From positions 1 through 64,000 of IMG/VR virus record IMGVR_UViG_3300013005_000034: DNA of 64,000 nt; one strand, 5' to 3'. The position numbers and the translations under genes are program-made. Of the stretch, positions 1-64,000 are shown in pieces. Position 1 is the stretch's first letter. The number at the start of each line of letters is the position of its first letter. The stretch is from a virus. The notes under the pieces were generated by a model. It saw only the letters and a list, made by a program, of their open reading frames with translations. It had not been told where the DNA came from and did not search any database.

Positions 1-1
1 A

Positions 2-148
2 CAAAAATTAGAAAAATTTATTGTAAAAGGCAATCAAATAGCAGTTGAAGCAATTTTAGAACAAGCCAAAGAAATGGAAAACCAACAATTGAAAGAAAAA
101 TACGATAATGGGTATGCTAATGGGCAAAGAGATTTAATTATAAACTAA
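2..148 (+). CDS. Partial small phage protein, C-terminal 48 residues
   Basis: The frame is open from the left edge to a stop at 146-148, so the start lies outside the window. The visible part (EKFIVKGNQIAVEAIL, then a Glu/Gln/Lys-rich helix) closely resembles the middle of the proteins at 28040-28297 and 27502-27756, which begin KKQxAVEW and then EQL. It therefore belongs to a small paralogous family in this genome. Function unknown; probably helical and soluble. The next gene follows after an A-rich leader. Confidence 0.7.
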   Translation, partial: QKLEKFIVKGNQIAVEAILEQAKEMENQQLKEKYDNGYANGQRDLIIN

Positions 149-166
149 CAACTAAAAACAAATAAA

Positions 167-433
167 ATGACACATAAAGAAAAAGCAAAACAATTAGTAG
201 ATAAATTTTATCAAACAACTCCAAACGAAGTATGGTATAATCACCCAATAGGATTAAAAGAAGAATATAAAGCGTGGGAACAGTCTAAACAATGTGCTTT
301 AATAGCAGTTGATGAGATATTAAATTCAAGTCCAAGTTTACCAGTATTAGGCGATGGAGGTACTTATGGTGAAGATATAGAGTTATCAACTAAATATTGG
401 CAAGAAGTAAAAATTGAAATAAATAAATTATAA
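167..433 (+). CDS. Hypothetical protein, 88 aa
   Basis: Starts at an ATG behind the recurring leader aactaaaaacaaataaa, which argues for this start. The protein opens with a Lys-rich helix (KEKAKQLVDKF) and has a central CALIAVDEIL helix. No cysteine motif, signal peptide or membrane span is visible. I recognise no domain of known function. It sits in a same-strand run of small accessory genes. Confidence 0.7.
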   Translation: MTHKEKAKQLVDKFYQTTPNEVWYNHPIGLKEEYKAWEQSKQCALIAVDEILNSSPSLPVLGDGGTYGEDIELSTKYWQEVKIEINKL

Positions 434-444
434 AAACAAATAAC

Positions 445-666
445 ATGAGAAAAGTAATGTATCAACAATGGTTGCCAGATGCAACACCAACAGGAAGTAG
501 TCAATTAAAATTATCAGAAGAAAGGGTTGGTTTTTTACATCAATGGGGGCTTGAATTAAAAGAAAGTGGAGAAAATATTTGTTCATATTCAGTTGCTATA
601 ATTGAAGATGAAGAAACTAAAGGAGTATTGACTACATATCCGCATCTTGTAACTTTTATAGATTAA
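445..666 (+). CDS. Hypothetical protein, 73 aa
   Basis: Short soluble protein without membrane segments or metal-binding motifs; the C-terminal half looks beta-rich (SYSVAII ... HLVTFID). It lies 11 bases after the previous gene behind the usual A-rich leader. Family and function are unknown. The opposite-strand frame at 589-813 is treated as a shadow. Confidence 0.65.
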   Translation: MRKVMYQQWLPDATPTGSSQLKLSEERVGFLHQWGLELKESGENICSYSVAIIEDEETKGVLTTYPHLVTFID

Positions 667-694
667 CCAATACAAACAACTAAAAACACAAAAC

Positions 695-901
695 ATGGAA
701 CACAAACCAAAAATTAAGGATAAAATAAGAGTTAAAACCAAACTTGATGGAGAAAAACTTTGTGAAATTGATTGGCTAAATGATAAAACCATACATTTTA
801 AAAATAAAAGCAATTTTGGTATGACTGTAAATTATGATAGAGTTATATATACAAATAACTCTTGGAGAGGTGCTAATTTCACATATACAAGTTTCAACTA
901 A
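695..901 (+). CDS. Hypothetical protein, 68 aa
   Basis: Starts at the ATG after aactaaaaacacaaaac, a variant of the local leader. Charged N-terminus, then a probable beta-sheet segment with several Asn and Tyr residues. No recognised domain. It is part of the same small-gene run and its stop is directly followed by the leader of the next gene. Confidence 0.65.
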   Translation: MEHKPKIKDKIRVKTKLDGEKLCEIDWLNDKTIHFKNKSNFGMTVNYDRVIYTNNSWRGANFTYTSFN

Positions 902-912
902 AAACAAATAAA

Positions 913-1101
913 ATGAAAAATAAAATTTTAGCATTATTGATTGCATTTAGTTTTGTAATAGGAGTAATTGGTTTTTTCTTATGTATTATTTCATACACTT
1001 ATAATTTTATAATTGTTTCTTTGGCTATTTGTATATTATATTATTTATATATACTTTATAAAGTTTGGCTTGAAATATTTAATGAAAAAAATAACAACTA
1101 A
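913..1101 (+). CDS. Small membrane protein, 62 aa, two spans
   Basis: Two hydrophobic stretches, about residues 4-26 and 31-52, separated by a short loop and followed by a charged tail ending in several Asn. This predicts an integral inner-membrane protein. Such proteins are common in phage accessory regions, but nothing here identifies a role such as holin or superinfection exclusion. Confidence 0.65.
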   Translation: MKNKILALLIAFSFVIGVIGFFLCIISYTYNFIIVSLAICILYYLYILYKVWLEIFNEKNNN

Positions 1102-1111
1102 AAAAAACAAC

Positions 1112-1825
1112 ATGAAACATAAACTAATTAACACAAAAAACTACTTACTTGTTGTAAGTGATGAACAAATAAAAAAAGATGATTGGGTTTATAATGAAAT
1201 CTCAAAAGAAATTTATCAGTTTGTAGAGATTAATGTTTCTTATGAGAAAAAAATCATTGCTCATTTACCACTAAACAACTATCCTATTCTTTTTACCTTT
1301 TACTCTCCAAACGTATGGGTTAGTATAAATCCAGTGATTAGTATTCCATTACTTCCCCCACTTGAACCACTTGAACAAGAATATGATGTTGAGAAGTTGG
1401 CAAAAGAATATTCCTTAAAAACAAATAAGGGACATTTGTATGATTTATATCCAAATTGTGACCAAACTTTATATGAAGTTAGTTTCGATGATTTTAAAGC
1501 AGTTTACAACAAAGCCCGAGAGAATTTCAAATACACAGAAAGACAACTTGATGTTGCTATTGATTGGGCTATAAAAAAAGGTAGAGAAGGCGATGTTACA
1601 ATTACTGATATTGATAATTTTATCCAATCCCTATCACTACCAAAGATGCCTGTTGCTTTTAAGTGTGAGGTTGAATGGATTAACTCTAAAGAAGATGTTG
1701 GAAATAATTTTACCAATGTTGCATTGTTTGAAGAAAGTATAAATCAGTATGATGCAATATTGATGCCTAAAACAACTACCACTCCCGAAGGACAAACTAT
1801 TTGGGTAGGAGAATATATTTATTAA
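1112..1825 (+). CDS. Paralogous accessory protein A1 (INTxxYLLVV family), 237 aa
   Basis: The ATG at 1112 is chosen over an earlier in-frame ATG at 1013, because the paralogs at 11503 and 26861 begin at the same alignment point and the leader precedes it. Shared landmarks: an N-terminal LIxTxxYLLVVxDxxIK segment, HLPLNNxPIL, LLPPLE, and a C-terminal PKMPVxFKCE ... GEYIY. A middle module (YTERQLD ... DVTITDIDNFI) also occurs alone in the protein at 28040-28297. No catalytic motif is visible, so function is unknown. The family looks like a mosaic accessory protein with exchangeable middle parts. Confidence 0.8.
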   Translation: MKHKLINTKNYLLVVSDEQIKKDDWVYNEISKEIYQFVEINVSYEKKIIAHLPLNNYPILFTFYSPNVWVSINPVISIPLLPPLEPLEQEYDVEKLAKEYSLKTNKGHLYDLYPNCDQTLYEVSFDDFKAVYNKARENFKYTERQLDVAIDWAIKKGREGDVTITDIDNFIQSLSLPKMPVAFKCEVEWINSKEDVGNNFTNVALFEESINQYDAILMPKTTTTPEGQTIWVGEYIY

Positions 1826-1842
1826 AAACTAAAAAAAATAAA

Positions 1843-2064
1843 ATGAAAGGATTTTTAATTTTTTGTGCAGCAACTATTTTGTTGATGGTAGGGCTTCAAT
1901 ACTTTGACAGTAAGCAAGACCCTTACAATGAAGGTACTCATTGGGATTATTCAATAATGTGTGAGGATGGTTTCAAATATAAGGTTTTAAGCAGAAATAG
2001 AGGCACTATACCTTGCAAAAATAGTGATGGAACTCTTTTAAAATGCAACCAAAAAAGATATTAA
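1843..2064 (+). CDS. Small membrane-anchored or secreted protein, 73 aa
   Basis: Start placed at 1843, just after the leader aaaaaaaataaa, rather than at an upstream in-frame ATG overlapping the previous gene. A hydrophobic N-terminal segment (residues 3-19) could be a signal anchor. The remainder is short and charged with three Cys (C34, C51, C61), possibly forming disulfides outside the cytoplasm. No known family. Confidence 0.6.
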   Translation: MKGFLIFCAATILLMVGLQYFDSKQDPYNEGTHWDYSIMCEDGFKYKVLSRNRGTIPCKNSDGTLLKCNQKRY

Positions 2065-2586
2065 ATGAAAAAATATAAAATTGAATTATCAGAACAGCAA
2101 ATGATGTTAATTGCTAATTGTCTTGAAGATTTGTCAAGGTTTGCATCAGGTCAATCTGAAATGAGATATACAGTTGAAGAAATGTTGCGTGGCTTATCGT
2201 TTGATGAACAAATGAAAAAACGTGATGAGGTTGAAGAATTATTAAAGAAAGCTAAAAGAGTATTATTGCCTAATTTTCCTGATAATGCAAGTAAAGGTTA
2301 TAATGGTAGTGAGTTTATTGGAAATACTTATCAGATTTACAGAAGTATATTATACCAATTAGCCAAAGATAATAACTGGAATAATGTTTATTCTTCACCT
2401 GCTTTGCCAAGTGGTAATTTAGGGACAATTAAAATTGAATTGGTTGATGTAAAACAAAATACAGCCTTGCAATTGCAACAAGCTGGTGTTATAAAATCGG
2501 TTTGCGAACATAAGCATATTTCGGGTGGATATTTTGGAGGTGATAAGTATATTGTAAAATGTAAAGATTGCGATGAAATAACTTAG
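2065..2586 (+). CDS. Phage protein with C-terminal Cys/His cluster, 173 aa
   Basis: Begins immediately after the previous stop. Residues 1-130 form a helical domain (ELSEQQMMLIANCLEDLSRF, then a Lys/Glu helix and a GNTYQIYRSILYQLA segment). The last 30 residues (CEHKHISGGYFGG ... CKDC) look like a small zinc-binding tail, similar to the C-terminus of the protein at 27775-28017. Function unknown. It lies just upstream of the first attC-like site and does not itself show cassette boundaries. Confidence 0.7.
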   Translation: MKKYKIELSEQQMMLIANCLEDLSRFASGQSEMRYTVEEMLRGLSFDEQMKKRDEVEELLKKAKRVLLPNFPDNASKGYNGSEFIGNTYQIYRSILYQLAKDNNWNNVYSSPALPSGNLGTIKIELVDVKQNTALQLQQAGVIKSVCEHKHISGGYFGGDKYIVKCKDCDEIT

Positions 2587-2595
2587 CAAACTGAC

Positions 2596-2668
2596 TTATA
2601 ACGTTTTGCAGCTAATGGCTGTGAGCTTCTGAAAGTGGGCTGAAAATAGCCATTAGGTGCTGTTATGT
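2596..2668 (+). repeat. attC-like site 1
   Basis: R''-like core TTATAAC at 2596-2602 and R'-like core GTTATGT at 2662-2668. Between them the arm GCAGCTAATGGCT (2608-2620) pairs with AGCCATTAGGTGC (2648-2660) with one or two mismatches, leaving a loop of about 27 bases. This is the cruciform layout of an attC site. It marks the upstream end of array 1. Confidence 0.75.
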
Positions 2669-2710
2669 TTTAGTTTTATTTTATTAATTTTTAAAAAAAG
2701 CGAAGGAATT

Positions 2711-3085
2711 ATGAAACAATTATTTGAAGAAAAAGAACTTATTGGAAAAACAATAGCTCAGGTTTTAATGCCAAAAGAAAGCTATCAAGATATGTGGATA
2801 AAATTTACCGACAATTCTTTTGCTGTATTTGATACGGAGGATAGGACGGAAGGGTTTGGACAAGAAAGGCGTATTCTTGTTATTTCTGATTGGGAAAAAG
2901 ACAATACAAATGAAGAATTAGTTGAGTTAGGACTAATAACAAAAGCTGAACACAAATACGCATTGGAGGAGGAAGAAAAAAGATACAAAAAAGAAAGAGC
3001 TGAACGAGACGCTGTTGAGCAAAAAAGAATTGAAGATTACGAGAAGGAACAACTTGCCAAACTTAAAACGAAATACGATGCGTAG
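2711..3085 (+). CDS. Cassette-encoded protein, 124 aa
   Basis: Start at 2711 follows agcgaaggaatt, which contains a purine-rich AAGGA-like stretch. An in-frame upstream ATG at 2657 lies inside the attC site and is rejected. Residues 1-70 form a compact alpha/beta region (IKFTDNSFAVFDTED). Residues 85-124 are a highly charged Lys/Glu helix, probably a coiled coil. Function unknown. It is the only gene between attC-like sites 1 and 2. Confidence 0.7.
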   Translation: MKQLFEEKELIGKTIAQVLMPKESYQDMWIKFTDNSFAVFDTEDRTEGFGQERRILVISDWEKDNTNEELVELGLITKAEHKYALEEEEKRYKKERAERDAVEQKRIEDYEKEQLAKLKTKYDA

Positions 3086-3114
3086 GCTTTTAAAAATTAA
3101 TAAAATAAAATTGA

Positions 3115-3147
3115 ACACAACGGCACTCGGCTAAACTCTCGTTGCCG
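3115..3147 (+). repeat. Short attC-like site 2
   Basis: ACACAAC (3115-3121) and GTTGCCG (3141-3147) enclose only 19 bases. The CGGCA at 3121-3125 pairs with TGCCG at 3143-3147. It resembles the short sites at 4745, 5733 and 23322 and differs from the long palindromes, so it may be a deleted or hybrid attC. Less certain than the long sites. Confidence 0.5.
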
Positions 3148-3188
3148 ACTTAAATATGAGAGATAAACTTAATTAAAAGCACAAAATT

Positions 3189-3419
3189 ATGAGTACAAAA
3201 AATATTTCAAACGAAGAAAAAGACAATGGAGTTTTAGCCGATGTTATGCAACGTGATTTATATGCAGAATTACGTTCATCAGGTAGTATGACTTCTGACC
3301 AATGCTGTGAAGTTTTAGATTGGACAGAAAAATTACCAATACAAATTATAGGGTTAAATAATGTTAAGGTTTCAATAGTGCAAGGTGTTATTAGGGTAGA
3401 ACCTAATCATGTTGCATAA
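3189..3419 (+). CDS. Cassette-encoded protein, 76 aa
   Basis: Single ORF between attC-like sites 2 and 3; its TAA (3417-3419) lies inside the R'' core GCATAAC of site 3, as is usual in integron cassettes. Charged N-terminus, a DQCCEVLDW motif, and a beta-rich end. No known domain. Confidence 0.7.
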   Translation: MSTKNISNEEKDNGVLADVMQRDLYAELRSSGSMTSDQCCEVLDWTEKLPIQIIGLNNVKVSIVQGVIRVEPNHVA

Positions 3420-3468
3420 CGTTTTGCGTATAAAAAATCGTTTTAATGTTTTTTATACGCTGTTATAA
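3414..3468 (+). repeat. attC-like site 3
   Basis: R'' GCATAAC (3414-3420) and R' GTTATAA (3462-3468). A perfect 12-bp stem pairs GCGTATAAAAAA (3426-3437) with TTTTTTATACGC (3449-3460). The centre, TCG then TTTTAATG, is nearly identical in the sites at 17498 and 23981. Confidence 0.8.
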
Positions 3469-3570
3469 CCAGTAGGGATTATTTAGTAGTAACTTTAATC
3501 GGAGAACTGAACAAAAAATTAAAACAAAAAAAAGCGAATAATTTTTTAATAACTAATAAATAAAAACAAA

Positions 3571-4026
3571 ATGATGACAATTTCTAAATTAGCTTCTGAA
3601 ATCAGGGGCGAAAACAACAAAAAAGAATCTGAAAATGATTACAAAAGATTAACTGATACTTTGAAGCAATTCAATGAAGATTTCAAAGAGGTTGTTTGTG
3701 ATTTAATTAAATGTGAGGTTAAATACGAACCTTGTTTTTGGTATAAAAGTGATAACGATGGGCAATATCATATTTTCCCACACGAAACCAAATTAGATTT
3801 AAAAATGAATGGTGGAAGTGGTGGAACTTGTATTGCTAATTCTATTCTTTTCACATTTAATCACAATGGAGAAACAAGAAAGAAAAGATTATTTTATACG
3901 GAAAATAAAGGTTGGTATTATATTGCTCGTAGAGGAAATCACATGAATGATGATTATTTAATAAAAGATTACAGAAAAGACTTCATATTATACCTTGATA
4001 GTTATTTTGAAGGTGAATATAAATAA
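3571..4026 (+). CDS. Cassette-encoded protein, 151 aa
   Basis: Starts at ATGATG (3571 or 3574) behind an A-rich leader. N-terminal helical half (KESENDYKRL ... VVCDLIKCEVKYEP), then a beta-rich half with FTFNHNGETRKK and GWYYIARRG. No catalytic motif recognised. The cassette flanks, not the ORF, are shared with the cassette at 24029-25097, so two unrelated genes occupy the same cassette frame. Confidence 0.7.
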   Translation: MMTISKLASEIRGENNKKESENDYKRLTDTLKQFNEDFKEVVCDLIKCEVKYEPCFWYKSDNDGQYHIFPHETKLDLKMNGGSGGTCIANSILFTFNHNGETRKKRLFYTENKGWYYIARRGNHMNDDYLIKDYRKDFILYLDSYFEGEYK

Positions 4027-4101
4027 ATCATTTGTGGGTGGGCTTTTTTGTTTTAATTTTTTGAACAATAAAGTTAATTCGGAGCAGTCCACCCCTATTG
4101 G

Positions 4102-4199
4102 TTATAACGTTTTGCAGCTAACAGAAGTGGCTGCTTGTAAGAACTTCTGAATTAAAAACAAATGCTTGTAGCAGCCATTTTTGTTAGGTGCTGTTATAG
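4102..4199 (+). repeat. attC-like site 4
   Basis: R'' TTATAAC (4102-4108) and R' GTTATAG (4193-4199), 98 bp. The arms begin GCAGCTAACAGAAGTGGCTGC near 4114 and return as GCAGCCA ... GTTAGGTGC near 4170-4191, giving a long interrupted stem with a loop of about 35 bases. Confidence 0.78.
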
Positions 4200-4220
4200 G
4201 CTGTAAAAAATTAAAAAGCG

Positions 4221-4421
4221 ATGGAATTACAACTGATTAACTTAGGTAGAAACAACATTAACAAAACTATTGTTGTGAAAAACGAAAAAGCAATGTGGCG
4301 TGAACTTTCTAAACATTTAATGAGCAAAGGAATTGAACTTTCACCAACTGACGAACCGAATAAATACGATGTGTATGTAGGAATGTTTAGAAATGTTGGA
4401 CAGGTGATTATTAAAGAGTAA
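4221..4421 (+). CDS. Cassette-encoded protein, 66 aa
   Basis: ATG at 4221 follows attaaaaagcg. Small alpha/beta protein: QLINLGRNN ... KTIVVKNEKAMWRELSKHL, then a conserved-looking YDVYVGMFRNVGQVIIKE end. Its architecture suggests a compact single domain; no family recognised. Complete cassette between attC-like sites 4 and 5. Confidence 0.7.
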   Translation: MELQLINLGRNNINKTIVVKNEKAMWRELSKHLMSKGIELSPTDEPNKYDVYVGMFRNVGQVIIKE

Positions 4422-4449
4422 CTGTGCGTAGGCTTTAATTTTTTATTGC

Positions 4450-4538
4450 CTATAACGGTAGGAATTTGCGTCTGTTGATTTTTTACCAACAAGACAATAG
4501 ACGCTTAAAAAATCAATAGCGCAAATTTATTGTTGGGC
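4450..4538 (+). repeat. attC-like site 5
   Basis: R'' CTATAAC (4450-4456) and R' GTTGGGC (4532-4538). Inner arms GGAATTTGCG (4461-4470) and CGCAAATTTA (4520-4529) pair almost fully. A second nested arm (GCGTCTGTTGATTTTTT with AAAAAATCAATAGCGC, including offset bases) extends the hairpin. Confidence 0.78.
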
Positions 4539-4557
4539 GCAGTTAAATTAAATCGGA

Positions 4558-4740
4558 ATGAGCAAACAAACAACTTGGAGCGAAAGAGCAAAATGCTATG
4601 ACGCAAAACACACAGAAAATGGAACAATATTATATTATGTGTGCCTTATTACAGGGAAGAAAACAGAATTGAAACACCCTGATAAACTTGCTTTATCGGC
4701 ATATATTGGGCATATAGGGGCTTTAGTGCAGTCCTATTAA
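4558..4740 (+). CDS. Cassette-encoded protein, 60 aa
   Basis: Small basic protein with WSERAKCYDAKHTENG at the N-terminus and a C-terminal helix (KLALSAYIGHIGALVQS). No known domain. The cassette begins GTTGGGCGC and ends GCGCCCAAC, exact reverse complements, which supports the gene being a true mobile cassette. Confidence 0.68.
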   Translation: MSKQTTWSERAKCYDAKHTENGTILYYVCLITGKKTELKHPDKLALSAYIGHIGALVQSY

Positions 4741-4744
4741 TTGC

Positions 4745-4775
4745 GCCCAACGGCTACGGCTATACGCAGTTGCGA
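4745..4775 (+). repeat. Short attC-like site 6
   Basis: GCCCAAC (4745-4751) and GTTGCGA (4769-4775) enclose 17 bases. It is one of the short sites whose R' core is GTTGCSR rather than GTTAKNN. Pairing inside is weak, so it may be an internal deletion or a hybrid of two sites. Confidence 0.5.
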
Positions 4776-4793
4776 ACTTAAAAATTAAACAAA

Positions 4794-5024
4794 ATGATAA
4801 AAAAAGAAGATTACTTAAAAGCAAAAGAAACCGTTGAAAAATACGAAGAGCAATTGCGTATAGCCGATGTTATGCGTAGTGCTAATTGCTACAATGAACT
4901 GAAAGCATTTTTGCAAGAGAAAAAGAAAAGTCCAAGATTATGCGCTTGGGATAGTGTTCACCATCAAGAGATATGGGATAAAATGCTTGAACTCGAACAG
5001 AAGTATTCAGAGCATTACGCATAA
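4794..5024 (+). CDS. Cassette-encoded helical protein, 76 aa
   Basis: Almost entirely helical and charged (DYLKAKETVEKYEEQLRIADVM, continuing to ELEQKYSEHYA). The TAA at 5022-5024 falls inside the R'' core of the next site. Unknown function. The N-terminal region carries the DNA string TTGCGTATAGCC, reminiscent of attC arms, so part of the ORF may derive from an old site. Confidence 0.68.
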   Translation: MIKKEDYLKAKETVEKYEEQLRIADVMRSANCYNELKAFLQEKKKSPRLCAWDSVHHQEIWDKMLELEQKYSEHYA

Positions 5025-5111
5025 CGGTTGAGGCTATGAGCAGTTGCCTTATAAATACTGCTCAATTAACCACAAATGTTGATAGGCAATTGCTTATAGC
5101 CTTTGTTAGCA
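5019..5111 (+). repeat. attC-like site 7
   Basis: R'' GCATAAC (5019-5025) and R' GTTAGCA (5105-5111), 93 bp. Arms GGCTATGAGCAGTTGCCT (5032-5049) and AGGCAATTGCTTATAGCC (from 5084) pair with few mismatches, closing a loop of about 34 bases. Confidence 0.8.
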
Positions 5112-5124
5112 CCAGTTTTTTATT

Positions 5125-5379
5125 ATGAATTACGAAGAAATAAAACAAAAAGTAACGGACAGAGAAATCAACTGTGAACAAGCATTTGAAAGCCTTGCAG
5201 AAATCGGTTATTGTCCAAATTTATTAAACGATGATAACGGTCATTGGGCTGTTAAATTTGATGGCTTTCAAAATGTGCCAATGGGTGATGAACCTGATGA
5301 TATTTCAACTACTTGTTTTATTGAAGCAAAGGATTGGAAAGATAGTATTTACGAAGCACTTGTTTGGGCGTTGTCCTAA
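5125..5379 (+). CDS. Cassette-encoded protein, 84 aa
   Basis: N-terminal short helices (EIKQKVTDREINCEQAFESL), a central DDNGHWAVKFDGFQNVP beta region, and a C-terminal helix (DWKDSIYEALVWALS). It looks like a compact immunity- or adaptor-sized protein, but I recognise no family. The cassette is bounded by GTTAGCACCA and its exact reverse complement. Confidence 0.7.
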   Translation: MNYEEIKQKVTDREINCEQAFESLAEIGYCPNLLNDDNGHWAVKFDGFQNVPMGDEPDDISTTCFIEAKDWKDSIYEALVWALS

Positions 5380-5385
5380 AATTGG

Positions 5386-5488
5386 TGCTAACGTTTTGTG
5401 GCTTTGTGTCTGTTATTTTGGCTTGCAGACACTCGCCTTTAAAGATAAATTTTATAGCCAAAATAATAGCACAAAACCACTGTTAGTG
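5386..5488 (+). repeat. attC-like site 8
   Basis: R'' TGCTAAC (5386-5392) and R' GTTAGTG (5482-5488), 103 bp. Arms TTTTGTGGCTTTGTG ... TTATTTTGGCT and AGCCAAAATAA ... CACAAAACCAC pair, giving a long hairpin. An in-frame shadow ORF (5231-5506) that reads through this site is rejected. Confidence 0.78.
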
Positions 5489-5512
5489 GCTGGTGCGGTA
5501 AATTAAGAACAA

Positions 5513-5725
5513 ATGTTTAATAACAATCAAATTCAAAAAGTAGAAATAGACCAAGAAAAGAAAAAACTTTATGTCTATTATGTTCAGGACAACTCACATT
5601 TAATGAGTAACCCACCTCCGCCACCAAGTTATTATAGAGAAGTTTTTTCTTTTGATAATTTGGAATTTATTGAAAAGGAATATGCAAAAGTAGAACGAGG
5701 ATTTGAAAAGGTAACGTGGTCGTAG
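5513..5725 (+). CDS. Cassette-encoded protein, 70 aa
   Basis: Beta-rich opening (IQKVEIDQEKKKLYVYYVQ), a short PPPPPSYY proline stretch in the middle, then a charged end. The first part resembles a small KTSC-like or beta-strand repeat, but the match is too weak to name. The only gene of its cassette. Confidence 0.68.
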   Translation: MFNNNQIQKVEIDQEKKKLYVYYVQDNSHLMSNPPPPPSYYREVFSFDNLEFIEKEYAKVERGFEKVTWS

Positions 5726-5732
5726 CACTTGC

Positions 5733-5764
5733 CACTAACGGTTCTCGGCTTGGCGAAGTTGCCG
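5733..5764 (+). repeat. Short attC-like site 9
   Basis: CACTAAC (5733-5739) and GTTGCCG (5758-5764) enclose 18 bases containing TTCTCGGC, which can pair with GTTGCCGAA. Same short class as the sites at 3115, 4745 and 23322. Confidence 0.5.
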
Positions 5765-5809
5765 AACACAAAACTTCATTAGAATTACAAATTTTTAAAT
5801 TTAGATAAA

Positions 5810-6466
5810 ATGTCAAACGAAGAACTAAACGGCAATTTTGCCAAACCGATGTTACCTGCCGTTGTGGGTTCTCAAAGGAAATACCAAATTATTTACGCTG
5901 ACCCTGCTTGGTCACACTATAACGATATGACCGTTACTGTGCAACAGAATAAAGCAAAGGATTTTATTAGTAGAAACCCATATCCAGTAATGTCAAGTTC
6001 AGATATAAAAGCGTTGCCAATAAAAGATATAGCCGATGAAAATTGCATTTTGTTTATATGGACTACGGACTATCATTTATCAAGATGCTGTGAAGTGATA
6101 AAGGCTTGGGGATTTGAATATAAAACAGTTGGTTTTGTGTGGCAAAAGTTGAATAAACAAAATAAGCCTGTATGCTTTATGGGAAACTACACTTTGAAAA
6201 GTGGCGTAGAAATATGTTTATTAGCCACAAAGGGTAAGGGGGCTGCCAAATTAGTTAAGAAACGAAATGTAAGGTCGTTAGTTCAAAGCCAACGTGAAGA
6301 ACATAGTAAGAAACCCGATGAAGTAAGAAATAGAATAGTAGAACTTTGTGGCGATATACCAAGAGTAGAATTATTTGCAAGGGAAAATCACGATGGGTGG
6401 GATGCTTGGGGTAATGAAGTGGAAGAAAGTATCAACTTGGAAACGTCTGCTAACAATGGCAGGTAA
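5810..6466 (+). CDS. MT-A70-type adenine-N6 methyltransferase, cassette-borne
   Basis: MT-A70 proteins transfer a methyl group from S-adenosylmethionine to adenine N6; phage members usually act on DNA. Residues 25-34 read YQIIYADPAW, a DPPW-type catalytic motif with Ala in place of the second Pro. FIWTTD (about 84-89), the WGFEYKTVGFVWQK segment and the GNYTLKSGVEICLLATKG segment are the usual landmarks, and the C-terminal IPRVELFARENHDGWDAWGNE closes the Rossmann-like fold. At 218 residues it is full length. Its TAA (6464-6466) lies inside the next attC-like site. It may protect phage DNA from host restriction; this is inference. Confidence 0.9.
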   Translation: MSNEELNGNFAKPMLPAVVGSQRKYQIIYADPAWSHYNDMTVTVQQNKAKDFISRNPYPVMSSSDIKALPIKDIADENCILFIWTTDYHLSRCCEVIKAWGFEYKTVGFVWQKLNKQNKPVCFMGNYTLKSGVEICLLATKGKGAAKLVKKRNVRSLVQSQREEHSKKPDEVRNRIVELCGDIPRVELFARENHDGWDAWGNEVEESINLETSANNGR

Positions 6467-6518
6467 CGGTTTGCGTATAAGAGCCGTTTTTTCAATGGCT
6501 TCTTATACGCTGTTATGC
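6461..6518 (+). repeat. attC-like site 10
   Basis: R'' AGGTAAC (6461-6467) and R' GTTATGC (6512-6518). Arms GCGTATAAGAGCC (6473-6485) and GGCTTCTTATACGC (6497-6510) pair with one bulge. Confidence 0.8.
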
Positions 6519-6570
6519 TCTCGTTTTGCGTGGGTGGGCTTGATAAAATATTAACTTAAAAAATATACAA

Positions 6571-6807
6571 ATGGAAATTGAAACAGTATCAGATTTAGCA
6601 AATGTAATAGCCGATTGGATTGGTGTTTATGGAGCTTGTAAAGACGAAGGTAAAAGTGATGGGTGCGAATTTTCTGAAAAGAAAGTTGCTTGTTGCAGAG
6701 TAGGATTTACAATGCACTTAGAGGAACGAATTAGAGAGGCTGTTGAAAATGATAAGAAAATTGAGGAAATGAATTTGCGTGAGCTGGCAAAGCAAAATGG
6801 AGCATAA
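6571..6807 (+). CDS. Cassette-encoded protein, 78 aa
   Basis: Helical protein with four Cys (CKDEGKSDGCEF and VACCRVGF) that could bind a metal. The C-terminal helix is strongly acidic/basic. The last cassette of array 1: its TAA lies in the half-site GCATAAC, after which the conserved array end begins. Function unknown. Confidence 0.7.
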   Translation: MEIETVSDLANVIADWIGVYGACKDEGKSDGCEFSEKKVACCRVGFTMHLEERIREAVENDKKIEEMNLRELAKQNGA

Positions 6808-6893
6808 CTCCAATCTTTGCGCTATATTAATGGAAATAAAAAGTTATTAACAATAGTATAATTAGATTATTTTATTACCTATATTTACCACAA
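6802..6893 (+). promoter_or_regulatory. Conserved array end T1 with promoter-like element
   Basis: After the half-site GCATAAC (6802-6808) follows a stretch that recurs at 18405-18496 and 25091-25182: TTTGCGCTA, then GGAAATAAAAAGTTATTAACAA, AGTATAATTA, and an end in CCACAA. TATATTTA at 6880-6887 sits where the other copies have TAATTTTG, a Bacteroidota -7 element. It probably drives the gene at 6910. Confidence 0.6.
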
Positions 6894-6909
6894 TTAAAAA
6901 CCGAACAAA

Positions 6910-7344
6910 ATGCAAAATAACAAAACAGAATTTAAGATTAGGAATTTTTTTATAGATGAAAAAAATTATCTTCAAATTAAGAGTAATGATAAATTAATAT
7001 TCTTAACTCTATACTTAAATGGAGAAAAAAGAGGTAGGAATATAGGAACTGTTACTAAATCTACCCGAACAATATTTATGAAACGCAAAGTAGATAAACA
7101 TTTATTTAGGAAATTGAACGCTTGGGGGTTCAACGATTATGTTTTAAGAAATCAAAGTACATTCGATTTTGTGAGTTTAAGCGATGATAAAGGAAACCAT
7201 TGGAGTAAGATACCTGTAAGTATGATTTTAGAGGGAGCTACATACTTAAATTTTAAAAGTCAGGGATTTGAATTACAAAGATTTGTTTCTTTGGAAGATT
7301 TAGAGAAATATAAAGTAAAAAAAGAAGATAATACGAGATTTTAA
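6910..7344 (+). CDS. Hypothetical phage protein, 144 aa
   Basis: First gene after the conserved array end, so probably expressed from the promoter-like element there. Basic N-terminal part with beta strands (KLIFLTLYLNGEKRGRNIG), then KVDKHLFRKLNAWGFNDYVL. No catalytic motif. The local leader (aaaaaccgaacaaa) supports the start. Function unknown. Confidence 0.7.
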   Translation: MQNNKTEFKIRNFFIDEKNYLQIKSNDKLIFLTLYLNGEKRGRNIGTVTKSTRTIFMKRKVDKHLFRKLNAWGFNDYVLRNQSTFDFVSLSDDKGNHWSKIPVSMILEGATYLNFKSQGFELQRFVSLEDLEKYKVKKEDNTRF

Positions 7345-7345
7345 G

Positions 7346-7837
7346 ATGAATACTGGAAACTATATGATAGATGGGGATGATGGTAGCCATTGCTTTTCTC
7401 CCTATCACAATTCAAGTAAATGTGAACTTTGCAAAGAACTTGAAGAAGAATTGGAAAAAGAACAAGAATTAGACGAAGATTTGGAAAATGATAATAACGA
7501 TGTTTTTGAATCTGAACACAAATTGCCTTTTTTAGTTGCTGAATATCCATTGAATTTAGATACTAAACACAAATGGATATGCTTTAAAGTTGGAACTTGC
7601 GAAGGACTTTGGAGATGCACCTATACGAGTTATGAGATTTTAGCACTTAAAAACAAAGAAAAAGGTAACGGACACCTCAACGATGTTTTTCAATGGTTTG
7701 AAATGAGTAGCAAAAGAGATAATAAAACTCTAAAGGTAAAAGAAGTTTGGAACGAGCGATTTCAAAACCACTTGCAAAAAAGAGGATTTAAAAGATGTTC
7801 GGCTTTTGATTTTGAAAAAACTTTTAAAAATAATTAA
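7346..7837 (+). CDS. Hypothetical protein with acidic central segment, 163 aa
   Basis: The N-terminus contains a CELC motif and a His/Cys-rich region, followed by a very acidic Glu/Asp stretch (about 32-50), then a folded region with KWICFKVGTC and GLWRCTY. It starts one base after the preceding stop, suggesting translational coupling. No domain recognised. Confidence 0.7.
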   Translation: MNTGNYMIDGDDGSHCFSPYHNSSKCELCKELEEELEKEQELDEDLENDNNDVFESEHKLPFLVAEYPLNLDTKHKWICFKVGTCEGLWRCTYTSYEILALKNKEKGNGHLNDVFQWFEMSSKRDNKTLKVKEVWNERFQNHLQKRGFKRCSAFDFEKTFKNN

Positions 7838-8140
7838 ATGGGAATGTTTGATGATTTGGTAATTGACAAAGTTCACTTACCTGACGAGTTGAAAAATTAT
7901 GAAAATGGTTGGCAGACAAAATCGCTTGATTGCTATATGAATTTTATTAAAATTGATGAAAATGGTAGTTTGTTTGAAACTATATGTCATTATCACAATG
8001 AAAAAGAAAGTCCAAGAAGAAAATATCATATCGGAGAAGTAAGATTTTACCAAAATATAAATGATGTTTGGTATGTCTTTGTCGCCTTTTTTGATGATGG
8101 AAAGATGTTTAGATTAATACAAGTAGAGCCAAAAAAATAA
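7838..8140 (+). CDS. Conserved phage protein of the GMFDD type, 100 aa
   Basis: Begins MGMFDDLVIDKVHLP and continues QTKSLDCYMNFI, a pattern I recognise from many small phage proteins (GMFDD ... WQTKDLDC). Their biochemical role is not established. The ATG directly follows the previous TAA, so the two genes are probably coupled. Confidence 0.7.
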   Translation: MGMFDDLVIDKVHLPDELKNYENGWQTKSLDCYMNFIKIDENGSLFETICHYHNEKESPRRKYHIGEVRFYQNINDVWYVFVAFFDDGKMFRLIQVEPKK

Positions 8141-8144
8141 TTTT

Positions 8145-8966
8145 ATGGAAAAAATATTTAAAATTCAACATATAAACGATTTACTTATCGTTGAATTTAG
8201 AAAATTAGTAGCCGAAGATTGCGAATTAGTATCTGATTCGGGATGTTTAATATCTATGCAAGAAAAATACATTAGCAGGAAAATAGTTTATTCGGTTAAA
8301 AAAGAATTAATCCAAGAAATAAAAGATTTTATCTCTTTAATTAAAGAAAAGAAAAATCATTATTTAGAATTTATGGCATTTGATGGTAAATTATTTATAA
8401 AAATAGAGGACAAATACCTTCGTGATGATTTTATCAAATACATAGATTTAATTGCTAATGAAATAGTATTGGATAAATCTAAATATTTAGATTTTAGAGG
8501 ATGTAAAACTGAACAAGATAAAGATAAGAAAATAGAAAAATTAAAAAAACAGGTTGATTTCTATGAATCTGAAAAATTGAGTTTTCTTGATGCTCATTTG
8601 GATTATCTAAATATGGAAATTGAAAAGTTAATTAAATATATCAATAAAGAAACTGAAAATGAACTTGTCATTTATATTACGAGTGGAGAATGTATAGAAA
8701 ACATAAGCGATGAAAAACTACTGGATTTATCAAGAGAATCAAAAAAACTATCTATTGAACTTGCAGTATTATCTGAACGAAGAAATGTAATAAATGAGGA
8801 ACTATCTAAGTTAAAAAGGCAAATTGTTATGGATAGGCTAATTTCAAATGATTTTACCATAACTGATGAATACGGAAATAAATATACTTTGCCTGAATCA
8901 ACAACTGAAAGAGTAAAAGAAAAATTGAACACGAGCTTTATTCCTAAAAAACATATTAAGATATAA
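8145..8966 (+). CDS. Coiled-coil protein, 273 aa
   Basis: Residues 1-115 form an alpha/beta region (LIVEFRKLVAED, FISLIKEKKNHYLEFMAFDGKLF). Residues 120-240 are heptad-rich with many Lys, Glu and Leu, indicating a coiled coil. The C-terminus has DEYGNKYTLPEST. No enzyme motif. It ends just before the promoter at 9025. Confidence 0.72.
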   Translation: MEKIFKIQHINDLLIVEFRKLVAEDCELVSDSGCLISMQEKYISRKIVYSVKKELIQEIKDFISLIKEKKNHYLEFMAFDGKLFIKIEDKYLRDDFIKYIDLIANEIVLDKSKYLDFRGCKTEQDKDKKIEKLKKQVDFYESEKLSFLDAHLDYLNMEIEKLIKYINKETENELVIYITSGECIENISDEKLLDLSRESKKLSIELAVLSERRNVINEELSKLKRQIVMDRLISNDFTITDEYGNKYTLPESTTERVKEKLNTSFIPKKHIKI

Positions 8967-9024
8967 TTTTAAAACTGATTATCAATACTATATAATAAAA
9001 AATTAAAATTTAACATTTACAATA

Positions 9025-9054
9025 TTGACAATTAAAGTAAATTGACTATATTTG
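9025..9054 (+). promoter_or_regulatory. Bacteroidota-type promoter
   Basis: TTG at 9025-9027 (in TTGACA) and TATATTTG at 9047-9054, separated by 19 bases, match the TTG / TAnnTTTG pattern of the Bacteroidota primary sigma factor. It lies 41 bases upstream of the ATG at 9095 and likely drives the following run of genes. Confidence 0.65.
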
Positions 9055-9094
9055 TAAAAGTTTTAAATACCATTAAAAAATTCTACGGTCAAAA

Positions 9095-9592
9095 ATGAAT
9101 TTATTTATTTTATCAAACAGCAAAGAGGAATCGGCAATATTCCATACAGACAAACATATTGTTAAAATGCCGACTGAACTAAGTCAAATGTTATCGTTTG
9201 CTTATCATCATTCTAATTTATGGAAACATAATAATCCTGAATTTATTATGCAGTTTTCCAAAACACACGATTTGCACCCTTGCTCAAAATGGATGCGTGA
9301 AAGTTTATCTAACTGGATTTATAGTTGTGAGTTTGGATTAGAGCTATATAAAGAGTATCAGTTTAGATTCAATAAACCCGACAAACATCAAAGAGCAAAA
9401 AAAATATTTGAATTTTCACTAAACAACCCTCCTAATATTAAAGATATTGGCTTAACCCCTTTCGTTTGCGCTATGCCCGATGAAGTTAAGATTAGCGATT
9501 GTGCGGTATCTAATTACAGAAATTACTATAATAAATCGAAAACCCATTTGTTTAAGTGGACAGCAAGAAATAAACCTTATTGGATATATTAA
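9095..9592 (+). CDS. Conserved phage protein (DKHxVKMP / HPCxxW family), 165 aa
   Basis: Carries the landmarks of a family common in phages: DKHIVKMPTELSQMLS near residues 20-35, HPCSKWMRESLSNW near 67-80, LTPFVCAMPDE, and a closing YRNYYNKSK with WTARNKPYW. The conserved His, Lys, Cys and Trp residues suggest an enzyme or nucleic-acid-binding protein. I know of no certain function. First gene behind the promoter at 9025. Confidence 0.75.
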   Translation: MNLFILSNSKEESAIFHTDKHIVKMPTELSQMLSFAYHHSNLWKHNNPEFIMQFSKTHDLHPCSKWMRESLSNWIYSCEFGLELYKEYQFRFNKPDKHQRAKKIFEFSLNNPPNIKDIGLTPFVCAMPDEVKISDCAVSNYRNYYNKSKTHLFKWTARNKPYWIY

Positions 9593-9602
9593 AAATAACA
9601 CT

Positions 9603-9908
9603 ATGAGAAAAACCTACAAAAAAATCAAACTTCAATTAGATACTGGGAAGATATTTGTTGAGGATGTAACCGAAAGTAACTTTCATCCCTCGCAAGTAAA
9701 TGAAATAATAAATGAAATAAATGATAAACACGATTATTCATTTACAATAGCAGAATCAAAATCAGTAAAAAAACAAACTATATCTTTAATCAAATACCAT
9801 TTGAGAAAAGTTGAAAAAGAGTTAAGTTATTTTAGAAGGCATCAGGAGTGTTACCAAAAGGCACTTGATAGAGTTTCAACAACAGATTTAATCAATGAAA
9901 ATGAATAA
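9603..9908 (+). CDS. Hypothetical protein, 101 aa
   Basis: Start at 9603 chosen because earlier in-frame codons overlap the preceding gene. Basic start (KTYKKIKLQL), then a helical C-terminal half (VKKQTISLIKYHLRKVEKELSYF). No recognised domain. Overlaps the next gene by 14 bases. Confidence 0.65.
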   Translation: MRKTYKKIKLQLDTGKIFVEDVTESNFHPSQVNEIINEINDKHDYSFTIAESKSVKKQTISLIKYHLRKVEKELSYFRRHQECYQKALDRVSTTDLINENE

Positions 9909-10098
9909 TAAAAGACCTTACAGATTAAAAGGCAATAAGTATCAGTTAGTTAATTTAAAGAAATTAACAGGGGAAGAAGTTTATTTGAGCAGAAACCAAG
10001 TTTTTGAAATAAACAACTTATTATTTGCCATAAAAGAAATTAACATAGAAATTAAAAACATAATCAAAGATGGCAAAAAAGGTACAAATAAAAGATGA
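9895..10098 (+). CDS. Hypothetical protein, 67 aa
   Basis: Start may be 9895 or 9901 (ATGAAAATG). Very basic small protein (RPYRLKGNKYQLVNLKK ...). Overlaps both neighbours, which suggests translational coupling in one operon. No known domain. Confidence 0.6.
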   Translation: MKMNNKRPYRLKGNKYQLVNLKKLTGEEVYLSRNQVFEINNLLFAIKEINIEIKNIIKDGKKGTNKR

Positions 10099-10303
10099 TT
10101 TAATCACAAATGAAGAATACAAAACTTTGAATATTATCTTAAATAAGATTCGTGTTCAGTTAAATTCCAAGATAAGCATTAGAGATACATTAGATGGCTT
10201 TATTATTATTCAAACTTACAATGATTCAGGAATAATTAGAAGTGAGGTGAAAACAAATAGCATAAAAACTGGTGTTAATTTTCTATATAACAAAATTTAT
10301 TAA
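10070..10303 (+). CDS. Hypothetical protein, 77 aa
   Basis: Alpha/beta small protein: N-terminal helix EEYKTLNIILNKIRVQL, then DGFIIIQTYNDSG. Overlaps the previous gene by 29 bases. Function unknown. Confidence 0.6.
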   Translation: MAKKVQIKDDLITNEEYKTLNIILNKIRVQLNSKISIRDTLDGFIIIQTYNDSGIIRSEVKTNSIKTGVNFLYNKIY

Positions 10304-10332
10304 ATGAAATGTAATTTAAAATTATAATAAAA

Positions 10333-10497
10333 ATGATAAAAGTAGGAAGTGATTTTAGCGGAGTTGGTGCTTTTAATCAAGCACTTATGAGATTAGGTAT
10401 TGATTATGAAGAAGTATTTGCTTGTGAAAGTAAAAGAAAAGAAAAATTAATAATTAAATATGGAAAACTTAAAAAAAGAAATAGCCAAAAATATTAG
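10333..10497 (+). pseudogene. N-terminal remnant of a C5-cytosine DNA methyltransferase
   Basis: The first 32 codons read IKVGSDFSGVGAFNQALMRL and end at VFACE, matching motif I (FSGxGxF, SAM binding) and the following ACE segment of Dcm-type enzymes. The frame then runs into Lys-rich codons and stops after 54 residues. The PCQ and ENV catalytic motifs are absent, and the downstream DNA encodes an XRE regulator in another frame. A truncated remnant, too short to be active. Confidence 0.7.
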
Positions 10498-10669
10498 GGC
10501 TAAAAGAAAAGAACTAAAATTAAAGCAACATCAAGTTGCCAAAGAATTAAATATTATACGAAATGCAGTAAGCAGATTGGAAAGTGGCAATCATTTAATT
10601 TCTATTGATGTGCTATATAAACTATGCAAGATATTTAATTGCGAATCCAAAGAAATACTTAAATTCTAA
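10460..10669 (+). CDS. XRE-type helix-turn-helix regulator, 69 aa
   Basis: The whole protein is an HTH_3 domain: IAKNIRAKRKELKLKQHQVA, then LNIIRNAVSRLESGNHL with the expected AVSRLESG recognition helix. Such short XRE proteins bind operator DNA and often act as phage or toxin-antitoxin regulators. Its start lies within the methyltransferase remnant, so the two may once have formed a restriction-modification controller arrangement; this is inference. Confidence 0.85.
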   Translation: MENLKKEIAKNIRAKRKELKLKQHQVAKELNIIRNAVSRLESGNHLISIDVLYKLCKIFNCESKEILKF

Positions 10670-10673
10670 AAAC

Positions 10674-10850
10674 ATGAAACAAGAAAAAGAACAACAACAA
10701 GAACAACAATCAGCATTAGATTATTTTTGGAAACAAATAAGTAATAAATACTTAGATAGCTATCAAAAAGAATTATTTACTAAATTTTATGAAAAGGCTA
10801 AGTTAATTGAAATAGAACAGCAAAAAAAAACACAATTAAAAATTAAATAA
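10674..10850 (+). CDS. Hypothetical Gln-rich protein, 58 aa
   Basis: Start at 10674 after aattctaaaaac; an upstream in-frame ATG inside the XRE gene is rejected. Opens with a Gln/Glu tract (KQEKEQQQEQQSALDYFW) followed by a helical region. No domain recognised. Confidence 0.6.
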   Translation: MKQEKEQQQEQQSALDYFWKQISNKYLDSYQKELFTKFYEKAKLIEIEQQKKTQLKIK

Positions 10851-11141
10851 ATGGAAGTAGGTCAAACATATTTAGGAAAAGAGATAAAAGAAAAGCACGA
10901 ATTTAACGTGGAGGGTACTTTTGAAAGTTTTTACGCAGCTCGTACTTGGGCAGTAAATAGGGGTTATGAAATAGGCTCTATGGATGGTCGTAATCCAATA
11001 GCAATGATGAAAGGTTATGACTATGTTGCTAAATGGCATAACTTAAACAGGAAAGAACAACAATCTGTTCATGGAGTAATGATTTCAGATTATTTTAGAG
11101 AAAAGCCAGTAACAATATTAATTTTTGAAAATTCAAATTAA
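10851..11141 (+). CDS. Hypothetical protein, 96 aa
   Basis: Starts directly after the preceding stop. Features include FESFYAARTWAVNRGYEIGSM and YDYVAKWHNLN; compact alpha/beta composition, no metal or catalytic motif. Function unknown. Confidence 0.65.
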   Translation: MEVGQTYLGKEIKEKHEFNVEGTFESFYAARTWAVNRGYEIGSMDGRNPIAMMKGYDYVAKWHNLNRKEQQSVHGVMISDYFREKPVTILIFENSN

Positions 11142-11145
11142 TATT

Positions 11146-11295
11146 ATGAAAAAAACAACACTAATAGCAATCGCACTTTTATTGTTAATAATAATGATAA
11201 CAAATGCAATTTTTAATAAAGACAAAAGTTCAGGATATATTATCGGGATTTGTGCAGGTCTATGTTTTGGTAGAATTTTAGCTGAAATAATATAA
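11146..11295 (+). CDS. Small membrane protein, 49 aa
   Basis: ATG at 11146, stop at 11293-11295. Two hydrophobic segments (residues 4-22 and 31-48) joined by FNKDKSSG. Likely an inner-membrane miniprotein. Function unknown. Confidence 0.55.
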   Translation: MKKTTLIAIALLLLIIMITNAIFNKDKSSGYIIGICAGLCFGRILAEII

Positions 11296-11320
11296 TGGAA
11301 ACAAAATTTAATTAAAAAGA

Positions 11321-11503
11321 ATGAAAGACCAAAAATTTTTAATAGTAGAAAGCGCAAAAGAAGTGAATGATTATTTAGAAAAAGGATGGGAAGTAGTTTC
11401 GGTTACGCCTCAATCAGTTTCAGTTTCAGTAACTTCTTCTTCTTACGTTTACAAAGAATTAGTAGGGAAGTTTGCAGTAGTAATTCAAAAGATAAAACAA
11501 TAA
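11321..11503 (+). CDS. Small DUF1737/DUF4177-like protein, 60 aa
   Basis: KFLIVESAKEVNDYLEKGWE resembles the opening of small domains found in many phage and bacterial proteins, in which a strand is followed by a helix and a GWxxV turn. The Ser/Val-rich middle (VSVSVTSSS) is unusual. Its stop overlaps the ATG of the next gene (TAATG at 11501). Confidence 0.6.
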   Translation: MKDQKFLIVESAKEVNDYLEKGWEVVSVTPQSVSVSVTSSSYVYKELVGKFAVVIQKIKQ

Positions 11504-12081
11504 TGGAAAATATTATAAACACAGGATATTATATGCTAATAGTAGATGATTCAGAGATTAAAAAGGAAACCTATTGTTATGATTCTATAAACAATATTCT
11601 TGTTTTCTACAAAGGTAGCATGAAGAATATTGGATTTCAAAAAGTGATTAGTCATTTACCACTCAATAACTCACCAATACTTGAAAATGTACCTCTTTTA
11701 CCACCACTTGAAGATGATAATATACATTTTGGAGATTTAAGAAATGTAGATGTAGATTCTTTTATGAGTGGCTACAACAAAGCCGAAGAGAAGTATAATT
11801 TAACTTTAGATAAGTTGCTTGACTTATACATTGAAGAAAGCGGTTATGGTATGGATATGTGGAGTAAAGAAGAAAATGCAACAATGAATATTGTAACTAA
11901 AATCATCCAATCCCTCCAACAACCAAAGATGCCTGTTGGGTTTAAGTGTGAAATAGAAGCAATGAACATAGATGAAATTAGAGAACAAGGAAAAGGTTTT
12001 TTAAATACTAATACAAAGAAATTAAAAACAATAACCAACTCACAAGGTCTTACTCAATTAGTAGGGGAATACATTTATTAA
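11503..12081 (+). CDS. Paralogous accessory protein A2 (INTxxYLLVV family), 192 aa
   Basis: True start taken at 11503 (MENIINTGYYMLIVDDSEIK), matching the paralogs at 1112 and 26861. Shared anchors: HLPLNNSPIL, LLPPLE, IQSLQQPKMPVGFKCEIE and the ending GEYIY. The middle differs, here with YNLTLDKLLDLYIEESGYG in place of the YTERQLD module. Function unknown; see A1 for family notes. It sits directly upstream of the RNA-repair genes. Confidence 0.8.
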   Translation: MENIINTGYYMLIVDDSEIKKETYCYDSINNILVFYKGSMKNIGFQKVISHLPLNNSPILENVPLLPPLEDDNIHFGDLRNVDVDSFMSGYNKAEEKYNLTLDKLLDLYIEESGYGMDMWSKEENATMNIVTKIIQSLQQPKMPVGFKCEIEAMNIDEIREQGKGFLNTNTKKLKTITNSQGLTQLVGEYIY

Positions 12082-12100
12082 CTAAAATCAAATAAAAAAA

Positions 12101-13129
12101 ATGAGAACATTAGCATCAATTCAAACAATAAAAGACATACAGCCAATAGAAAATGCCGATAGTATTGAGGTAGCAAGTATATTGGGTTGGAAAGTAGTAG
12201 TGTTGAAAAATCAATTCAAAGTTGGCGATAAGGTTGTTTATTGCGAAATAGATAGTTTATTGCCAGATATTGAAATATTTTCGTTCCTAAAACCAAGAGG
12301 TATGAGAATAAAAACTATTAGATTAAAAGGTCAAATAAGTCAGGGGATTTGCTTTCCGCTATCCACCGTTGAGTATTTTGGCTTACTTCCCGAAGATATG
12401 ATTGAAGGGCAAAATGTAACCGAAGCAATAGGTGTCGTTAAACACGAACCACCTATCCCAGCTTGTTTAAGTGGAGTTATGAAAGGAAAGTTCCCTTCGT
12501 TCATTCCTAAAACAGATGAAACAAGAGTGCAAGTATTACAAAAACTATTAGATAAATACGAGGGAACTAATTGCTACATTACCGAAAAAATTGATGGTAG
12601 TTCCGTTACCTATTACTTAAAAGATGGGGAATTTGGTGTTTGTAGTCGAAATATGGAATTGTTGGAATCCGAAGAAAATACATTTTGGAAAATGGCAAGA
12701 CAACTTAACATTGAAAACAAATTAAGGTCTTATGGAAAAAACATTGCTATACAGGGTGAATCGTTTGGCGAAAAAATACAAGACAACAAACTAAAAATAA
12801 AAGGGCATAGGGTATTATTTTTCAATGCTTTTGATATTGACAGGTTTGAGTATTTTAATTTTGAACAGTTTGCCTTACTAATGGCAAATTTAGGATTGGA
12901 TAATGTTCCTATTTTAGATTTCAACTATAAACTATCTAACAGTATTGATAGAATTATTGAAATGTCAAAAATAAAAAGCACCTTAAATAAAGATGTTTGG
13001 GCGGAGGGAATAGTAATTAGACCTCACAAAGAACGTATTGATTTGATGCTTTCAAATGAAAATTTCAACAATGGTCGTGTAAGTTTTAAAGCAATAAACC
13101 CTGAATTTTTAATTAAGTATGGAGAATAA
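12101..13129 (+). CDS. RNA ligase, DRB0094 (Rnl5) type
   Basis: These ATP-dependent ligases reseal nicked RNA through a lysine-AMP intermediate. Residues 1-55 match the N-terminal OB-like domain (TIKDIQPIENADSIEVASIL, GWKVVV, VGDKVVYCEID). The nucleotidyltransferase motif I is TEKIDGSSVTYY with K163. A motif III/IIIa region follows, then EGIVIRP (motif IV) and SFKAINPEF (motif V) near the C-terminus. 342 residues is normal for the family. It overlaps the next gene, a HAD-type RNA-repair phosphatase, by 11 bases, implying a joint role in repairing RNA cut by host defences. Confidence 0.9.
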   Translation: MRTLASIQTIKDIQPIENADSIEVASILGWKVVVLKNQFKVGDKVVYCEIDSLLPDIEIFSFLKPRGMRIKTIRLKGQISQGICFPLSTVEYFGLLPEDMIEGQNVTEAIGVVKHEPPIPACLSGVMKGKFPSFIPKTDETRVQVLQKLLDKYEGTNCYITEKIDGSSVTYYLKDGEFGVCSRNMELLESEENTFWKMARQLNIENKLRSYGKNIAIQGESFGEKIQDNKLKIKGHRVLFFNAFDIDRFEYFNFEQFALLMANLGLDNVPILDFNYKLSNSIDRIIEMSKIKSTLNKDVWAEGIVIRPHKERIDLMLSNENFNNGRVSFKAINPEFLIKYGE

Positions 13130-13619
13130 AAAAGTATTATTTCTTGACCACGATGGAGTAATTTGTTTGGCTACGGAGTGGGGTAGTCGTTTTAAAAACA
13201 AAGAGGGTTTTGATTCTTTATTTGATAGATTCAATCAAAAGGCAATAAATGTTTTGAATGAAATAATTGATGAAACCGATTGCGAGATAGTTATTAGTTC
13301 TGATTGGAGATTTCATTGCTCATTATCAGAAATGCAACAACTATATAAAATAAGAGGAATAGCAAAACCCCCTATGGCATATACTCGTTCTGATTTAGAT
13401 TGGAAACTATTTTTAGATGTTAATCCCAATAATGAATTAGAAAAAACAAGAGTTATGGAGATATTAAGTTATGTAAAGGAATATAATTTAGTTAATTGGG
13501 TAGCAGTAGATGATATGGATTTAAGTTTATTAGGGAATTTCGTTCATACTCCAAAATCTATGGAGGGAATTAAGCAGTCAGGTGTAAAAGAAAAAATAAT
13601 TAAATTTTTAAACAAATGA
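13119..13619 (+). CDS. HAD-family phosphatase of RNA-repair type
   Basis: The N-terminus VLFLDHDGVICL gives the HAD motif I (D10xD12). IVISSDWRF is motif II and VAVDDMDL the acidic motif near the C-terminus. The layout fits the HAD domain found in bacterial RNA-repair proteins, which remove terminal phosphates so that a ligase can act. The 11-base overlap with the ligase supports a shared pathway. 166 residues, a stand-alone domain without a kinase. Confidence 0.8.
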   Translation: MENKKVLFLDHDGVICLATEWGSRFKNKEGFDSLFDRFNQKAINVLNEIIDETDCEIVISSDWRFHCSLSEMQQLYKIRGIAKPPMAYTRSDLDWKLFLDVNPNNELEKTRVMEILSYVKEYNLVNWVAVDDMDLSLLGNFVHTPKSMEGIKQSGVKEKIIKFLNK

Positions 13620-13792
13620 GATATAGAATAATGACAATTATATTGTTTTTCCCTTGCTGTTTGCTTGATTTTTTATTCTTATTAATCATTTATTTGCCTC
13701 TTTGGATAGTATGTGGAACTAAATTAACATCAAGGCAACCACTATTAGAATGGATATTTGAACAATCAAATAATAAACACAATGAAAACTAA
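13616..13792 (+). CDS. Small membrane protein, 58 aa
   Basis: ATGA overlap with the HAD stop (13616-13619). Residues 6-33 are strongly hydrophobic with CC and end at LPLWIVCG, one long or two short spans. The C-terminal tail is polar. Overlaps the next start. Unknown function; its coupling to the RNA-repair genes is worth noting. Confidence 0.55.
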   Translation: MRYRIMTIILFFPCCLLDFLFLLIIYLPLWIVCGTKLTSRQPLLEWIFEQSNNKHNEN

Positions 13793-14054
13793 AGAAGAAA
13801 TAGAACAGTTGGCAGAAAAAGAATATAGAGAATATCCTAACAACCCTTTAGATGAACCAGCATGGCATTATAACAAGGATATACATTGCCATAAAAAAAG
13901 AAAAGCATTTATCAATGGCTACACTCAATGCCAAGAAAATATTAGTGAAATTTTAAAAAAAGCTATTGAATTTGGTTATCAATTAAGGAACAATAATAAA
14001 CCTATAAATAGTGGAATTGATTGGGTAAATGAATTTAAAAAAACAAAAAAATAA
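13782..14054 (+). CDS. Small phage protein (KTKEEIEQLAEKEY family), 90 aa
   Basis: Start at 13782 after aaataataaacaca. Opens KTKEEIEQLAEKEYREYP and continues RKAFINGYTQCQEN, a pattern I associate with Bacteroidota phage accessory proteins. Mostly helical. Related by its opening to the gene at 14261 (KTKEEFIANYL). Function unknown. Confidence 0.68.
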   Translation: MKTKEEIEQLAEKEYREYPNNPLDEPAWHYNKDIHCHKKRKAFINGYTQCQENISEILKKAIEFGYQLRNNNKPINSGIDWVNEFKKTKK

Positions 14055-14061
14055 TTTTATC

Positions 14062-14259
14062 ATGAATTGGGAAGCATTTAAAAAAATGACCTTTAAACAA
14101 AAGTTATTCACGATTTTTGTTGTTTGTCCAATATTTTTCATTTTTATTATCCCTTTGAGCAAAGCGGTTGCTAATAAAATCTATGAAAAAAAGAAATATA
14201 AAAAAGTAATCAAAAAAGGTTTGCTTTGGGATACTGAATACTTAATAGAAAAAGACTAA
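14062..14259 (+). CDS. Small membrane protein, 65 aa
   Basis: Start at 14062 (after taattttatc). One clear span at residues 15-36 (LFTIFVVCPIFFIFIIPLS), flanked by basic residues, with a Lys-rich cytoplasmic tail. No family recognised. Confidence 0.6.
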   Translation: MNWEAFKKMTFKQKLFTIFVVCPIFFIFIIPLSKAVANKIYEKKKYKKVIKKGLLWDTEYLIEKD

Positions 14260-14260
14260 T

Positions 14261-14515
14261 ATGAAAACTAAAGAAGAATTTATAGCAAACTACTTAGATA
14301 AAAGTAAAAGGTTGAAAAACCACAACTTACCTTATGGATTACAGTATCTCATCTTAGTAGCACAGGTAGAAGAAGATGCCGAAAAGAAGTATAAATCTTA
14401 CCTTAAAAAACAACAAAATAATGATATTATTTGTCCTAAATGCGGAGGAGATAGTTGGAAGTTTAATGCTGTAAAAACAACTATTAAATATTGTAAATGT
14501 GGACATGATTTTTAA
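14261..14515 (+). CDS. Zinc-ribbon protein, 84 aa
   Basis: Helical N-terminal half, then a C-terminal ribbon with CPKC at about 58-61 and CKC at about 78-80, a typical four-Cys zinc site with one tightened knuckle. Possibly nucleic-acid or protein binding. Same opening (MKTKEE) as the protein at 13782. Confidence 0.7.
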   Translation: MKTKEEFIANYLDKSKRLKNHNLPYGLQYLILVAQVEEDAEKKYKSYLKKQQNNDIICPKCGGDSWKFNAVKTTIKYCKCGHDF

Positions 14516-14538
14516 CTCACTAAACAAAAAAGATTAAT

Positions 14539-14769
14539 ATGACTAATGGAGAATATCAACATTTAACAAATGGTTTATTTACTAAACTTAATAGAATAAG
14601 CAAAGTATCTAAATATGCAAAGCAAGAAATTCACGATATTTTAAACGAAGAATTAAGTGAGCAAGATATTGAAATGGCTCATTCTCGTTTTATTTCTATG
14701 ATTGAACAAATTGATATATTATCAAGTGAAATTAAAGAGAATTATAAACTATTAAACAAACAAGACTAA
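14539..14769 (+). CDS. Hypothetical helical protein, 76 aa
   Basis: All-helical composition (YQHLTNGLFTKLNRISKV ... SRFISMIEQIDILSSEIKEN), probably a small coiled-coil protein. Ends KQD, the ending shared by several neighbours because the repeated linker extends into the 3' end of each gene (see finding on linkers). Confidence 0.65.
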   Translation: MTNGEYQHLTNGLFTKLNRISKVSKYAKQEIHDILNEELSEQDIEMAHSRFISMIEQIDILSSEIKENYKLLNKQD

Positions 14770-14770
14770 T

Positions 14771-14962
14771 ATGAAAAAAACAACATCTATAAAGAAAATA
14801 TTATGCTTTTTAGGAATACACAAATTAGTATATTATCAAAAAGGACTACATACATCTATAATAGGTTGTACAAGATGCAACAAAACATATTTAGTAGGAG
14901 ATGTAGAAATATATAATTGTGATTTTGAATTAAAACTAACAAGTAAAAACAAACAAGATTAA
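14771..14962 (+). CDS. Small DUF1660-like protein, 63 aa
   Basis: KKILCFLGIHKLVYY and GCTRCNKTYL give a Cys-His ... CxxC pattern like the short phage proteins of the DUF1660 type, which probably bind zinc. Ends KNKQD next to the linker repeat. No signal peptide. Confidence 0.6.
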   Translation: MKKTTSIKKILCFLGIHKLVYYQKGLHTSIIGCTRCNKTYLVGDVEIYNCDFELKLTSKNKQD

Positions 14963-14985
14963 TAACAACTAAAAACAAATAACAA

Positions 14986-15273
14986 ATGAAAATACAGCCA
15001 AACAAAAAACTAAATAAGTTAAGCAAATTCGATTTAGAATATGTTTTTAATTCAGCATTTCCAAAAATACCTAAAGAGGTAGATGAAATTATCATAGCTC
15101 ACGAAGAAGATTATGTGTTAATAACTAAATTGGGTTGTACTTTAGTTCTATTTAGCGATTATAGTATTGAGGTGTTTTCAAACATTATGCCTATTAGGGA
15201 AATTAATTTAGTTAATATAACAAACTCTCTAATTGATGTTAGAGCATTAAAAATCGAAAAAAATGAAAAGTAA
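14986..15273 (+). CDS. Hypothetical protein, 95 aa
   Basis: Starts behind aacaactaaaaacaaataacaa. Alpha/beta protein with EVDEIIIAHEEDYVLITKLGC and SIEVFSNI. No domain recognised. Overlaps the next gene by 11 bases. Confidence 0.65.
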   Translation: MKIQPNKKLNKLSKFDLEYVFNSAFPKIPKEVDEIIIAHEEDYVLITKLGCTLVLFSDYSIEVFSNIMPIREINLVNITNSLIDVRALKIEKNEK

Positions 15274-15649
15274 AGTAAATACTGAATACAAAAAGTGTAG
15301 TCATTGCGGAAGTGAAAACATGGTGTCTGATTACCACTATAAGAGTGAAGAACTTTATGAGAGTTGCGATGTTTGCGGATTTTACTATTCCAAAATATTA
15401 TTAAATAATATTGAGGATGGTAACTACCCTAATGATTGGAAACCTGAATATAAAGAAACGAAAGGGCTAACTGGATTTGTATTTAAGATTTTCAGTTTTG
15501 ATTTAGAGGGTTTTTCAGTATGCTTTTGTGAAAAAAAGGATTTAGAAGCACTTATAGATAGTTTAGAGAATGACGAATCAGTAGATTTTTTTGGAGTTAC
15601 ATTTAAAGGTAAAAACGGATGTTACAAAACACAAATATTTAAACAATGA
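15263..15649 (+). CDS. Zinc-ribbon protein with C-terminal domain, 128 aa
   Basis: N-terminal ribbon KCSHCGSENM ... YESCDVCGFYY supplies two CxxC knuckles for zinc. The C-terminal half is alpha/beta (FKIFSFDLEGFSVCFCEK). Likely a small nucleic-acid-associated or adaptor protein. Overlaps the XRE regulator that follows by 4 bases. Confidence 0.68.
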   Translation: MKSKVNTEYKKCSHCGSENMVSDYHYKSEELYESCDVCGFYYSKILLNNIEDGNYPNDWKPEYKETKGLTGFVFKIFSFDLEGFSVCFCEKKDLEALIDSLENDESVDFFGVTFKGKNGCYKTQIFKQ

Positions 15650-15927
15650 GAATAGTATCAGAAATTATTAAAACAAACAGGTTGAAAAAAGGAATTTCAA
15701 CAAAAGAATTTTCAAAGTATTTAGGAATATCTGAATCTATGCTTTCGAGAATAGAGGCAGGAAATAGAAAAATTAGTTCTAATAAGCTAAATAAAGTAGC
15801 TAAATTTCTTGAACTCCCTGAAAGAGAAATTAAAGTTCATTATTTAATTGATGACATAAAGAATAAATTTTCAAATGATAGTAATTTTAAAGAAGCAATT
15901 AAAAGATTAAGCCATGAACACAACTGA
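15646..15927 (+). CDS. XRE-type transcriptional regulator, 93 aa
   Basis: Residues 4-58 form an HTH_3 domain: IIKTNRLKKGISTKEFSKYL, then GISESMLSRIEAGNRKIS with the SRIEAGxR recognition helix. A C-terminal helical tail may dimerise or bind a partner. It overlaps the next gene (15914) by 14 bases, an arrangement often seen for an antitoxin or repressor with its partner. Confidence 0.85.
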   Translation: MRIVSEIIKTNRLKKGISTKEFSKYLGISESMLSRIEAGNRKISSNKLNKVAKFLELPEREIKVHYLIDDIKNKFSNDSNFKEAIKRLSHEHN

Positions 15928-16252
15928 ACTACTTAATAAAATAAATTACAATCCAAAACTTGTAGAAGAAATTATGAATTTCTTTGAGGGTAAGCATAGA
16001 ATAAAAACATCTTTTGAAAAGTTTTGTAATAAACACTACATAGATGTTAGTCCTTCTATATTGTTTGATTTTTTTGATAGCATAAATATAAAAATAGCAA
16101 TTTTACCTTTAAATAATACTGACTTTTGGACTTGTAGAATTTTTACTACCAATGGTATTATAATTCTAAATGATTTCTACAATAGAAAAGATGCAATATT
16201 AGGCGGATTAGATAGAGCTTTATACATATATAGTAATGGATTTGAATTTTAA
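15914..16252 (+). CDS. Hypothetical partner of the XRE regulator, 112 aa
   Basis: Overlaps the upstream regulator gene by 14 bases. The sequence has a helical N-terminal half and a beta-rich end (KIAILPLNNTDFWTCRIF, GIIILNDFYNR, LGGLDRALYIYSNGF). No toxin motif such as HExxH is seen. Partnership is inferred from the overlap only. Confidence 0.65.
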   Translation: MNTTELLNKINYNPKLVEEIMNFFEGKHRIKTSFEKFCNKHYIDVSPSILFDFFDSINIKIAILPLNNTDFWTCRIFTTNGIIILNDFYNRKDAILGGLDRALYIYSNGFEF

Positions 16253-16253
16253 T

Positions 16254-16622
16254 ATGAAAACAAAAGATATATTATTGGCAATACAAGAATTTGAAAAAAT
16301 TGATGATTTAATATGTTTCAAAGAAGAAATAAAATCCTTTAATGGTAAATCTCTTAGTATTAATAACCAAGTTTATTTACTTGATAATATAGAGGAATTG
16401 AAAAGATTATATATTAATGAAGTTTGCGAAAAAAGGAAATATACAAAAGATAAGATTGAAAACATTAAAATTTTTGAATATAGAGTTGAAGATTTTATAG
16501 ATATTTTATATTCCCACCTCATCAGCGAAAATCTAATAAGCATAATTTCTAATGCTATTATAAGCGATATTACAACAAAAATTTTTAATGATATTATAAA
16601 AGAAAAAATAAACAATAAATAA
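16254..16622 (+). CDS. Hypothetical protein, 122 aa
   Basis: Start at 16254 preferred over 16236, which overlaps the previous gene. Helical and charged (ILLAIQEFEKIDDLICFKEE; KRKYTKDKIENIKIF), then hydrophobic C-terminal helices rich in Ile. Function unknown. Confidence 0.65.
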   Translation: MKTKDILLAIQEFEKIDDLICFKEEIKSFNGKSLSINNQVYLLDNIEELKRLYINEVCEKRKYTKDKIENIKIFEYRVEDFIDILYSHLISENLISIISNAIISDITTKIFNDIIKEKINNK

Positions 16623-16629
16623 AAAACAA

Positions 16630-16854
16630 ATGGAACAATTAGAACAACAATTAAATGAAAAAATGCTACAAATAGCAAAAGATTACATTCAGAGAAGAAA
16701 TGATAAACCTTTTGAGCAATACGAGGAGGCAAATTATCTTAATGAAAAATACCTTTCAGTAAAAAATGAATTTGAAAAGGAAGGCGATTTTTATATAATC
16801 TTAAATGAGTGCATAAAAGTAGTTTTAGGAAAAACAAAAAAAAATACAATATGA
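16630..16854 (+). CDS. Hypothetical protein, 74 aa
   Basis: Short helical protein (EQLEQQLNEKMLQIAKDYIQ) with an acidic centre. The stop overlaps the next ATG by four bases, suggesting coupling. Confidence 0.62.
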   Translation: MEQLEQQLNEKMLQIAKDYIQRRNDKPFEQYEEANYLNEKYLSVKNEFEKEGDFYIILNECIKVVLGKTKKNTI

Positions 16855-17006
16855 AAATTAAAAAAAGAAAAATTAAAAACCCTTGTACTATTTGTGGTAA
16901 AGAAGTTCGTTGGGGAATTGATGGATGCCCTATTGTTGAAAAAGGCAAAGATTTTGAAACTTTATTGGGTGGAGTAAAAGGTATGAAGCATTATGAGTGC
17001 AAATAA
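16851..17006 (+). CDS. Small Cys-rich protein, 51 aa
   Basis: ATGA overlap at 16851. Basic N-terminus, then CTICGKEVRWGIDGCP and a C-terminal HYEC, giving four Cys and a His that could form a zinc knuckle. It is the last gene before cassette array 2. Confidence 0.6.
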   Translation: MKIKKRKIKNPCTICGKEVRWGIDGCPIVEKGKDFETLLGGVKGMKHYECK

Positions 17007-17014
17007 AATTTTTA

Positions 17015-17069
17015 ACATAACGGTTTGCAAATAGGCAATCGTTTTAATGTTGCTTATTTGCTGTTAGCA
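17015..17069 (+). repeat. attC-like site 11
   Basis: R'' ACATAAC (17015-17021) and R' GTTAGCA (17063-17069). GCAAATAGGCA pairs with TGCTTATTTGC across the TCGTTTTAATGT centre that also occurs in sites 3, 12 and 15. Confidence 0.8.
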
Positions 17070-17104
17070 CCAATACGGATTATTAACAACAAAAATTAAA
17101 TAAG

Positions 17105-17491
17105 ATGAAAGAATTTAAAAAAGAAAATTTAGAATTTTACTTACCTGATACATTTAAAGGATTAAGTAAAGATTATTTACTTGAATGTATCTTCAATGAT
17201 GAGATACAGAAAAAATGGAATCCTGATGTTGGAGATATTATTATTGGTTGCACTGGCAATATTTTTGTAATTGGGGTTAAAGAAACATTACATGAAAGTA
17301 TTGGTGGGGCGAGATATTATTTTGGTGGTGGCTCTTGTAATAGAGATGGTGGTAATATATTAGACAGCACATTTTGTTATACCGCAAATGAATCAGGTAA
17401 GTTTTATCACACATTAAAAGGTGAAATTCAAAATATTTATCATTCGTGTATTAGAGATTTTAGATACGTTCCTTATCCACACGAAAGGTAG
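17105..17491 (+). CDS. Cassette-encoded protein, 128 aa
   Basis: N-terminal helical part (DTFKGLSKDYLLECIFND), then a Gly-rich beta region with two VGDIIIGCTGNIFVIG strands, GGARYYFGGGSC and CYTANESGKFYH. Two or more Cys could be structural. The first cassette of array 2. No known family. Confidence 0.7.
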   Translation: MKEFKKENLEFYLPDTFKGLSKDYLLECIFNDEIQKKWNPDVGDIIIGCTGNIFVIGVKETLHESIGGARYYFGGGSCNRDGGNILDSTFCYTANESGKFYHTLKGEIQNIYHSCIRDFRYVPYPHER

Positions 17492-17497
17492 TATTGG

Positions 17498-17552
17498 TGC
17501 TAACGGTTTGCGTATAAAAAATCGTTTTAATGTTTTTTATACGCTGTTATAT
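17498..17552 (+). repeat. attC-like site 12
   Basis: R'' TGCTAAC (17498-17504) and R' GTTATAT (17546-17552). Contains the 12-bp stem GCGTATAAAAAA / TTTTTTATACGC and the same centre as site 3 (3414) and site 15 (23981). Confidence 0.82.
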
Positions 17553-17575
17553 TTAGTTTTTTAAAACTTTTACAA

Positions 17576-17761
17576 ATGAAAAATATAGAAGAAGCAATAC
17601 AACTTAACTCAATAGATGAAATTGAGGAAGAAATAAGACAACGAAAGGAATTAAGAGCAACGATGGTTGGTCAATTATATCCAAGAATATTAACTGACGA
17701 GATTTATAAACTCAATGAAAAGTTGTGGAATATAAGACACTCAAAAGTTTTAAAAACTTGA
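17576..17761 (+). CDS. Cassette-encoded protein, 61 aa
   Basis: Helical and acidic (NIEEAIQLNSIDEIEEEIRQ), with a basic RQRKELRATMVGQLYPRIL segment. The cassette starts GTTATATT and ends AATATAAC. Function unknown. Confidence 0.66.
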   Translation: MKNIEEAIQLNSIDEIEEEIRQRKELRATMVGQLYPRILTDEIYKLNEKLWNIRHSKVLKT

Positions 17762-17793
17762 ATATAACCGCTAACAGATATATGTAGTTTTAA
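17762..17793 (+). repeat. Degenerate short attC-like site
   Basis: ATATAAC (17762-17768) followed within 32 bases by GTTTTAA (17787-17793). Internal pairing is poor. Accepted only because it lies exactly between two cassette genes and its R'' matches the start of the upstream cassette. Confidence 0.4.
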
Positions 17794-17809
17794 CACAATA
17801 TTTAATAAT

Positions 17810-18058
17810 ATGGAAGAAAGTAAAAATTTAGAACAAAATTTGAATAAGAGTAATGAAAAATTACATATATCTAATGTTAGTTGTAGTTTATCATACCAAC
17901 CAAGTTATGTTGAAACTGTTTGTGAAGGTGTGTTTTTCAGAATTAAAGCACCATTGATATTCAGTGCTGATGTTTTAGCTTATGCTGGTATATTTTCTTT
18001 GTTAGACAAAAAACACACCTTTGAATATTATTGCTTAAAATATCTATCTGAAAGATAA
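17810..18058 (+). CDS. Cassette-encoded protein, 82 aa
   Basis: Asn/Glu-rich start, then VSCSLSYQPSYVETVCEGVFF and a hydrophobic helix (LIFSADVLAYAGIFSLLD). The C-terminus ends in a Tyr/Leu helix. No family recognised; a membrane-peripheral protein is possible. Confidence 0.66.
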   Translation: MEESKNLEQNLNKSNEKLHISNVSCSLSYQPSYVETVCEGVFFRIKAPLIFSADVLAYAGIFSLLDKKHTFEYYCLKYLSER

Positions 18059-18063
18059 ATTAC

Positions 18064-18194
18064 AACTAACGGTTTGCGTGTATAAGAAGTGGCGGATTAG
18101 AACTCCAAAACTTTCAGCAAACGCAGAACTTAATTAGAATTACAAAACATTAAATAACCAAGAAACCCGCCATTTTTTATACACGCTGTTAGTG
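18064..18194 (+). repeat. attC-like site 13 (long form)
   Basis: R'' AACTAAC (18064-18070) and R' GTTAGTG (18188-18194), 131 bp. GCGTGTATAAGAAGTGGCGG (from 18076) pairs with CCGCCATTTTTTATACACGC (ending near 18186); a loop of about 70 bases separates the arms. Confidence 0.82.
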
Positions 18195-18221
18195 GCTGGG
18201 CTTTTCACAAATTGAAACAAA

Positions 18222-18398
18222 ATGAACAAAATATTGATATGTGTATTATTGCAAATCGTTCTTTTTATTCCATTTTATTTGATATGGAGAAATGATTGTA
18301 AAACGATAGGTAAAGACAACTTGGCTGTTAGCTTACAAGAACGATTTTTGTATTGGCTAATATTTTGTCCAATTTGGTTGGTTGGTGTGTTGGATTAG
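18222..18398 (+). CDS. Cassette-encoded membrane protein, 58 aa
   Basis: ATG at 18222, TAG at 18396-18398. Two hydrophobic spans: residues 3-22 (ILICVLLQIVLFIPFYL) and 42-57 (FLYWLIFCPIWLVGVL), separated by a charged loop. Last cassette of array 2, bounded by GTTAGTGGC and GCCACTAAC. Confidence 0.65.
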   Translation: MNKILICVLLQIVLFIPFYLIWRNDCKTIGKDNLAVSLQERFLYWLIFCPIWLVGVLD

Positions 18399-18404
18399 CC
18401 TTGC

Positions 18405-18496
18405 CACTAACTTACTTCTTTACGCTACAATTAAGGAAATAAAAAGTTATTAACAATTGCATAATTAAATAAAATAATTACTAATTTTGACCACAA
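18405..18496 (+). promoter_or_regulatory. Conserved array end T2 with promoter-like element
   Basis: Copy of the conserved end seen at 6802 and 25091. After CACTAAC comes TTTACGCTACAATTAAGGAA, then AAAAAGTTATTAACAA, and TAATTTTG (18482-18489, Bacteroidota -7 type) followed by ACCACAA. The next ATG is at 18497, so transcription would start very close to the gene. Confidence 0.62.
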
Positions 18497-18751
18497 ATGA
18501 TACTAAAGTTTAAATACGGTTTTGAATACAATGATTTTCTTTATGGATGGAACAATAAAGAATTATACAGATTGCCCTCTAAGAGTGGCAATAAATCTTA
18601 TGGATTAAAGAAATTAGATTCTATTGTAGTTGGTAACTCAATTGGATATAGAATTAAACAACAAAAGTTCTCTTTAAAACAACTTAAAGATAGAACGATA
18701 TTCATAGACAAAGAATATCAAGTTATTAGCGATACAGTTGATATACCTTAA
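18497..18751 (+). CDS. Small phage protein (YGWNNKELYRLP type), 84 aa
   Basis: YGWNNKELYRLPSKSG and SIVVGNSIGYRIKQQKFSLKQL resemble a short Bacteroidota phage domain in which a residue pattern NKELYRL is followed by GYR-x-basic-S-L. The gene at 22256 has a similar layout (YRINSERYSDYRL). It may bind nucleic acid, as NUMOD-like modules do; weak inference. Directly downstream of array end T2. Confidence 0.65.
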   Translation: MILKFKYGFEYNDFLYGWNNKELYRLPSKSGNKSYGLKKLDSIVVGNSIGYRIKQQKFSLKQLKDRTIFIDKEYQVISDTVDIP

Positions 18752-18802
18752 AAAATCACAAACAAACAATAAACCAAAACACAAATCAAAATCACAAACA
18801 AC

Positions 18803-19996
18803 ATGAAAAGACAAACCACCCTCGCAGAATTGGTAACGGAGTTGAAAGACCAAAATCTGCAAAAAAAAGATTTCGTAGTTCCTGCAAATCTTTTATCAAT
18901 GGAAAATGGAAAATTAGTAGTGAACAATTATAGTTCAAACGATTCTCTACAAAAGATACTTACAGAAGTAGGTATTCAATCAGAGGATTCCAATAAACTA
19001 ATTTTAAATTGCTTACCTGTAATTCATCAAAACTTATCAGATAAATGCGATATTCCTCGTAAATACTATAATCGTATTCAAGGACTAAAAGACCAAACAC
19101 TAATTGATACAAATGTTACTCATTGGTTAAAATCCATGAAAGGAAATGTTTTTTTAAGAACATTTATTGACAAAGATGAACAAAATGGATTCGCAAGAGC
19201 ATTACTTTCAGATAGATATAACGTAATTGATAACTTTGATGTTTTATTAGCTACACTTGAAGCAGTTAAGAATAGTGGATTAAACTTAAAGATTGAAGAT
19301 AACGGTTGTGATTTATCAGAATCTAAAATGTATGTAAGATTTGTTGCTCCTGAAATTGAAATTAACGCACCCGATTTATTAAAAAACTACAAAAATCCAA
19401 AAGGTAATAGTAATGTAGGTGATGGTATTATTACTGGATTTGTTGTTACTAATAGCGAAATAGGGCAAGGTTCATTTAATATCAGTCCAAGAGCTGTTAT
19501 ATTAAAGTGCCAAAACGGAATGGTATTTAAAAATGATGCCTTTGGTAAAATTCACTTAGGTTCAAAAATGGAACAATATTCTCAAATTGATTGGAGCGAA
19601 GAAACTAAAAGAAAAAATTACGAGTTAATTCAGGCGCAAGTAAAAGATGCGGTTAAGAAATTCACAAGCGAAGATTTTTTAGCACAAAAAATAAGTGAAT
19701 TAAACGAATATGCTGAAATTGAATTAAAACATCCTATTGAAACAGTTAAGAATGTTAGCAAATTATTAAACATTACCGAAGAAAAAGAAAAAAGTATTCT
19801 TGACTTCTTTATGAGAGGTGGCGATTTTAGTTACATGGGAGTAAGTCAGGCATTAACATTCTTTGCTCACGAAACAAAAGATGCAGACGAAGCTCACGAT
19901 TTAGAAACAACAGCTATTGAAATTTTACCAAAAATTAAAGAGTTGGATAAACCCTCTGTTTCAAAATCAGTTAAAACTCAAATGAGTTTAAATTAA
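18803..19996 (+). CDS. DUF932 phage/plasmid protein, 397 aa
   Basis: Matches the phage/plasmid-like DUF932 family: YYNRIQGLKDQTL, RTFIDKDEQNGFARALLSDR with YNVIDNFDVL following, YVRFVAPEIEI, ITGFVVTNSEIGQGSFNI, then a long helical C-terminal region. The family is frequent on phages and plasmids; its activity is not settled. Start behind a leader ending aaacaac. A terminator hairpin follows at 20014. Confidence 0.88.
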   Translation: MKRQTTLAELVTELKDQNLQKKDFVVPANLLSMENGKLVVNNYSSNDSLQKILTEVGIQSEDSNKLILNCLPVIHQNLSDKCDIPRKYYNRIQGLKDQTLIDTNVTHWLKSMKGNVFLRTFIDKDEQNGFARALLSDRYNVIDNFDVLLATLEAVKNSGLNLKIEDNGCDLSESKMYVRFVAPEIEINAPDLLKNYKNPKGNSNVGDGIITGFVVTNSEIGQGSFNISPRAVILKCQNGMVFKNDAFGKIHLGSKMEQYSQIDWSEETKRKNYELIQAQVKDAVKKFTSEDFLAQKISELNEYAEIELKHPIETVKNVSKLLNITEEKEKSILDFFMRGGDFSYMGVSQALTFFAHETKDADEAHDLETTAIEILPKIKELDKPSVSKSVKTQMSLN

Positions 19997-20013
19997 TAAT
20001 TTAGGAAATAAAA

Positions 20014-20037
20014 AAAGGGGGAAATCACGCCCCCTTT
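20014..20037 (+). terminator. Rho-independent-like terminator
   Basis: AAAGGGGG (20014-20021) pairs with CCCCCTTT (20030-20037) around an 8-base loop, immediately after the DUF932 gene. The stem is the most GC-rich in the plus-strand half. The downstream U-run is short. Confidence 0.65.
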
Positions 20038-20150
20038 CTAAACCAAAGACACTATGTCAAAATAACACTAACGCCACAATAGGCGATACTAAATTATAAA
20101 TTAAATAAACAATTAATTAATTTTTATATTATACAACTAAATTGTAAAAA

Positions 20151-21038
20151 ATGAACATCAGTCAATCACTACTAAAATCCCTATTAGATTATCGTAATGG
20201 AAAAGAATGTGGATTAATATTTAAGGCAAAGTATATAGATGGAAGATACGATTTATTTCCTCCCTCCGATGCACAAAATGTAGGTGCATGGTTTGAATAT
20301 ATGGCTACTGGTAGCATACCTAAAAATGGTATAGTGCCAAAAGCAGAATATATGAAAAGAGGTAAAGATGAAAATGGCAACCCTGAACTTACTGCCGATT
20401 ATCGCTTAATGAGAGAACATATAGATAATTTCAAAAAGAATATGGAGAGTTACTCATTAGATATTATTACAGCAGGAGAAGATATTAAAGTTTTATATCC
20501 TAATTCTTTAGAAGAATATGGAGAAGAAGTTTATTTAACAGGAACTCTTGATGTAAGAGCAAGAGCAAATAAAGATATTTTTGCTAAATACCAAGATACT
20601 ATCGTTAAGGTAGCTTCAAAAGATGAAGAAGTTATTATTGATATTAAAACGACTGGATTGTTAGACGATAAATGGTCGGAAATGGGCTGGGAGATTAATA
20701 ATCTATCAAATAAAATTAAACTTGTTACTCAACCTGTTCACTATAAATTTATTGAGTATTTAAAAACAGACAAAGATGTACCTTTTATATTTATGTTGTT
20801 CAATTCTAAAAACTCAAAAGATGCAAGAATTATTGATTTTAAAGTTGATAGTTCATCTTTTGAAGAACATAAAGCGTTTATTGAATCGGGAGTTGAAAAT
20901 ATGTTGCATTTGAGAAAATATGGTTTCAAAGCGTTGCCATCACTTGAAAAATGTTCAAAATGTCCTTTGAATACTGATTGTAAGTTTAAAGCAGAAATTT
21001 CGCCAATAACTATATTTTATTTTGCTCATCAGGTTTAA
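20151..21038 (+). CDS. PD-(D/E)XK nuclease, phage RecB/Cas4-like
   Basis: GTLDVRA with D134 and VIIDIKTTG with D164 and K166 form the PD-(D/E)XK catalytic core; a TQPVHYKFIEYL helix follows. The C-terminus has CSKCPLNTDCKF (about 269-280), a Cys cluster like that of Cas4/AddB-type nucleases, although the fourth Cys near the N-terminus (C20) is far from it. Such phage nucleases process DNA ends for recombination. The last residues overlap the promoter at 21021. 295 residues. Confidence 0.82.
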   Translation: MNISQSLLKSLLDYRNGKECGLIFKAKYIDGRYDLFPPSDAQNVGAWFEYMATGSIPKNGIVPKAEYMKRGKDENGNPELTADYRLMREHIDNFKKNMESYSLDIITAGEDIKVLYPNSLEEYGEEVYLTGTLDVRARANKDIFAKYQDTIVKVASKDEEVIIDIKTTGLLDDKWSEMGWEINNLSNKIKLVTQPVHYKFIEYLKTDKDVPFIFMLFNSKNSKDARIIDFKVDSSSFEEHKAFIESGVENMLHLRKYGFKALPSLEKCSKCPLNTDCKFKAEISPITIFYFAHQV

Positions 21039-21051
21039 TATATTATGTTTG
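21021..21051 (+). promoter_or_regulatory. Bacteroidota-type promoter of the RNA/endonuclease unit
   Basis: TTTG (21021-21024) and TATGTTTG (21044-21051) with exactly 19 bases between them match the Bacteroidota consensus. The start of the structured RNA (21056) would fall about at the transcription start. The promoter lies inside the end of the upstream nuclease gene. Confidence 0.72.
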
Positions 21052-21055
21052 TATC

Positions 21056-21155
21056 GCACAATTCAACTAAAATGAAATTACAAAAAAAATATTTAAAAAA
21101 AACCTTTAAGCAAGTAGGAATCCTCTATTTTTAGTTGATTGTGCAACCTACTTGC
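21056..21155 (+). ncRNA. Putative pseudoknotted RNA (leader or sRNA)
   Basis: Two interleaved helices are visible. Helix A: GCACAATTCAACTAAAA (21056-21072) with TTTTAGTTGATTGTGC (21129-21144), one bulge. Helix B: GCAAGTAGG (21110-21118) with CCTACTTGC (21147-21155). B starts in the loop of A and closes two bases after A, an H-type pseudoknot. The long loop is nearly all A. It begins at the predicted transcription start and ends 18 bases before the endonuclease ATG, close to a GAAGGG purine stretch. A cis-regulatory leader or independent small RNA; no known class recognised. Confidence 0.55.
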
Positions 21156-21173
21156 GAGAAGGGATTTTTAATC

Positions 21174-21986
21174 ATGGAAACATCATTAATTATTGAAATT
21201 TCATCTTTGCCTTGTATAGATGATAAAAGAGGGCGTTATAGAACAATAGAATTATATCCAAAAATTAGTGGAATTTATAAAATAACATCTCCTAATGGCT
21301 CTATTTATATTGGTTTATCAAATGATATTTATTATAGGATTTATAGTTGTTATAAGAAATTAAGATGTAAGGCTCAACATAAAATATATAATTCTTTAAT
21401 TAAATATGGTATTGATAATCATAAATTTGAAATTATTCATATTGTTGAAAATTTTGAAGAATATGAGAAAATTAAAATTTTAAGAAAATTAGAAATAGCT
21501 TATATACAAAAATATAATTCATTTTATGGAAATAATAATTTTGGAATGAATTTAACAAAAGGAGGCGAAATAATTGAATTAACAGATGAAACTAAAAAAA
21601 TAATGAATGATAAGAAAAAAGGTAGGATTGTTTCCCAAGAAACAAGAGAAAAGTTAAGGAAAATAAATTTAGGTAAAAAATTATCACAAGAACATAAAGA
21701 TAAAATTAGTATATCTCATAAAGGAAAAATTGTTTCAGAATTAACAAAAAAAAGATTAAGTGAATCTCACAAAGGAGAAAAACATAGTTTTGAACGAATA
21801 CAAAAAAAAATTGGAAGTAAACAAAATCCTGAAACAATAAAAAAAAGAATTGATAAGATTAGCGGTATTAATCATTGGACAAAAAAATATGGCGGTCATT
21901 CAGAGCAAACAAAGATAAAAATAAGTATATCACTCAAAGAAAGGCATAAAAAAATGTCTAATAAGAATGAAAAAAACACTAATTAA
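21174..21986 (+). CDS. GIY-YIG homing-type endonuclease with NUMOD3 repeats
   Basis: Start at 21174 after an AAGGG purine stretch. SGIYKITSPNGSIYIGLSND gives the GIY and YIG motifs (about 33-47), with Y..R of the catalytic strand (YYRIYSCYKKL) and a LEIAYIQKY segment carrying the metal-binding Glu. The C-terminal half holds NUMOD3-like repeats (LSQEHKDKISISHKGK and similar) that bind DNA. Nicking endonucleases of this kind promote their own spread between phages. Function as a selfish element is inferred. Confidence 0.88.
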   Translation: METSLIIEISSLPCIDDKRGRYRTIELYPKISGIYKITSPNGSIYIGLSNDIYYRIYSCYKKLRCKAQHKIYNSLIKYGIDNHKFEIIHIVENFEEYEKIKILRKLEIAYIQKYNSFYGNNNFGMNLTKGGEIIELTDETKKIMNDKKKGRIVSQETREKLRKINLGKKLSQEHKDKISISHKGKIVSELTKKRLSESHKGEKHSFERIQKKIGSKQNPETIKKRIDKISGINHWTKKYGGHSEQTKIKISISLKERHKKMSNKNEKNTN

Positions 21987-22278
21987 AAGAAAAAAATTAA
22001 GTAAGAGTTTAAGAATAAAAATATTTGAGAGGGATAATTATGAATGTCAGTTGTGCTATGACAATTTAATAGATAAAAAAGATTTAAGAGTAATAGACCA
22101 TAAAATACCTCTTTCAAAAGGAGGCAGTAACTCAATATCAAATCTTTGGCTACTTTGTAATGATTGTGATAAAAGAAAGAAAAATAAATTGTTTCCTGAA
22201 TTGATGAAACAATACATAAAGGGTAAGTTAAATTATCTTTCTAATTTAAGATTTAATGGAAATCGTTATAATAAGTGA
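21967..22278 (+). CDS. HNH endonuclease, 103 aa
   Basis: FERDNYECQLC (C27, C30), VIDHKIPLSKGGSN (D44, H45) and NLWLLCNDC (C64, C67) form an HNH nuclease with its zinc knuckle. The position that is usually His after the last Cys is Asp68 here (CDKRK), so activity is not certain. Overlaps the GIY-YIG gene by 20 bases, making a two-endonuclease unit. Confidence 0.82.
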   Translation: MKKTLIKRKKLSKSLRIKIFERDNYECQLCYDNLIDKKDLRVIDHKIPLSKGGSNSISNLWLLCNDCDKRKKNKLFPELMKQYIKGKLNYLSNLRFNGNRYNK

Positions 22279-22504
22279 ATATGAAAATTTACCTTACATA
22301 GTTAAAAGCGAGAATGGAGAAATATATCAGTTAAGTTATTATGATACTAAAAAAAGAATTAAAAAATACAAAATATTAATACCTAAAGAGCATAACGGAA
22401 GTATGTATTATAGAATTAATAGTGAGAGATATTCAGATTATAGATTAAAAACAATTGAGATTAAAGTTTATAAAAGAATTAACCTAAATAAAATAAAAAA
22501 ATGA
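22256..22504 (+). CDS. Small phage protein, 82 aa
   Basis: Overlaps the HNH gene by 23 bases. EYENLPYIVKSENGEIYQLSYY and MYYRINSERYSDYRLKTI recall the protein at 18497. Very basic C-terminus. Possibly a small DNA-associated domain, by resemblance only. Confidence 0.62.
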   Translation: MEIVIISEYENLPYIVKSENGEIYQLSYYDTKKRIKKYKILIPKEHNGSMYYRINSERYSDYRLKTIEIKVYKRINLNKIKK

Positions 22505-22791
22505 AACCATTAAAAATCAAAGGAGTTAAATTAAAAAAAGGAGAAGAATTATTACATTATTATCCTTTTTGTTATTGCATAGCAAAATCTACTGAAAGTA
22601 GTGCTTTATTTGTAATACCTCCACAAAATAAAGGAACTGTTGCAGATAATGGTTATTTAAGCGTTTGTTTTGATTATAAATTATGTAAAGATGTAAAAGT
22701 AGGAGATTGGTGCGAAGTAGGTTATATAAGTGATTATAGTAAAGGAGAAAATAAAGTGCTTAAAATATTAAAATCTAAAAAAAATAAATAA
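22501..22791 (+). CDS. Hypothetical protein, 96 aa
   Basis: ATGA overlap at 22501. Contains YYPFCYCIAKSTESSALFVI and CFDYKLCKDVKVGDWCEVGY, with five Cys in total. Beta-rich, perhaps an OB- or SH3-like fold. No family recognised. Confidence 0.63.
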   Translation: MKPLKIKGVKLKKGEELLHYYPFCYCIAKSTESSALFVIPPQNKGTVADNGYLSVCFDYKLCKDVKVGDWCEVGYISDYSKGENKVLKILKSKKNK

Positions 22792-22792
22792 T

Positions 22793-22960
22793 ATGAATAA
22801 AAAAATTAATATTATAGGAATCATTATTTTTTTATTTTCTCTTTCATATTTAACAATATACACTATGATTATTGATTTATATTATGGTATATCTATGGGA
22901 TTAATTTCAATTTTATTTATAATAATTATATTAAAAAGTAAAAAAAAGAAAAATGAATAA
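22793..22960 (+). CDS. Small membrane protein, 55 aa
   Basis: ATG at 22793, TAA at 22958-22960. Two hydrophobic segments (residues 6-26 and 34-48) and a Lys-rich end. Follows the preceding stop by one base. Unknown function. Confidence 0.55.
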   Translation: MNKKINIIGIIIFLFSLSYLTIYTMIIDLYYGISMGLISILFIIIILKSKKKKNE

Positions 22961-23040
22961 GTATGGAAAATAAAAATACTTTCTATGGGATTGAAATATT
23001 TAAAAACTAAAAAAAATAAAAATAAATAAAAACAAACAAA

Positions 23041-23313
23041 ATGAAAACAACAAAAACAAAAACAAAAATGAAAACAACAAAAAAAATGGAACACAAAAAT
23101 TTGAATACAAAAGAAACCGCCAATAGCGATTTAGGTGCTGTTAGCGGTAGTTTGAGGGAACAATCTCTTGAATGGTTTTTCGCAAAAAGTGAAATTGAGA
23201 AACACGATTTAAAAGACAAACACTTTCCAAACACACCAATACAGCATAGTAGGCAATGGGGATTTCATTTCACTTTTGGTCAAATTGAGGAAATGTATGT
23301 TAAAGAACGGTAA
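23041..23313 (+). CDS. Cassette protein fused to a phage leader sequence, 90 aa
   Basis: The first 33 codons are a low-complexity Lys/Thr segment (KTTKTKTKMKTTKK) plus the 3' half of an attC site read as protein. The cassette begins at 23140 (GTTAGCGGTA), and from there the protein is SLREQSLEWFFAKSEIE, then PIQHSRQWGFHFTFGQIEEMY, a type I recall from cassette-borne flavobacterial proteins. The fusion is in frame. Whether the leader is translated, or translation begins at an internal codon, is not clear. Confidence 0.6.
   Translation: MKTTKTKTKMKTTKKMEHKNLNTKETANSDLGAVSGSLREQSLEWFFAKSEIEKHDLKDKHFPNTPIQHSRQWGFHFTFGQIEEMYVKER
23111..23146 (+). repeat. Truncated attC-like site (3' half)
   Basis: AAGAAACCGCCAATAGCGAT then TTAGGTGCTGTTAGCG has the 3' arm and R' core (GTTAGCG, 23140-23146) of the long attC type, with no pairing 5' arm upstream. 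The R' matches the R'' at the end of the same cassette (TACCGCTAAC, 23319-23328). Confidence 0.6.
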
Positions 23314-23321
23314 CAAATTAC

Positions 23322-23354
23322 CGCTAACGGTTTGCAAATATATTTCAGTTGCGG
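23322..23354 (+). repeat. Short attC-like site 14
   Basis: CGCTAAC (23322-23328) and GTTGCGG (23348-23354), 33 bp, of the short GTTGC class. TTACCGC upstream can pair with GCGGTAA (23351-23357), extending the inverted repeat outward. Confidence 0.55.
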
Positions 23355-23391
23355 TAAAAATAATAATAACTTAATTAAATAAATAAAAAAA

Positions 23392-23946
23392 ATGGAAAAC
23401 ACAAAAAAAGCATACAAAGAAATATTTAAAGTCTTAAATAAATATAAAGATGTTATTGTTATTGATATTAAAACATTAGAGGAAAAATCAAAACTCCATT
23501 TATTTGGATTAGAATTAAAAGAAGTTTACGGACTTGAAATCAATGAGAAACGTATCAATAATATGCAATATCAGGAATTAAAAGACAACGTATATCTAAC
23601 TTTTATTGATAGCGAAACGAGAACTATAAGCTGGGAAGATAATGGCAAAAAACCAAAAGGAGAAAGTTTGATTAAGTTTAGTTATCCAACAGGAGCTTAC
23701 ATTTTTGGTGGAGATTATCCTACTGATTTTTTCCAAAAGTTTTTTTTAGAATTGAAATCATTTAATCCCGATTATTGCGATAGCGCCAATAAAAGCCTGT
23801 ATTTTAAATTGGAAAATGCAAAAGAAATATTTAATAGTTATGATTCAATAATAAAAAAATATTACGAATTAAACAAAGAAGATATTAAACAAAGACAGAT
23901 TTTAAAAATGAAAGCCGATTTAGAAAAATTAGAAGCAAGTAAGTAA
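23392..23946 (+). CDS. Cassette-encoded protein, 184 aa
   Basis: Alpha/beta protein: TKKAYKEIFKVLNKYKDVIV, then KTLEEKSKLHLFGLEL, VYLTFIDSETRTISWEDNG and a FNPDYCDSANKSLYFK segment; the C-terminus is a Lys/Glu helix. No catalytic motif recognised. It lies between attC-like sites 14 and 15. Confidence 0.7.
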   Translation: MENTKKAYKEIFKVLNKYKDVIVIDIKTLEEKSKLHLFGLELKEVYGLEINEKRINNMQYQELKDNVYLTFIDSETRTISWEDNGKKPKGESLIKFSYPTGAYIFGGDYPTDFFQKFFLELKSFNPDYCDSANKSLYFKLENAKEIFNSYDSIIKKYYELNKEDIKQRQILKMKADLEKLEASK

Positions 23947-23980
23947 CGCACCCACAGGCGGGGAGGGTTTTAAAACTTGT

Positions 23981-24035
23981 ACCTAACGGTTTGTGTATAA
24001 AAAATCGTTTTAATGTTTTTTATACGCTGTTATAA
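23981..24035 (+). repeat. attC-like site 15
   Basis: R'' ACCTAAC (23981-23987) and R' GTTATAA (24029-24035). Nearly identical to sites 3 and 12 across the stem and centre, with one stem change (TTTGTGTATAAAAAA) compensated only as a G:T-type mismatch. Confidence 0.8.
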
Positions 24036-24135
24036 CCAGTAGGGATTATTAAGTACAAATGCTCATTCGGAGAAGTAAACAAAAAATTAAAACAAAAAAA
24101 GTGTAGGGAATAATTAATCAATTAAATAATAAAAA

Positions 24136-25008
24136 ATGACAACAGAAAAACAATTTGGCGACTTATCACATTTTGCAAAAAGAGATGTAGAACTTTTTAG
24201 AAGTTCAGACCAAAACGAAACCGCTATCTATTTTACGGAATTAGAAGATAAGCAAAGAGAAACTGCGAAAGCGTTTTTTGAAATACTGCGATTTGGCTTG
24301 GATGGTGGCGACCATCAAATATATGTTCGTTTCCCAAATACTGACCATTTTGTAGAAATGATTGGTGGTGGATTTGGTTCAGGTAGAGGGTATATGAAAG
24401 TAGCTGATGGTAAAAATGTTTGGGAGGATAAAAACAAAGCACCATTTAGAATCTATTCACATAATAAGGATTTACTTTTCATAATTGGTAGAACTGATTG
24501 GACTGGAGAATTTAATTTTATGACAAAAGTTGCAAGTTATGATAAAGGAAATCCATTCAATCATCCTTATCCTAATGAAACATTTGTGAATTTCAAAGAG
24601 ATTGAAAAAGCACTTTCAATGAAATATTTAAAGATACCTGAAAGTATAAGAAAGATTGAATATTGCTACAAAACTAAAGATACAACACCAAAATATTTTG
24701 TAGTGGATTATCCAGCTTACAATTTCAAATATGACAACCATAGATTTTTTGTGATTGAAAATGAACATATAAAAGAATTTGGGATTAAAAACTTTGTAAG
24801 ATACAAAGATGGTGGAACAACTATCATTACTGTAACCGATGAAAACGGAATTGAACACAAATTCTTTTCACCAACATCATTGCCTGAAAAAACGCTTTGT
24901 GAAAAGTGGGATAAAACTGAATTGATAGAAGCAAGTGAAACTGAAAAGCAAAAACTTACAGAACTTTTGAATTTGAATGTAGAACCAAATATAGTTGACA
25001 AAGAATAA
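24136..25008 (+). CDS. Cassette-encoded protein, 290 aa
   Basis: The largest cassette gene here. Helical opening (LSHFAKRDVELFRSSDQNET), EDKQRETAKAFFEILRFGLD, a Gly-rich FVEMIGGGFGSGRGYMKVAD stretch, and a beta-rich C-terminal half (GGTTIITVTDENGIEHKFFS). No family recognised. The cassette flanks match those of the cassette at 3462-4108, but the ORF does not. Confidence 0.72.
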   Translation: MTTEKQFGDLSHFAKRDVELFRSSDQNETAIYFTELEDKQRETAKAFFEILRFGLDGGDHQIYVRFPNTDHFVEMIGGGFGSGRGYMKVADGKNVWEDKNKAPFRIYSHNKDLLFIIGRTDWTGEFNFMTKVASYDKGNPFNHPYPNETFVNFKEIEKALSMKYLKIPESIRKIEYCYKTKDTTPKYFVVDYPAYNFKYDNHRFFVIENEHIKEFGIKNFVRYKDGGTTIITVTDENGIEHKFFSPTSLPEKTLCEKWDKTELIEASETEKQKLTELLNLNVEPNIVDKE

Positions 25009-25090
25009 TCATTTAGTCATTTGTGTGTGGATTTTTTTGTTTTAATTTTTTGAACGATAAAGTTAATTCGGAGCAGTCCACACCTATTGG

Positions 25091-25182
25091 TTATAACTTA
25101 TTTATTTGCGCTACAATTAAGGAAATAAAAAGTTATTAACAATAGTATAATTATGTAAAATAATTACTAATTTTGACCACAA
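25091..25182 (+). promoter_or_regulatory. Conserved array end T3 with promoter-like element
   Basis: Third copy of the conserved array end: TTATAAC, TTTGCGCTACAATTAAGGAA, AAAAAGTTATTAACAA, AGTATAATTATG, TAATTTTG (25168-25175), ACCACAA. It lies 67 bases before the lipoprotein gene and probably drives it. Confidence 0.62.
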
Positions 25183-25248
25183 TACAGAAAATAAGAAGCA
25201 CGAGAAATAAAAACAAACAAAATGAAAACAACAAAAACAAAATAAAAA

Positions 25249-26064
25249 ATGAAAACAAAAATGAAAACAAAAATTGTAACATTAGCAATCGCATTAGTAT
25301 TAATTTTAACATCATGCGGAACACTTGTAGAGCCTAACTATGGTGGTGTATTAATGCAAAATTATGGAAAGAATGGTAAATCAGATTTTACCGAAGTTCA
25401 GGGGAGGGTATCAACTTGGGGTATGGGAACGGAATTGTATCAAGTGCCTATGTGGGAGCAAAGAGGACAAGTAGATGATACATTACATTTAATTTCTGCC
25501 GATAATAACGAAATTGAAGCATACCCTAAATATTCATATCAGGTAAACAAAGGTCGTTTAGTTGATGTAGTATTTGATAATAGACAATTAGGAAAGGGAA
25601 AAGAATTTTTATCATCTGTTGAAAGTAATTCTTTAGAACCAAGAATTTATGATATTATAAAAGAAGAAAGCCGTAAATATATTACTGATACCCTTATGTC
25701 TATTGGTGGTGCTTTAAAGTTTGAAAAGGATTGTGAGGCATTAGTTAGAAAAGCATTTGAAGATAAAGGTTTCAAACTATTAACTTTTGTCGCTCAACTT
25801 AAATATTCCGATAAAGTTCGAGAAAAGATTGACCAAAGATTAGAGGTTAATACAAACATATCGGTTATTGACCAACAAATAGCAGAACAAAAGAAAAAGA
25901 ATGAATTGGAAAAGTTAAGAACAGAGTTTATTCTTATTCAAAATCAGGCATTAACACAAGCATACCTACAAAACAAATGGCTTGACAAATGGGATGGTAA
26001 GTTAAGCACTTATAGTTCAAATGGTAATATGCCTATTCCAATGATTAATGCAAATCAAAAATAA
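25249..26064 (+). CDS. Lipoprotein with SPFH (prohibitin/Band 7) domain
   Basis: Signal peptide with a lipobox LTSC (ILTSCGTL, Cys about 23), so probably membrane-anchored through lipid. ATG at 25249 or 25261 is possible. NYGGVLMQNYGKNG, then LISADNNEIEAYPKYSYQVN, LEPRIYDIIKEESRKYITDT and a helical QQIAEQKKKNELEKLRTEFI end follow the SPFH layout: core domain then coiled coil. SPFH proteins oligomerise on membranes; T4-type phages and Bacteroidota elements carry related lipoproteins. Role here unknown. Confidence 0.8.
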   Translation: MKTKMKTKIVTLAIALVLILTSCGTLVEPNYGGVLMQNYGKNGKSDFTEVQGRVSTWGMGTELYQVPMWEQRGQVDDTLHLISADNNEIEAYPKYSYQVNKGRLVDVVFDNRQLGKGKEFLSSVESNSLEPRIYDIIKEESRKYITDTLMSIGGALKFEKDCEALVRKAFEDKGFKLLTFVAQLKYSDKVREKIDQRLEVNTNISVIDQQIAEQKKKNELEKLRTEFILIQNQALTQAYLQNKWLDKWDGKLSTYSSNGNMPIPMINANQK

Positions 26065-26071
26065 AATCATA

Positions 26072-26290
26072 ATGAAAAAAATATTTAAAATAGCCATAAT
26101 CTTTTGTGTTATGGCTTTATGTTCCTGCGATTGCGAAGAACATAAATATAGAATAATATCAAATGGGGATGTTTATTTCTCAAATGAATACAAAAAAGAA
26201 GGCGACTGCATAAAGTTTACCAATTACGACAATGGTAAACTAACAATATGCGGTAACTATTCAATAGTAGAAACAATTTCAACACAATAA
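26072..26290 (+). CDS. Small putative lipoprotein, 72 aa
   Basis: Start at 26072; hydrophobic leader (FKIAIIFCVMALCSCDC) with candidate lipobox Cys near 18-20. Mature part is short with several Cys and beta-strand character. It follows the SPFH lipoprotein by 7 bases and may act with it. Confidence 0.62.
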   Translation: MKKIFKIAIIFCVMALCSCDCEEHKYRIISNGDVYFSNEYKKEGDCIKFTNYDNGKLTICGNYSIVETISTQ

Positions 26291-26292
26291 CA

Positions 26293-26856
26293 ATGAAAAA
26301 TACAAAAAAACAAAAAACAAACTATCCATTGTATTATAAATACATAGGGGTTACAACAACAGAGGGTTTTACTAAAGATAGAATTTATAAAATTATAAAT
26401 CGAGAACATTTAGAAACACCTTGCAATTTCATAGATGATTATGGCAAAAAAAATGGACATTCAGGCAATAATCATAAATATTTTAAACCATCAACATTAA
26501 AAGCATTTATGCAACAAGAATCTTTAAATAAAAAAACAAGTATGAAAACAACAAAAAAAACATTAGTAAATACAGATACTAATGGAGCAAAGAAAAACGT
26601 AAAAGATATTCAGTTTTTCGGAGATGGCGATACTTTTAAATTAATTAGCAAAGCATCATCTGTTAAAGAAGGTTGGATGAAATCAACCAAAGCAATGCAA
26701 ATTGATACTGTTGGTTGTGTTGTTCAGGTTACTACACAGCAAGGTAATAATATTGCCGAAGCAGTTACTTTCGTTCCTAATGTAAAAATAAAGGAAACAA
26801 AAGATAAAGAGGGTAAAGTTATTTCAAGAAAACTAATAGCAATATATAATATTTAA
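26293..26856 (+). CDS. Possible fusion of two small phage proteins, 187 aa
   Basis: Residues 1-75 form one unit (YYKYIGVTTTEGFTKDRIYKI ... HKYFKPSTLKAFM), and an internal Met near 84 opens a second unit (KTTKKTLVNTDTNG ... DIQFFGDGDTFKLISKASSV). The A-rich codons before the internal Met look like the genome's usual leader, so the two halves may be separate genes fused by loss of a stop, or both read-through and internal starts may be used. Confidence 0.62.
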   Translation: MKNTKKQKTNYPLYYKYIGVTTTEGFTKDRIYKIINREHLETPCNFIDDYGKKNGHSGNNHKYFKPSTLKAFMQQESLNKKTSMKTTKKTLVNTDTNGAKKNVKDIQFFGDGDTFKLISKASSVKEGWMKSTKAMQIDTVGCVVQVTTQQGNNIAEAVTFVPNVKIKETKDKEGKVISRKLIAIYNI

Positions 26857-26860
26857 AACA

Positions 26861-27481
26861 ATGGAACACAAAATTTTAAACACAGGAGATTATCTGATAA
26901 TAGTAGATGACTCAGAGATTAAAGAAGGTGATTGGATTAAACCAAACGCTTATAACACAATTATTAAAGCAACAAAAGTTCATACAACAGAATTTGTTCG
27001 AAGTGGTGTATTAAATGATTGTAAAAAAATCATAGCACACTTACCACTCAACAACTCACCAATACTTGAAGGTGTAATTCTTTTACCACCACTTGAAGAT
27101 GAGGTTGATAAATTTGAATCCTTTTTAGATAGAGAAATAGAATTAGGATTAAATACAAAAGAAACTATTGATAGAATAAAATGGTATTATCAACAATATT
27201 TCAAATCCAAACAGAAAAATTACACAGAGGAGGATTTGATGAAGGCGATTGATATGGCAAGAGAATACACTCCAGATGTAGTTGGATTTACAAAAGATGA
27301 AATCATACAATCCCTTAATCAACCCAAGATGCCTGTTAAGTTTGTGTGCGAGATGAAAAAAGATTATAGAAAAAATGATGATGGTGAACCAATAGGTTTA
27401 CCTGTGCATGAAACTTATAAACCTAAAACAACAACCAACTCACAAGGTATTATTCAATGGGTAGGGGAATATATTTATTAA
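26861..27481 (+). CDS. Paralogous accessory protein A3 (INTxxYLLVV family), 206 aa
   Basis: Third copy of the family at 1112 and 11503: ILNTGDYLIIVDDSEIKEGD, HLPLNNSPIL, LLPPLED, then IQSLNQPKMPVKFVCEM and the ending GEYIY. Its middle has YTEEDLMKAIDMAREY, a shortened version of the YTERQLD module of A1. Function unknown. Confidence 0.8.
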   Translation: MEHKILNTGDYLIIVDDSEIKEGDWIKPNAYNTIIKATKVHTTEFVRSGVLNDCKKIIAHLPLNNSPILEGVILLPPLEDEVDKFESFLDREIELGLNTKETIDRIKWYYQQYFKSKQKNYTEEDLMKAIDMAREYTPDVVGFTKDEIIQSLNQPKMPVKFVCEMKKDYRKNDDGEPIGLPVHETYKPKTTTNSQGIIQWVGEYIY

Positions 27482-27501
27482 ACAACTAAAAACAAATAAA
27501 T

Positions 27502-27756
27502 ATGAAAAAACAAACAGCAGTAGAATGGTTCATTGAGCAATTAACTAAAAATCCTCTACCTCAAAGTAAAGATGAATTTATAGATGGAGATTTAGTAGAT
27601 ATTATAAATAAAGCCAAAGAAATGGAAAAGCAGCAGATTATTGATGCTATTGTGGATACTCAAAAAGAGTATATTATCCAAGCAAGTTGTTATCCACCAC
27701 AATTTATTCTTGACAAAGCTTTTAATTATTATAAAGAAACATTTAAACAAGATTAA
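27502..27756 (+). CDS. Small accessory protein (KKQxAVEWFIEQL family), 84 aa
   Basis: Opens KKQTAVEWFIEQL and continues with INKAKEMEKQQIIDAIVDT, shared with 28040-28297 and the partial gene at 2-148. Helical, soluble. Ends KQD into the linker repeat. Confidence 0.7.
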   Translation: MKKQTAVEWFIEQLTKNPLPQSKDEFIDGDLVDIINKAKEMEKQQIIDAIVDTQKEYIIQASCYPPQFILDKAFNYYKETFKQD

Positions 27757-27774
27757 TAACTAAAAATAAACAAA

Positions 27775-28017
27775 ATGGAAAAAGATGAAATGAAGTGTTT
27801 AAGTTGCAATAAAGTAATTAAAGCACGAAACTTAAAAAGACATAGTAAGGTAAAACTACACTTGAAAAATGTAGAAAAGAAAGTTAATATTATGAAAGAG
27901 TATTCATACGAACAGGTTTGCTCACATACAGATAAGTATTTTGTGGGCGGAGTTTTTGGTGGGTATTGGTGTCCAAAATGTAATAGAAATGTAGATAGTG
28001 AAATTAAACAAGATTAA
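27775..28017 (+). CDS. Zinc-finger protein, 80 aa
   Basis: Residues 8-29 follow a C2H2 layout (C8, C11, H23, H29: CLSCNKVIKARNLKRHS). From about residue 39 a second unit begins at an internal Met (KEYSYEQVCSHTDKYF) and ends CPKCNRN, resembling the tail of the protein at 2065. The protein may be a fusion of a C2H2 finger with a small zinc-binding unit. Ends KQD. Confidence 0.68.
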   Translation: MEKDEMKCLSCNKVIKARNLKRHSKVKLHLKNVEKKVNIMKEYSYEQVCSHTDKYFVGGVFGGYWCPKCNRNVDSEIKQD

Positions 28018-28039
28018 TAACAACTAAAAACAAATAAAA

Positions 28040-28297
28040 ATGGAAACTAAAAAACAATCAGCAGTAGAATTTGCAGTGGAACAATTAGAAAAATTTATCC
28101 CTGAAGGTAATCAAATAGCTATTGATGCTATTTTAGAAAAAGCCAAAGCAATGGAAAAACAACAAATTATGGGTCGAAAATATACAGAAAGACAACTTGA
28201 TGATGCTATTAGTTACGGTATAAATAATGGCAGAAAAGGTGATGTTACTATAACAGATATAGATAATTTTATCAACTCACTAAACAAACAAGACTAA
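28040..28297 (+). CDS. Small accessory protein with TITDIDNFI module, 85 aa
   Basis: N-terminal KKQSAVEFAVEQL half (as in 27502) joined to YTERQLDDAISYG ... DVTITDIDNFINSL, the same module found inside A1 at 1112. This shows that two modules are combined in different proteins. Ends LNKQD; a second, gene-less copy of the linker follows. Confidence 0.72.
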   Translation: METKKQSAVEFAVEQLEKFIPEGNQIAIDAILEKAKAMEKQQIMGRKYTERQLDDAISYGINNGRKGDVTITDIDNFINSLNKQD

Positions 28298-28346
28298 TAA
28301 CAACTAAAAACTAAAAACAAACAAGATTAATAAATAACAAAATAAC

Positions 28347-28595
28347 ATGAAAAACAACAAAAAACAAACAGAATGTCCTATGAATGAGAACGTATATGAA
28401 AATTGTGCAATAGGTAACAATTATAATGTAGATGGAACAAATTTTGAAATTCCTGAAGTATGGAATCCAACTTTTCAGTTAAGATGGAATAGAAAATTTA
28501 TTCGCCAAACTTATCTTAACACATTAGAGCAACTTTGGATTAATAGTAATACAGGTAGTGCAGAATGGAGAGATATACCACAAGTAGAAAATTAA
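28347..28595 (+). CDS. Small phage protein, 82 aa
   Basis: Contains FQLRWNRKFIRQTYL and LEQLWINSNTGSAEWRDIP, a pattern I recall from phage proteins that pair an RWxxK segment with LEQLWxN. No known role. N-terminal 30 residues are polar with three Cys. Confidence 0.65.
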   Translation: MKNNKKQTECPMNENVYENCAIGNNYNVDGTNFEIPEVWNPTFQLRWNRKFIRQTYLNTLEQLWINSNTGSAEWRDIPQVEN

Positions 28596-28611
28596 TTAAA
28601 AAATAAAAAAA

Positions 28612-28878
28612 ATGATTCAAAAATTTAGAAAAAAGCCAGTAGTAATTGAGGCAATTCAATTTACAAGACATAATTGGCAAGAAGTAAAACAGTTTACAAA
28701 TAATACAGCTCGTGATTTAGTAAATATGACAAAAATTGAAGATAATTGGACTTGTATTATTCCAACTCTTGAGGGTGAACATATAGCAACGGAGGGAGAT
28801 TGGATTATCAAAGGAGTTAATAATGAATTTTATCCCTGTAAACCTGATATTTTTGAAAAAACTTACGAATTAGCATAA
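28612..28878 (+). CDS. Conserved phage protein (KPVVIEA ... GDWIIKGV), 88 aa
   Basis: FRKKPVVIEAIQFT at the start and EGDWIIKGVNNEFYPCKPD then FEKTYE at the end are the hallmark of a very common small phage protein in many hosts. It forms a compact alpha/beta fold; its function is not established. Start behind a typical leader. Confidence 0.82.
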   Translation: MIQKFRKKPVVIEAIQFTRHNWQEVKQFTNNTARDLVNMTKIEDNWTCIIPTLEGEHIATEGDWIIKGVNNEFYPCKPDIFEKTYELA

Positions 28879-28901
28879 TACAAAAAATCAAACTAATAAG
28901 A

Positions 28902-29129
28902 ATGGAAGATAAATTATTTGAAACCGACTACACAAAAGAATTTTACAAGATTGAAATTACTGTTTGTGAAAATGGAAATCTTTTTGGAGTAACGCAAATT
29001 GATAAAAACCATAAAATAACTTATGATTCAGTTATCGGAACTCTTGAAATTGTAAAAAACAATTATATCCAAAAACAAAGCGAGGAGAATAGAAAATTAT
29101 ATAATAAAACAAAAAAAGTAAAAAAATAA
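28902..29129 (+). CDS. Hypothetical protein, 75 aa
   Basis: Beta-rich centre (FYKIEITVCENGNLFGVTQI) and a basic C-terminal tail. No family. Stop is adjacent to the next ATG. Confidence 0.62.
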   Translation: MEDKLFETDYTKEFYKIEITVCENGNLFGVTQIDKNHKITYDSVIGTLEIVKNNYIQKQSEENRKLYNKTKKVKK

Positions 29130-29504
29130 ATGGAGGCAGCAACAATTTGGACACCAAGCACAATAAAAGAGTGGCTGGAAGAAAGAATAGAATTTACAAA
29201 TACAATTTTAAATTTAGCAGAAGTGATAGACGACAACCAAAAGGCACAAATGGTTTCTGATTTTACTCTTGCTAATCAAAACTTTACTTATTGCTTAAAA
29301 CTATACGATGAAAGAAGTAATGATGAGAATTTACGTTTATTCAAAAATTTGGCATTAAAATTACTTTTTGATATTTCTTACGAATTTGATAAGCAAGAAA
29401 ATAAATGTGTTACTATTCATGGAATTACTTTTCCAACCAATGAAAAGTCAGATTCTTTACCGCAGAGATTTTGGGATAATCAAAAAAGTGGAGAGATGCT
29501 TTAA
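29130..29504 (+). CDS. Hypothetical protein, 124 aa
   Basis: Helical protein (TIKEWLEERIEFTNTILNLA) with a C-terminal CVTIHGITFP and a polar end. Starts directly after the previous stop. Function unknown. Confidence 0.65.
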   Translation: MEAATIWTPSTIKEWLEERIEFTNTILNLAEVIDDNQKAQMVSDFTLANQNFTYCLKLYDERSNDENLRLFKNLALKLLFDISYEFDKQENKCVTIHGITFPTNEKSDSLPQRFWDNQKSGEML

Positions 29505-29549
29505 GTAATATTTATAATCAAATTATTTCACTATAATAAAAAATAAAAA

Positions 29550-29720
29550 ATGGAATTAAAAATTTTCAAAATCGTAATTTTTTTAGCGTTATTTATTTTC
29601 GCTATTAACTTATCAATTAAAATATTCAACACTTATGATGCTTGGCTTGGTATAGGTATGGGCATAGTGAGTTTTGGTTTTATAATTGTAATCATTAAGC
29701 AAATTGGAAAACTATTTTAA
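29550..29720 (+). CDS. Small membrane protein, 56 aa
   Basis: ATG at 29550, TAA at 29718-29720. Two spans: residues 5-24 (IFKIVIFLALFIFAINLSI) and 32-50. The next gene starts one base later. Unknown role. Confidence 0.58.
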   Translation: MELKIFKIVIFLALFIFAINLSIKIFNTYDAWLGIGMGIVSFGFIIVIIKQIGKLF

Positions 29721-29721
29721 T

Positions 29722-30231
29722 ATGAAAGAATTAATTACAATAGCCTTATTTTTATCAAGCATTATAGTTGGCGCACAAACTCCATTAGAAGATAGATACG
29801 ATGTGTTTGATAGCATTTCTAATGATGGAATTGAATTTATACCTAAATACGAAGGAGCATTTGTTGATTCTGAAAACAGGAGTGATACAATTGTTGTTTA
29901 TCCTTACATTTGTTACTATGAGTTTGAAGGATTTAAAATCGAAGGGATTTGGTTTCATTTTTTAAATAAGTTTGAGAAAGTTAAAAATGCTGATTTTGTT
30001 TTTGAAAAAGAAACAATCTCTTTACATACTTGCAAATCTCAAAATCAAACTAAATTTAATAAAAAATATATCATGTCAGCAAAAAGCAAGGTTAAGCCAA
30101 ATGCTTTTTTAACGCCATTATACATGATTAACTTTAATAGTAAAACTTATATTCCTGTAAATAATTGCGATGTCTATTTTATATATATGCTTAATGTAAT
30201 TGAAGATTTAAAGTCTAACTGGTTAAAATAG
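29722..30231 (+). CDS. Secreted/periplasmic protein with signal peptide, 169 aa
   Basis: Start at 29722 gives a signal peptide (ELITIALFLSSIIVGAQ) with a probable cleavage after GAQ. The mature part contains PYICYYEFEGFKIEGIWFHF and several beta strands, but no lipobox Cys. Likely exported. Family unknown. Confidence 0.65.
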   Translation: MKELITIALFLSSIIVGAQTPLEDRYDVFDSISNDGIEFIPKYEGAFVDSENRSDTIVVYPYICYYEFEGFKIEGIWFHFLNKFEKVKNADFVFEKETISLHTCKSQNQTKFNKKYIMSAKSKVKPNAFLTPLYMINFNSKTYIPVNNCDVYFIYMLNVIEDLKSNWLK

Positions 30232-30271
30232 GGAATTAAAAAACAAAAAAACAACTAAAAAACTAAAAAAA

Positions 30272-31156
30272 ATGACACTATTAAGCGAACAATTTAACGA
30301 AAAACCAACAGTAAACTATGATTTAAAAGTAAACTCTGTTGAAGTTTTTGAGGCAGACACAAGAGCAAACATTGACATTCAGGTTAGCACAGCAAAAAAA
30401 TACAAGAGGCATTTACCAACAGTTCTTGAAAATATATTATTTCTTGCAACCCAAGACAAAGAAACAGCAGAAAATTGTTTCTATGCTTTAAAAAGAGATG
30501 GCAAAGTAATTCGTGGAGCAAGTATAAGATTAGCCGAAATTATTTCTAATTGCTATGGTAATTTGAGAGCAAGTGCAAGAATTATTGCTAATGATGGAAA
30601 GTTAGTAACTGCACAAGGACTTTGCTGGGATTTAGAAAACAATGTAGCATATTCGGTAGAAGTTAGAAGAAAGATAACCAATAAAGATGGAAAACCTTTT
30701 AGTGAGGATATGCAAGTCGTTACATCAAATGCAGCTTGTGCTATTGCTATTCGTAATGCAGTATTCAAGTGTATTCCTTTAGCTTTAACCAGTAGAGTTC
30801 AGGATAAGATTAAGCAAGTAATGATGGGAGAGGAAAAAGATTTTTCTACTATTAGAAAAAATGCAGTTGATTATTTTGAAAAACAAGGAGTTGGTGTAAA
30901 AAATATACTTGCTTTATTTGAGAAAAAATCAGTAGAAGAACTAACGAGAGAAGATGTTTTTGATTTAAGAGGTATAGCAACAGCGATAAAAGATGGCGAT
31001 ACTACTATTGAACAAGCATTTTCAGTAGCTCCAAAATCAAATCCATTCGGTAAGGCATCAAAGATTTTATCTATTCCACAAGATGAAAAAGAAGAAGAAA
31101 TTTTAGTGGTAAAAGAAGAACAAGTTAAAATTGAATTAGATGATAATACCAAATGA
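30272..31156 (+). CDS. Phage recombination-associated protein, 294 aa
   Basis: Residues 60-190 carry the pattern of a widespread phage protein near recombination genes: NCFYALKRDGKVIRGASIRL, then AEIISNCYGNLRASARI, VTAQGLCWDLENNVAYSVEV, EDMQVVTSNAACAIAIRNAV. The family is usually next to exonucleases and is a candidate single-strand annealing or accessory protein, but I cannot confirm an activity. The VRR-NUC gene at 31354 supports a recombination role. Confidence 0.72.
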   Translation: MTLLSEQFNEKPTVNYDLKVNSVEVFEADTRANIDIQVSTAKKYKRHLPTVLENILFLATQDKETAENCFYALKRDGKVIRGASIRLAEIISNCYGNLRASARIIANDGKLVTAQGLCWDLENNVAYSVEVRRKITNKDGKPFSEDMQVVTSNAACAIAIRNAVFKCIPLALTSRVQDKIKQVMMGEEKDFSTIRKNAVDYFEKQGVGVKNILALFEKKSVEELTREDVFDLRGIATAIKDGDTTIEQAFSVAPKSNPFGKASKILSIPQDEKEEEILVVKEEQVKIELDDNTK

Positions 31157-31370
31157 GGATTTTCTTTCTGAAAACAAATCTGAATATCAGGAATACGAAA
31201 AATTAAATGCTTATCAAAAGAAATGTTTGAGTGCAACAAACTATTGGCGAGTTATGAGTGGTTTAAAAGAAATTAAAGTTCCTGCCGAAGATGTTGATTA
31301 TTACAAATATTTTAACAGAAGTTGTTTTGATAAATACAATAAAAAGGTAAAGTATGCCAAATTCGTTTGA
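31140..31370 (+). CDS. Hypothetical protein, 76 aa
   Basis: Overlaps both neighbours (17 bases each), a sign of coupling between the recombination protein and the VRR-NUC nuclease. Tyr- and Lys-rich, helical, with CLSATNYWRVMSG. No domain recognised. Confidence 0.62.
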   Translation: MIIPNEDFLSENKSEYQEYEKLNAYQKKCLSATNYWRVMSGLKEIKVPAEDVDYYKYFNRSCFDKYNKKVKYAKFV

Positions 31371-31854
31371 AAAATACCTATCAATTGAAGATTTAGAACA
31401 TATTCGGGTAGTTAATTACATAAAAGACAAACTACCCGAAATTGTTGCATTTCATGTTCCCAATGAGGGAAAGAAGTCGCCTTTTGAACGCTATAAACAT
31501 AGTTTGATGGGCGCACTAAAAGGTTGCCCTGACTTTGCTTTTATGTTTCCTAAATACAAATCTTTAGATTCAAAAGAAATACTTTATCATGGATTTTTTA
31601 TTGAATTAAAAGCTCCCGAACATAGCAAAGTTGTTTTAAAAGGCAAAGATGCAGGTAAATTAGTTAAAAGAAAAGGTAAGTTAAGTCCTGAACAAAAGGA
31701 AGTTTTGGATAAACTGACTAATATAGGTTATTATTCGGTTTGTTGTTTTGGTTCGGAGGATGCTATAAAAGTAATCAATGAATACTTTGCTGAATATTTA
31801 GAGTTGAAAAAAAAATTAAGGTTAAAAGAAATTTTTAAAAATAAAATTGATTAA
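31354..31854 (+). CDS. VRR-NUC type nuclease, 166 aa
   Basis: The PD-(D/E)XK-like VRR-NUC fold is shown by FHVPNEGKKSPFERY (about 33-47), GCPDFAF with D60, FIELKAP with E84 and K86, and GKLSPEQKEVLDKLTNIGYY. Phage VRR-NUC proteins act as Holliday-junction or flap nucleases in recombination and replication. Full length for a stand-alone phage enzyme. Confidence 0.88.
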   Translation: MPNSFEKYLSIEDLEHIRVVNYIKDKLPEIVAFHVPNEGKKSPFERYKHSLMGALKGCPDFAFMFPKYKSLDSKEILYHGFFIELKAPEHSKVVLKGKDAGKLVKRKGKLSPEQKEVLDKLTNIGYYSVCCFGSEDAIKVINEYFAEYLELKKKLRLKEIFKNKID

Positions 31855-31871
31855 TATTGCTAAAAGTAAAA

Positions 31872-32144
31872 ATGGAAATTTTTAGATTAAACCACGATGA
31901 AATTCCCGAAGAATATTTTGTAATTCGAGTAGATAATTCATACCAATACCTACATTTTGAAAATAATAGTTTCTTTTTTAAAGAAAGATTTCATGGCTGC
32001 TTTGTTACTTCAAATGAAATAGCTGATGAAATAATAAATCATATAAAAGATATTTCAGAAAGTAAACAGAAAATAAAAAAAGTGAAATTTAATAATGCTT
32101 ATAAAAAGCATGGTATTTTAGAGAAACAAGTTTTTTACAATTAA
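31872..32144 (+). CDS. Hypothetical protein, 90 aa
   Basis: Start at 31872 (ATG) preferred to a TTG 15 bases upstream. Alpha/beta protein with EEYFVIRVDNSYQYLHFENN and a Lys-rich C-terminus. Between nuclease and replication genes; function unknown. Confidence 0.62.
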   Translation: MEIFRLNHDEIPEEYFVIRVDNSYQYLHFENNSFFFKERFHGCFVTSNEIADEIINHIKDISESKQKIKKVKFNNAYKKHGILEKQVFYN

Positions 32145-32156
32145 AATTTATTTAAA

Positions 32157-32867
32157 ATGATTAGAGTAACTAAACCCGAAAAGTGGAAAGATACTTTCTT
32201 TCTTAATCTGAAACCTATTGAAAAATTAGTTTTCATTTACATTTACGAAAACTGCGATGATGCAGGTTTTTTTGATATTAACTTTAGTAGAATGACAACT
32301 GATATAGGAATTGATAATAAAACTATATCTGAATCATTAAACAAGTTAGAGAAAACATACTTAACCAGTGTTGATGCTGATAGGATTTGGTTAAAGAAAT
32401 TTTTATTACACCAAAATAGATTACCATTAGATTTATCTTCGACAGAGGGTAACTTTATAAAGTTTCAAATTGAAAGTAATATCATTAAATTCAATAATCC
32501 AAAAGATTTTCAAGATATTCTAAATAACATTAAAAAGAAAACAACAAAAGTTAAATCAGAATTTATAAAACCATCTATTGAACAAGTTGTAGAAAGTTTT
32601 AGAGCAGGAGAATGGTCTTTTGTTCCTGAATATGAAATTGTTTCTATTTTTGATTATTACGAAAGTGTTGGTTGGAAAGTAGGAAAAAAACCTATGGCTG
32701 ATTGGAAAAAAGCATTTATAGGTTGTTTTAGGAGAGGTATGAGTAAAAATAAATACAAACAAAATGACAACAAGTCAGCACCAAGCAAAATGGATATGAT
32801 TATTAAAGGAAATGAAAAGATTAATGGATTTGACTTTAACACCTTATTACAAAAGGAAAAGCCCTAA
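32157..32867 (+). CDS. Replication-initiation-like protein, 236 aa
   Basis: N-terminal winged-helix region (LKPIEKLVFIYIYENCDDAG, FFDI, then KTISESLNKLEKT) followed by a C-terminal region (EYEIVSIFDYYESVGWKVGK, MADWKKAFIGCFRR) of the type found in phage replication organisers, which recruit the host helicase. This assignment rests on architecture. Its end overlaps a hairpin at 32860. Confidence 0.7.
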   Translation: MIRVTKPEKWKDTFFLNLKPIEKLVFIYIYENCDDAGFFDINFSRMTTDIGIDNKTISESLNKLEKTYLTSVDADRIWLKKFLLHQNRLPLDLSSTEGNFIKFQIESNIIKFNNPKDFQDILNNIKKKTTKVKSEFIKPSIEQVVESFRAGEWSFVPEYEIVSIFDYYESVGWKVGKKPMADWKKAFIGCFRRGMSKNKYKQNDNKSAPSKMDMIIKGNEKINGFDFNTLLQKEKP

Positions 32868-32879
32868 ATTAATAGGGCT
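32860..32879 (+). terminator. Hairpin after the replication gene
   Basis: AGCCCTA (32860-32866) pairs with TAGGGCT (32873-32879) around AATTAA, overlapping the stop codon. No strong U-run follows, so termination may be weak. Confidence 0.5.
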
Positions 32880-32930
32880 AATCTGAATAAAAATACAAAC
32901 TAATTGAAACATGAAAATCGTTGCTAATTT

Positions 32931-33833
32931 ATGGAAAACAATCAAATAATCCAAACAGAAAACACAAATATTCAAATAAAAACTTTAGATAATACTTTAG
33001 TTTATGGAGATTTAACATTAAACGACATTAAGAATAGTTCAATTTCCAAAGCTAATAAGGAAATTATTATATCTAAATTTGGAGAAAAGCAAATAAAACA
33101 TTTAGACCCAAACTATGCAGGAGAGAAATTAAAAACTGCTATTAACCTTACAATATTTGAATCAGGATTTAAAGTAGATAATATTTCTGAACTTATACTA
33201 ATGATTATTAAAGATATATTTACAGATTTCAGTCATCTTACTATTTCGGAGTGTAGTATAGCTTTTAGGAATGGAGTAAGAGGTTTGTTAGGTGATTTTA
33301 TGGGTTTATCGGTTAGGACTTTTTACAATTGGTTAATTACATATAATGAAACAATAAAAGCCGAAGCGATAAAACAACTTCAATATATCAGAAAAGAAAA
33401 AGTAATAACCGATGAAGATAAAGAAAGAATAAAATGGGAATGGTTAAATACTTTTATTAAAGATTTTGAATTATATAAAAAAGAAGGAGTTATTGAGCAA
33501 TTAGATTTTAATAATGGTTTTTATGAATATTGCGTAAAAACTGGAATAGGATATTTGACTATTAAAGAAAAACTTGAAATTAAAGAGTTAGCTAAAAAAA
33601 GAATATTAAGTGCTAATAATGTTTTAAACGCAAAAAATTCAGATGAAAGGAAATCTTTTAAATCAATAGTAAGTTCGATAGCCAATAATACATATAATAA
33701 AACTGCTGAAATTCAAATTGTTTCAGAATCTAAAAGAATTGCTCTTAAAATAATTTACGATAAATTAATTGAAAAGGAAATTGATTTACGAAAAGCTGTA
33801 ATTGAATACGAAGAAAAAGAAAAGGCGAATTAA
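32931..33833 (+). CDS. Phage replication-region protein, 300 aa
   Basis: A conserved-looking core (FTDFSHLTISECSIAFRNG, VRGLLGDFMGLSVRTFYNWL) resembles a protein commonly found beside replication genes in Bacteroidota phages and plasmids. Helical throughout, with a Lys/Glu-rich C-terminus. Function unknown; last gene before the strand switch. Confidence 0.7.
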   Translation: MENNQIIQTENTNIQIKTLDNTLVYGDLTLNDIKNSSISKANKEIIISKFGEKQIKHLDPNYAGEKLKTAINLTIFESGFKVDNISELILMIIKDIFTDFSHLTISECSIAFRNGVRGLLGDFMGLSVRTFYNWLITYNETIKAEAIKQLQYIRKEKVITDEDKERIKWEWLNTFIKDFELYKKEGVIEQLDFNNGFYEYCVKTGIGYLTIKEKLEIKELAKKRILSANNVLNAKNSDERKSFKSIVSSIANNTYNKTAEIQIVSESKRIALKIIYDKLIEKEIDLRKAVIEYEEKEKAN

Positions 33834-33842
33834 TTTCGCCTT
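33822..33842. terminator. Bidirectional terminator between convergent genes
   Basis: AAGGCGAA (33822-33829) pairs with TTCGCCTT (33835-33842). On the plus strand it is followed by ATTTTTTTTT, and on the minus strand by a T/C-rich run. It lies where the plus-strand genes meet the minus-strand half and overlaps both stops. Confidence 0.8.
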
Positions 33843-34170
33843 ATTTTTTTTTGTTACCTAATCCTTTCCAAAATTTGCACCAAGCATCGTAATCTACATC
33901 ACCTCTTACCCAAGAGCAAATACCTGCTTTTCTCAATGGCTGAACATAATAATATTTACAATTACCACAAAATACATTAGGGTATGGAGTTGGGTCTGCA
34001 TACTTTGAATCTTTTTTACTCATTTTGTAAGGTGGAGTTCCTTTGCCATCTCCTAACACAAACCATAAGAAAGGATTTTTGCTCATATATTCCTCTCCCA
34101 TTTTTCTGTAAGCATCCCAAGCTGTTTTAATCCATTCGGGAGCATTTTTTAAAGCATCTGTATAATCCAT
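33841..34170 (-). CDS. Four-cysteine protein, 109 aa
   Basis: The C-terminal half has CGNCKYY, then GICSWVRG and DAWCKFW: a Cx2C, C, C arrangement with aromatic neighbours. This spacing is reminiscent of high-potential iron-sulfur proteins but could equally bind zinc. N-terminal half is helical (APEWIKTAWDAYRKMGEEY). First gene of the minus-strand block at its downstream end. Confidence 0.68.
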   Translation of the reverse strand: MDYTDALKNAPEWIKTAWDAYRKMGEEYMSKNPFLWFVLGDGKGTPPYKMSKKDSKYADPTPYPNVFCGNCKYYYVQPLRKAGICSWVRGDVDYDAWCKFWKGLGNKKK

Positions 34171-34171
34171 T

Positions 34172-34348
34172 TTACTTTATTTTACTTTTTTCTATTTCGT
34201 TTTTTAAATGTTTTCTTTGTTTCATTGTTAAATCAATCAAAAGCAAAGTTGATACAATTGTTAAAACAATAGATGCTATTGCTAAACCTCTTTCCCCTTT
34301 AAACCCTTGACCTGTATAATTTTGCATAGGACTTCTGTTAATTGTCAT
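34172..34348 (-). CDS. Small single-span membrane protein, 58 aa
   Basis: ATG at 34348, stop at 34172-34174, one base from the next gene. Residues 21-40 (GLAIASIVLTIVSTLLLIDL) form a membrane span; the N-terminus is polar and the C-terminus Lys-rich. The opening NRSPMQNYTGQGFKGERG looks phage-like. Confidence 0.6.
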   Translation of the reverse strand: MTINRSPMQNYTGQGFKGERGLAIASIVLTIVSTLLLIDLTMKQRKHLKNEIEKSKIK

Positions 34349-34365
34349 TTTATTTTCTATTAATG

Positions 34366-34767
34366 TTATTTGCTTTTTAATAAGTTGCTTAAAATTTCGT
34401 GCGCTTTATCATCAACAAGTTGTTTCCAATCTTCCTGACCTGTTTTTATTTGATTTCTTATATTGGTAGCAGAAATATTTGCTATTTCTCCGCTAACTTT
34501 AATTTCTTTTACTTCATATCCTACACCACGCCCATAATTTACAGAAGCTATATCAGGAATGATAATTACTTTAACTAATTCATTACCCTCATATATTTTT
34601 TCCCAAATACTTTTAACTTCTTCGGCTGTCAATGGATTACTTTCGTCTGTTGCTACATCACGAATAGCTATCATAATTGGCAAACCTTTGTTAAGGTATT
34701 CATTGAAAATTGTTTGGTGTCCTTTGTGTGGGCTTTGGTATCTACCAATAAATAAATTATATTTCAT
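34366..34767 (-). CDS. Nucleotidyltransferase, NMN adenylyltransferase-like
   Basis: FIGRYQSPHKGHQTIF carries the HxGH motif (H14, H17), and ISATNIRNQI (about 98-107) is the second nucleotide-binding motif of the cytidylyltransferase superfamily. The short 133-residue form and RDVATDESNPLTAEEVK resemble NadM/NadR-type NMN adenylyltransferases, which make NAD from NMN and ATP. A cytidylyl substrate cannot be excluded. It sits among lysis genes, an unusual place for a metabolic enzyme. Confidence 0.8.
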   Translation of the reverse strand: MKYNLFIGRYQSPHKGHQTIFNEYLNKGLPIMIAIRDVATDESNPLTAEEVKSIWEKIYEGNELVKVIIIPDIASVNYGRGVGYEVKEIKVSGEIANISATNIRNQIKTGQEDWKQLVDDKAHEILSNLLKSK

Positions 34768-34792
34768 AGTGTTTTAGTTTTTGTAAATATAA

Positions 34793-35458
34793 TTATTTTT
34801 TATTAATTACCTGACTACCAATATATCCTGCACCCAATCCTATTGCAAAATTAACCCACATCTTTTCATACCACTTCTTTTTTGGCTCATAAACATAACC
34901 ACTTATATTTGAAGTTACTATGTATGGATTTGAGTTATTTACATCAACAACTAATTTATTTTTTAATTTTAAAAACCCCTCTCTTTTTTCTCCAATAACA
35001 ATTTTTGATTCATTAGGTATTTTTAAACTATCTATTGTTAAACCAGTATTTGAAACTTTAGTATAAAATTGAAAATCTTTATTAATCTTATTTGCTGAAA
35101 ACGGTTTAAAGTCGCAAGGTATAATTCTATCAAACGGAACTACTATTTCTTTTATTATTGTAGTTTCCCTTAAAGTTACAGCACCATTTATAACTTTAAA
35201 TTGTTTTATCCAATCCATTAATGTATCATTTGTTGCAAGTAAAGTTCTCATTTGTTTTTGAGAATTTAATGATAACGCTCTATTTGTGTTTATTTCAAGA
35301 CCAAGTTTTGTTTTATAAACTTGCGCTTCTGTTTTATAATTTGAAATATCATCAATCAAATCATCTACCTTTTTTTGATTACAACCCTCTCTGAATAATA
35401 AAACTATAAGAATTATTATTATAAAAAAAGAATATATTTTATTTAAGTCAAATCTCAT
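34793..35458 (-). CDS. Membrane-anchored coiled-coil protein, possible spanin
   Basis: N-terminal span (FFIIIILIVLLF, residues 11-22), then a coiled coil (DDLIDDISNYKTEAQVYKTK ...), a beta-rich part, and a C-terminal amphipathic segment (VNFAIGLGAGYIGSQV). This layout fits the i-spanin-like lysis proteins of Gram-negative phages. Adjacent to a holin candidate. Assignment by architecture and context only. Confidence 0.62.
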   Translation of the reverse strand: MRFDLNKIYSFFIIIILIVLLFREGCNQKKVDDLIDDISNYKTEAQVYKTKLGLEINTNRALSLNSQKQMRTLLATNDTLMDWIKQFKVINGAVTLRETTIIKEIVVPFDRIIPCDFKPFSANKINKDFQFYTKVSNTGLTIDSLKIPNESKIVIGEKREGFLKLKNKLVVDVNNSNPYIVTSNISGYVYEPKKKWYEKMWVNFAIGLGAGYIGSQVINKK

Positions 35459-35459
35459 T

Positions 35460-35777
35460 TCAATTATTTTTAACTCTACTTGCGTACATATTCATTAATG
35501 ACTTGAACAAACTTTGAGTTTGATAACCTGCTAAAACGGCAGTAGCTTTATTGATAGGGAATATGTCTTTTAAACTGCTATCTGTTAATACAACTAAAAT
35601 AACAGGTATCATAATTAAACTTGCAACTATTGTATATATGTTCTTTTTAACATGACTTTTTAGTTTAAAGTCGGGAGTTTGATTTAAGTCAGCAACCTTT
35701 AATAGAATGTGAATAGCCATTCCTGCGTAAGCAAGTAACCAATGTATTAAATCTATTCCTAAAAAAATTTTGTCCAT
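35460..35777 (-). CDS. Putative holin, 105 aa
   Basis: Two or three membrane segments: IHWLLAYAGMAIHILLKVA (about 11-29) and YTIVASLIMIPVILVVL (about 48-64), plus weakly hydrophobic AVLAGYQ. The C-terminus is basic. The gene lies between a spanin-like and a lipoprotein-like gene near cell-wall hydrolases, which suggests holin function; not proven. Confidence 0.58.
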   Translation of the reverse strand: MDKIFLGIDLIHWLLAYAGMAIHILLKVADLNQTPDFKLKSHVKKNIYTIVASLIMIPVILVVLTDSSLKDIFPINKATAVLAGYQTQSLFKSLMNMYASRVKNN

Positions 35778-35782
35778 TTTGT

Positions 35783-36019
35783 TTATTTGTTTTGTTTTAT
35801 AATATAAGGGGGATATATTCTAACTATACCACCATCACTATTTTTATAACATAAAGTATCACTATCAAAACTTATACTATCCGTATTCCAAATAGCATAT
35901 TTCAAACCAACTTTTGTATCAACCCAACCTGAAATTTGATATTTATAATCTCCTTCTTTACAAAAGTTTAATGTCAAAGTTAAAAAACAAAGCGTTAGTA
36001 TTTTAATTAAATTATACAC
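35783..36019 (-). CDS. Small putative lipoprotein, 78 aa
   Basis: Hydrophobic start (NLIKILTLCFLTLTLNFC) with Cys near 20 as a candidate lipidation site. The mature part is short with WVDTKVGLKYAIWNT. It could be the outer-membrane partner of a two-component spanin. Its start is only 17 bases from the transposon end. Confidence 0.55.
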   Translation of the reverse strand: MYNLIKILTLCFLTLTLNFCKEGDYKYQISGWVDTKVGLKYAIWNTDSISFDSDTLCYKNSDGGIVRIYPPYIIKQNK

Positions 36020-36036
36020 TTCAAGATATTAGTGAA

Positions 36037-37212
36037 CTACCCACCCACGCCACAGGCGATGGGATGGGCTTCAAGGGTTAACGCTCCAACTAACGTTGGC
36101 AACTTACCTTGATTTTTCCTATCCGTTCCAGATAAGATATTTTTTAATGCAAATGATTTAATATTTATGGCAGCATTCAAATCCCTCGAAACTACTTCAC
36201 CGCACTTCGGACAAGTCCATTCTCTATCTTTTAGAGTTAGGTCTTTGTTTGTGTATCCACAGTTTGCGTGTAGTTTGCTTGATGGCTCAAATCTGCCAAT
36301 TTTTAGAATGTTTTTACCGTGCCATTCTGCTTTGTATTCTAACATAGTTACAAAAGTTGACCACCCTGCATCACTTATTGATTGTGCAAGTTTGTGGTTC
36401 TTTACCATATTAGAAACTGCTAAATCTTCTATTGCTAAACTATCGTGGTTCTTGATTAGTTCGCTTGAAGTTTTATGTAAGAAGTCTTTTCTTTGGTTAG
36501 CTACTTTTTCGTGTAGTATAGCCAACTTATGTTTTGTTCTTTTTCCTTTGTGCTTTGAGTATTTTCGTTGCACATACTTTAATTTACTTTGTGCTTTACG
36601 AACGAATTTAGGATTATCAAATTCCTGTCCATCAGATGCAACAAGGTATGTTTTAATTCCTAAATCTATTCCAACGGTTGTGCTTTCTTTAATCGGTGCT
36701 TTTGGTTTAATTGCTTCACCAGTTTCACAAAGTATAGAAACAAAATATTTACCTGTTGGAGTTCTGCTAATTGTGGCTTGCCTTATTTCTCCTTTGATTT
36801 GTCGGTGCAGAACAATATCAATTCCTTTTTTAAATTTAGGAATAACAAGTTTACCATCTTCTAAAGATACATTTTGTGGTATATTGAAACTACCACCGTT
36901 TGATTTCTTTTTAAAATTAGGGAAACTGTTTTGTCCTTTAAAAAAAGCTGTATATGCTTTGTCTAAGTTAGTAATTGATTGTTGTAAGGATTGGCTGTTT
37001 ATTTCTTTAAGCCATTCACATTCAGTTTTAAGGTCTTTTAATTGGCTATGTAAGGCAAAGCAACTTAAATTAACTTTATTTCCAGCCCAAGCCATCTGTT
37101 TACATTCTAAGGCTAAATTAAACACAAAACGACTTGCTCCAATATGCTTATTCAGCAAAATGGATTGTTCCTTTGTAGGAGATAAACGATATTTAAAAGC
37201 CTTTAGCATCAA
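36037..37212 (-). CDS. tnpB: TnpB, RNA-guided endonuclease of IS605-type elements
   Basis: TnpB cuts DNA guided by an RNA from the element's right end. RuvC residues are D183 (VGIDLGIK), E262 (LAIEDLAV) and D344 (SRDLNAAINI). The zinc ribbon has C318, C334 and C337, but the first ligand is H315 (LHANCGYTNKD) where the usual pattern has Cys, so it is CCCH-like. An N-terminal helical region (FKYRLSPTKEQ) is intact. At 391 residues it looks full length. The guide-RNA region would lie around the 3' end near 36040-36150. Confidence 0.9.
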   Translation of the reverse strand: MMLKAFKYRLSPTKEQSILLNKHIGASRFVFNLALECKQMAWAGNKVNLSCFALHSQLKDLKTECEWLKEINSQSLQQSITNLDKAYTAFFKGQNSFPNFKKKSNGGSFNIPQNVSLEDGKLVIPKFKKGIDIVLHRQIKGEIRQATISRTPTGKYFVSILCETGEAIKPKAPIKESTTVGIDLGIKTYLVASDGQEFDNPKFVRKAQSKLKYVQRKYSKHKGKRTKHKLAILHEKVANQRKDFLHKTSSELIKNHDSLAIEDLAVSNMVKNHKLAQSISDAGWSTFVTMLEYKAEWHGKNILKIGRFEPSSKLHANCGYTNKDLTLKDREWTCPKCGEVVSRDLNAAINIKSFALKNILSGTDRKNQGKLPTLVGALTLEAHPIACGVGG

Positions 37213-37340
37213 TTATAAATATGTACAAATATACAAAAGTTTAAAGAAACAACAACATTTATTTAAAATAATTATCAACATTTAATAGATAAGGTCGCTT
37301 TCATCCCACCCACGCTAAAAAGCGATGAGTGGGCTTTTGC
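36037..37340 (-). mobile_element. IS200/IS605-type element with tnpB only
   Basis: Contains tnpB but no tnpA. Both sides have imperfect hairpins of similar sequence: 36040-36068 (CGCC 36048-36051 with GGCG 36055-36058, flanked by CCCA/TGGG pairs) and about 37305-37333 (CGCT 37313-37316 with AGCG 37321-37324). Subterminal hairpins are typical of this family. Exact ends are not determined. It separates two lysis genes. Confidence 0.7.
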
Positions 37341-37956
37341 TCCCATTCTGTAAAGAATAATATTTTTTAGTTAGAGTAATACGTTCAGCAAGTCCGTTCA
37401 CTCCTCCATTAATCTTTTTAGTTACTGCCGTAATTGTTGCATCATCAATTCCTTTATCACAAATACTCCATAAACCATTTTTATCAAAAAAGTAAAATGC
37501 TGATTCAAATGCAAATTCAGTCGCAACTAAATCAGGATTCGCCATAATTTCAGGCTTATTCAAAAACTTTGAAAATGCTTCAAAATTTGATTTCCCAGTA
37601 AGCTGCAATGCTCCTCTACCTCTAAATTTGAAACCTTCTCCACTTGCTTCATCTCCATTACCCATTCGACTTGCGTAAACTCTATTAGCTATTCTTTCAG
37701 GTTTCCTTTCATATCCCTGCGCTTCAGTTAAAGTTTTAAAATATTTAGGGAATGTTTTTAGTAAACCTTGTGCTGAATAATTTAAGTTTTCAGAAAAAAC
37801 TTTGAAATGACCAGTTTCGTGAGAAGTCTGTCCAAAAAAATGCGCTGCCCTTATTGGCGACATTTTATAAAAATTCATTGCTGCTTTTAGAGTTCCTACT
37901 CCCAAAACCCCATCGGCTATTGTGCCAATTTTTGTTTGTAGAATTTTTAAACTCAT
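37315..37956 (-). CDS. GH19-type endolysin
   Basis: Glycoside-hydrolase family 19 (chitinase-like lysozyme) signature: FFGQTSHETGHFKVFSENLN with catalytic Glu at about 47 and 56, ANRVYASRMGNGD and FKFRGRGALQLTGKSNF. Digests peptidoglycan for lysis. The last six codons (SPLIAF) and the stop lie inside the transposon-end hairpin, so the C-terminus was probably changed by the insertion. Overlaps the upstream gene by four bases. Confidence 0.88.
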   Translation of the reverse strand: MSLKILQTKIGTIADGVLGVGTLKAAMNFYKMSPIRAAHFFGQTSHETGHFKVFSENLNYSAQGLLKTFPKYFKTLTEAQGYERKPERIANRVYASRMGNGDEASGEGFKFRGRGALQLTGKSNFEAFSKFLNKPEIMANPDLVATEFAFESAFYFFDKNGLWSICDKGIDDATITAVTKKINGGVNGLAERITLTKKYYSLQNGSKSPLIAF

Positions 37957-38645
37957 TTTTTCTCGTTTTTAATCACAACAAAATACTTTGGTGCTTTTGC
38001 CAAATCTATTTTACCATCAGAAGTTAAAGGAACTTTTGTCATTGTAACAGAATTTCCTACATTACCTCCTATTGTTTCCGCTATACCATTCTTAATTCCA
38101 ACAACAATATCCGTATGAGAACTAAAAGAACCTGTCGTATCATAATTAACTCCACTTTGTCTTGCAAAACCAACTAAATCACCAACTTGCAATTTTACCT
38201 CATTAGGCTTATATCCTTTGAATGGTTTATCATTATTTAATTTTCTATTCTTAATACTATCAACAATATAAGTTGAATGAGATGGCGAATATTTCCAATC
38301 GCTACCTGCACCCGATTTTTTCATAAGATAAGAAATGAAAGCTGCACTCCACGCTTCATCAGTCATTTGTCTATCAGACCAATTTTTTACTCCTGCACCC
38401 TCTCTCCAATATTCTCTTAATCTTTCCATTGTTGATGGGTCGCCCTCTTTTATTTGACCATTTTTCCAATAGTTCCATTCTGAAATGGCTGTATCTTTTA
38501 GTTTATTTACAAAATCTGAAATCATTTGATAGCCCTCCGATAATTTACTTTTAATTGATTTTCTATATATAACAATTAATGTTATGGCAGTTATACCTAA
38601 CATTCCTGCTATAATCCATTTTTCTTTATTTGTTAGTGCCTTCAT
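37953..38645 (-). CDS. Membrane-anchored DUF2272-like protein
   Basis: N-terminal span (WIIAGMLGITAITLIVIY, about 9-26). The rest matches DUF2272: DEAWSAAFISYLMKKSGAGS, PSHSTYIVDSI and VGDLVGFAR with HTDIVVGI. This cysteine-peptidase-like fold is often linked to cell-wall proteins, though the equivalent of the catalytic Cys appears to be Ala in WSAAFIS. Overlaps both neighbouring genes, so it is part of one operon. Confidence 0.75.
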   Translation of the reverse strand: MKALTNKEKWIIAGMLGITAITLIVIYRKSIKSKLSEGYQMISDFVNKLKDTAISEWNYWKNGQIKEGDPSTMERLREYWREGAGVKNWSDRQMTDEAWSAAFISYLMKKSGAGSDWKYSPSHSTYIVDSIKNRKLNNDKPFKGYKPNEVKLQVGDLVGFARQSGVNYDTTGSFSSHTDIVVGIKNGIAETIGGNVGNSVTMTKVPLTSDGKIDLAKAPKYFVVIKNEKK

Positions 38646-38865
38646 TTAGTTTTTTTGTTTCTAAATAGTTTTTTGCATTATAATACAAGGTACAACCACC
38701 TATGACAACAAGCGATAAACTTAACCATGTAGGTAAAACTTTTCTATATTGTATTCCTCCATATATTAAAATAGGTGCAATAACGTAAACATCAATAAGT
38801 CGGATATTCTGACTTTTTTGCATTTCTTTTACAGTTGTCTGTATTTGTTCTTTAATTTCCATCAT
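38626..38865 (-). CDS. Small membrane protein, 79 aa
   Basis: Hydrophobic segments at about 23-37 (LIDVYVIAPILIYGG) and 45-61 (LPTWLSLSLVVIGGCTLYY). Amphipathic N-terminal helix and Lys-rich end. Between the DUF2272 and SGNH genes with overlaps on both sides. A second holin candidate; context only. Confidence 0.6.
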   Translation of the reverse strand: MMEIKEQIQTTVKEMQKSQNIRLIDVYVIAPILIYGGIQYRKVLPTWLSLSLVVIGGCTLYYNAKNYLETKKLNEGTNK

Positions 38866-39467
38866 AAAGTATTATCAATGCTCTTTCCTATTTCTTTATA
38901 AATTGGCAAATTTGAATGAGGGTCTTTTACTGAACCGATTGCAGGATTTATAATTTTAACTCCCTCGTTTTCAAATTTTTTATAATAGGCATTAACTTTT
39001 GTTTCGGTTACATCTTTGTTTCCTCCCCAACCCCAAGAACCTTTTACTACAAAAAGTTTTGAATTAGGAAAAACTCTTTTTAGTTCATTAACTAAGCCAT
39101 TAATATCTTCGTTAGCATTAAAACCACCATTTGTTCCTATGTTAATTACAACATTTTTAATGTCTTTTGTGATTGGATATTTAGATACAGCATCTTTTAA
39201 CCACTTCAAACCCATGCCACCTTTCCACAAAACATTTTCGCTACCAACACTCCCAAGCATTTGAACTTTACTTGATTGTTTTTTTATGAATGGTGTTTGG
39301 CTATCTCCAATTATAATACTTCTTCCGCTAACTAATTCATCTTTATTTTCTTCTTTATCAGTTATTGATTTATCTTTCGTTACAAAATAATAGATTGCAC
39401 CTCCAATAACTAAAATTGATGCGCCTATACCTAAACCTATTAATAATTGTTTAGTATTATCTTTCAT
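38862..39467 (-). CDS. Membrane-anchored SGNH-hydrolase-like protein
   Basis: N-terminal span (LLIGLGIGASILVIGGAIYY, residues 8-27). Then SIIIGDSQT with Ser56 (block I GDS), VVINIGTNGG (block III-like, Asn113) and a C-terminal KDPHSN (D182, H184) as the Asp/His pair. The family covers esterases and acetylxylan- or peptidoglycan-O-acetyl esterases. The Asp-His spacing is one residue shorter than usual. It may act on cell-wall or capsule esters. Confidence 0.72.
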   Translation of the reverse strand: MKDNTKQLLIGLGIGASILVIGGAIYYFVTKDKSITDKEENKDELVSGRSIIIGDSQTPFIKKQSSKVQMLGSVGSENVLWKGGMGLKWLKDAVSKYPITKDIKNVVINIGTNGGFNANEDINGLVNELKRVFPNSKLFVVKGSWGWGGNKDVTETKVNAYYKKFENEGVKIINPAIGSVKDPHSNLPIYKEIGKSIDNTL

Positions 39468-40213
39468 TTTAATTTTATAGTTTTTGATTTAATGAGATAA
39501 AAACCTAAACCAGTTAAGCCAACTAATATTATTACAATAGGCATCCAATTTCTTTTTGTAAATTGAGCTGTTTCTATTACTATATCTTTAAATTTTTTTT
39601 TAGCTTCTTCTATTGAGTAAGGAAAATAATCAAGTGAAAACACAGGATTTGATAGTGCTTTCATTGTATAATCTTTTGGAGTTCTAATACCTGCATTTGC
39701 TCTTTGAACATTTTCAGGAAATACATAGTTAGGATTACTAACTGATACAGGATAAAATATAGTCATAAACAATTGTCCTTGCGTAAAGCTATCAGGTACT
39801 TTGCCATTTACTAATACTTTTCTTAAACCTCTACTCAAAAAGCCATCTACATATTCCATTTGCTCCTTGAAAGACATTTTTCTTAATTTATCAGTTCCAA
39901 CAGCATCACTACCATCGGCTTTTGCATAATACATAGTTTTACCTCCAATCTTTGTCATAAATTGAATTAAACCAGTTGCACCTATGCTATTTGTTATTTC
40001 GGGATTGAAAGTTCCTGCCGATTCGTGTCGGAATAAGTTGATTAACCACTCAAAAGGCAAACCATACTTATCGGCTACATCTGAAACTTTTTGTAAATCT
40101 GTTTTTGTTACGTTGTAAATGGGATAACCTCCATACTTATAACCTTGCTTTATTCGGTTTTGTATGTAGTCGTATGCTTTATTTATAGATTCTTGCCTAT
40201 TATAAACACTCAC
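39464..40213 (-). CDS. Lytic transglycosylase (SLT-like) with C-terminal anchor
   Basis: LPFEWLINLFRHESAGTFNP holds the catalytic Glu (E64) and SIGATGLIQFM the conserved SLT second motif; YVDGFLSRGL matches the third. Cuts peptidoglycan glycan strands. The C-terminus (MPIVIILVGLTGLGFYLI, about 226-243) is a membrane anchor, so the enzyme is held at a membrane rather than free. It sits in the same overlapping operon as the SGNH and DUF2272 genes. Confidence 0.86.
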   Translation of the reverse strand: MSVYNRQESINKAYDYIQNRIKQGYKYGGYPIYNVTKTDLQKVSDVADKYGLPFEWLINLFRHESAGTFNPEITNSIGATGLIQFMTKIGGKTMYYAKADGSDAVGTDKLRKMSFKEQMEYVDGFLSRGLRKVLVNGKVPDSFTQGQLFMTIFYPVSVSNPNYVFPENVQRANAGIRTPKDYTMKALSNPVFSLDYFPYSIEEAKKKFKDIVIETAQFTKRNWMPIVIILVGLTGLGFYLIKSKTIKLK

Positions 40214-40221
40214 TTTTACTA

Positions 40222-40395
40222 TTATTTATAACCTTCGTCTTTTAATTTTCTTAAAGATAGACGATTTACTTTAATTGACAAAGAAAAAGCATAAACACTT
40301 AATCCAAAAATTAAAACCCCCATAGTAAAACCTATAATTTTACCTGCCTTGCCTCCATTTTGCTTAACTTGTTGTATTGCTATTTCGGGTGTCAT
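40222..40395 (-). CDS. Small membrane protein, 57 aa
   Basis: ATG at 40395, stop at 40222-40224. One span at residues 20-38 (IIGFTMGVLIFGLSVYAF), Gly-rich before it, basic after. Two bases from the next gene and eight from the transglycosylase gene. Unknown function. Confidence 0.58.
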   Translation of the reverse strand: MTPEIAIQQVKQNGGKAGKIIGFTMGVLIFGLSVYAFSLSIKVNRLSLRKLKDEGYK

Positions 40396-40397
40396 TA

Positions 40398-40763
40398 TTA
40401 TTTTCTTTTACCGTTCATTTCAATAAGAATTTTCATCATTTCCTCTTGGCTTTTTCTTATTTCTTTAATATCACTATTCAGATTGTCTATCTGCTCTTTA
40501 TTTGAAGTCGTGTAAATTCCTGTTTCCGAAAGATTAATCTTTATTTCAGAAACATCTTTTTTTAGTTCTTTTATATCGTTTGCTGTTTCTGTTTTGTTCT
40601 CATTTAATTCCGATATGTTATTAACAGTATTGTAATAAAAACTATAAGATGTTAAAAATGCTCCTATTATTGTTACTACTAATGCGCCAAGAATTGTTTT
40701 GATAAGATGATTCTGTAATGATTTAAAAGTCAATCTTTCATCAATTTCAACGGATTTGCTCAT
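40398..40763 (-). CDS. Membrane-anchored coiled-coil protein, 121 aa
   Basis: N-terminal region with span ILGALVVTIIGAFLTSYSFY (about 24-43), followed by a long heptad-rich coiled coil (DIKELKKDVSEIKINLS ... QIDNLNSDIKEIRKSQEEM). Resembles hemolysin-XhlA- or spanin-like phage proteins. It is the first gene of the lysis group after a promoter-like TATTTTTG at 40783-40790 (minus strand). Confidence 0.68.
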   Translation of the reverse strand: MSKSVEIDERLTFKSLQNHLIKTILGALVVTIIGAFLTSYSFYYNTVNNISELNENKTETANDIKELKKDVSEIKINLSETGIYTTSNKEQIDNLNSDIKEIRKSQEEMMKILIEMNGKRK

Positions 40764-40782
40764 ATTGTAAAGTTTTTTTTTT

Positions 40783-40790
40783 CAAAAATA
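40783..40790 (-). promoter_or_regulatory. Promoter -7 element upstream of the lysis group
   Basis: Read on the minus strand this is TATTTTTG, a match to TAnnTTTG, 20 bases before the ATG at 40763. No clear -33 TTG is seen at the right distance, so support is partial. The region up to 40844 is A/T-only and has no gene. Confidence 0.4.
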
Positions 40791-40844
40791 ATTAAAAAAA
40801 ACTATTGTATTATAATTTTTAAACTTTACGTTTTTTTTGTAAAA

Positions 40845-41681
40845 TCAAAAATAGTCGAAAGCATCATAAAACCATTTGAAGTTTGCTTTTACGTTTGATG
40901 AGATTGCAGTACCCAATAACTCATCGTAATCTTTTTTTAATGGTTGTATGTTTGGTTTAATTGTATGGTCGCCATATATTCCAAAATCTGAAATTCTATC
41001 ATTTTCAACGGTCATCTGCTTTATATTATTGTAATCTAATTCACAATAAGGTTCATCTATAAACTCATAAACTTTTTTCATTGTTTCTTCGGGCTTCTTA
41101 CTAAATTCCTCTGCACGAATAACAAGCATATTCTTTATTGTTTTAGTTTGAATGGCATTGAATATCCTTTTTAGTGCTATTCCGAGTGGGGGGTCGCTTA
41201 ACCAATGATTAACTCTTTGTTCAATTGTTATAAATTGTTGTTGCGAAGGATTATCCCTGATGTCTAATATAGATGGATTTTCTCTCCACTTTTTTTCAAA
41301 AGATGATAATACTGAACGAATATCCCTTACCATAACTATAATTTTAGCATCAGGATTTATTTCCCATAAAAAAGGTGCGTAATGAACCCAACCTCTGCTT
41401 TTATCCAAGTAAATTTCAGCATCCTCTTTTTGTTTGCACATATATTCAGCATAGCCTTTCATTCCCTCTCTACAAAAGTTTAAAAAACTTTCGTGCATAA
41501 TATCTTCGGTTAATGCTGATTTGACTTCGGGAGTTGAAGAATAGTTGCCACGACTTGAATAAATGTATTCCAATAGGGGTGAAGTTTCACCTCCAACTAT
41601 TCTTGGATTATTAGCAAGGGTGTTGCACATAAGAGTTGTCATCGCTCTTGGCAAACCAGTAGTATATATTATTTTTTTCAT
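40845..41681 (-). CDS. Sulfotransferase
   Basis: The start KKIIYTTGLPRAMTTLMCN is the 5'-phosphosulfate-binding loop of PAPS-dependent sulfotransferases, and KIIVMVRDIRSVLSSFEKKW carries the Arg and Ser of the 3'-phosphate site. Such enzymes move a sulfate from PAPS to a hydroxyl or amine of a glycan, lipid or peptide. 278 residues is complete. Between lysis and virion genes; may modify phage glycans or the cell surface. Substrate unknown. Confidence 0.86.
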   Translation of the reverse strand: MKKIIYTTGLPRAMTTLMCNTLANNPRIVGGETSPLLEYIYSSRGNYSSTPEVKSALTEDIMHESFLNFCREGMKGYAEYMCKQKEDAEIYLDKSRGWVHYAPFLWEINPDAKIIVMVRDIRSVLSSFEKKWRENPSILDIRDNPSQQQFITIEQRVNHWLSDPPLGIALKRIFNAIQTKTIKNMLVIRAEEFSKKPEETMKKVYEFIDEPYCELDYNNIKQMTVENDRISDFGIYGDHTIKPNIQPLKKDYDELLGTAISSNVKANFKWFYDAFDYF

Positions 41682-41723
41682 AGTGTTTGATTTTTATTGA
41701 TTCTTTGGTTTATGAAAATAGAA

Positions 41724-41753
41724 AAGTTTGCCACTAATTTAGTAGCAAACCTT
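41724..41753 (-). terminator. Terminator downstream of the 41767 gene
   Basis: On the minus strand AGGTTTGCTAC pairs with GTGGCAAACT around TAAATTA, followed by TTTCTATTTTC. It lies directly after the gene at 41767-42081 and before the sulfotransferase. Confidence 0.62.
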
Positions 41754-41766
41754 TTTATTTAATTTT

Positions 41767-42081
41767 TTACTTTGCAGGTGCAGGTTCAGCATCATGCAAA
41801 GTTTTAAACTCTGCTTTTAAAGCATCTAACTTTGCACTATCAACATCAGCAAATTTTACAGAAAAACTACCCTCTTTTTCTTTTGATAAATAAGATACTT
41901 TATGTGAATCAAAGATATTAATTGCATGATAATCTTTATCCTGAACATCAGCAGGTTTTTTAGATTTAATGTCATCTACTACCGCTTGTAATTTTGTAAA
42001 TTTACTTTTATCTGTTTTGTAATTTACATCTTTGGAGATAATTTGTGCTTCTCCGTAACTGAAAATGTGAATTGTACTCAT
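41767..42081 (-). CDS. Hypothetical protein, 104 aa
   Basis: Small soluble protein: HIFSYGEAQIISKDVNYKT, YHAINIFDSHKVSYLSKEK, then a DAEPAPAK tail. It has regular beta/alpha alternation and ends just before a terminator, so it may be well expressed, as virion proteins are. Function unknown. Confidence 0.65.
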   Translation of the reverse strand: MSTIHIFSYGEAQIISKDVNYKTDKSKFTKLQAVVDDIKSKKPADVQDKDYHAINIFDSHKVSYLSKEKEGSFSVKFADVDSAKLDALKAEFKTLHDAEPAPAK

Positions 42082-42115
42082 TTTGTTTTTTTATTTTTAT
42101 TATTTATTTTAATTG

Positions 42116-43033
42116 TTACTGAACAATATTTTTTAATCCTTGATTGGATAATGAATCTAATATTCTTTCTGTGCTGAACAATTTAGTTCCCTCTTTGAAA
42201 GGACATTGGTATATGTTTCCTGAAATATCATAAGGTTCAAGAAAACTATCTCCTAATACATCAATTTCATCCTCTACTTCGGTAACAATATTATCGTGAA
42301 TAGGATAACCTAAAATTTCAGGACTATTTCTTACCCACAATACAGTTGATGGCTTATCTAAAGCACAAGCAATATGTTGGCAAACAGAATCTATTAATAA
42401 TCTTTTATCAGAAAATTTCACTAAAATCATTAATTCTCTTAAATTCCCTTTAAATTGCTCAACATTAGGTAAAGCAAGTTGGTCATCTCTGCGAACTTGT
42501 ATAATTCTATGTGTATTTCTAAATTTATCTACCACTTCGTTTGCAGTTCCATAAGGCATATCTCTCATCCAAGAAAATTTAATATCTTGAACAGCACCAC
42601 CATTACTCTGAACTAAAAAGTATGGTTGATTAAATAAACCATATTTGTTAATGCAATAATCTATTTCTCTTTGGTTGAAATAAACTTGTGGTCTTTCGCC
42701 ATCGTATTTAACTCCAACAAGTGAACACCAAATATCAATTAAATGTTTCTTTTTAAGAATATAGTCATTTGTTGAATATGGCTCTAATCCGAAAATTTTA
42801 ATGTTTTCTCTATCTTTTACAAAATCTAAATAGAAATTTTCAGTATTGCCAAACGTATAAATTCTATAAACATCAGGATTATACATCCAAATTTCTTTAT
42901 AGGCAGTTACAACAATAATTTTAGCTTTTTCGTTTGATTTTTTAAGTGCATTTACGACTGCTGTGGCTAATACGTTTTTACCTGCACCTCCGTTTATTGT
43001 GAAAACATAGATTTGCTCATCTTTATTTAACAT
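42116..43033 (-). CDS. Glycosyltransferase, GT9/heptosyltransferase-like
   Basis: GT-B-like layout: an N-terminal Rossmann half (QIYVFTINGGAGKNVLAT ... KAKIIVVTAYKEIW) and a C-terminal half with LLIDSVCQHIACALDKPSTV, then LWVRNSPEILGY, the donor-site region of heptosyltransferase-type enzymes. Linker FNQREIDYCINKYG. It may glycosylate a virion protein or the host surface. Weak similarity to known families, so substrate is open. Confidence 0.7.
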   Translation of the reverse strand: MLNKDEQIYVFTINGGAGKNVLATAVVNALKKSNEKAKIIVVTAYKEIWMYNPDVYRIYTFGNTENFYLDFVKDRENIKIFGLEPYSTNDYILKKKHLIDIWCSLVGVKYDGERPQVYFNQREIDYCINKYGLFNQPYFLVQSNGGAVQDIKFSWMRDMPYGTANEVVDKFRNTHRIIQVRRDDQLALPNVEQFKGNLRELMILVKFSDKRLLIDSVCQHIACALDKPSTVLWVRNSPEILGYPIHDNIVTEVEDEIDVLGDSFLEPYDISGNIYQCPFKEGTKLFSTERILDSLSNQGLKNIVQ

Positions 43034-43053
43034 AGTTGTATGGTTTTAAGATA

Positions 43054-43061
43054 CAAATATA
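43054..43061 (-). promoter_or_regulatory. Promoter -7 element upstream of the glycosyltransferase
   Basis: On the minus strand TATATTTG, matching TAnnTTTG, 21 bases before the ATG at 43033. The surrounding 75-bp gap (43034-43108) is the largest in this block and contains nothing else recognisable. Confidence 0.5.
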
Positions 43062-43108
43062 ATGTTTTTTTTAGGTTTAAAATATACTAACAATTCATTA
43101 GTTATTTT

Positions 43109-43981
43109 TTAATATATCTTATTTAATACAAAAATATCACTATAAATTGAGTTTCCTACATTCGCTGAACCCCATTGTGCAGTTACATCTAAAGTATTAG
43201 GAATGGTAGTATCAAATGTAGTGTTATTAATAGTATAAAATCCATAACCCTCTTGTGTTCCACTTGCTAATTTAAGAATGTGCATATTACCAAAAGTAAC
43301 TATTGATGCTACTCCTGCTCCTCCAATAGTTCTTATTGTAAAATTTATATTTAACTGCCAAACTTGGTTTGTAATGTTAGGCATTACTAATGGATTAGAT
43401 TGAGCCAATACTGTGCTTCCTGCCTTAACTCTAATTGTAAGTGTTTCATTATTTTGTGCGGACATTAATCCTCCAAATATTGCAACAAAACTATCTGCTA
43501 CTGAAAATCCATTTGCAGGTACAGACAAAGTTCCAACTCCGCCATTTATTAAAGTTCCCTCTGTCGTTGTTGCTGTTATTGGGGTGCTATCTGATGTTTG
43601 CGCAAACAAACCATAATTCGTTGCAGGTATTGGAGGCGGTATAATACCCCCTTGTAAAGTCCATGTATTTGATGAAGTTTTAATTAGTTCACACATACAA
43701 TATTGAGATGCTAAACTCAATATGCCTGACTGACTATTTATTGTAACTCCTAAACTTGCTAAAATAGATGTTTGTCCTACTCCTGATTGTAAAACATATA
43801 TTCTTGTGCCAATTAGAAAATCAACCGAACTATCATTGGGTATAGTAACTGTATTGGCAGTTGCTAAATCCATAATAATTAATTTTGATGGGTCGAAAAT
43901 ACCAAGAACATAATTACTTATTTGATTATTTATATGTAGATTTTGAGTTTCGTTAAACTCTATTCCATTAAATATTGGCAT
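43109..43981 (-). CDS. Virion-associated fibre-like protein, 290 aa
   Basis: Residues 1-115 are paralogous to the protein at 51184-51573 (both have NxxINNQxxxYVL, ANTVTIPNDxxVDFLxGTR, YVLQxGxGQTSI, GVTINSQ, YxMCELIK, TWTLQGG). The remaining part (SVADSFVAIFGGLMSAQNN, TTFDTTIPNTLDVTAQWGSA) resembles a C-terminal fibre or adhesin domain with beta structure. Probably a tail-fibre or decoration protein. Confidence 0.7.
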   Translation of the reverse strand: MPIFNGIEFNETQNLHINNQISNYVLGIFDPSKLIIMDLATANTVTIPNDSSVDFLIGTRIYVLQSGVGQTSILASLGVTINSQSGILSLASQYCMCELIKTSSNTWTLQGGIIPPPIPATNYGLFAQTSDSTPITATTTEGTLINGGVGTLSVPANGFSVADSFVAIFGGLMSAQNNETLTIRVKAGSTVLAQSNPLVMPNITNQVWQLNINFTIRTIGGAGVASIVTFGNMHILKLASGTQEGYGFYTINNTTFDTTIPNTLDVTAQWGSANVGNSIYSDIFVLNKIY

Positions 43982-43996
43982 TTTTTATAATAAATT

Positions 43997-46900
43997 TTAT
44001 ATTGATTTTGTCATATTAGGGTCGCCAACTAAATATTTAGGTACTGAATATGTCATTTGATTTTGAACACTTGGGTCATTTTTAGCAATTCCATTAGGGG
44101 ATTGATTATTATATCTTGTACCTCTCGCATTAGTAGAACTCTTTTTTGTATTAGTGAGCATCAATAATTGTTGAGGTCTTGATAATGTGCAATTATTTAC
44201 ATTAACAAACTTTGCTATTTTCTCAAAATTATCAGTAAACGCTATTGTATAATTAGTTGTTGATGTTGAAGAAATAATTGTTTGCAATTCAGGTGAGCCA
44301 TTAAAAAACTCATTCATTGTTATAGTGTTACCTGCTGTTATAACTACATCATCAAAGTTTATTTTATTGCAATTAACAAATGTTGAATTACCTGTTATGT
44401 TTAAAGTTGAGTTTTTTGTATTTACTTTACCATTTCTATATGTAAAAGTATTTGCTCCAGCAAAATAAACATTTCCACTTAATGTTAAAACACCACTTGT
44501 ATTTATTGTAAAATTTGCACTTATTGATTGATTTGCAACAGTTTGATTTGTAGTCCATGTTCCTGAGCCTACATAATATATTTGCACTGTTCCACCAAAA
44601 GGTGCTAACAAATTTGAATTACCTATTCTAATATTTCTTGAAATATATAAATTTGCACTATTCATTGTCGTACCTGTACCAGCGGTAAAAGCATTAGTTA
44701 ATAAATCATTTGTGTAAATATTAGTATTATTAAAATTAAGATTAAATGCGTTACCATTACTCGGTTGTGGTTGTAAAACATTACAGATTATAGAGCCATT
44801 TCCTGCATAAGTAGTTGTTGAAGCAACACCTCCATTAGTTAAAGAAAAAGTGTTTAAAATACTTAAATCACTTGTTAATGTAAATGTTCTTGCTGTTCCA
44901 CCACTACTTGTTAATGCAATATTATACCATGACATACCTGCTGTATCTAAATTTACTGAAAACCAAGTATTTGTATTGCTTAATAAAATATTAAGAGTGT
45001 TTGAATTTGTAGAAGAATCAACTGTTCCTGAAATATAAGTTATTGTATTTACGGAGTAATAAATATTAGCACCTAAAGTTAAAGTTCCTGATGTGTTTAT
45101 ATTTATGTTTTTTAATATGTATCCAGCAGCAGTATGATTCCAAGTTCCTGTTCCCGTAAAGTTTATTATAGATGAACCAACAATACTTGGAGTAGTTGTA
45201 ACTAATAATCCACCTACATTTATATCACTATTATTGATTGTCATGCTTGTACCACCTCCTGATAATGTTAAAGTTCCTGATAATGTAAAATTGTTTGTTA
45301 ATGTAAATGTTGGGTTAGTTCCACTAAAAGTTGCATTATTCCAAACTATACCATCTGTAACAAATGTTGTACTTGCATTTGAATTTAATCTTGAATTATT
45401 AGTTGTAGTATCAACAGTTCCTCCTGATGCTACAAATGTTAATGTTCTTGTTCGATAATAAACATTAGCACCAATAGTTAAAACTCCACTTGTTTTATCT
45501 ATTATAAGGTTATTTGATAAATATTGAGTTGATGAATGTGTCCAAGATTGGCTTCCTGTACCATTAATTCTAATAGTGGAAGTGCCTGTGGTTTCACCAT
45601 TATTTGCTATTAGTAAGTTTCCTGACACATTTATATTAAATAAACCATTTATAGTACAAGCTCCACCACCTGAACTTGTGGTAAAATTCCCCCCAACATT
45701 AAAATCACTATTTAAAGTTATGGTAGGTGTACCAGCAGTAATTGAAACATTACCCCATGTCATACCACTTGTATTAAATGTGCAAGTATTTCCAGCAATA
45801 TCTAAAGTAGAACCTGAAGTGTTTACTGTTCCATTTAGATAAGTTAAAGTTTTACCACCTGTTAAATAACCATAAGTAACAGTACCACTTATAGTAATAG
45901 TTCCTAATGTATCTATTGTTAAATTATTAACTATTCTTCCAACTTGACCAACTGTTCTTGACCATGTTCCTGTACCACTCATAGTGATTAAAGTTGTACC
46001 ATCAATAACACCATTAGCAGTTATATTTATATTTCCTGTTATAAAAATAGTGTTTGAATTAAATATGTGAGTACCTGTGTTGGTTAATGAATAATTGGTA
46101 ATTGTAATGTTGTTTGGCAATGTAGTTGTGCCTCCACCAGCAGATGTACCTGTTATTAAACTACCTGTTGGATTAAATAAATTTCCTCCTGTTGAAAAAC
46201 CTAAAGTGCTTGAATTGTTAATTGTTAATATACCTATTATATTCCAATCACTTGTTAAAGTTATGGTAGTAGCAACACTTGAACTAAAAGTTACATTATT
46301 CCAATTTATACCATTGGTATTAAGAGTGGTTGAAGCTGATATATTTAAAGTAGAACTTCCTGCATTTACAGTTCCTCCACTTGCAACATAAGTTAATGTT
46401 CCTGTATTATAAGTTAATGTTCCTGATAAATTAAGAACACCACTTGATTTATCTATTGTTAAGTTATTTCTAATCTGATGATTACCACTTGCCGTTAATG
46501 TTTGGGTAGCTGTACCAGTTATTTTTATAGCAGCACTACCTGTATAAGTGCCATTATTGAAAATAGTAATATTTCCAAATGCTTGAACTTCTTGTGTAGG
46601 GTCAAAAACATTATTTCTTGTTATTACAGGACTTGTAGTAGAAGATAATGTTAATAAAGCATTTATTTTAAAAGTATCTAATAAATTAACTTGTGGTGAT
46701 GTAGCACCAATAGTTATTGGTATATCCCAATTTGTATTTGCTGTTGTTATACTTTGTGTTGTTGTACCACCTATAATTATCCCACCTGTTCCTGCATAAC
46801 TAAAAACTGATGCGCTTCTTGTTAGATTTCCAGTTATTGTAAGATTAGCACTAAAAGTTATAGTGTTTGTGTAACCACTAAAATTTATATCAACACATTG

Positions 46901-47038
46901 ACGAGAGTTTGAAACTGTAACTTGCCCTGATGTTCCATTTAAAATAACACTATCAGTAGTTAAAGGCGCAACACCCCCTACCCAAGTAGAGCCATCATTC
47001 CAATTACCACCACCTGCTGCTGCTGTAATAGTAGCCAT
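43997..47038 (-). CDS. Giant beta-helix-like adhesin, 1013 aa
   Basis: Ser/Thr/Asn/Gly-rich protein built of repeats of about 110-120 residues with the theme GTGTWNHTAAG ... ILKNININTSGTLTL ... TLNSDFNVGGNFT, about seven times. This predicts a right-handed beta-helix or filament. Starts TITAAAGGGNWNDGSTWVGG. The C-terminus is different (KKSSTNARGTRYNNQSPNG), perhaps an attachment domain. Probably a surface fibre of the virion or an adhesin. The antisense ORFs over this gene are shadows of the repeats. Confidence 0.8.
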   Translation of the reverse strand: MATITAAAGGGNWNDGSTWVGGVAPLTTDSVILNGTSGQVTVSNSRQCVDINFSGYTNTITFSANLTITGNLTRSASVFSYAGTGGIIIGGTTTQSITTANTNWDIPITIGATSPQVNLLDTFKINALLTLSSTTSPVITRNNVFDPTQEVQAFGNITIFNNGTYTGSAAIKITGTATQTLTASGNHQIRNNLTIDKSSGVLNLSGTLTYNTGTLTYVASGGTVNAGSSTLNISASTTLNTNGINWNNVTFSSSVATTITLTSDWNIIGILTINNSSTLGFSTGGNLFNPTGSLITGTSAGGGTTTLPNNITITNYSLTNTGTHIFNSNTIFITGNINITANGVIDGTTLITMSGTGTWSRTVGQVGRIVNNLTIDTLGTITISGTVTYGYLTGGKTLTYLNGTVNTSGSTLDIAGNTCTFNTSGMTWGNVSITAGTPTITLNSDFNVGGNFTTSSGGGACTINGLFNINVSGNLLIANNGETTGTSTIRINGTGSQSWTHSSTQYLSNNLIIDKTSGVLTIGANVYYRTRTLTFVASGGTVDTTTNNSRLNSNASTTFVTDGIVWNNATFSGTNPTFTLTNNFTLSGTLTLSGGGTSMTINNSDINVGGLLVTTTPSIVGSSIINFTGTGTWNHTAAGYILKNININTSGTLTLGANIYYSVNTITYISGTVDSSTNSNTLNILLSNTNTWFSVNLDTAGMSWYNIALTSSGGTARTFTLTSDLSILNTFSLTNGGVASTTTYAGNGSIICNVLQPQPSNGNAFNLNFNNTNIYTNDLLTNAFTAGTGTTMNSANLYISRNIRIGNSNLLAPFGGTVQIYYVGSGTWTTNQTVANQSISANFTINTSGVLTLSGNVYFAGANTFTYRNGKVNTKNSTLNITGNSTFVNCNKINFDDVVITAGNTITMNEFFNGSPELQTIISSTSTTNYTIAFTDNFEKIAKFVNVNNCTLSRPQQLLMLTNTKKSSTNARGTRYNNQSPNGIAKNDPSVQNQMTYSVPKYLVGDPNMTKSI

Positions 47039-47051
47039 AACTTATAATTTA

Positions 47052-47468
47052 TTAATAATCTCCTGCAAAAGCACAAGCATCAATGTTATCTGCTATTGTT
47101 GCCCAATTAGTAGAAGTAACTGAAATTTTTTCTCCTGTCTTTAAAATTATTGGTTGGTCGAAAGTGTAAATAGCAGTTGCTCCTAAGTTAGTTGCGGATT
47201 TTAATGTTCCAGCAGGAAATAAAACTTGTCCTATAAGTCGTATTGTTGCTCCTGTTGTTAAGAACATATTTACTCTTGTCGCAGTTGAGGCAGTTGTTGA
47301 AGCACCAGAGTTATTAAACCTGATGCCATCTACTCTTGCGCCATTTGCACCTGCTGTTACTACATCAACAAGTGTTCCTCCTCCGCTATTATCACTATTA
47401 GCGGCTGCTATTCTCGCAGGTGTAAAATTACCTTGAAGGATAAATATGGGTGTGGTGTTTACTGGCAT
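47052..47468 (-). CDS. Small structural-type protein, 138 aa
   Basis: FILQGNFTPARIAAANSDNSG and TRVNMFLTTGATIRLIGQV, YTFDQPIILKTGEKISVTST suggest a compact beta-sandwich like many virion decoration proteins. Sits between fibre genes. No name possible. Confidence 0.65.
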   Translation of the reverse strand: MPVNTTPIFILQGNFTPARIAAANSDNSGGGTLVDVVTAGANGARVDGIRFNNSGASTTASTATRVNMFLTTGATIRLIGQVLFPAGTLKSATNLGATAIYTFDQPIILKTGEKISVTSTNWATIADNIDACAFAGDY

Positions 47469-47471
47469 CGA

Positions 47472-47735
47472 TTAAATTATTTGAGGGGGTTTGTTTTCGT
47501 TTTGATAATCTATTAGTTCTTGTTCGCTAAACTCTTTTACAGTTATAGCAACATTATTGTTCTGCACTATTCTATTTATGTGTATTCCTTGAATACCAAT
47601 AGGAGTTGCAGCTCCTTTAATTTCATAAGAGTAATACACTCCATCATCTCCCATATAGTCGCAAAGATATACAACTTCATCAGGTAATGGAACACTCTCA
47701 ATTATATGCCCATCAGGCGCAGGATATGTCATCAT
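47472..47735 (-). CDS. Hypothetical protein, 87 aa
   Basis: Beta-rich opening (YPAPDGHIIESVPLPDEVVY), then HINRIVQNNNVAITVKEFSE. No family. In the fibre gene block, possibly a chaperone or minor structural protein; context only. Confidence 0.6.
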   Translation of the reverse strand: MMTYPAPDGHIIESVPLPDEVVYLCDYMGDDGVYYSYEIKGAATPIGIQGIHINRIVQNNNVAITVKEFSEQELIDYQNENKPPQII

Positions 47736-47762
47736 TTTTTATGTATTTTTTATTTTTAAAAT

Positions 47763-48266
47763 TCAAATATAATTATAGTAATTGAATAAATTAACAGCAG
47801 GTGGAGCATAATTTTCAAATTTATTATCCACATATTCCTTTACTGCATTTTGTGTAGGATATAGAGTATTACTATTTCCTAAATTAATATCTGTTGATTT
47901 ATTAGCAACATTTTCAGGGGTAAACCCTAAAGCATTTTGTTTTTCATTAAAAGTATTCCAATCAGTTGAAGATAAATAACCATCAGTCGTGTTATTTGAT
48001 TGTGAAATACTAATATCGGGAGTATCACCCCCACTTGAAGATAAAGGTTCAGTTGCAGTAACATCAGTAACAGTTCCGCTTCCTCCTCCACCTCCTAATA
48101 CTAACCAATTTGTGCCATTTGAATAATAATATTCTCCATTCCAATAAACAATTCGCTTGGTATTAGAACTTGCAGGGCTTTGCGTTATATCCAAAGTATC
48201 AGCCTTTAGATTAACCACTTGGTTACTCTGCAAATCTACATTAACAAAAAATTTTCTTTCAGACAT
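47763..48266 (-). CDS. Tail-fibre-like protein, 167 aa
   Basis: N-terminus (RKFFVNVDLQSNQVVNLKA) is related to the start of the 690-residue protein at 48380 (KKFFVDINLQGNALNN). A GTVTDVTATEPLSSSGGDTPDISI linker and LGNSNTLYPTQNAVKEYVDN complete the fibre-like pattern. A promoter -7 TATATTTG (minus strand) is at about 48278-48290. Confidence 0.72.
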   Translation of the reverse strand: MSERKFFVNVDLQSNQVVNLKADTLDITQSPASSNTKRIVYWNGEYYYSNGTNWLVLGGGGGSGTVTDVTATEPLSSSGGDTPDISISQSNNTTDGYLSSTDWNTFNEKQNALGFTPENVANKSTDINLGNSNTLYPTQNAVKEYVDNKFENYAPPAVNLFNYYNYI

Positions 48267-48277
48267 TATTATTTATT

Positions 48278-48290
48278 TAACACAAATATA
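48278..48290 (-). promoter_or_regulatory. Promoter -7 element upstream of the 47763 gene
   Basis: Minus-strand TATATATTTGTG contains TATATTTG. A TTG lies about 22 bases further upstream, near the Bacteroidota spacing. The region up to 48343 is A/T-rich and has no gene. Confidence 0.45.
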
Positions 48291-48343
48291 TAAAAAACGA
48301 AAAAAACTAAATCAATTTAATAATTAAGTTTTTTTTTTAAAAT

Positions 48344-48369
48344 ATCCCCTCTATATTTCAAGAGGGGAT
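48344..48369 (-). terminator. Terminator of the 48380 gene
   Basis: ATCCCCTCT (48344-48352) pairs with AGAGGGGAT (48361-48369) around an 8-base loop. On the minus strand the hairpin follows the stop codon at 48380 and is followed by ATATTTT. A strong stem of 9 bp. Confidence 0.75.
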
Positions 48370-48379
48370 TATTTAATTT

Positions 48380-50452
48380 TTATTTAGAAACACCTACACT
48401 TACAGATGCAGGAGGAGCAATGTTAGATTTTAATATAATTGTATTAACATTATAAAGTTCAACTGCAAATTCTACTAAATTACCTGAAACATAAGCAGAT
48501 ACTTTTGGAGAAGCAGATTCAATGTTATGAGCTACTTGTAAAGAGTAATAACCTTTTACAGCATCATAAGTCCAATCAGTATCAGCAAATGTTCCACTAA
48601 ATACAGCGTTACCTAATTGAGTATCTACATAGTTCTTAGTAGCAGCATCTTGAGCAGATGTTGGTTCAGGTAAGTTGTTAATAGTATTAGTATTTTGGAA
48701 GTCTAAGTTAGAAACAACATTTATAGTATCACTAACGTCTATACTGGAAAGTAAATTTGTATGAACTTCATTTCCTTTTATTTGTTCTGCATTATAAATA
48801 ACATTATTACCCATGTCAATATTACCTGACATAGTACCACCTGCTAAGTCTAATTTAAGAGCAAGACCAGCATCCGCATAATCTTCTGCATTTCCCTGAG
48901 CAAGTGCAGCAGTGTCATCTACATATTTTTTAGGAGTTGCATCAGCTACATTGATAGGAGTAGGTAAATTAGTAATAGCATTACCATTAGCATCTAATGA
49001 ATCTACTAAAGATGCTGATGTTAATCCTACGCTACTAATGTTATTTCCATTAGCATTGATACTATTGTTCAAAGATATATCTTGACCAGCTATACCACTT
49101 AAACTTGCAGCAGCTATATCATTAACATTACTAATATCATAACCTCCCATGTCAATACTACCCGACATAGTACCACCTGCTAAATCTAACTTAGTAGCAG
49201 CTAAACCATCTGTATAAGAATTAGCATTTGATTGTGCAGCATCAGCTTTTGCAGTAGCATCAGCAGAAGCAGTTGCTTCAGCATTTGATTGTGCAGTTGA
49301 AGCAGCAGTATCTACATAAATCTTACTGGCAGCATCATTATCAGCAATTGGGTTTGCTAAATCCGTTACAGAATTACCACCCATCTCAATATTGCCCGAC
49401 ATAGTACCACCTGCTAAATCTAACTTAGTAGCAAGACCAGTGTCAGTGTAACTATTAGCATTTGATTCTGCTGTATTAGCAGCATTTGTAGCAAATGTTT
49501 CAGCATTACTTTGAGCTGTGTTAGCAGCAGTTGTAGCAAAACTTTCAGCATTTGATTGTGCAGCATCAGCTTTTGCAGTAGCATCAGCAGAAGCATTTGC
49601 CTCAGCATTTGATTGTGCAGTTGAAGCAGCATTATCTACATAATCTTTGTTAGCTGCATCACCTCCGTTTACTGGAGCAGGTAAATTAGTAATAGCATTA
49701 CTATTAGCATCTAAAGCATTTGCTAATTTAGCATCATGAATAGGTGAAGCATTAGTATATATATCTCCACCTTCATTTACTGTTAAACCATTAGTATTAA
49801 CACCACCAGCAATAAAAGAATTAACATTACTAATATCATTACCATCCATATCAAGACTGCCACTCATTACTTGACTGCCATTTCTTGATAATTTATCATC
49901 TGTTAAACCACTAATTGAATTATTAATGTCAGCAAGTTGAGAAGAAGCAGCAAAAGTAGCAGGAGTTAATACAACTGCACCACCTTCTGTTCCAGCATCA
50001 ACCTCAGCTTGTGTAGCTAATCTTACAATACCATCTACTGAATCAGTAGCAATAACTACATTACCTTGAATAATTAACCAATCACCAATAGAAGCACCAG
50101 CAGCATCAACTTTAGCAATTAAAGAATCACCAACTTGAACTGATTCTCCTAAGAAAGAACCTGCTGTTTCTACAACCCAAAAGAAACCTTTTAAAGCTGA
50201 ACCATCTGTAATGTCTGGAGTGTTTGTTGACGCATCATAACCTGTTTGTAAAATCAAACCACCTGTTACTGCTGAAATATCAGACAAGTCAGCTACTTGT
50301 TGAACACTTGAACCATTATAGTATTCTAATCTTGTTCCATTGTACTGAAATGAACCACCTTTGGTCATATCAGAGTTCGAACCAATCGTTGCGTTGTTTA
50401 ACGCATTGCCTTGTAGATTAATATCTACAAAAAACTTTTTGTCTACTGCCAT
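48380..50452 (-). CDS. Tail-fibre protein, 690 aa
   Basis: N-terminal virion-binding-like segment (KKFFVDINLQGNALNNATIG), then repeats of LDLAGGTMSGNIDMGGN, NAITNLPTPINVADATPKKY and the heptad AAQSNAEATASADA; the C-terminus has a FSGTFADTDWTYDAV domain. These are typical of long tail fibres built of coiled-coil and beta-helix parts. Repeats are exact enough to allow recombination inside the gene. Followed by a strong terminator. Confidence 0.82.
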   Translation of the reverse strand: MAVDKKFFVDINLQGNALNNATIGSNSDMTKGGSFQYNGTRLEYYNGSSVQQVADLSDISAVTGGLILQTGYDASTNTPDITDGSALKGFFWVVETAGSFLGESVQVGDSLIAKVDAAGASIGDWLIIQGNVVIATDSVDGIVRLATQAEVDAGTEGGAVVLTPATFAASSQLADINNSISGLTDDKLSRNGSQVMSGSLDMDGNDISNVNSFIAGGVNTNGLTVNEGGDIYTNASPIHDAKLANALDANSNAITNLPAPVNGGDAANKDYVDNAASTAQSNAEANASADATAKADAAQSNAESFATTAANTAQSNAETFATNAANTAESNANSYTDTGLATKLDLAGGTMSGNIEMGGNSVTDLANPIADNDAASKIYVDTAASTAQSNAEATASADATAKADAAQSNANSYTDGLAATKLDLAGGTMSGSIDMGGYDISNVNDIAAASLSGIAGQDISLNNSINANGNNISSVGLTSASLVDSLDANGNAITNLPTPINVADATPKKYVDDTAALAQGNAEDYADAGLALKLDLAGGTMSGNIDMGNNVIYNAEQIKGNEVHTNLLSSIDVSDTINVVSNLDFQNTNTINNLPEPTSAQDAATKNYVDTQLGNAVFSGTFADTDWTYDAVKGYYSLQVAHNIESASPKVSAYVSGNLVEFAVELYNVNTIILKSNIAPPASVSVGVSK

Positions 50453-50520
50453 TTTTTTTTGTTTTTTATTTTTTTTATTTATATTCCCTCACCATGAGGA
50501 AAATGTTTTTTTATTTTAAA

Positions 50521-51090
50521 TCAGTTACAATACACATATCCCGTTATTGCTGAATTAAATTCAACTTTAACAGTATTATTATTTAACCAAGTTATATTAC
50601 CAATTATCTCTTGAAAATCATTATCTACAATCTGAACCGCACATCTTTTATCTAAATTATGATTTACCACCCAACTACTTGCATTTGTAATTTGTTGATA
50701 TACAAAATTTTTATCATTTCCTCCACCACCACCTGATGTAGTGTAAGTGAAATTTGCGTTCCACAAGGTATCTGAAATAGGTTTTACAGTAACATTTCCA
50801 TTATTTTGATTTATAACCAAATTAGAAATGTTATTAGAAAAAATTTCACCTGAATTTGTGCTAATAGTTATATTATTAACAGATGCGTTATTTGATATAT
50901 CTGTAACGGTTAAATTGAATATGCTACCGCCTAAATTAAATCCTGACCTCGAATTAAAGTTTATAATATCGCTTATTTTAGGGAGTATTAGATTAATAGC
51001 ACCCGAAGATGTATCACATAATATATTGACATCCGAAACAGATACATTTTGTGTACCTGCGTTTACTATTCGTGAATAAGGAAAAGTCAT
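50521..51090 (-). CDS. Fibre-like or baseplate-type protein, 189 aa
   Basis: Beta-rich: GTQNVSVSDVNILCDTSSGA, INLILPKISDIIN and NNITISTNSGEIFSN. The C-terminal NDKNFVYQQITNASSWVVNH ... FQEIIGNITWLNNNTVKVEF domain resembles C-terminal fibre ends. A TAACTTTG promoter -7 element (minus strand) lies just upstream near 51104-51111. Confidence 0.68.
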   Translation of the reverse strand: MTFPYSRIVNAGTQNVSVSDVNILCDTSSGAINLILPKISDIINFNSRSGFNLGGSIFNLTVTDISNNASVNNITISTNSGEIFSNNISNLVINQNNGNVTVKPISDTLWNANFTYTTSGGGGGNDKNFVYQQITNASSWVVNHNLDKRCAVQIVDNDFQEIIGNITWLNNNTVKVEFNSAITGYVYCN

Positions 51091-51183
51091 TATTCTAAAC
51101 TACTTTCAACAAAGTTAAGATAAAAAAAAATTGATTTTATAACTTTATCCTATACGATAATTTAGTAAATATTGACAACAATA

Positions 51184-51573
51184 CTACTCGAAATTGTAAT
51201 AGTTGAAAAGTGCATCAGAAGTGGAATTTCCTCCACCACCTGCCGTAATACCTCCTTGTAAAGTCCAAGTATCAGCAGCTATTTTTATTAACTCACACAT
51301 AGCGTATTGAGCAATTAAATCTAAAACACCGCCTTGACTATTTATTGTAACTCCAACTCCACCATTTATAGAAGTTTGACCTGCACCTGCTTGGAGAACA
51401 TATACTCTTGTTCCTAATAGAAAATCTACTGTCGCATCATTTGGAATAGTAACCGTATTTGCACTACCTACATTCATTATAATCAAAGTAGAAGTATCAG
51501 TTTTTTGCAAAACATAACTTGCTACTTGATTATTAAGTTTTAAATTCTCGGTTTGTAAAAATTCTAAAGACAT
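51184..51573 (-). CDS. Fibre-associated domain protein, 129 aa
   Basis: Nearly the whole protein matches the N-terminal 115 residues of the protein at 43109: ANTVTIPNDATVDFLLGTR, YVLQAGAGQTSINGG, YAMCELIKIAADTWTLQGG. It ends shortly after with a GGGNSTS linker. It may be a stand-alone form of a module also used in the longer fibre protein. Confidence 0.7.
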   Translation of the reverse strand: MSLEFLQTENLKLNNQVASYVLQKTDTSTLIIMNVGSANTVTIPNDATVDFLLGTRVYVLQAGAGQTSINGGVGVTINSQGGVLDLIAQYAMCELIKIAADTWTLQGGITAGGGGNSTSDALFNYYNFE

Positions 51574-51588
51574 TTTTTATTTTTTAAA

Positions 51589-54021
51589 TTACCAAGCGAC
51601 TTCTTCAAAATAAACACTTGCTACAATTCTAAAAGTTGAGCCATTTGCTGTTGTTGGAGCAACCATTGTTAATTGTAAATCATTACTTCCACCAACTGCG
51701 TAAGTTAAATCAGATGTACTCATAGTTGCATCTGATTGATTTGCAACTCTTGTTTGTACGCCACTTATACTTGAAGTTCCACCAACACGTTTAAAGAAAA
51801 ATGTATCAGTTGCATATTTAACATCTCCAACAATAACTGTACCTGTACCAACTGATGTTGCAACCATAACCCACTTAACCATTACGTTCCAAGCTCTATT
51901 ATTTCCGTTTGGTAAAATTGTTTGAGAAGTACCATCAAGATATAATATAGATGTTCCTGCTGAATTTAATGTAGCTAATTTTCTTGCAATAACTTTTGAA
52001 GATTGAGCATCACCAACAGATGCGAAAAATCCACTTGAATAAGCGTTTTGAGAATATAAATAAGAGTAACCACCGTAGCCACCACTAATTGTAGAATAAG
52101 TACACGAAGCTGTGTTTAGATAACCACCACCTATTGTAGAAGTACAACCCGATGAATTATTGCAATAACCTCCACTTATTGTTGAATAATTGCCTGATGC
52201 TGTATTAAAATATCCAGCTCCAATGAATGAACCAATACCCGATGCGTTATTATTATATCCACCGCTTATAGTCGAATACTGTTGTGTTGTCAAATTTTGA
52301 AATCCACCTCCAATAGTTGAATATTTACCTGCATTACAAATTGTTGGTGCTACTGAAAAACAATTATTTGTGCTATCCCAAGTACCTCCTGTCGTATTAT
52401 TTCCAACGCCACCTGATACTGTTGCTCCTACGGAATAACATCCACTTGTTGAATTACAAATATTATTACATTGACCACCTCCAACAAAAGAATAGAAACC
52501 TTGTACTAAATTCGCATAACCTCCACTAATTGTTGAAATAATCCCTGATGCTGTATTACAAATACCACCCGATATAGTGCTTATCTCACCCGAAGCCACG
52601 TTATTTGCTCCGCCACCTATTGTACCGCAAGAGCAACTCGCTGTATTTCCATTACCACCCGATATTGTCGTGTTTGCTGCCGATGCTATATTACCTTCAC
52701 CGCCACCTATAACACTTGCAATTCCTGAAACTGTATTGCCATAACCACCACTAATAGTCGAACGATAAATAGTAACCGAATTAGCTGAACCTCCACCTAT
52801 CGTTGATGTATAACAAGAAATTATATTGTTATAACCACCCGAAATTGTAGAAAATGCTGCTATATTTGATACGCCACCATCTACACAATTTGCATAACCA
52901 CCCGATATTGTATTAGATGATGTACTACATTGAATAAGGTTTTTATATCCCCCCGAAACTGTATTGTTCCCTACAATATATGTTTTTCCACCAGTATAAG
53001 GAGTTGAATTAGTACATATACAATTTTGATAACCACCGCCTATAACATTAGGTAAACAAGCAACTATTTCACAATATGGAGTTGCTGCACATATTTTATT
53101 TTGAAAACCACCAAAAATTGAAGAGTATTTATAATCTATAAGATTTGAATCCCCTCCTCCTATTGAAGAATATAAACCCGATGCAGTATTTTGACGACCT
53201 CCGTTAATTGTTGAGTAATTTGCTGACGCTGAATTATTACGACCACCTGCAATGTTTGAATAATTACCCGATGAAGTATTTGCGAATCCACCTGCAACTG
53301 TTGAAAAACAAGCACTTGAAATATTCCCACTTCCACCACCTATGGTAGCATAATTAGCGGATGAAGTATTACAATATCCACCACTTATGGTAGTGTAATT
53401 ACAACTTGAATTATTATTTCGACCACCACTTATTGAAGAATATACACCCGATGCTGTATTCCCACATCCTCCACCTATTGTAGCATAGTTTTGATTTGAA
53501 GTATTATTAGCTCCTCCCCCTACATTAGCAAATAAACTTGATGCTGTGTTAAAACAGCCACCACTAATTGTAGTATAAGGTTTAGTTGCTGAATTAGAAT
53601 AACCTCCACTAACGATTGTATAATCACAACTTGATATATTGTTATATCCGCCACTAATAGTTGAGTAAACACCTGATGCAGTATTTCCACGACCTCCGCC
53701 AATGGTTGATAGATTACATGATGCTATATTATTATATCCTCCACTAACTGTTGTATAATCACAAGATGCAGTGTTACCTCTACCGCCACTTACAGTTGAG
53801 GAATAGTTTGATGATGTATTCTGATACCCTCCTCCAACGCTTGAATAATTACCCGATGCAGTATTATTAACTCCTAAAGCTGTTGAATAAATTCCCGAAG
53901 AACTATTACTATTCCCACAACGATATGAACTACCTGAACCTGCTCCAAGCAAAATAACAGCATTTCCACCGCCACCGCCTCCACCCGAAGTTCCTGTCCA
54001 TCCAAAATTTGAAATTTCCAT
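51589..54021 (-). CDS. Repeat adhesin of YadA-head-like type, 810 aa
   Basis: About forty repeats of roughly 15-17 residues with the theme NTASGNYSTISGGYN, where position changes are mostly among A, S, C, Y, T and G. This matches a trimeric-autotransporter head or beta-roll. The N-terminus is GWTGTSGGGGGGGN and the last 140 residues (VGDAQSSKVIARKLATLNSA ... QLTMVAPTTANGSTFRIV) form a distinct C-terminal domain. Predicted fibre or cell-binding protein of the virion. DNA repeats are imperfect. Confidence 0.78.
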   Translation of the reverse strand: MEISNFGWTGTSGGGGGGGNAVILLGAGSGSSYRCGNSNSSSGIYSTALGVNNTASGNYSSVGGGYQNTSSNYSSTVSGGRGNTASCDYTTVSGGYNNIASCNLSTIGGGRGNTASGVYSTISGGYNNISSCDYTIVSGGYSNSATKPYTTISGGCFNTASSLFANVGGGANNTSNQNYATIGGGCGNTASGVYSSISGGRNNNSSCNYTTISGGYCNTSSANYATIGGGSGNISSACFSTVAGGFANTSSGNYSNIAGGRNNSASANYSTINGGRQNTASGLYSSIGGGDSNLIDYKYSSIFGGFQNKICAATPYCEIVACLPNVIGGGYQNCICTNSTPYTGGKTYIVGNNTVSGGYKNLIQCSTSSNTISGGYANCVDGGVSNIAAFSTISGGYNNIISCYTSTIGGGSANSVTIYRSTISGGYGNTVSGIASVIGGGEGNIASAANTTISGGNGNTASCSCGTIGGGANNVASGEISTISGGICNTASGIISTISGGYANLVQGFYSFVGGGQCNNICNSTSGCYSVGATVSGGVGNNTTGGTWDSTNNCFSVAPTICNAGKYSTIGGGFQNLTTQQYSTISGGYNNNASGIGSFIGAGYFNTASGNYSTISGGYCNNSSGCTSTIGGGYLNTASCTYSTISGGYGGYSYLYSQNAYSSGFFASVGDAQSSKVIARKLATLNSAGTSILYLDGTSQTILPNGNNRAWNVMVKWVMVATSVGTGTVIVGDVKYATDTFFFKRVGGTSSISGVQTRVANQSDATMSTSDLTYAVGGSNDLQLTMVAPTTANGSTFRIVASVYFEEVAW

Positions 54022-54040
54022 TTAATAAGTTTTAATAAGT

Positions 54041-54313
54041 TTAACGAGCAATTATTTCAATAGTTCCGCCAGTCGCATCAATTATAAATTCACTAATGTA
54101 TTTAGATTGTTCTGAACTTACTGTTACAGGCTCACCAACTACAAGTGGAATTGGAGCTGAACTTATAGCGCCTAAAGGCTTTGTTCCTGAATATGTACCT
54201 GCACCTGCTGTTAATTTTAAAGCAACTGCTGTAATACCAAATTCTTCATTTATAGTTAAAGTACCTGCTGATAAAACGTAGGTAAATATTGGTTGTTTCT
54301 TATCAAAACTCAT
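54041..54313 (-). CDS. Small virion-type protein, 90 aa
   Basis: FTYVLSAGTLTINEEFGITA, VALKLTAGAGTYSGT and PLVVGEPVTVSSE give a beta-sandwich-like protein of the size of head-decoration or fibre-cap proteins. Sits next to the repeat adhesin gene. No clear family. Confidence 0.65.
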   Translation of the reverse strand: MSFDKKQPIFTYVLSAGTLTINEEFGITAVALKLTAGAGTYSGTKPLGAISSAPIPLVVGEPVTVSSEQSKYISEFIIDATGGTIEIIAR

Positions 54314-54339
54314 TTTTATTTTATTTTTTCATAAAGCGA

Positions 54340-54702
54340 TTAAATATAGTCATCTAAATTTAATGGCTTTACTGGGTTTGTTTCTTTAAATAAATAAAGT
54401 AACGGTTCACAATCATCAGTTTTTGTGTAAATTCTTACATTTACTAAAGGTTCAGGTATTGAATTTTTTTTGGAAATAGTATCAATAATTGTATTTAACT
54501 TATTTCCTACCATAAAAGCAACTATTGAATTTAAGTTCAATGCTGTTGCGATGTTGGTTTGCTCTAAAATTTCCGAATTTTTCATAATCTCGTATTTAAG
54601 ATTATCATTTGGTTTAGAAATTTTAATTCTCAATTCCTTCTCGCTGATTTTGTGTTTGCTACTCAATGAACGAATTGCGTTTTTTAGTGTTTCCTTAATC
54701 AT
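54340..54702 (-). CDS. Hypothetical protein, 120 aa
   Basis: Lys/Ile/Ser-rich, partly helical (KETLKNAIRSLSSKHKISE; ATALNLNSIVAFMVGNKLN). No signal peptide or motif. In the virion gene block. Function unknown. Confidence 0.6.
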   Translation of the reverse strand: MIKETLKNAIRSLSSKHKISEKELRIKISKPNDNLKYEIMKNSEILEQTNIATALNLNSIVAFMVGNKLNTIIDTISKKNSIPEPLVNVRIYTKTDDCEPLLYLFKETNPVKPLNLDDYI

Positions 54703-54773
54703 AGTGTCTAATTTAGTTTGATTTGATTTTTATTTTGATTTTCTTTGGTTTTCACTTGACAAATTTAACAAAT

Positions 54774-55298
54774 TTAATCACATTTTTTAGCGTTTGGATT
54801 AGGTGTTAATAATTCTTGCAATGTAACATCTTCCTCAAAAGGTATTTCTTTTAATGAAATTCCTCCTGTTTTTGCTGAAAAATATCCTTTTGTTGTTATT
54901 ACAAGTTTTTCTTTGTCATAAATTATTGGTGCTATATTGGTTAAACCTGCTCTTAATAAATCTTTTGGATTAAACTCAAAGTCAAGTTTAATTGTAGTAG
55001 ACGATTTGCTATAAAGCGTTTGTTTTTCTATCTTTTTAATCTTAGTTATAAATAATTTATTTACATAAATATTAAAATTTAGATTTGAGATTTCTATTGT
55101 TAAATCACTTTCATTTACAATTTTAAAAAACAAAGTAATTTTTACGTTATCTAATCCTAATGTATGAATGATACCACCCGAAATAGTATAACAAGCATCT
55201 TTTAATAAGTTGAATTGATTTTTAAAGTATGCAATTAAACTAATTAAAGCTAAAGATATACCCCCTATTATTAATCCGTTTCTTAATCCTTTATTCAT
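54774..55298 (-). CDS. Membrane-anchored LEA14-like protein, 174 aa
   Basis: N-terminal span GLIIGGISLALISLIAYF (about 8-25), then an immunoglobulin-like beta domain: KITLFFKIVNESDLTIEISN, LNFNIYVNKLFITKIKK, SSTTIKLDFEFNPKDLL, TKGYFSAKTGGISLKE. This is the LEA_2/WHy-type fold that occurs in stress proteins and in some phage and lipoprotein contexts. Anchored to a membrane with the domain outside. Role unknown. Confidence 0.7.
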   Translation of the reverse strand: MNKGLRNGLIIGGISLALISLIAYFKNQFNLLKDACYTISGGIIHTLGLDNVKITLFFKIVNESDLTIEISNLNFNIYVNKLFITKIKKIEKQTLYSKSSTTIKLDFEFNPKDLLRAGLTNIAPIIYDKEKLVITTKGYFSAKTGGISLKEIPFEEDVTLQELLTPNPNAKKCD

Positions 55299-55336
55299 TT
55301 TTTAATTTTTTATCGAATGTTGCAAATATCGTGATT

Positions 55337-56884
55337 TTACATATCATTTTTAATCTGATAAAAGAAATCTTTTACCGAAACTTTTGATAATGGCACTAAA
55401 TTATCAAATTTATTTCCATTAATCGGCTTAACTTTATTTCTAAATAAATCAAAATTATCAGTTTTTGTTAAAAGTTTTGATTTTTCAAGCTGTTGCTGAA
55501 CTAAAATCAACTTAACTGACGATTGACCCTGAATAGTAAAGTTTGAAAGAGAAGTATTTGCATCTAAAGTAAAACCCCTATTACCAAAATCAATTTTTGA
55601 TACTGATGCTTGGAACTGATTAACATTCAAAGACAAAGCAGGGAATTTAGGATAGTAAAAAGCCTTACCATTTGCATCTTTTGTTGTTGCGTATATTACC
55701 TGATTTATGTTAGCAATGTTATTTGAATATAACATAAATTGCTTAACATTAACAGGGTTGTATAGTAAATCTCTTACAAAGTCGTTATAATTAAAGCTAC
55801 CACCTATGTATGTTGTTGTGGTTACAGCAGGGGAAACAAATCCCGATGTATTATTTGAGTTATTAGCAGTATATAAAGTGTTGCTTAAATTGTTATACGC
55901 AGAAGCTATTGGGCTACCTGCCATACTTATAGTTGATGCTACTGAATTAGTTATTGCATTTATTTCAACAATCGTATTTGAAAAAAAACAAGCAACATAT
56001 ATTATATTTAATTGAGAATTGTATGACAAATCAAAAGGGGAAGCACCAATAGGTATTGTAGCTATTACTGTATTAGTGTTACAATCTATAACTGAAATAT
56101 CATTACTGCCATTATTGCTTACATACATACAGTTATTAAATGGGCAATATTGAATATATATAGGTGAAGCACCAACGGGTATTGGTAAACCAACAACCGT
56201 ATTACTAAAACAATCTATTACATAAACGCCATTCGTTAATGTATCAGGGATATACATAGCGTTATTTGTAGTGTTATATTCTATTCTCAATGAACTTGTA
56301 GCTAATGGTATTGTAGATATAATTGTATTTGTATTACAATCTAAAATACCAATAACACTTGATATAAGTTGAGATACTACATAAATAGTATTATTTGTAG
56401 TGTTTAAAGCTAAACCATTTGTTCCAAAAAAAGGCAATAAAATTGTGGTAATGTCTAAATTAGTTGCGCAATCAACAACTCTAATTTGATTATTATTAAG
56501 ATATATATAAATAGTATTGTTAATACTATTATATAATACTTCTTGAGGTATTCCTATTGTTGCGGTAGAAGTAAATATTACTGAATTTGTATTACAATCT
56601 ATTACGTTAAAATCATTAGAACTTTGATTTATAACATACATAGTATTGTTCGTGGTATTGTAGGCTATATCTAATGGATTAGTTCCAACAGTAATAGGAG
56701 TTCCAACAACACTCGGAGGTAAAGTTGGTGCAGGTACGGTTTGAACATTTGTCAAAGTTGTTGTATTAAATAAATCATAACTTACAGGCAAACCAGTAGC
56801 ATTAACTAAATCAAATTCAGTCAAATAATACTGATTTTGATTTATGCCATACTTTTCTCCCTCTGTTTTATTAATTATACTCAT
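55337..56884 (-). CDS. YVTN-type beta-propeller protein, 515 aa
   Basis: Residues 60-330 hold about six repeats of the YVTN motif (IAYNTTNNTMYVINQSSNDF, VIDCNTNTVIATIPIGASP, YNSQLNIIYVACFFSNT), which form a beta-propeller as in surface and fibre proteins. An N-terminal domain (TEGEKYGINQNQYYLTEFDL) precedes and a C-terminal FNYNDFVRDLLYNPVNVKQF domain follows. A propeller of this type is rare in virion gene blocks; may bind host glycans or surface proteins. Confidence 0.78.
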   Translation of the reverse strand: MSIINKTEGEKYGINQNQYYLTEFDLVNATGLPVSYDLFNTTTLTNVQTVPAPTLPPSVVGTPITVGTNPLDIAYNTTNNTMYVINQSSNDFNVIDCNTNSVIFTSTATIGIPQEVLYNSINNTIYIYLNNNQIRVVDCATNLDITTILLPFFGTNGLALNTTNNTIYVVSQLISSVIGILDCNTNTIISTIPLATSSLRIEYNTTNNAMYIPDTLTNGVYVIDCFSNTVVGLPIPVGASPIYIQYCPFNNCMYVSNNGSNDISVIDCNTNTVIATIPIGASPFDLSYNSQLNIIYVACFFSNTIVEINAITNSVASTISMAGSPIASAYNNLSNTLYTANNSNNTSGFVSPAVTTTTYIGGSFNYNDFVRDLLYNPVNVKQFMLYSNNIANINQVIYATTKDANGKAFYYPKFPALSLNVNQFQASVSKIDFGNRGFTLDANTSLSNFTIQGQSSVKLILVQQQLEKSKLLTKTDNFDLFRNKVKPINGNKFDNLVPLSKVSVKDFFYQIKNDM

Positions 56885-57270
56885 TCGTATATTTTTGAAA
56901 TTATTTCAAGAAATTTTTTGTTTTCTTCTTCCGTTCTATTTATTAGTGTCTTATAAATTATATCGTAAAAACTTTTAACATCTTCAAATTTCATTTTCTC
57001 GATGGTTTCTTTTTTATCAACTAATTTACTTAAATCATAACCAAACTGAATAGGTTGTTCGAGATATTTAATCCCCTCAAAGAACTCATCAAGGTTATTT
57101 ATGTTTTTGTACCTCTCTCTTAATTCATTTAACTTTTGTTCGTCTTTACTTTTATTTCTTTTATCAATAAAGTATTTTACAGCAAAATATCCTCCGACTA
57201 AAATTGTTGGAAGAACAACCCATGCTGTTACTTTTGTTGCCTTACTATTTAAAATATTTTTAAAGTTCAT
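56881..57270 (-). CDS. Single-span membrane protein, 129 aa
   Basis: N-terminal span (VTAWVVLPTILVGGYFAVKYF, about 13-33), followed by a charged helical region (KDEQKLNELRERYKNINNL). Overlaps the neighbours by 4 bases on one side and 1 on the other, so it is part of an operon of membrane-anchored proteins. Confidence 0.65.
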   Translation of the reverse strand: MNFKNILNSKATKVTAWVVLPTILVGGYFAVKYFIDKRNKSKDEQKLNELRERYKNINNLDEFFEGIKYLEQPIQFGYDLSKLVDKKETIEKMKFEDVKSFYDIIYKTLINRTEEENKKFLEIISKIYE

Positions 57271-57926
57271 TAAATTAAAATATCTAATAATCCGTTTGTA
57301 CCTACTAATTTTGTTATATAAGCAGATGGCTCTTTAGGTAAAATTGAAACCAAATCCTCTACACTACCTTTATGATTAATAGTTTTTTTAGCTATTTTAC
57401 CATAACGACCTGCATTATAAATTACTGCAACTTTATCTAAACGAGGAACTCCGTTTTCAGTAAACTCATCGGCTAATTGCTTAATTATTATACTACCTAT
57501 CAGAATGTTTAATTCAGGATTAAATAATTCTTTTTTACCAATCCACGTTTTACCTGTACTTTTTTGATTCTTTTTTAGTTTTTCAAGATTTTTCATCTTG
57601 CTACCTAAATGCTTTTTCAATATTTCTTCTTCATCGTTGCTTAATCTACCACTTGATTTTTCGTAAACTAAGGCATCTGATGCTGTCGCCAAACCAACCT
57701 GCATAATCCCGATGGCATAAACAGTTTCAGCAGTTTCCTTTCCACCTGATTCAATGAAAATGAAACTTTTTATTATTTCATCATTCAATCCAGTAATTTT
57801 AGAAATATTATTAATTATTTTACCATACTTAGTTACTATGACATCTTCAATTTTATCCTTAATCAAAGGAATTTGTTTAGCTTCATAGAATTTTAAAGTT
57901 GTTGCAGGTATTTTTAATTTTGCCAT
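57270..57926 (-). CDS. Transglycosylase-like protein, 218 aa
   Basis: Second SLT-like protein: IIKSFIFIESGGKETAET, with candidate catalytic Glu59, then AIGIMQVGLATASDAL, PELNILIGSIIIKQLADEF and VAVIYNAGRYG, the usual spacing of the SLT motifs. No membrane span is seen. It lies in the virion region, so it may be the enzyme that opens peptidoglycan during DNA entry, as virion lysozymes do. Confidence 0.82.
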   Translation of the reverse strand: MAKLKIPATTLKFYEAKQIPLIKDKIEDVIVTKYGKIINNISKITGLNDEIIKSFIFIESGGKETAETVYAIGIMQVGLATASDALVYEKSSGRLSNDEEEILKKHLGSKMKNLEKLKKNQKSTGKTWIGKKELFNPELNILIGSIIIKQLADEFTENGVPRLDKVAVIYNAGRYGKIAKKTINHKGSVEDLVSILPKEPSAYITKLVGTNGLLDILI

Positions 57927-57930
57927 GATT

Positions 57931-58095
57931 TTATTCTCTTACAAATTGTATTTTACTTTGTTTTGATTCTGCTGTTACTTTATTTTCATCTATGTTAGGT
58001 TCATTTTTTGAAAATTTCTTATAAAGAAAATATCCTCCTACCGCAAGTGCTAAACCACCCACAACATATAAAATAGTTTTTGTTGTATTGTTCAT
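57931..58095 (-). CDS. Small single-span membrane protein, 54 aa
   Basis: ATG at 58095, stop at 57931-57933. One span at residues 7-24 (ILYVVGGLALAVGGYF), then KKFSKNEPNIDENK. Same anchor style as its neighbours. Four bases from the transglycosylase gene. Confidence 0.62.
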   Translation of the reverse strand: MNNTTKTILYVVGGLALAVGGYFLYKKFSKNEPNIDENKVTAESKQSKIQFVRE

Positions 58096-58098
58096 AAT

Positions 58099-58623
58099 TT
58101 AAACTAATTGATTACTTAATGTGTTTTTTATTGGATTCGCTAAAGGACTTTTTGTCAAATCTACAACTTCTTTTATAACTTTAAACTCTACTCTCCTATT
58201 TTTTTCTCTACCTTCTTCGGTTGAATTATCTGCAATAGGTTTTGTACTACCAAATCCATCTGCTTCAATTCTTGTAGGTTTTATACCTTTATCTTCTAAA
58301 TATTTCTTAACAGAGTTTGCTCTTGCTTTAGATAGCTTTAAATTATAATCAGCCGAACCTTTATTATCAGTATGACCTTCTAATTTTAAATTCCACTCTT
58401 TTTCTCTTAAAACATTTACTATTTCATCTAAAAAAGGAAATGAACTCGGTTTGATAACATCTTTGTTAAATTCAAACTGCAAATTATCATAAGCATCTTT
58501 GAAAACTTTTTCAGGACTTAAATTAGGTTTTGGTTTTGGCTTTCTTCTAAATGCTAAATACAACCCAAACGCTAAAGCAACTACTACTGCTCCCCCAATA
58601 ATTAATTTATTCTTATTATTCAT
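58099..58623 (-). CDS. OmpA-family peptidoglycan-binding membrane protein
   Basis: N-terminal span (LIIGGAVVVALAFGLYLAF, 7-25), a Lys/Pro linker, then an OmpA C-terminal domain: NLQFEFNKDVIKPSSFPFLD, LKLEGHTDNKGS and YNLKLSKARANSVKKYLED, RIEADGFGSTKPIADN, GREKNRRVEF. The Asp/Arg peptidoglycan-binding residues are present. Such a membrane-to-wall link suggests a virion or envelope machine that crosses peptidoglycan, rather than a normal tail protein. Confidence 0.85.
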   Translation of the reverse strand: MNNKNKLIIGGAVVVALAFGLYLAFRRKPKPKPNLSPEKVFKDAYDNLQFEFNKDVIKPSSFPFLDEIVNVLREKEWNLKLEGHTDNKGSADYNLKLSKARANSVKKYLEDKGIKPTRIEADGFGSTKPIADNSTEEGREKNRRVEFKVIKEVVDLTKSPLANPIKNTLSNQLV

Positions 58624-59066
58624 TTTTTACTTTTTAATATAAACAATCCTACCGTTACACCTAATAATAATCCACCTAAACTATACATTATTTTATTCTT
58701 TCCAAATCTTTCAGCAACAAAATAAGCTAATATTCCACCGCCTAAACCTGTAATACTTGGTATTGTGTAATTATTTTTTTTATCTCCCTCAATACTTGAA
58801 GTTTTTTCAAAATATTGTTTAAAGTTTTCTTTTGCTCCCGAATAAATTTTTTGCTCTTTATTTGTGTTTGCAAATTTAATTACACGAAAACGATATATTA
58901 TTTGATTTCCCTTTTTAACTTTCTGAATAACATAAATAGCATCTCCCTCATTGAGAACGCCATCAGTATTCCCATTAGGGAGTAAAAGTTCAAGTTTTTT
59001 TACAACTTCATAAACTTTTTTCCTCCCTTTACGAATTACTTCATTATCGGAAAAGTTAGAATACAT
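58620..59066 (-). CDS. Membrane protein with C-terminal spans, 148 aa
   Basis: Soluble N-terminal part (beta-rich EGDAIYVIQKVKKGNQIIYR), then two hydrophobic segments at the C-terminus (IPSITGLGGGILAYFVAERF; IMYSLGGLLLGVTVGLFIL). Overlaps the OmpA gene by four bases. Confidence 0.65.
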   Translation of the reverse strand: MYSNFSDNEVIRKGRKKVYEVVKKLELLLPNGNTDGVLNEGDAIYVIQKVKKGNQIIYRFRVIKFANTNKEQKIYSGAKENFKQYFEKTSSIEGDKKNNYTIPSITGLGGGILAYFVAERFGKNKIMYSLGGLLLGVTVGLFILKSKK

Positions 59067-59067
59067 T

Positions 59068-59718
59068 TTATATTGCAGTTATTACATCAGCCCAATTAAC
59101 CCAAAATTCAAACATAGCCTTATCGTTTATATCTTTAGGATAAGAAGATATGTTTTTAAATTTTGCTACAATTTTATTTTTTAATGGGTCTTTCTTTAAA
59201 TCAATTAAAACGCCAACATATTGACCTTGTTCAAAATTGCCTCTACCATCTCCGCCACCTTTAATATAAGGCTTTGTAGTGTATTCTGATGTAAAAGAAT
59301 TTATTAATTTTTTAGCAATAAATCTTTTATCTTTGTATTTTGATAATTCATTTGGCAAATTAATCTGTTCTGCTAATTTTTTAACATCATCTTTATAAGC
59401 AGAGCCAAATTCTTTATAAGCTGCTCTAATTGTTGAGTTATCAGGTTTACCTATTGGGTCTAATTTATCTCCATTAAAACGCCAGTCAGGATAATTTTTA
59501 TTCATCCATACACGAAAAGCATCTCCTTGTTCTTGGTTAAATCCTGTTGAATCATAAGAAGTTGTTGAAGTTGTTGTAGTTGTTTCATTTGTGCCTTTTC
59601 CTTCTTCTTCTTTTTTTGGCTCATTAGTAAGTTTATTTTTATTTCTCATCCACCAAAATACACCACCGCCTATTAATAATGCCGATGCAATTCCAATCCA
59701 AATTACTTTTTTGTTCAT
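59068..59718 (-). CDS. Membrane-anchored protein with peptidoglycan-binding-like domain, 216 aa
   Basis: The ATG at 59718 is preferred to 59784, because the upstream gene ends at 59738. Span at about 5-22 (VIWIGIASALLIGGGVFWW), a Lys/Glu and Thr linker, then a domain with QGDAFRVWMNKNYPDWRFNG, FGSAYKDDVKKLAEQIN and FKNISSYPKDINDKAMFEFW. The first part looks like a phage cell-wall-binding unit I have seen in Bacteroidota phages. Confidence 0.68.
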   Translation of the reverse strand: MNKKVIWIGIASALLIGGGVFWWMRNKNKLTNEPKKEEEGKGTNETTTTTSTTSYDSTGFNQEQGDAFRVWMNKNYPDWRFNGDKLDPIGKPDNSTIRAAYKEFGSAYKDDVKKLAEQINLPNELSKYKDKRFIAKKLINSFTSEYTTKPYIKGGGDGRGNFEQGQYVGVLIDLKKDPLKNKIVAKFKNISSYPKDINDKAMFEFWVNWADVITAI

Positions 59719-59737
59719 TTTGCTATATTTTAATAAA

Positions 59738-59926
59738 TTATTCTTGAATTTTTTGCATAGCTTCCTTAAAAGCATAAATCGCAATTAGAGTTGTTAATGC
59801 ACCAACTGCAATTACACCTGCGCTTTTGCCTTTAACTCCATTGATTAAAGCATTAATTCCACCATAACCAACTACTAAACTTCCTACGATTACAGTTGCA
59901 TCTGTTACTTTTCCTAAAGTTCTCAT
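59738..59926 (-). CDS. Small membrane protein, 62 aa
   Basis: Two hydrophobic segments (VIVGSLVVGYGGINALI; GVIAVGALTTLIAIYAF) with Gly-rich helices, like a minor membrane component or holin-like protein. Within the membrane-protein series. Confidence 0.62.
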   Translation of the reverse strand: MRTLGKVTDATVIVGSLVVGYGGINALINGVKGKSAGVIAVGALTTLIAIYAFKEAMQKIQE

Positions 59927-59956
59927 TTTGTTTTTATTTTATTTGTTTTTTATTTA

Positions 59957-60460
59957 TTAAAGCGTTATTCCAATTTTCTTCAAATGCTCTCTTAAAACTT
60001 TACCAGTAGTTAAATAATCTGTTTGTTCTTTTAACAATTCAGGTAGAGGATATTTTTCACTAATTTGCCCAAAAGAACCACAATAACTAATATCTCTAAC
60101 ATCAAATTCTTTAACTAAATAATACCAATCAATAGGAGCTTTTACTAATTTGATTATTGAACTTACAACCATTGCTTCGGTAGTTATTGCCTCACATCCA
60201 TCAAATTGTTTTTGTATGTAATTTGCTAATGAACTATATGCTGAAATATTGCTATCACTAAGTTTTTTACCTTCTTTTTTCAATTTTTCATACATAGATT
60301 TAGCATCTTTAACGGTAGCTTTTACCTCTTGCGTTTCTTCAATGTCTTTTATTTTTCTATAAATTTTATAACCAATAAAACCTATACCACCTACAATTAC
60401 TACTGCTATTGTACCTTTTGCCCATTGAGGCAATTGAGTGAAATATTCTCCTGTTTTCAT
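59957..60460 (-). CDS. Single-span membrane protein, 167 aa
   Basis: N-terminal span (KGTIAVVIVGGIGFIGYKI, about 15-33), then helical (TVKDAKSMYEKLKKEGKKLS; FDGCEAITTEAMVVSSIIKL). No family. Directly after the 60462 gene. Confidence 0.64.
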   Translation of the reverse strand: MKTGEYFTQLPQWAKGTIAVVIVGGIGFIGYKIYRKIKDIEETQEVKATVKDAKSMYEKLKKEGKKLSDSNISAYSSLANYIQKQFDGCEAITTEAMVVSSIIKLVKAPIDWYYLVKEFDVRDISYCGSFGQISEKYPLPELLKEQTDYLTTGKVLREHLKKIGITL

Positions 60461-60461
60461 A

Positions 60462-60821
60462 TTAAATTATTGCCTTGTTTAAATTTTCCCAAATAGAATT
60501 ACCCTCAATAGTATTTCCTTCGTCAATAATTAGTTTCTTTCCACCATCAAGATAAGTTCCTTTTTTTAAATATCCAGTTATTCCTTTTGTAGTAATAGAA
60601 AATCTATTATTATTGAAAAAAGCAGCTTGATTTTTACCGTTATTAAAATCAACCATAACTGTATCTTTAGCTGAATTAATCAGTTTTGCTCCCCCTAAAT
60701 TATCTGCAACATCATCAAAGTTTTTCTTATCAGAATTTCTATATATTAAAAAATAATAAACTGCACCTATTAATCCTAATGTCGCTGCAACTGCGATTAT
60801 CCCTTTTGTATTTTTATTCAT
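60462..60821 (-). CDS. Single-span membrane protein, 119 aa
   Basis: Span at 7-25 (GIIAVAATLGLIGAVYYFL), followed by a small soluble domain (FDDVADNLGGAKLINSAKDT). Same arrangement as the neighbours. Overlaps the 60814 gene by eight bases. Confidence 0.64.
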   Translation of the reverse strand: MNKNTKGIIAVAATLGLIGAVYYFLIYRNSDKKNFDDVADNLGGAKLINSAKDTVMVDFNNGKNQAAFFNNNRFSITTKGITGYLKKGTYLDGGKKLIIDEGNTIEGNSIWENLNKAII

Positions 60822-61248
60822 GACCTTTTTGTTCTAATTTATAATAAGGCTTCAAAAAGCATTTAACATATTTTTTTCCACTTATGAAGTCATAAGGATA
60901 TTTAGGCTCACGACCTAAAGCTATTCTCATATCTTCCATGCTCATTTCAACTACCGTTTCGCCTCCATGCTCAAATTTCTTTTTTAAATTATCGTCAGAA
61001 TGTTTTTTATCATCTCTTGATTCGTGATAAATTTGTTTTACATCATCAGGATAATTCCCATCACTATCTTTTTTAAATTTTTCAATTTCAGATTTCAATG
61101 GTCTTTTAAATCTTAATTTTTTACCTTTTTTGTTTAAAGTTCCATCTTTTTTAGTAAGAGCATCAATTCCATCTGTTTTGAAACGATAACCAGTTGGTTT
61201 TGCTTTTACTGCCTTATCTTTAGCACTTGCTTTTTTCTTCTTTGCCAT
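60814..61248 (-). CDS. Basic protein with GG-linker and RadC-protein tail homology, 144 aa
   Basis: Very basic N-terminal half (KKKKASAKDKAVKAKPTGYR), then NLKKKFEHGGETVVEMSM and a C-terminal segment MRIALGREPKYPYDFISGKK, which resembles the tail of the RadC protein at 61271 (KLTKILGHEPNYPKQVIG). The GG element matches the linkers of that protein. Possibly a DNA-binding or packaged companion. Confidence 0.65.
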   Translation of the reverse strand: MAKKKKASAKDKAVKAKPTGYRFKTDGIDALTKKDGTLNKKGKKLRFKRPLKSEIEKFKKDSDGNYPDDVKQIYHESRDDKKHSDDNLKKKFEHGGETVVEMSMEDMRIALGREPKYPYDFISGKKYVKCFLKPYYKLEQKGHE

Positions 61249-61270
61249 TTTTATTTTGGGTTTTTGAAAA

Positions 61271-63442
61271 TTAAATTTTATAAAAATTTCTTAAATATGC
61301 TTTTTCTAAAACTAAACTACCTATAACTTGTTTTGGATAGTTTGGTTCATGTCCTAATATTTTTGTTAATTTACATATACAGATTTCGCCATTCTGTAAA
61401 TTTTCACGAACTAACATTTCAGCAGATTTAGAAAATTCTTTTGATGCTGATTTTAAATCATCTTGGTATTCGATTCCACCGCCTGTTTCTTTGTAGTATT
61501 CTTTAGGTTTAACTTCATAGTGTAATTTTAAATTTGGTTTATTTAATTTTACAGACAATATTTCCCTTTCTTTAATAGCTTCATAAGGTGTATTATGTAT
61601 TGAAATAATTTTATTTGTTTTATTATCTATAACGTATGATATTGATGGCTTATATAACTGCCAACTTTCATCGTACTTTGCGTTGGGATTTCCAATAAAC
61701 GTATCGCCTACTTTATAATTCCCAACCCCACCGCCATTGGCGTATCTTTTAGGAATTGTATCAAAATAATCTTGCATATAAGTTGCCATTCCATCTATGT
61801 AATATTCAAAACTATTATATCCATTTTTTTCTAATTTTGATATTTTAGAATAACCTCTTTTTATGCTTTTTGCAAATTCTTCTGCTTCTTTTAAATTATC
61901 TGTCCAAAAAGATTTTGATTTAGGGTTGTTTTCTAATTCATTTACATAACCTACCTGATATTTACTTATACCATGACCAACCCCACCGCCATTGGCGTAT
62001 TCCATAACTTCTGGAAATAAATCTAATCCTTTTTTTGTAAATTTCCATTTTGAAGTGTCAATATCTTCAATAGTATTCGCTTTTATTGTATTCCATCTAT
62101 TCCCTAATACATCAACAATATTAATGTAAAATTTTCCCGTTTTTGGTTCAAAGTAGTAACTATTATCTTTATATTCAGCTATTAAAATTTTACTTTCAAC
62201 CCCACCGCCATTTTTAAATCTCTTTAATTTCCAATTATAAAATTCATCTAATATGTATTTTTCAGCATTTTCCCAATCTTCGGGTACATTTTGTCCCCAT
62301 TCAATTTCGTCATTCATCCTACTTGATGATGGTGCTTCAATAATATAACCATCATAATCAAGAATTGATGCGCCTTCGCTATCTTCTGTTTCAAAAGAGA
62401 AATCATAACGACCAAGCCTTCTATCCGTATTGTCAGAAAAATCAATATTTTTAATTATTTCCTTGTTTGACAAAACCATTCCTCCCATTTCATATCCATT
62501 ATCGGCAAGGCTATAATAATTATCTGAATTTGGAACTATTATCATGCTATCTAAAACGGTTACATTAAACATTTTTAATGCAGTTTTAACTTGTTGATAT
62601 AATTTAATATCTGCTTCGCTCGGTCTATTATTTCCGCTTGGATGATTGTGTGCTAAAATTACACCTTTAGATAATGTTTTTAAAGCTAAAGCACCAATCA
62701 TTTCAACATCAACTAAAGTAGAATTAATTGCGCCTTTTGTATGTTCATAATATCCTATTGGCTCATTTGCATTGTTTAAAAACAATACGTTCAATTCTTC
62801 ACGAACATTTATGCTTTCTTTATTCCAAAGTTGTTTAAAAATTTCGTAAGCATCTCTTGAACTACCAATTTTTGTTTTTTCAATGCCAAAATCTTGACGA
62901 ACAAGTGTAATATCAATAAGTGCAATATCAATTTCGCTAATCTTTTGATTATTAGGCTCATTTATAACAATAGGAGTTTCTGAACTTAAATCAGGATATT
63001 TCATTATTCCGCCAGTAGCAAATTTTTTTTGACTTGCTCTATTGCCAATTTTATAATCTAAATGATGATATAAGTTATCAATATCATTAGCTGATATAGC
63101 TAATTTATTCTCTTGCCATGACATTAACTTAGAACCGCCTTTAATCATTTCAATTAACTTGTTAGCGTATTTTGAAATTGATAAAAGTTGTTTTTTAAAT
63201 ATCATTCCTCCCTCATCAAATTTTTCCCAGCCCTCTAATGAGTGTGCAACATCGGAAACATTTTGTTCAATACGAGTAAGTTTCATCTTTACCCATTCTT
63301 CTAAATTACTTTCTTCGGTTACGATAATATCTAATTTAACAGCATACTCATAAATCATATCAAGATTTATTAATGCCATTTTTTTATCAAAATCAAATAC
63401 ATCAAAAACTCCACCTAAATCGTATTTATCCCAATGTTTCAT
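61271..63442 (-). CDS. Multidomain (polyvalent-type) protein with RadC/JAB domain, 723 aa
   Basis: Residues about 195-315 form a RadC-type JAB domain: ELNVLFLNNANEPIGYYEH with the conserved Glu, VILAHNHPSG (H265, H267), PSEADIK (D278) and YYSLADNG. The metal ligands are all present, so it may be an active JAB metallo-enzyme. Other small domains are joined by Gly-Gly linkers: FDEGGMI, FATGGIM, YEMGGMV, FKNGGGVE, YANGGGVGHG, YANGGGVGNY, KETGGGIE. This resembles the polyvalent proteins of phages and conjugative elements, which enter the cell with the DNA. The role of the GG sites is open. Confidence 0.78.
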   Translation of the reverse strand: MKHWDKYDLGGVFDVFDFDKKMALINLDMIYEYAVKLDIIVTEESNLEEWVKMKLTRIEQNVSDVAHSLEGWEKFDEGGMIFKKQLLSISKYANKLIEMIKGGSKLMSWQENKLAISANDIDNLYHHLDYKIGNRASQKKFATGGIMKYPDLSSETPIVINEPNNQKISEIDIALIDITLVRQDFGIEKTKIGSSRDAYEIFKQLWNKESINVREELNVLFLNNANEPIGYYEHTKGAINSTLVDVEMIGALALKTLSKGVILAHNHPSGNNRPSEADIKLYQQVKTALKMFNVTVLDSMIIVPNSDNYYSLADNGYEMGGMVLSNKEIIKNIDFSDNTDRRLGRYDFSFETEDSEGASILDYDGYIIEAPSSSRMNDEIEWGQNVPEDWENAEKYILDEFYNWKLKRFKNGGGVESKILIAEYKDNSYYFEPKTGKFYINIVDVLGNRWNTIKANTIEDIDTSKWKFTKKGLDLFPEVMEYANGGGVGHGISKYQVGYVNELENNPKSKSFWTDNLKEAEEFAKSIKRGYSKISKLEKNGYNSFEYYIDGMATYMQDYFDTIPKRYANGGGVGNYKVGDTFIGNPNAKYDESWQLYKPSISYVIDNKTNKIISIHNTPYEAIKEREILSVKLNKPNLKLHYEVKPKEYYKETGGGIEYQDDLKSASKEFSKSAEMLVRENLQNGEICICKLTKILGHEPNYPKQVIGSLVLEKAYLRNFYKI

Positions 63443-63472
63443 TATTTTATTTTTTTTTTAATCTTACGTTTT

Positions 63473-64000
63473 TCATTTATTTTTTATATTTTCCCAATAA
63501 AGTTTTCTTACATCACTCATAATTTTTTTTGTTGCTTCGCTATGTTTTTTTCCAAAAAATGTATTTTTCTTATTAGATAATCTCAATTTTGCCATTTCAC
63601 TTAATTTCTTTTTAGTTTCATCTGTCATAAATATTTTTCTTCCAGAAATTCTTTTTTTAATGTGTTCTGGAGATTGTTTTTTTCCTAATTTTGACAATCT
63701 CATATTTATTTTAGCCTGTTCGCTCATGGGCTTTTTCATATTTATAGTTTGAGCCTCTGTCATTTTTTTTCCTTTATTCCATGGTGTTTTTCCCTTTAGT
63801 GATTCGCTTATTTTTTTCTTACATTCATCACTTAAATTAATACCCCTTAATTTACTTGGCTTACCAATTTTTGATAAACTCATTTTTAATATTGATTCTT
63901 TAGAATGATGTTTTCCAGTTATAAAAGGTTTAACCCCTTTTTTAGACAAACTCATTTTTAATCTTGATTCTTTACTCTTTTTTTTACCTAATGAAGATAA
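63473..64000 (-). CDS. NUMOD3-repeat endonuclease, partial (start beyond window)
   Basis: The frame stays open from the stop at 63473 to the right edge, so the N-terminus lies outside. The visible 176 residues are about nine short repeats of the NUMOD3 type (KHSKESILKMSLSKIGKPSK, LSDECKKKISESLKGKTPWN, MTDETKKKLSEMAKLRLSNK), which bind DNA in homing endonucleases. The nuclease domain (probably GIY-YIG or HNH) is not visible. Compare the GIY-YIG gene at 21174. Confidence 0.8.
   Translation of the reverse strand, partial: LSSLGKKKSKESRLKMSLSKKGVKPFITGKHHSKESILKMSLSKIGKPSKLRGINLSDECKKKISESLKGKTPWNKGKKMTEAQTINMKKPMSEQAKINMRLSKLGKKQSPEHIKKRISGRKIFMTDETKKKLSEMAKLRLSNKKNTFFGKKHSEATKKIMSDVRKLYWENIKNK

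Follow-up and report, generated by a model that had tools for sequence, protein, structure and literature searches.

The window analysed here comprises the first 64,000 nucleotides (G000:C1:1-64000) of a linear virus record of 73,651 bp (G000, or G73), in which early genes occupy the plus strand up to 33.8 kb and late genes the minus strand up to the record end. All window features described below lie on the minus strand. ORFs were present at every coordinate named in a first-pass annotation, which had drawn attention to a series of membrane-anchored proteins between 54,774 and 60,821. At the upper end of this block we found a 119-aa protein of no family with an N-terminal membrane anchor (60462..60821), a 167-aa N-anchored protein (59957..60460; cluster C37, E 4e-73 to the family model) with orthologues in the related contigs V64 (21958-22473) and V54 (10382-10888) introduced below, and a 62-aa protein with two hydrophobic spans (59738..59926). 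These are followed by a ~216-aa N-anchored protein (59068..59718), whose listed ORF starts at TTG 59784 and which probably starts at the ATG at 59,718 instead, and by a 148-aa protein with a C-terminal anchor (58620..59066); apart from the 167-aa protein, all of these were recognised by span score. The next gene (58099..58623) encodes an N-anchored OmpA-family, peptidoglycan-binding protein (Pfam E 1.3e-25), so that the OmpA-like domain of the first-pass annotation holds, whereas the cell-wall-binding-like domain proposed for 59068 has no Pfam match. Two relatives, B109 and P88, each encode at a position comparable to that of 58099 an N-anchored protein that matches PG_binding_1 weakly (E 0.004, 0.002). 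Further along lie a 54-aa anchored protein (57931..58095), whose span resembles by sequence comparison that of a tail-anchored family (72352, 69604), an SLT lytic transglycosylase (57270..57926; Pfam E 5.8e-8; orthologue V64 2692-3348), a 129-aa protein with an N-terminal span (56881..57270), a putative vertex spike recognised by Pfam and comparison as a jelly-roll protein with a beta-propeller (YncE/lactonase-like) in a loop (55337..56884), and an N-anchored LEA_2-like protein (54774..55298; LEA_2 Pfam E 2.9e-7; orthologues B109 13559, V64 17569, V54 13010).

The block continues on both sides. Below it are a 120-aa protein, f33 (54340..54702), kept in the gene order LEA-f33-f32-fibres, the 90-aa protein f32 (54041..54313), kept in V64 and V54 by sequence comparison, and a block of repeat-rich receptor-binding fibre and adhesin proteins assigned by family matches (43109..54021), of which gene 48380-50452 has relatives in P127, P8 and P88. 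The lysis region comprises two small anchored proteins of 57 and 121 aa (40222..40763; span score), an SLT-like protein with a C-terminal membrane anchor (39464..40213; Pfam E 2.8e-4, just under the cut-off), a 201-aa N-anchored protein (38862..39467; span score), a 79-aa anchored protein (38626..38865; orthologue B109 16092-16319, 53%), an N-anchored DUF2272/amidase assigned by Pfam and comparison (37953..38645; orthologues B109 9333-9980, 50%, and V64 6601-7272) and a GH19 endolysin (37315..37956; E 8e-8). Past the window the anchored series runs on with seven C-terminally anchored proteins (record 66,247-73,537), five of which share the nearly identical tail FLGMPKAxGITVAxVGGLALxVGGIFLVKKxRK and most of which carry an N-terminal NANGLDESxSN-like motif. 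A metalloprotease gene with an HExxH motif (record 65,412-66,242) adjoins the block. Among the families listed by Pfam and PHROGs for the record there are fibres and lysis enzymes, and no terminase, portal, major capsid or packaging ATPase. The first-pass annotation had pointed to the rest of the genome as the place to look for the capsid type; the search was run on the remaining 9.7 kb and yielded neither a capsid nor an ATPase gene.

Membrane spans were called with a 19-residue Kyte-Doolittle window at a score of ≥1.6. A strong span was found in 8 of the 11 genes of 54,774-60,821 (54774, 57931, 58099, 58620, 59068, 59738 with two, 59957 and 60462); within-protein residue shuffling, repeated 500 times, gave 2.7 on average and never more than 6. 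No span was called in the propeller gene 55337 or the SLT gene 57270. Since 56881 is a borderline case on top of these eight (score 1.59, with an evident N-terminal span), the earlier count of nine anchored products among the ten non-propeller genes is fair. The six further anchored genes reported for the lysis region (37,953-40,763) likewise all score a span. Over the whole record, spans occur in 25 of 54 genes on the late minus strand versus 10 of 76 on the early plus strand (Fisher p = 4e-5). The same enrichment recurs in B109 (28/47 in the block, 12/133 in the rest) and V64 (30/51 versus 3/40). With the same method, the late genes of PRD1 (11/22), PM2 (5/12), P23-77 (15/26) and FLiP (6/16) were scored, and spans were called in 15 of 120 proteins of the tailed Tenacibaculum phage Gundel_1, used as control. 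The enrichment in the window record resembles that of PRD1, PM2 and P23-77 and differs from that of the tailed phage.

For the proteins tested by tblastn against 50,697 phage records (jelly roll, metalloprotease, tail-anchored and membrane proteins) there was no true relative, and the propeller protein 55337 gave one weak propeller match only. Single proteins used as exact peptide patterns against viral contigs gave no match, the patterns probably being too strict. Several candidates were discarded: contig L002, matched in a scan for the NANGLDE motif, is a chance match with zero genes in common, Gundel_1 has only RadC in common, and another named phage only an early protein. A degenerate DNA pattern for the stretch after the HExxH of the metalloprotease, HEFSHKY...ADINALNIYLSLGYP, gave two matches in viral contigs (V64, IMGVR_UViG_3300042465_007707; V54, IMGVR_UViG_3300034357_000647) and two in genome contigs (W12, PFNQ01000011.1; B109, JAQVVM010000005.1), all of them true relatives. 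B109 is a Bacteroidales MAG contig of 109,203 bp; its ends are identical over 127 bp and it is therefore circular, and its protease gene is divided between the two ends. Profile searching in 395 Bacteroidia genomes added five more relatives (P127, P88, P170, P38 and P8), giving nine relatives and, with the window record, ten elements. The jelly-roll profile found one further genome within one order and, among 395 of the phylum, only the known one. Carriers amount to 6 of 395 sampled Bacteroidia genomes and to 4 of 46 within that order. The metalloprotease had no match in a plasmid collection, and in a literature search with partial journal coverage no description of such viruses was found. The block apparently belongs to an undescribed group of large (~109 kb) Bacteroidota viruses and proviruses.

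Metalloprotease and jelly-roll family are present in all ten elements, and an FtsK/HerA-type ATPase and the membrane protein NPE in eight, the exceptions G73 and P8 both being truncated. The genes follow a conserved order: jelly roll, NPE, tail-anchored run, metalloprotease, second jelly roll, more anchored proteins, LEA, f33, f32, fibres and amidase. The window record is collinear with its relatives from the tail-anchored run onward and ends exactly where they carry the putative capsid gene. Because it follows this order, its capsid-like jelly-roll and NPE genes should lie just beyond base 73,651; judged by gene order, both the capsid gene and the ATPase gene would follow beyond the end of the contig, and the window genome would itself possess an ATPase and an MCP-like jelly roll. 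Host genes flank the integrated copies. These copies contain giant helicase-methylases and defence genes of kinds usual in other mobile elements, a point that weighs against the viral reading given below. For P127, insertion at its tRNA-Arg was considered and is unsupported by a repeat search, no att site being found.

The propeller gene 55337-56884 and the record gene 64,628-65,410 have the jelly-roll domain in common, which in 55337 is interrupted by the beta-propeller. The same fusion occurs in P127 (90445-92358), P88 (45786-47699), P8 (735-2675) and, as a fragment, in P170 (24252-25823), and V64 and V54 carry a jelly-roll paralogue with another insert. Each element has two to three paralogues; the plain form in the proviruses has an acidic N-terminus and an arginine-rich C-terminus. 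An AlphaFold2 model built on 17 aligned cores (pLDDT 72.7, pTM 0.68) had mostly viral capsid or nucleoplasmin-type jelly rolls as structural neighbours, namely an FKBP43 domain (Z 6.8, 2.8 Å, 88 residues), BMV (Z 6.7, 5.7 Å, 110 residues), CCMV (Z 6.2, 4.0 Å, 110 residues), PRD1 P3 (Z 6.1, 4.0 Å, 113 residues) and the Faustovirus MCP (Z 5.4, 3.6 Å, 102 residues). As Z is below 8 for every neighbour, these matches point to a common arrangement and not to homology. The best Foldseek E-value for the core was 2e-3, and predicted viral structures searched with a first, weaker model gave no clear match. By sequence the family matches no known jelly-roll capsid protein, including P23-77 VP16/VP17, hhalign against PRD1 P3, PM2 P2 and the FLiP MCP was negative, and nothing meaningful came from profile searches of the PDB, either for the jelly roll or for the ATPase. 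VP16/VP17 are not among the structural neighbours listed, though the family may still be akin to them. No double-jelly-roll protein was recognised; the core is single and measures ~160 residues. The family is predicted by the AlphaFold2 model to adopt a capsid-type jelly roll and would represent the capsid protein, and the propeller of 55337 would form a vertex spike. The protein B109 61529-62341, which adjoins the ATPase, was also considered as capsid protein; since the other elements have no conserved counterpart of it, the conserved jelly roll is the preferred candidate.

The ATPase carries a Walker A motif GxxGVGK, a Walker B motif LLVLED and a stretch TxRHxxxDIxxxxQS. In pairwise alignments, to which the E-values refer, a profile of nine sequences matched the packaging ATPases of P23-77/IN93/SH1 (prob 85, E 6.5e-6) and PM2 P9 (prob 87, E 4e-6), similar to the scores of P23-77/IN93 against PRD1 P9 and SH1. 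Controls (terminases, AAA, ClpX, reversed sequences) scored far lower, the best being ClpX with E 1.4e-3, and weak Pfam HerA matches agree with the assignment. Judged from these alignments, the ATPase of the relatives is of the FtsK/HerA packaging type, unlike terminases.

Jelly-roll capsid-like proteins and a packaging-type ATPase here replace the genes of tailed phages, and the block therefore most likely builds a particle with an inner membrane. We regard it as probable that it is the late, particle-building region of a large dsDNA virus that lacks a tail, infects Bacteroidota, exists also as provirus and has a single-jelly-roll capsid around an internal membrane. Somewhat bolder, and about an even bet, is the view that these elements form a new high-rank lineage of tailless membrane viruses of Bacteroidota with genomes of ~109 kb, single-jelly-roll capsids, propeller spikes and dozens of anchored proteins. 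The role we infer for each of the small N- and C-anchored proteins is that they would enter the host membrane and then be enclosed in the particle under the shell of jelly rolls, which would place lipid inside the particle. The propeller-bearing paralogue 55337-56884 and the fibres could form receptor-binding vertex spikes, the FtsK/HerA-type ATPase known from the relatives would pack the DNA, and the OmpA, SLT and amidase membrane proteins might open the peptidoglycan at entry and exit.

Alternatively, the window could derive from a tailed phage with an accessory block unusually rich in membrane proteins that serves lysis, superinfection exclusion or the remodelling of the envelope, its capsid and tail genes lying in the missing part. 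The record is indeed a linear fragment, its fibre genes resemble tail fibres, and in V54 the block is joined to a terminase, protease and portal-like module, which lies separately at 34-52 kb; given both, V54 is either a chimeric contig or a hybrid, and composition does not discriminate between the two. Terminase searches with PF04466 and phrog_2, for which V54 served as positive control, found none in the complete circular B109, the 64-kb V64 or the window record (a fragment). The long proteins of B109 and V64 gave no terminase, portal or HK97 capsid among their best 25 families, and tail matches of the fibre type only. As, moreover, eight elements combine the block with the jelly-roll family and an ATPase of the P9/A32 type, and the tailed control has few spans, we consider this explanation unlikely.

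Rather than a virion, the set might also build an envelope-spanning device or surface organelle, encoded by an element of plasmid-like or integrative type; jelly rolls and propellers would then act as surface adhesins and the ATPase in DNA transfer. The Rep3 initiator, ParB and integrase in the protein set of B109/V64 would suit such an element, as would the integrated copies between host genes with their giant helicase-methylases and the OmpA and peptidoglycan-binding domains. Against it, a relaxase or type IV secretion set was not noticed among the Pfam and PHROG families listed, the endolysins, SLT, holin-like genes and fibres resemble those of viruses, the ATPase can be aligned with packaging ATPases of viruses, and the metalloprotease is without match in the plasmid collection; we hold this to be quite unlikely. 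Between the two readings offered in the first-pass annotation, an internal-membrane virion and an envelope-spanning device, the former is favoured because of the synteny with the jelly-roll family and the FtsK/HerA ATPase and the lack of a terminase in circular B109; given its peptidoglycan-active and envelope-binding domains, part of the set may nevertheless serve in entry or lysis, like the corresponding device of PRD1. A jelly-roll virus without a membrane, whose anchored proteins act in the host only (assembly sites, lysis, exclusion), is highly improbable: anchors alone are no proof of incorporation and lysis enzymes are among the anchored proteins, but each genome has >20 anchored genes, which in the relatives are interspersed among jelly-roll genes, as is the case in PRD1, PM2 and P23-77.

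If the internal-membrane reading is true, a virion of this plan can accommodate a genome the size of a big tailed phage's, and the plan extends to proviruses of Bacteroidota, which bears on how jelly-roll capsids and packaging ATPases originated. Known prokaryotic membrane jelly-roll viruses have genomes of 9-31 kb, and the ~109-kb group is several times larger. Jelly rolls with varied inserts (none, a small domain, a beta-propeller) make the evolution of capsids and spikes testable. Current annotation appears to miss this lineage.

The known architecture that fits the block is the internal-membrane jelly-roll plan, with a jelly-roll capsid, an FtsK/HerA ATPase, many single-span proteins, peptidoglycan enzymes linked to the membrane, and spikes at the vertices (PMC8812541; PMC8328091). 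The tailed flavobacterial phage Gundel_1 (Pachyviridae) is similar in size, host phylum and a RadC-like domain; in contrast to the new group it has a terminase and portal, and its genes do not match the late block. The Flavobacterium phage FLiP (Finnlakeviridae) shares the Bacteroidota host, the internal membrane proposed here and a virion lytic enzyme, but has an ssDNA genome of 9.2 kb, a double-jelly-roll MCP and no packaging ATPase (PMC8812541), and shows no sequence match to the group. PM2 and PRD1 (Bamfordvirae) resemble it in the internal-membrane plan with many single-span proteins, here predicted from the genes, in an SLT enzyme in the membrane and in spike and penton genes, and the P9 ATPase of PM2 aligns to that of the relatives; their genomes measure 10-15 kb (PMC5894146) and their capsids are of the double-jelly-roll type, compared with the single core here. 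Nearest in kind, by this comparison, would be the Helvetiavirae (P23-77, IN93, SH1), which have two single-jelly-roll capsid proteins; we do not assign the group to them, the link between the capsids being putative. Shared features are the alignable packaging ATPase, the presence of at least two jelly-roll paralogues, of which one is plain and one enlarged, genes for a virion transglycosylase and lysozyme, the many late genes with spans in P23-77, and the circular genomes of the Thermus phages P23-77/IN93, as in B109. In contrast, Helvetiavirae genomes measure 17-31 kb, VP16/VP17 do not match the present jelly rolls in sequence, the hosts here are Bacteroidota, and there is no annotated counterpart of the metalloprotease, propeller spike, fibre block and large early region. 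The large tail-anchored family sets the new group apart from its known relatives.

The record to which the window belongs carries a TnpB-like IS gene (36037-37212) with 90% identity to one at positions 102451-103638 of B109, a related circular Bacteroidales MAG contig (JAQVVM010000005.1), and since divergence between the two is far greater outside this gene, it would appear to be an insertion element in common, and a recent one. Two GIY-YIG/NUMOD-type homing endonuclease-like genes form a related pair with 37% identity, located once in the early region (21135-21986) and once in the late region (63473-64438).

Three late proteins (60814-61248, 61271-63442 and, in record coordinates, 67412-69547) end in a GxxPxYPYQxxGxxKLEKxxLRPYYK-like C-terminal domain, which in the second accompanies a RadC/JAB domain; a domain resembling it is found in B109 at 43165-43740. 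The 109-aa product of 33841-34170 contains four cysteines and resembles HiPIP weakly (Pfam E 1.5e-4), which is odd for the late region of a virus.

Regarding the relatives, contig V54 (IMGVR_UViG_3300034357_000647) combines the jelly-roll/ATPase/membrane block (0-18 kb) with a module of tailed-phage type at 34-52 kb that comprises terminase, protease and portal-like genes, and is either a chimera or a real hybrid. The relative PFNQ01000011.1 comes from a MAG assigned to Woesearchaeota, yet several of its proteins are 50-77% related to those of the Bacteroidales copy, which points to a binning error or to a contig from a free virus. In P88 and P38, integrated copies in Bacteroidia genomes, restriction, AbiE-like and other defence-type genes separate the membrane block from the ATPase block. 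The long proteins of B109 and the related V64 (IMGVR_UViG_3300042465_007707) include a Rep3-type initiator, a ParB-like protein, an integrase, a CAP12-TIR Pycsar effector domain and a zeta toxin, a set that constitutes plasmid-like upkeep and defence cargo.
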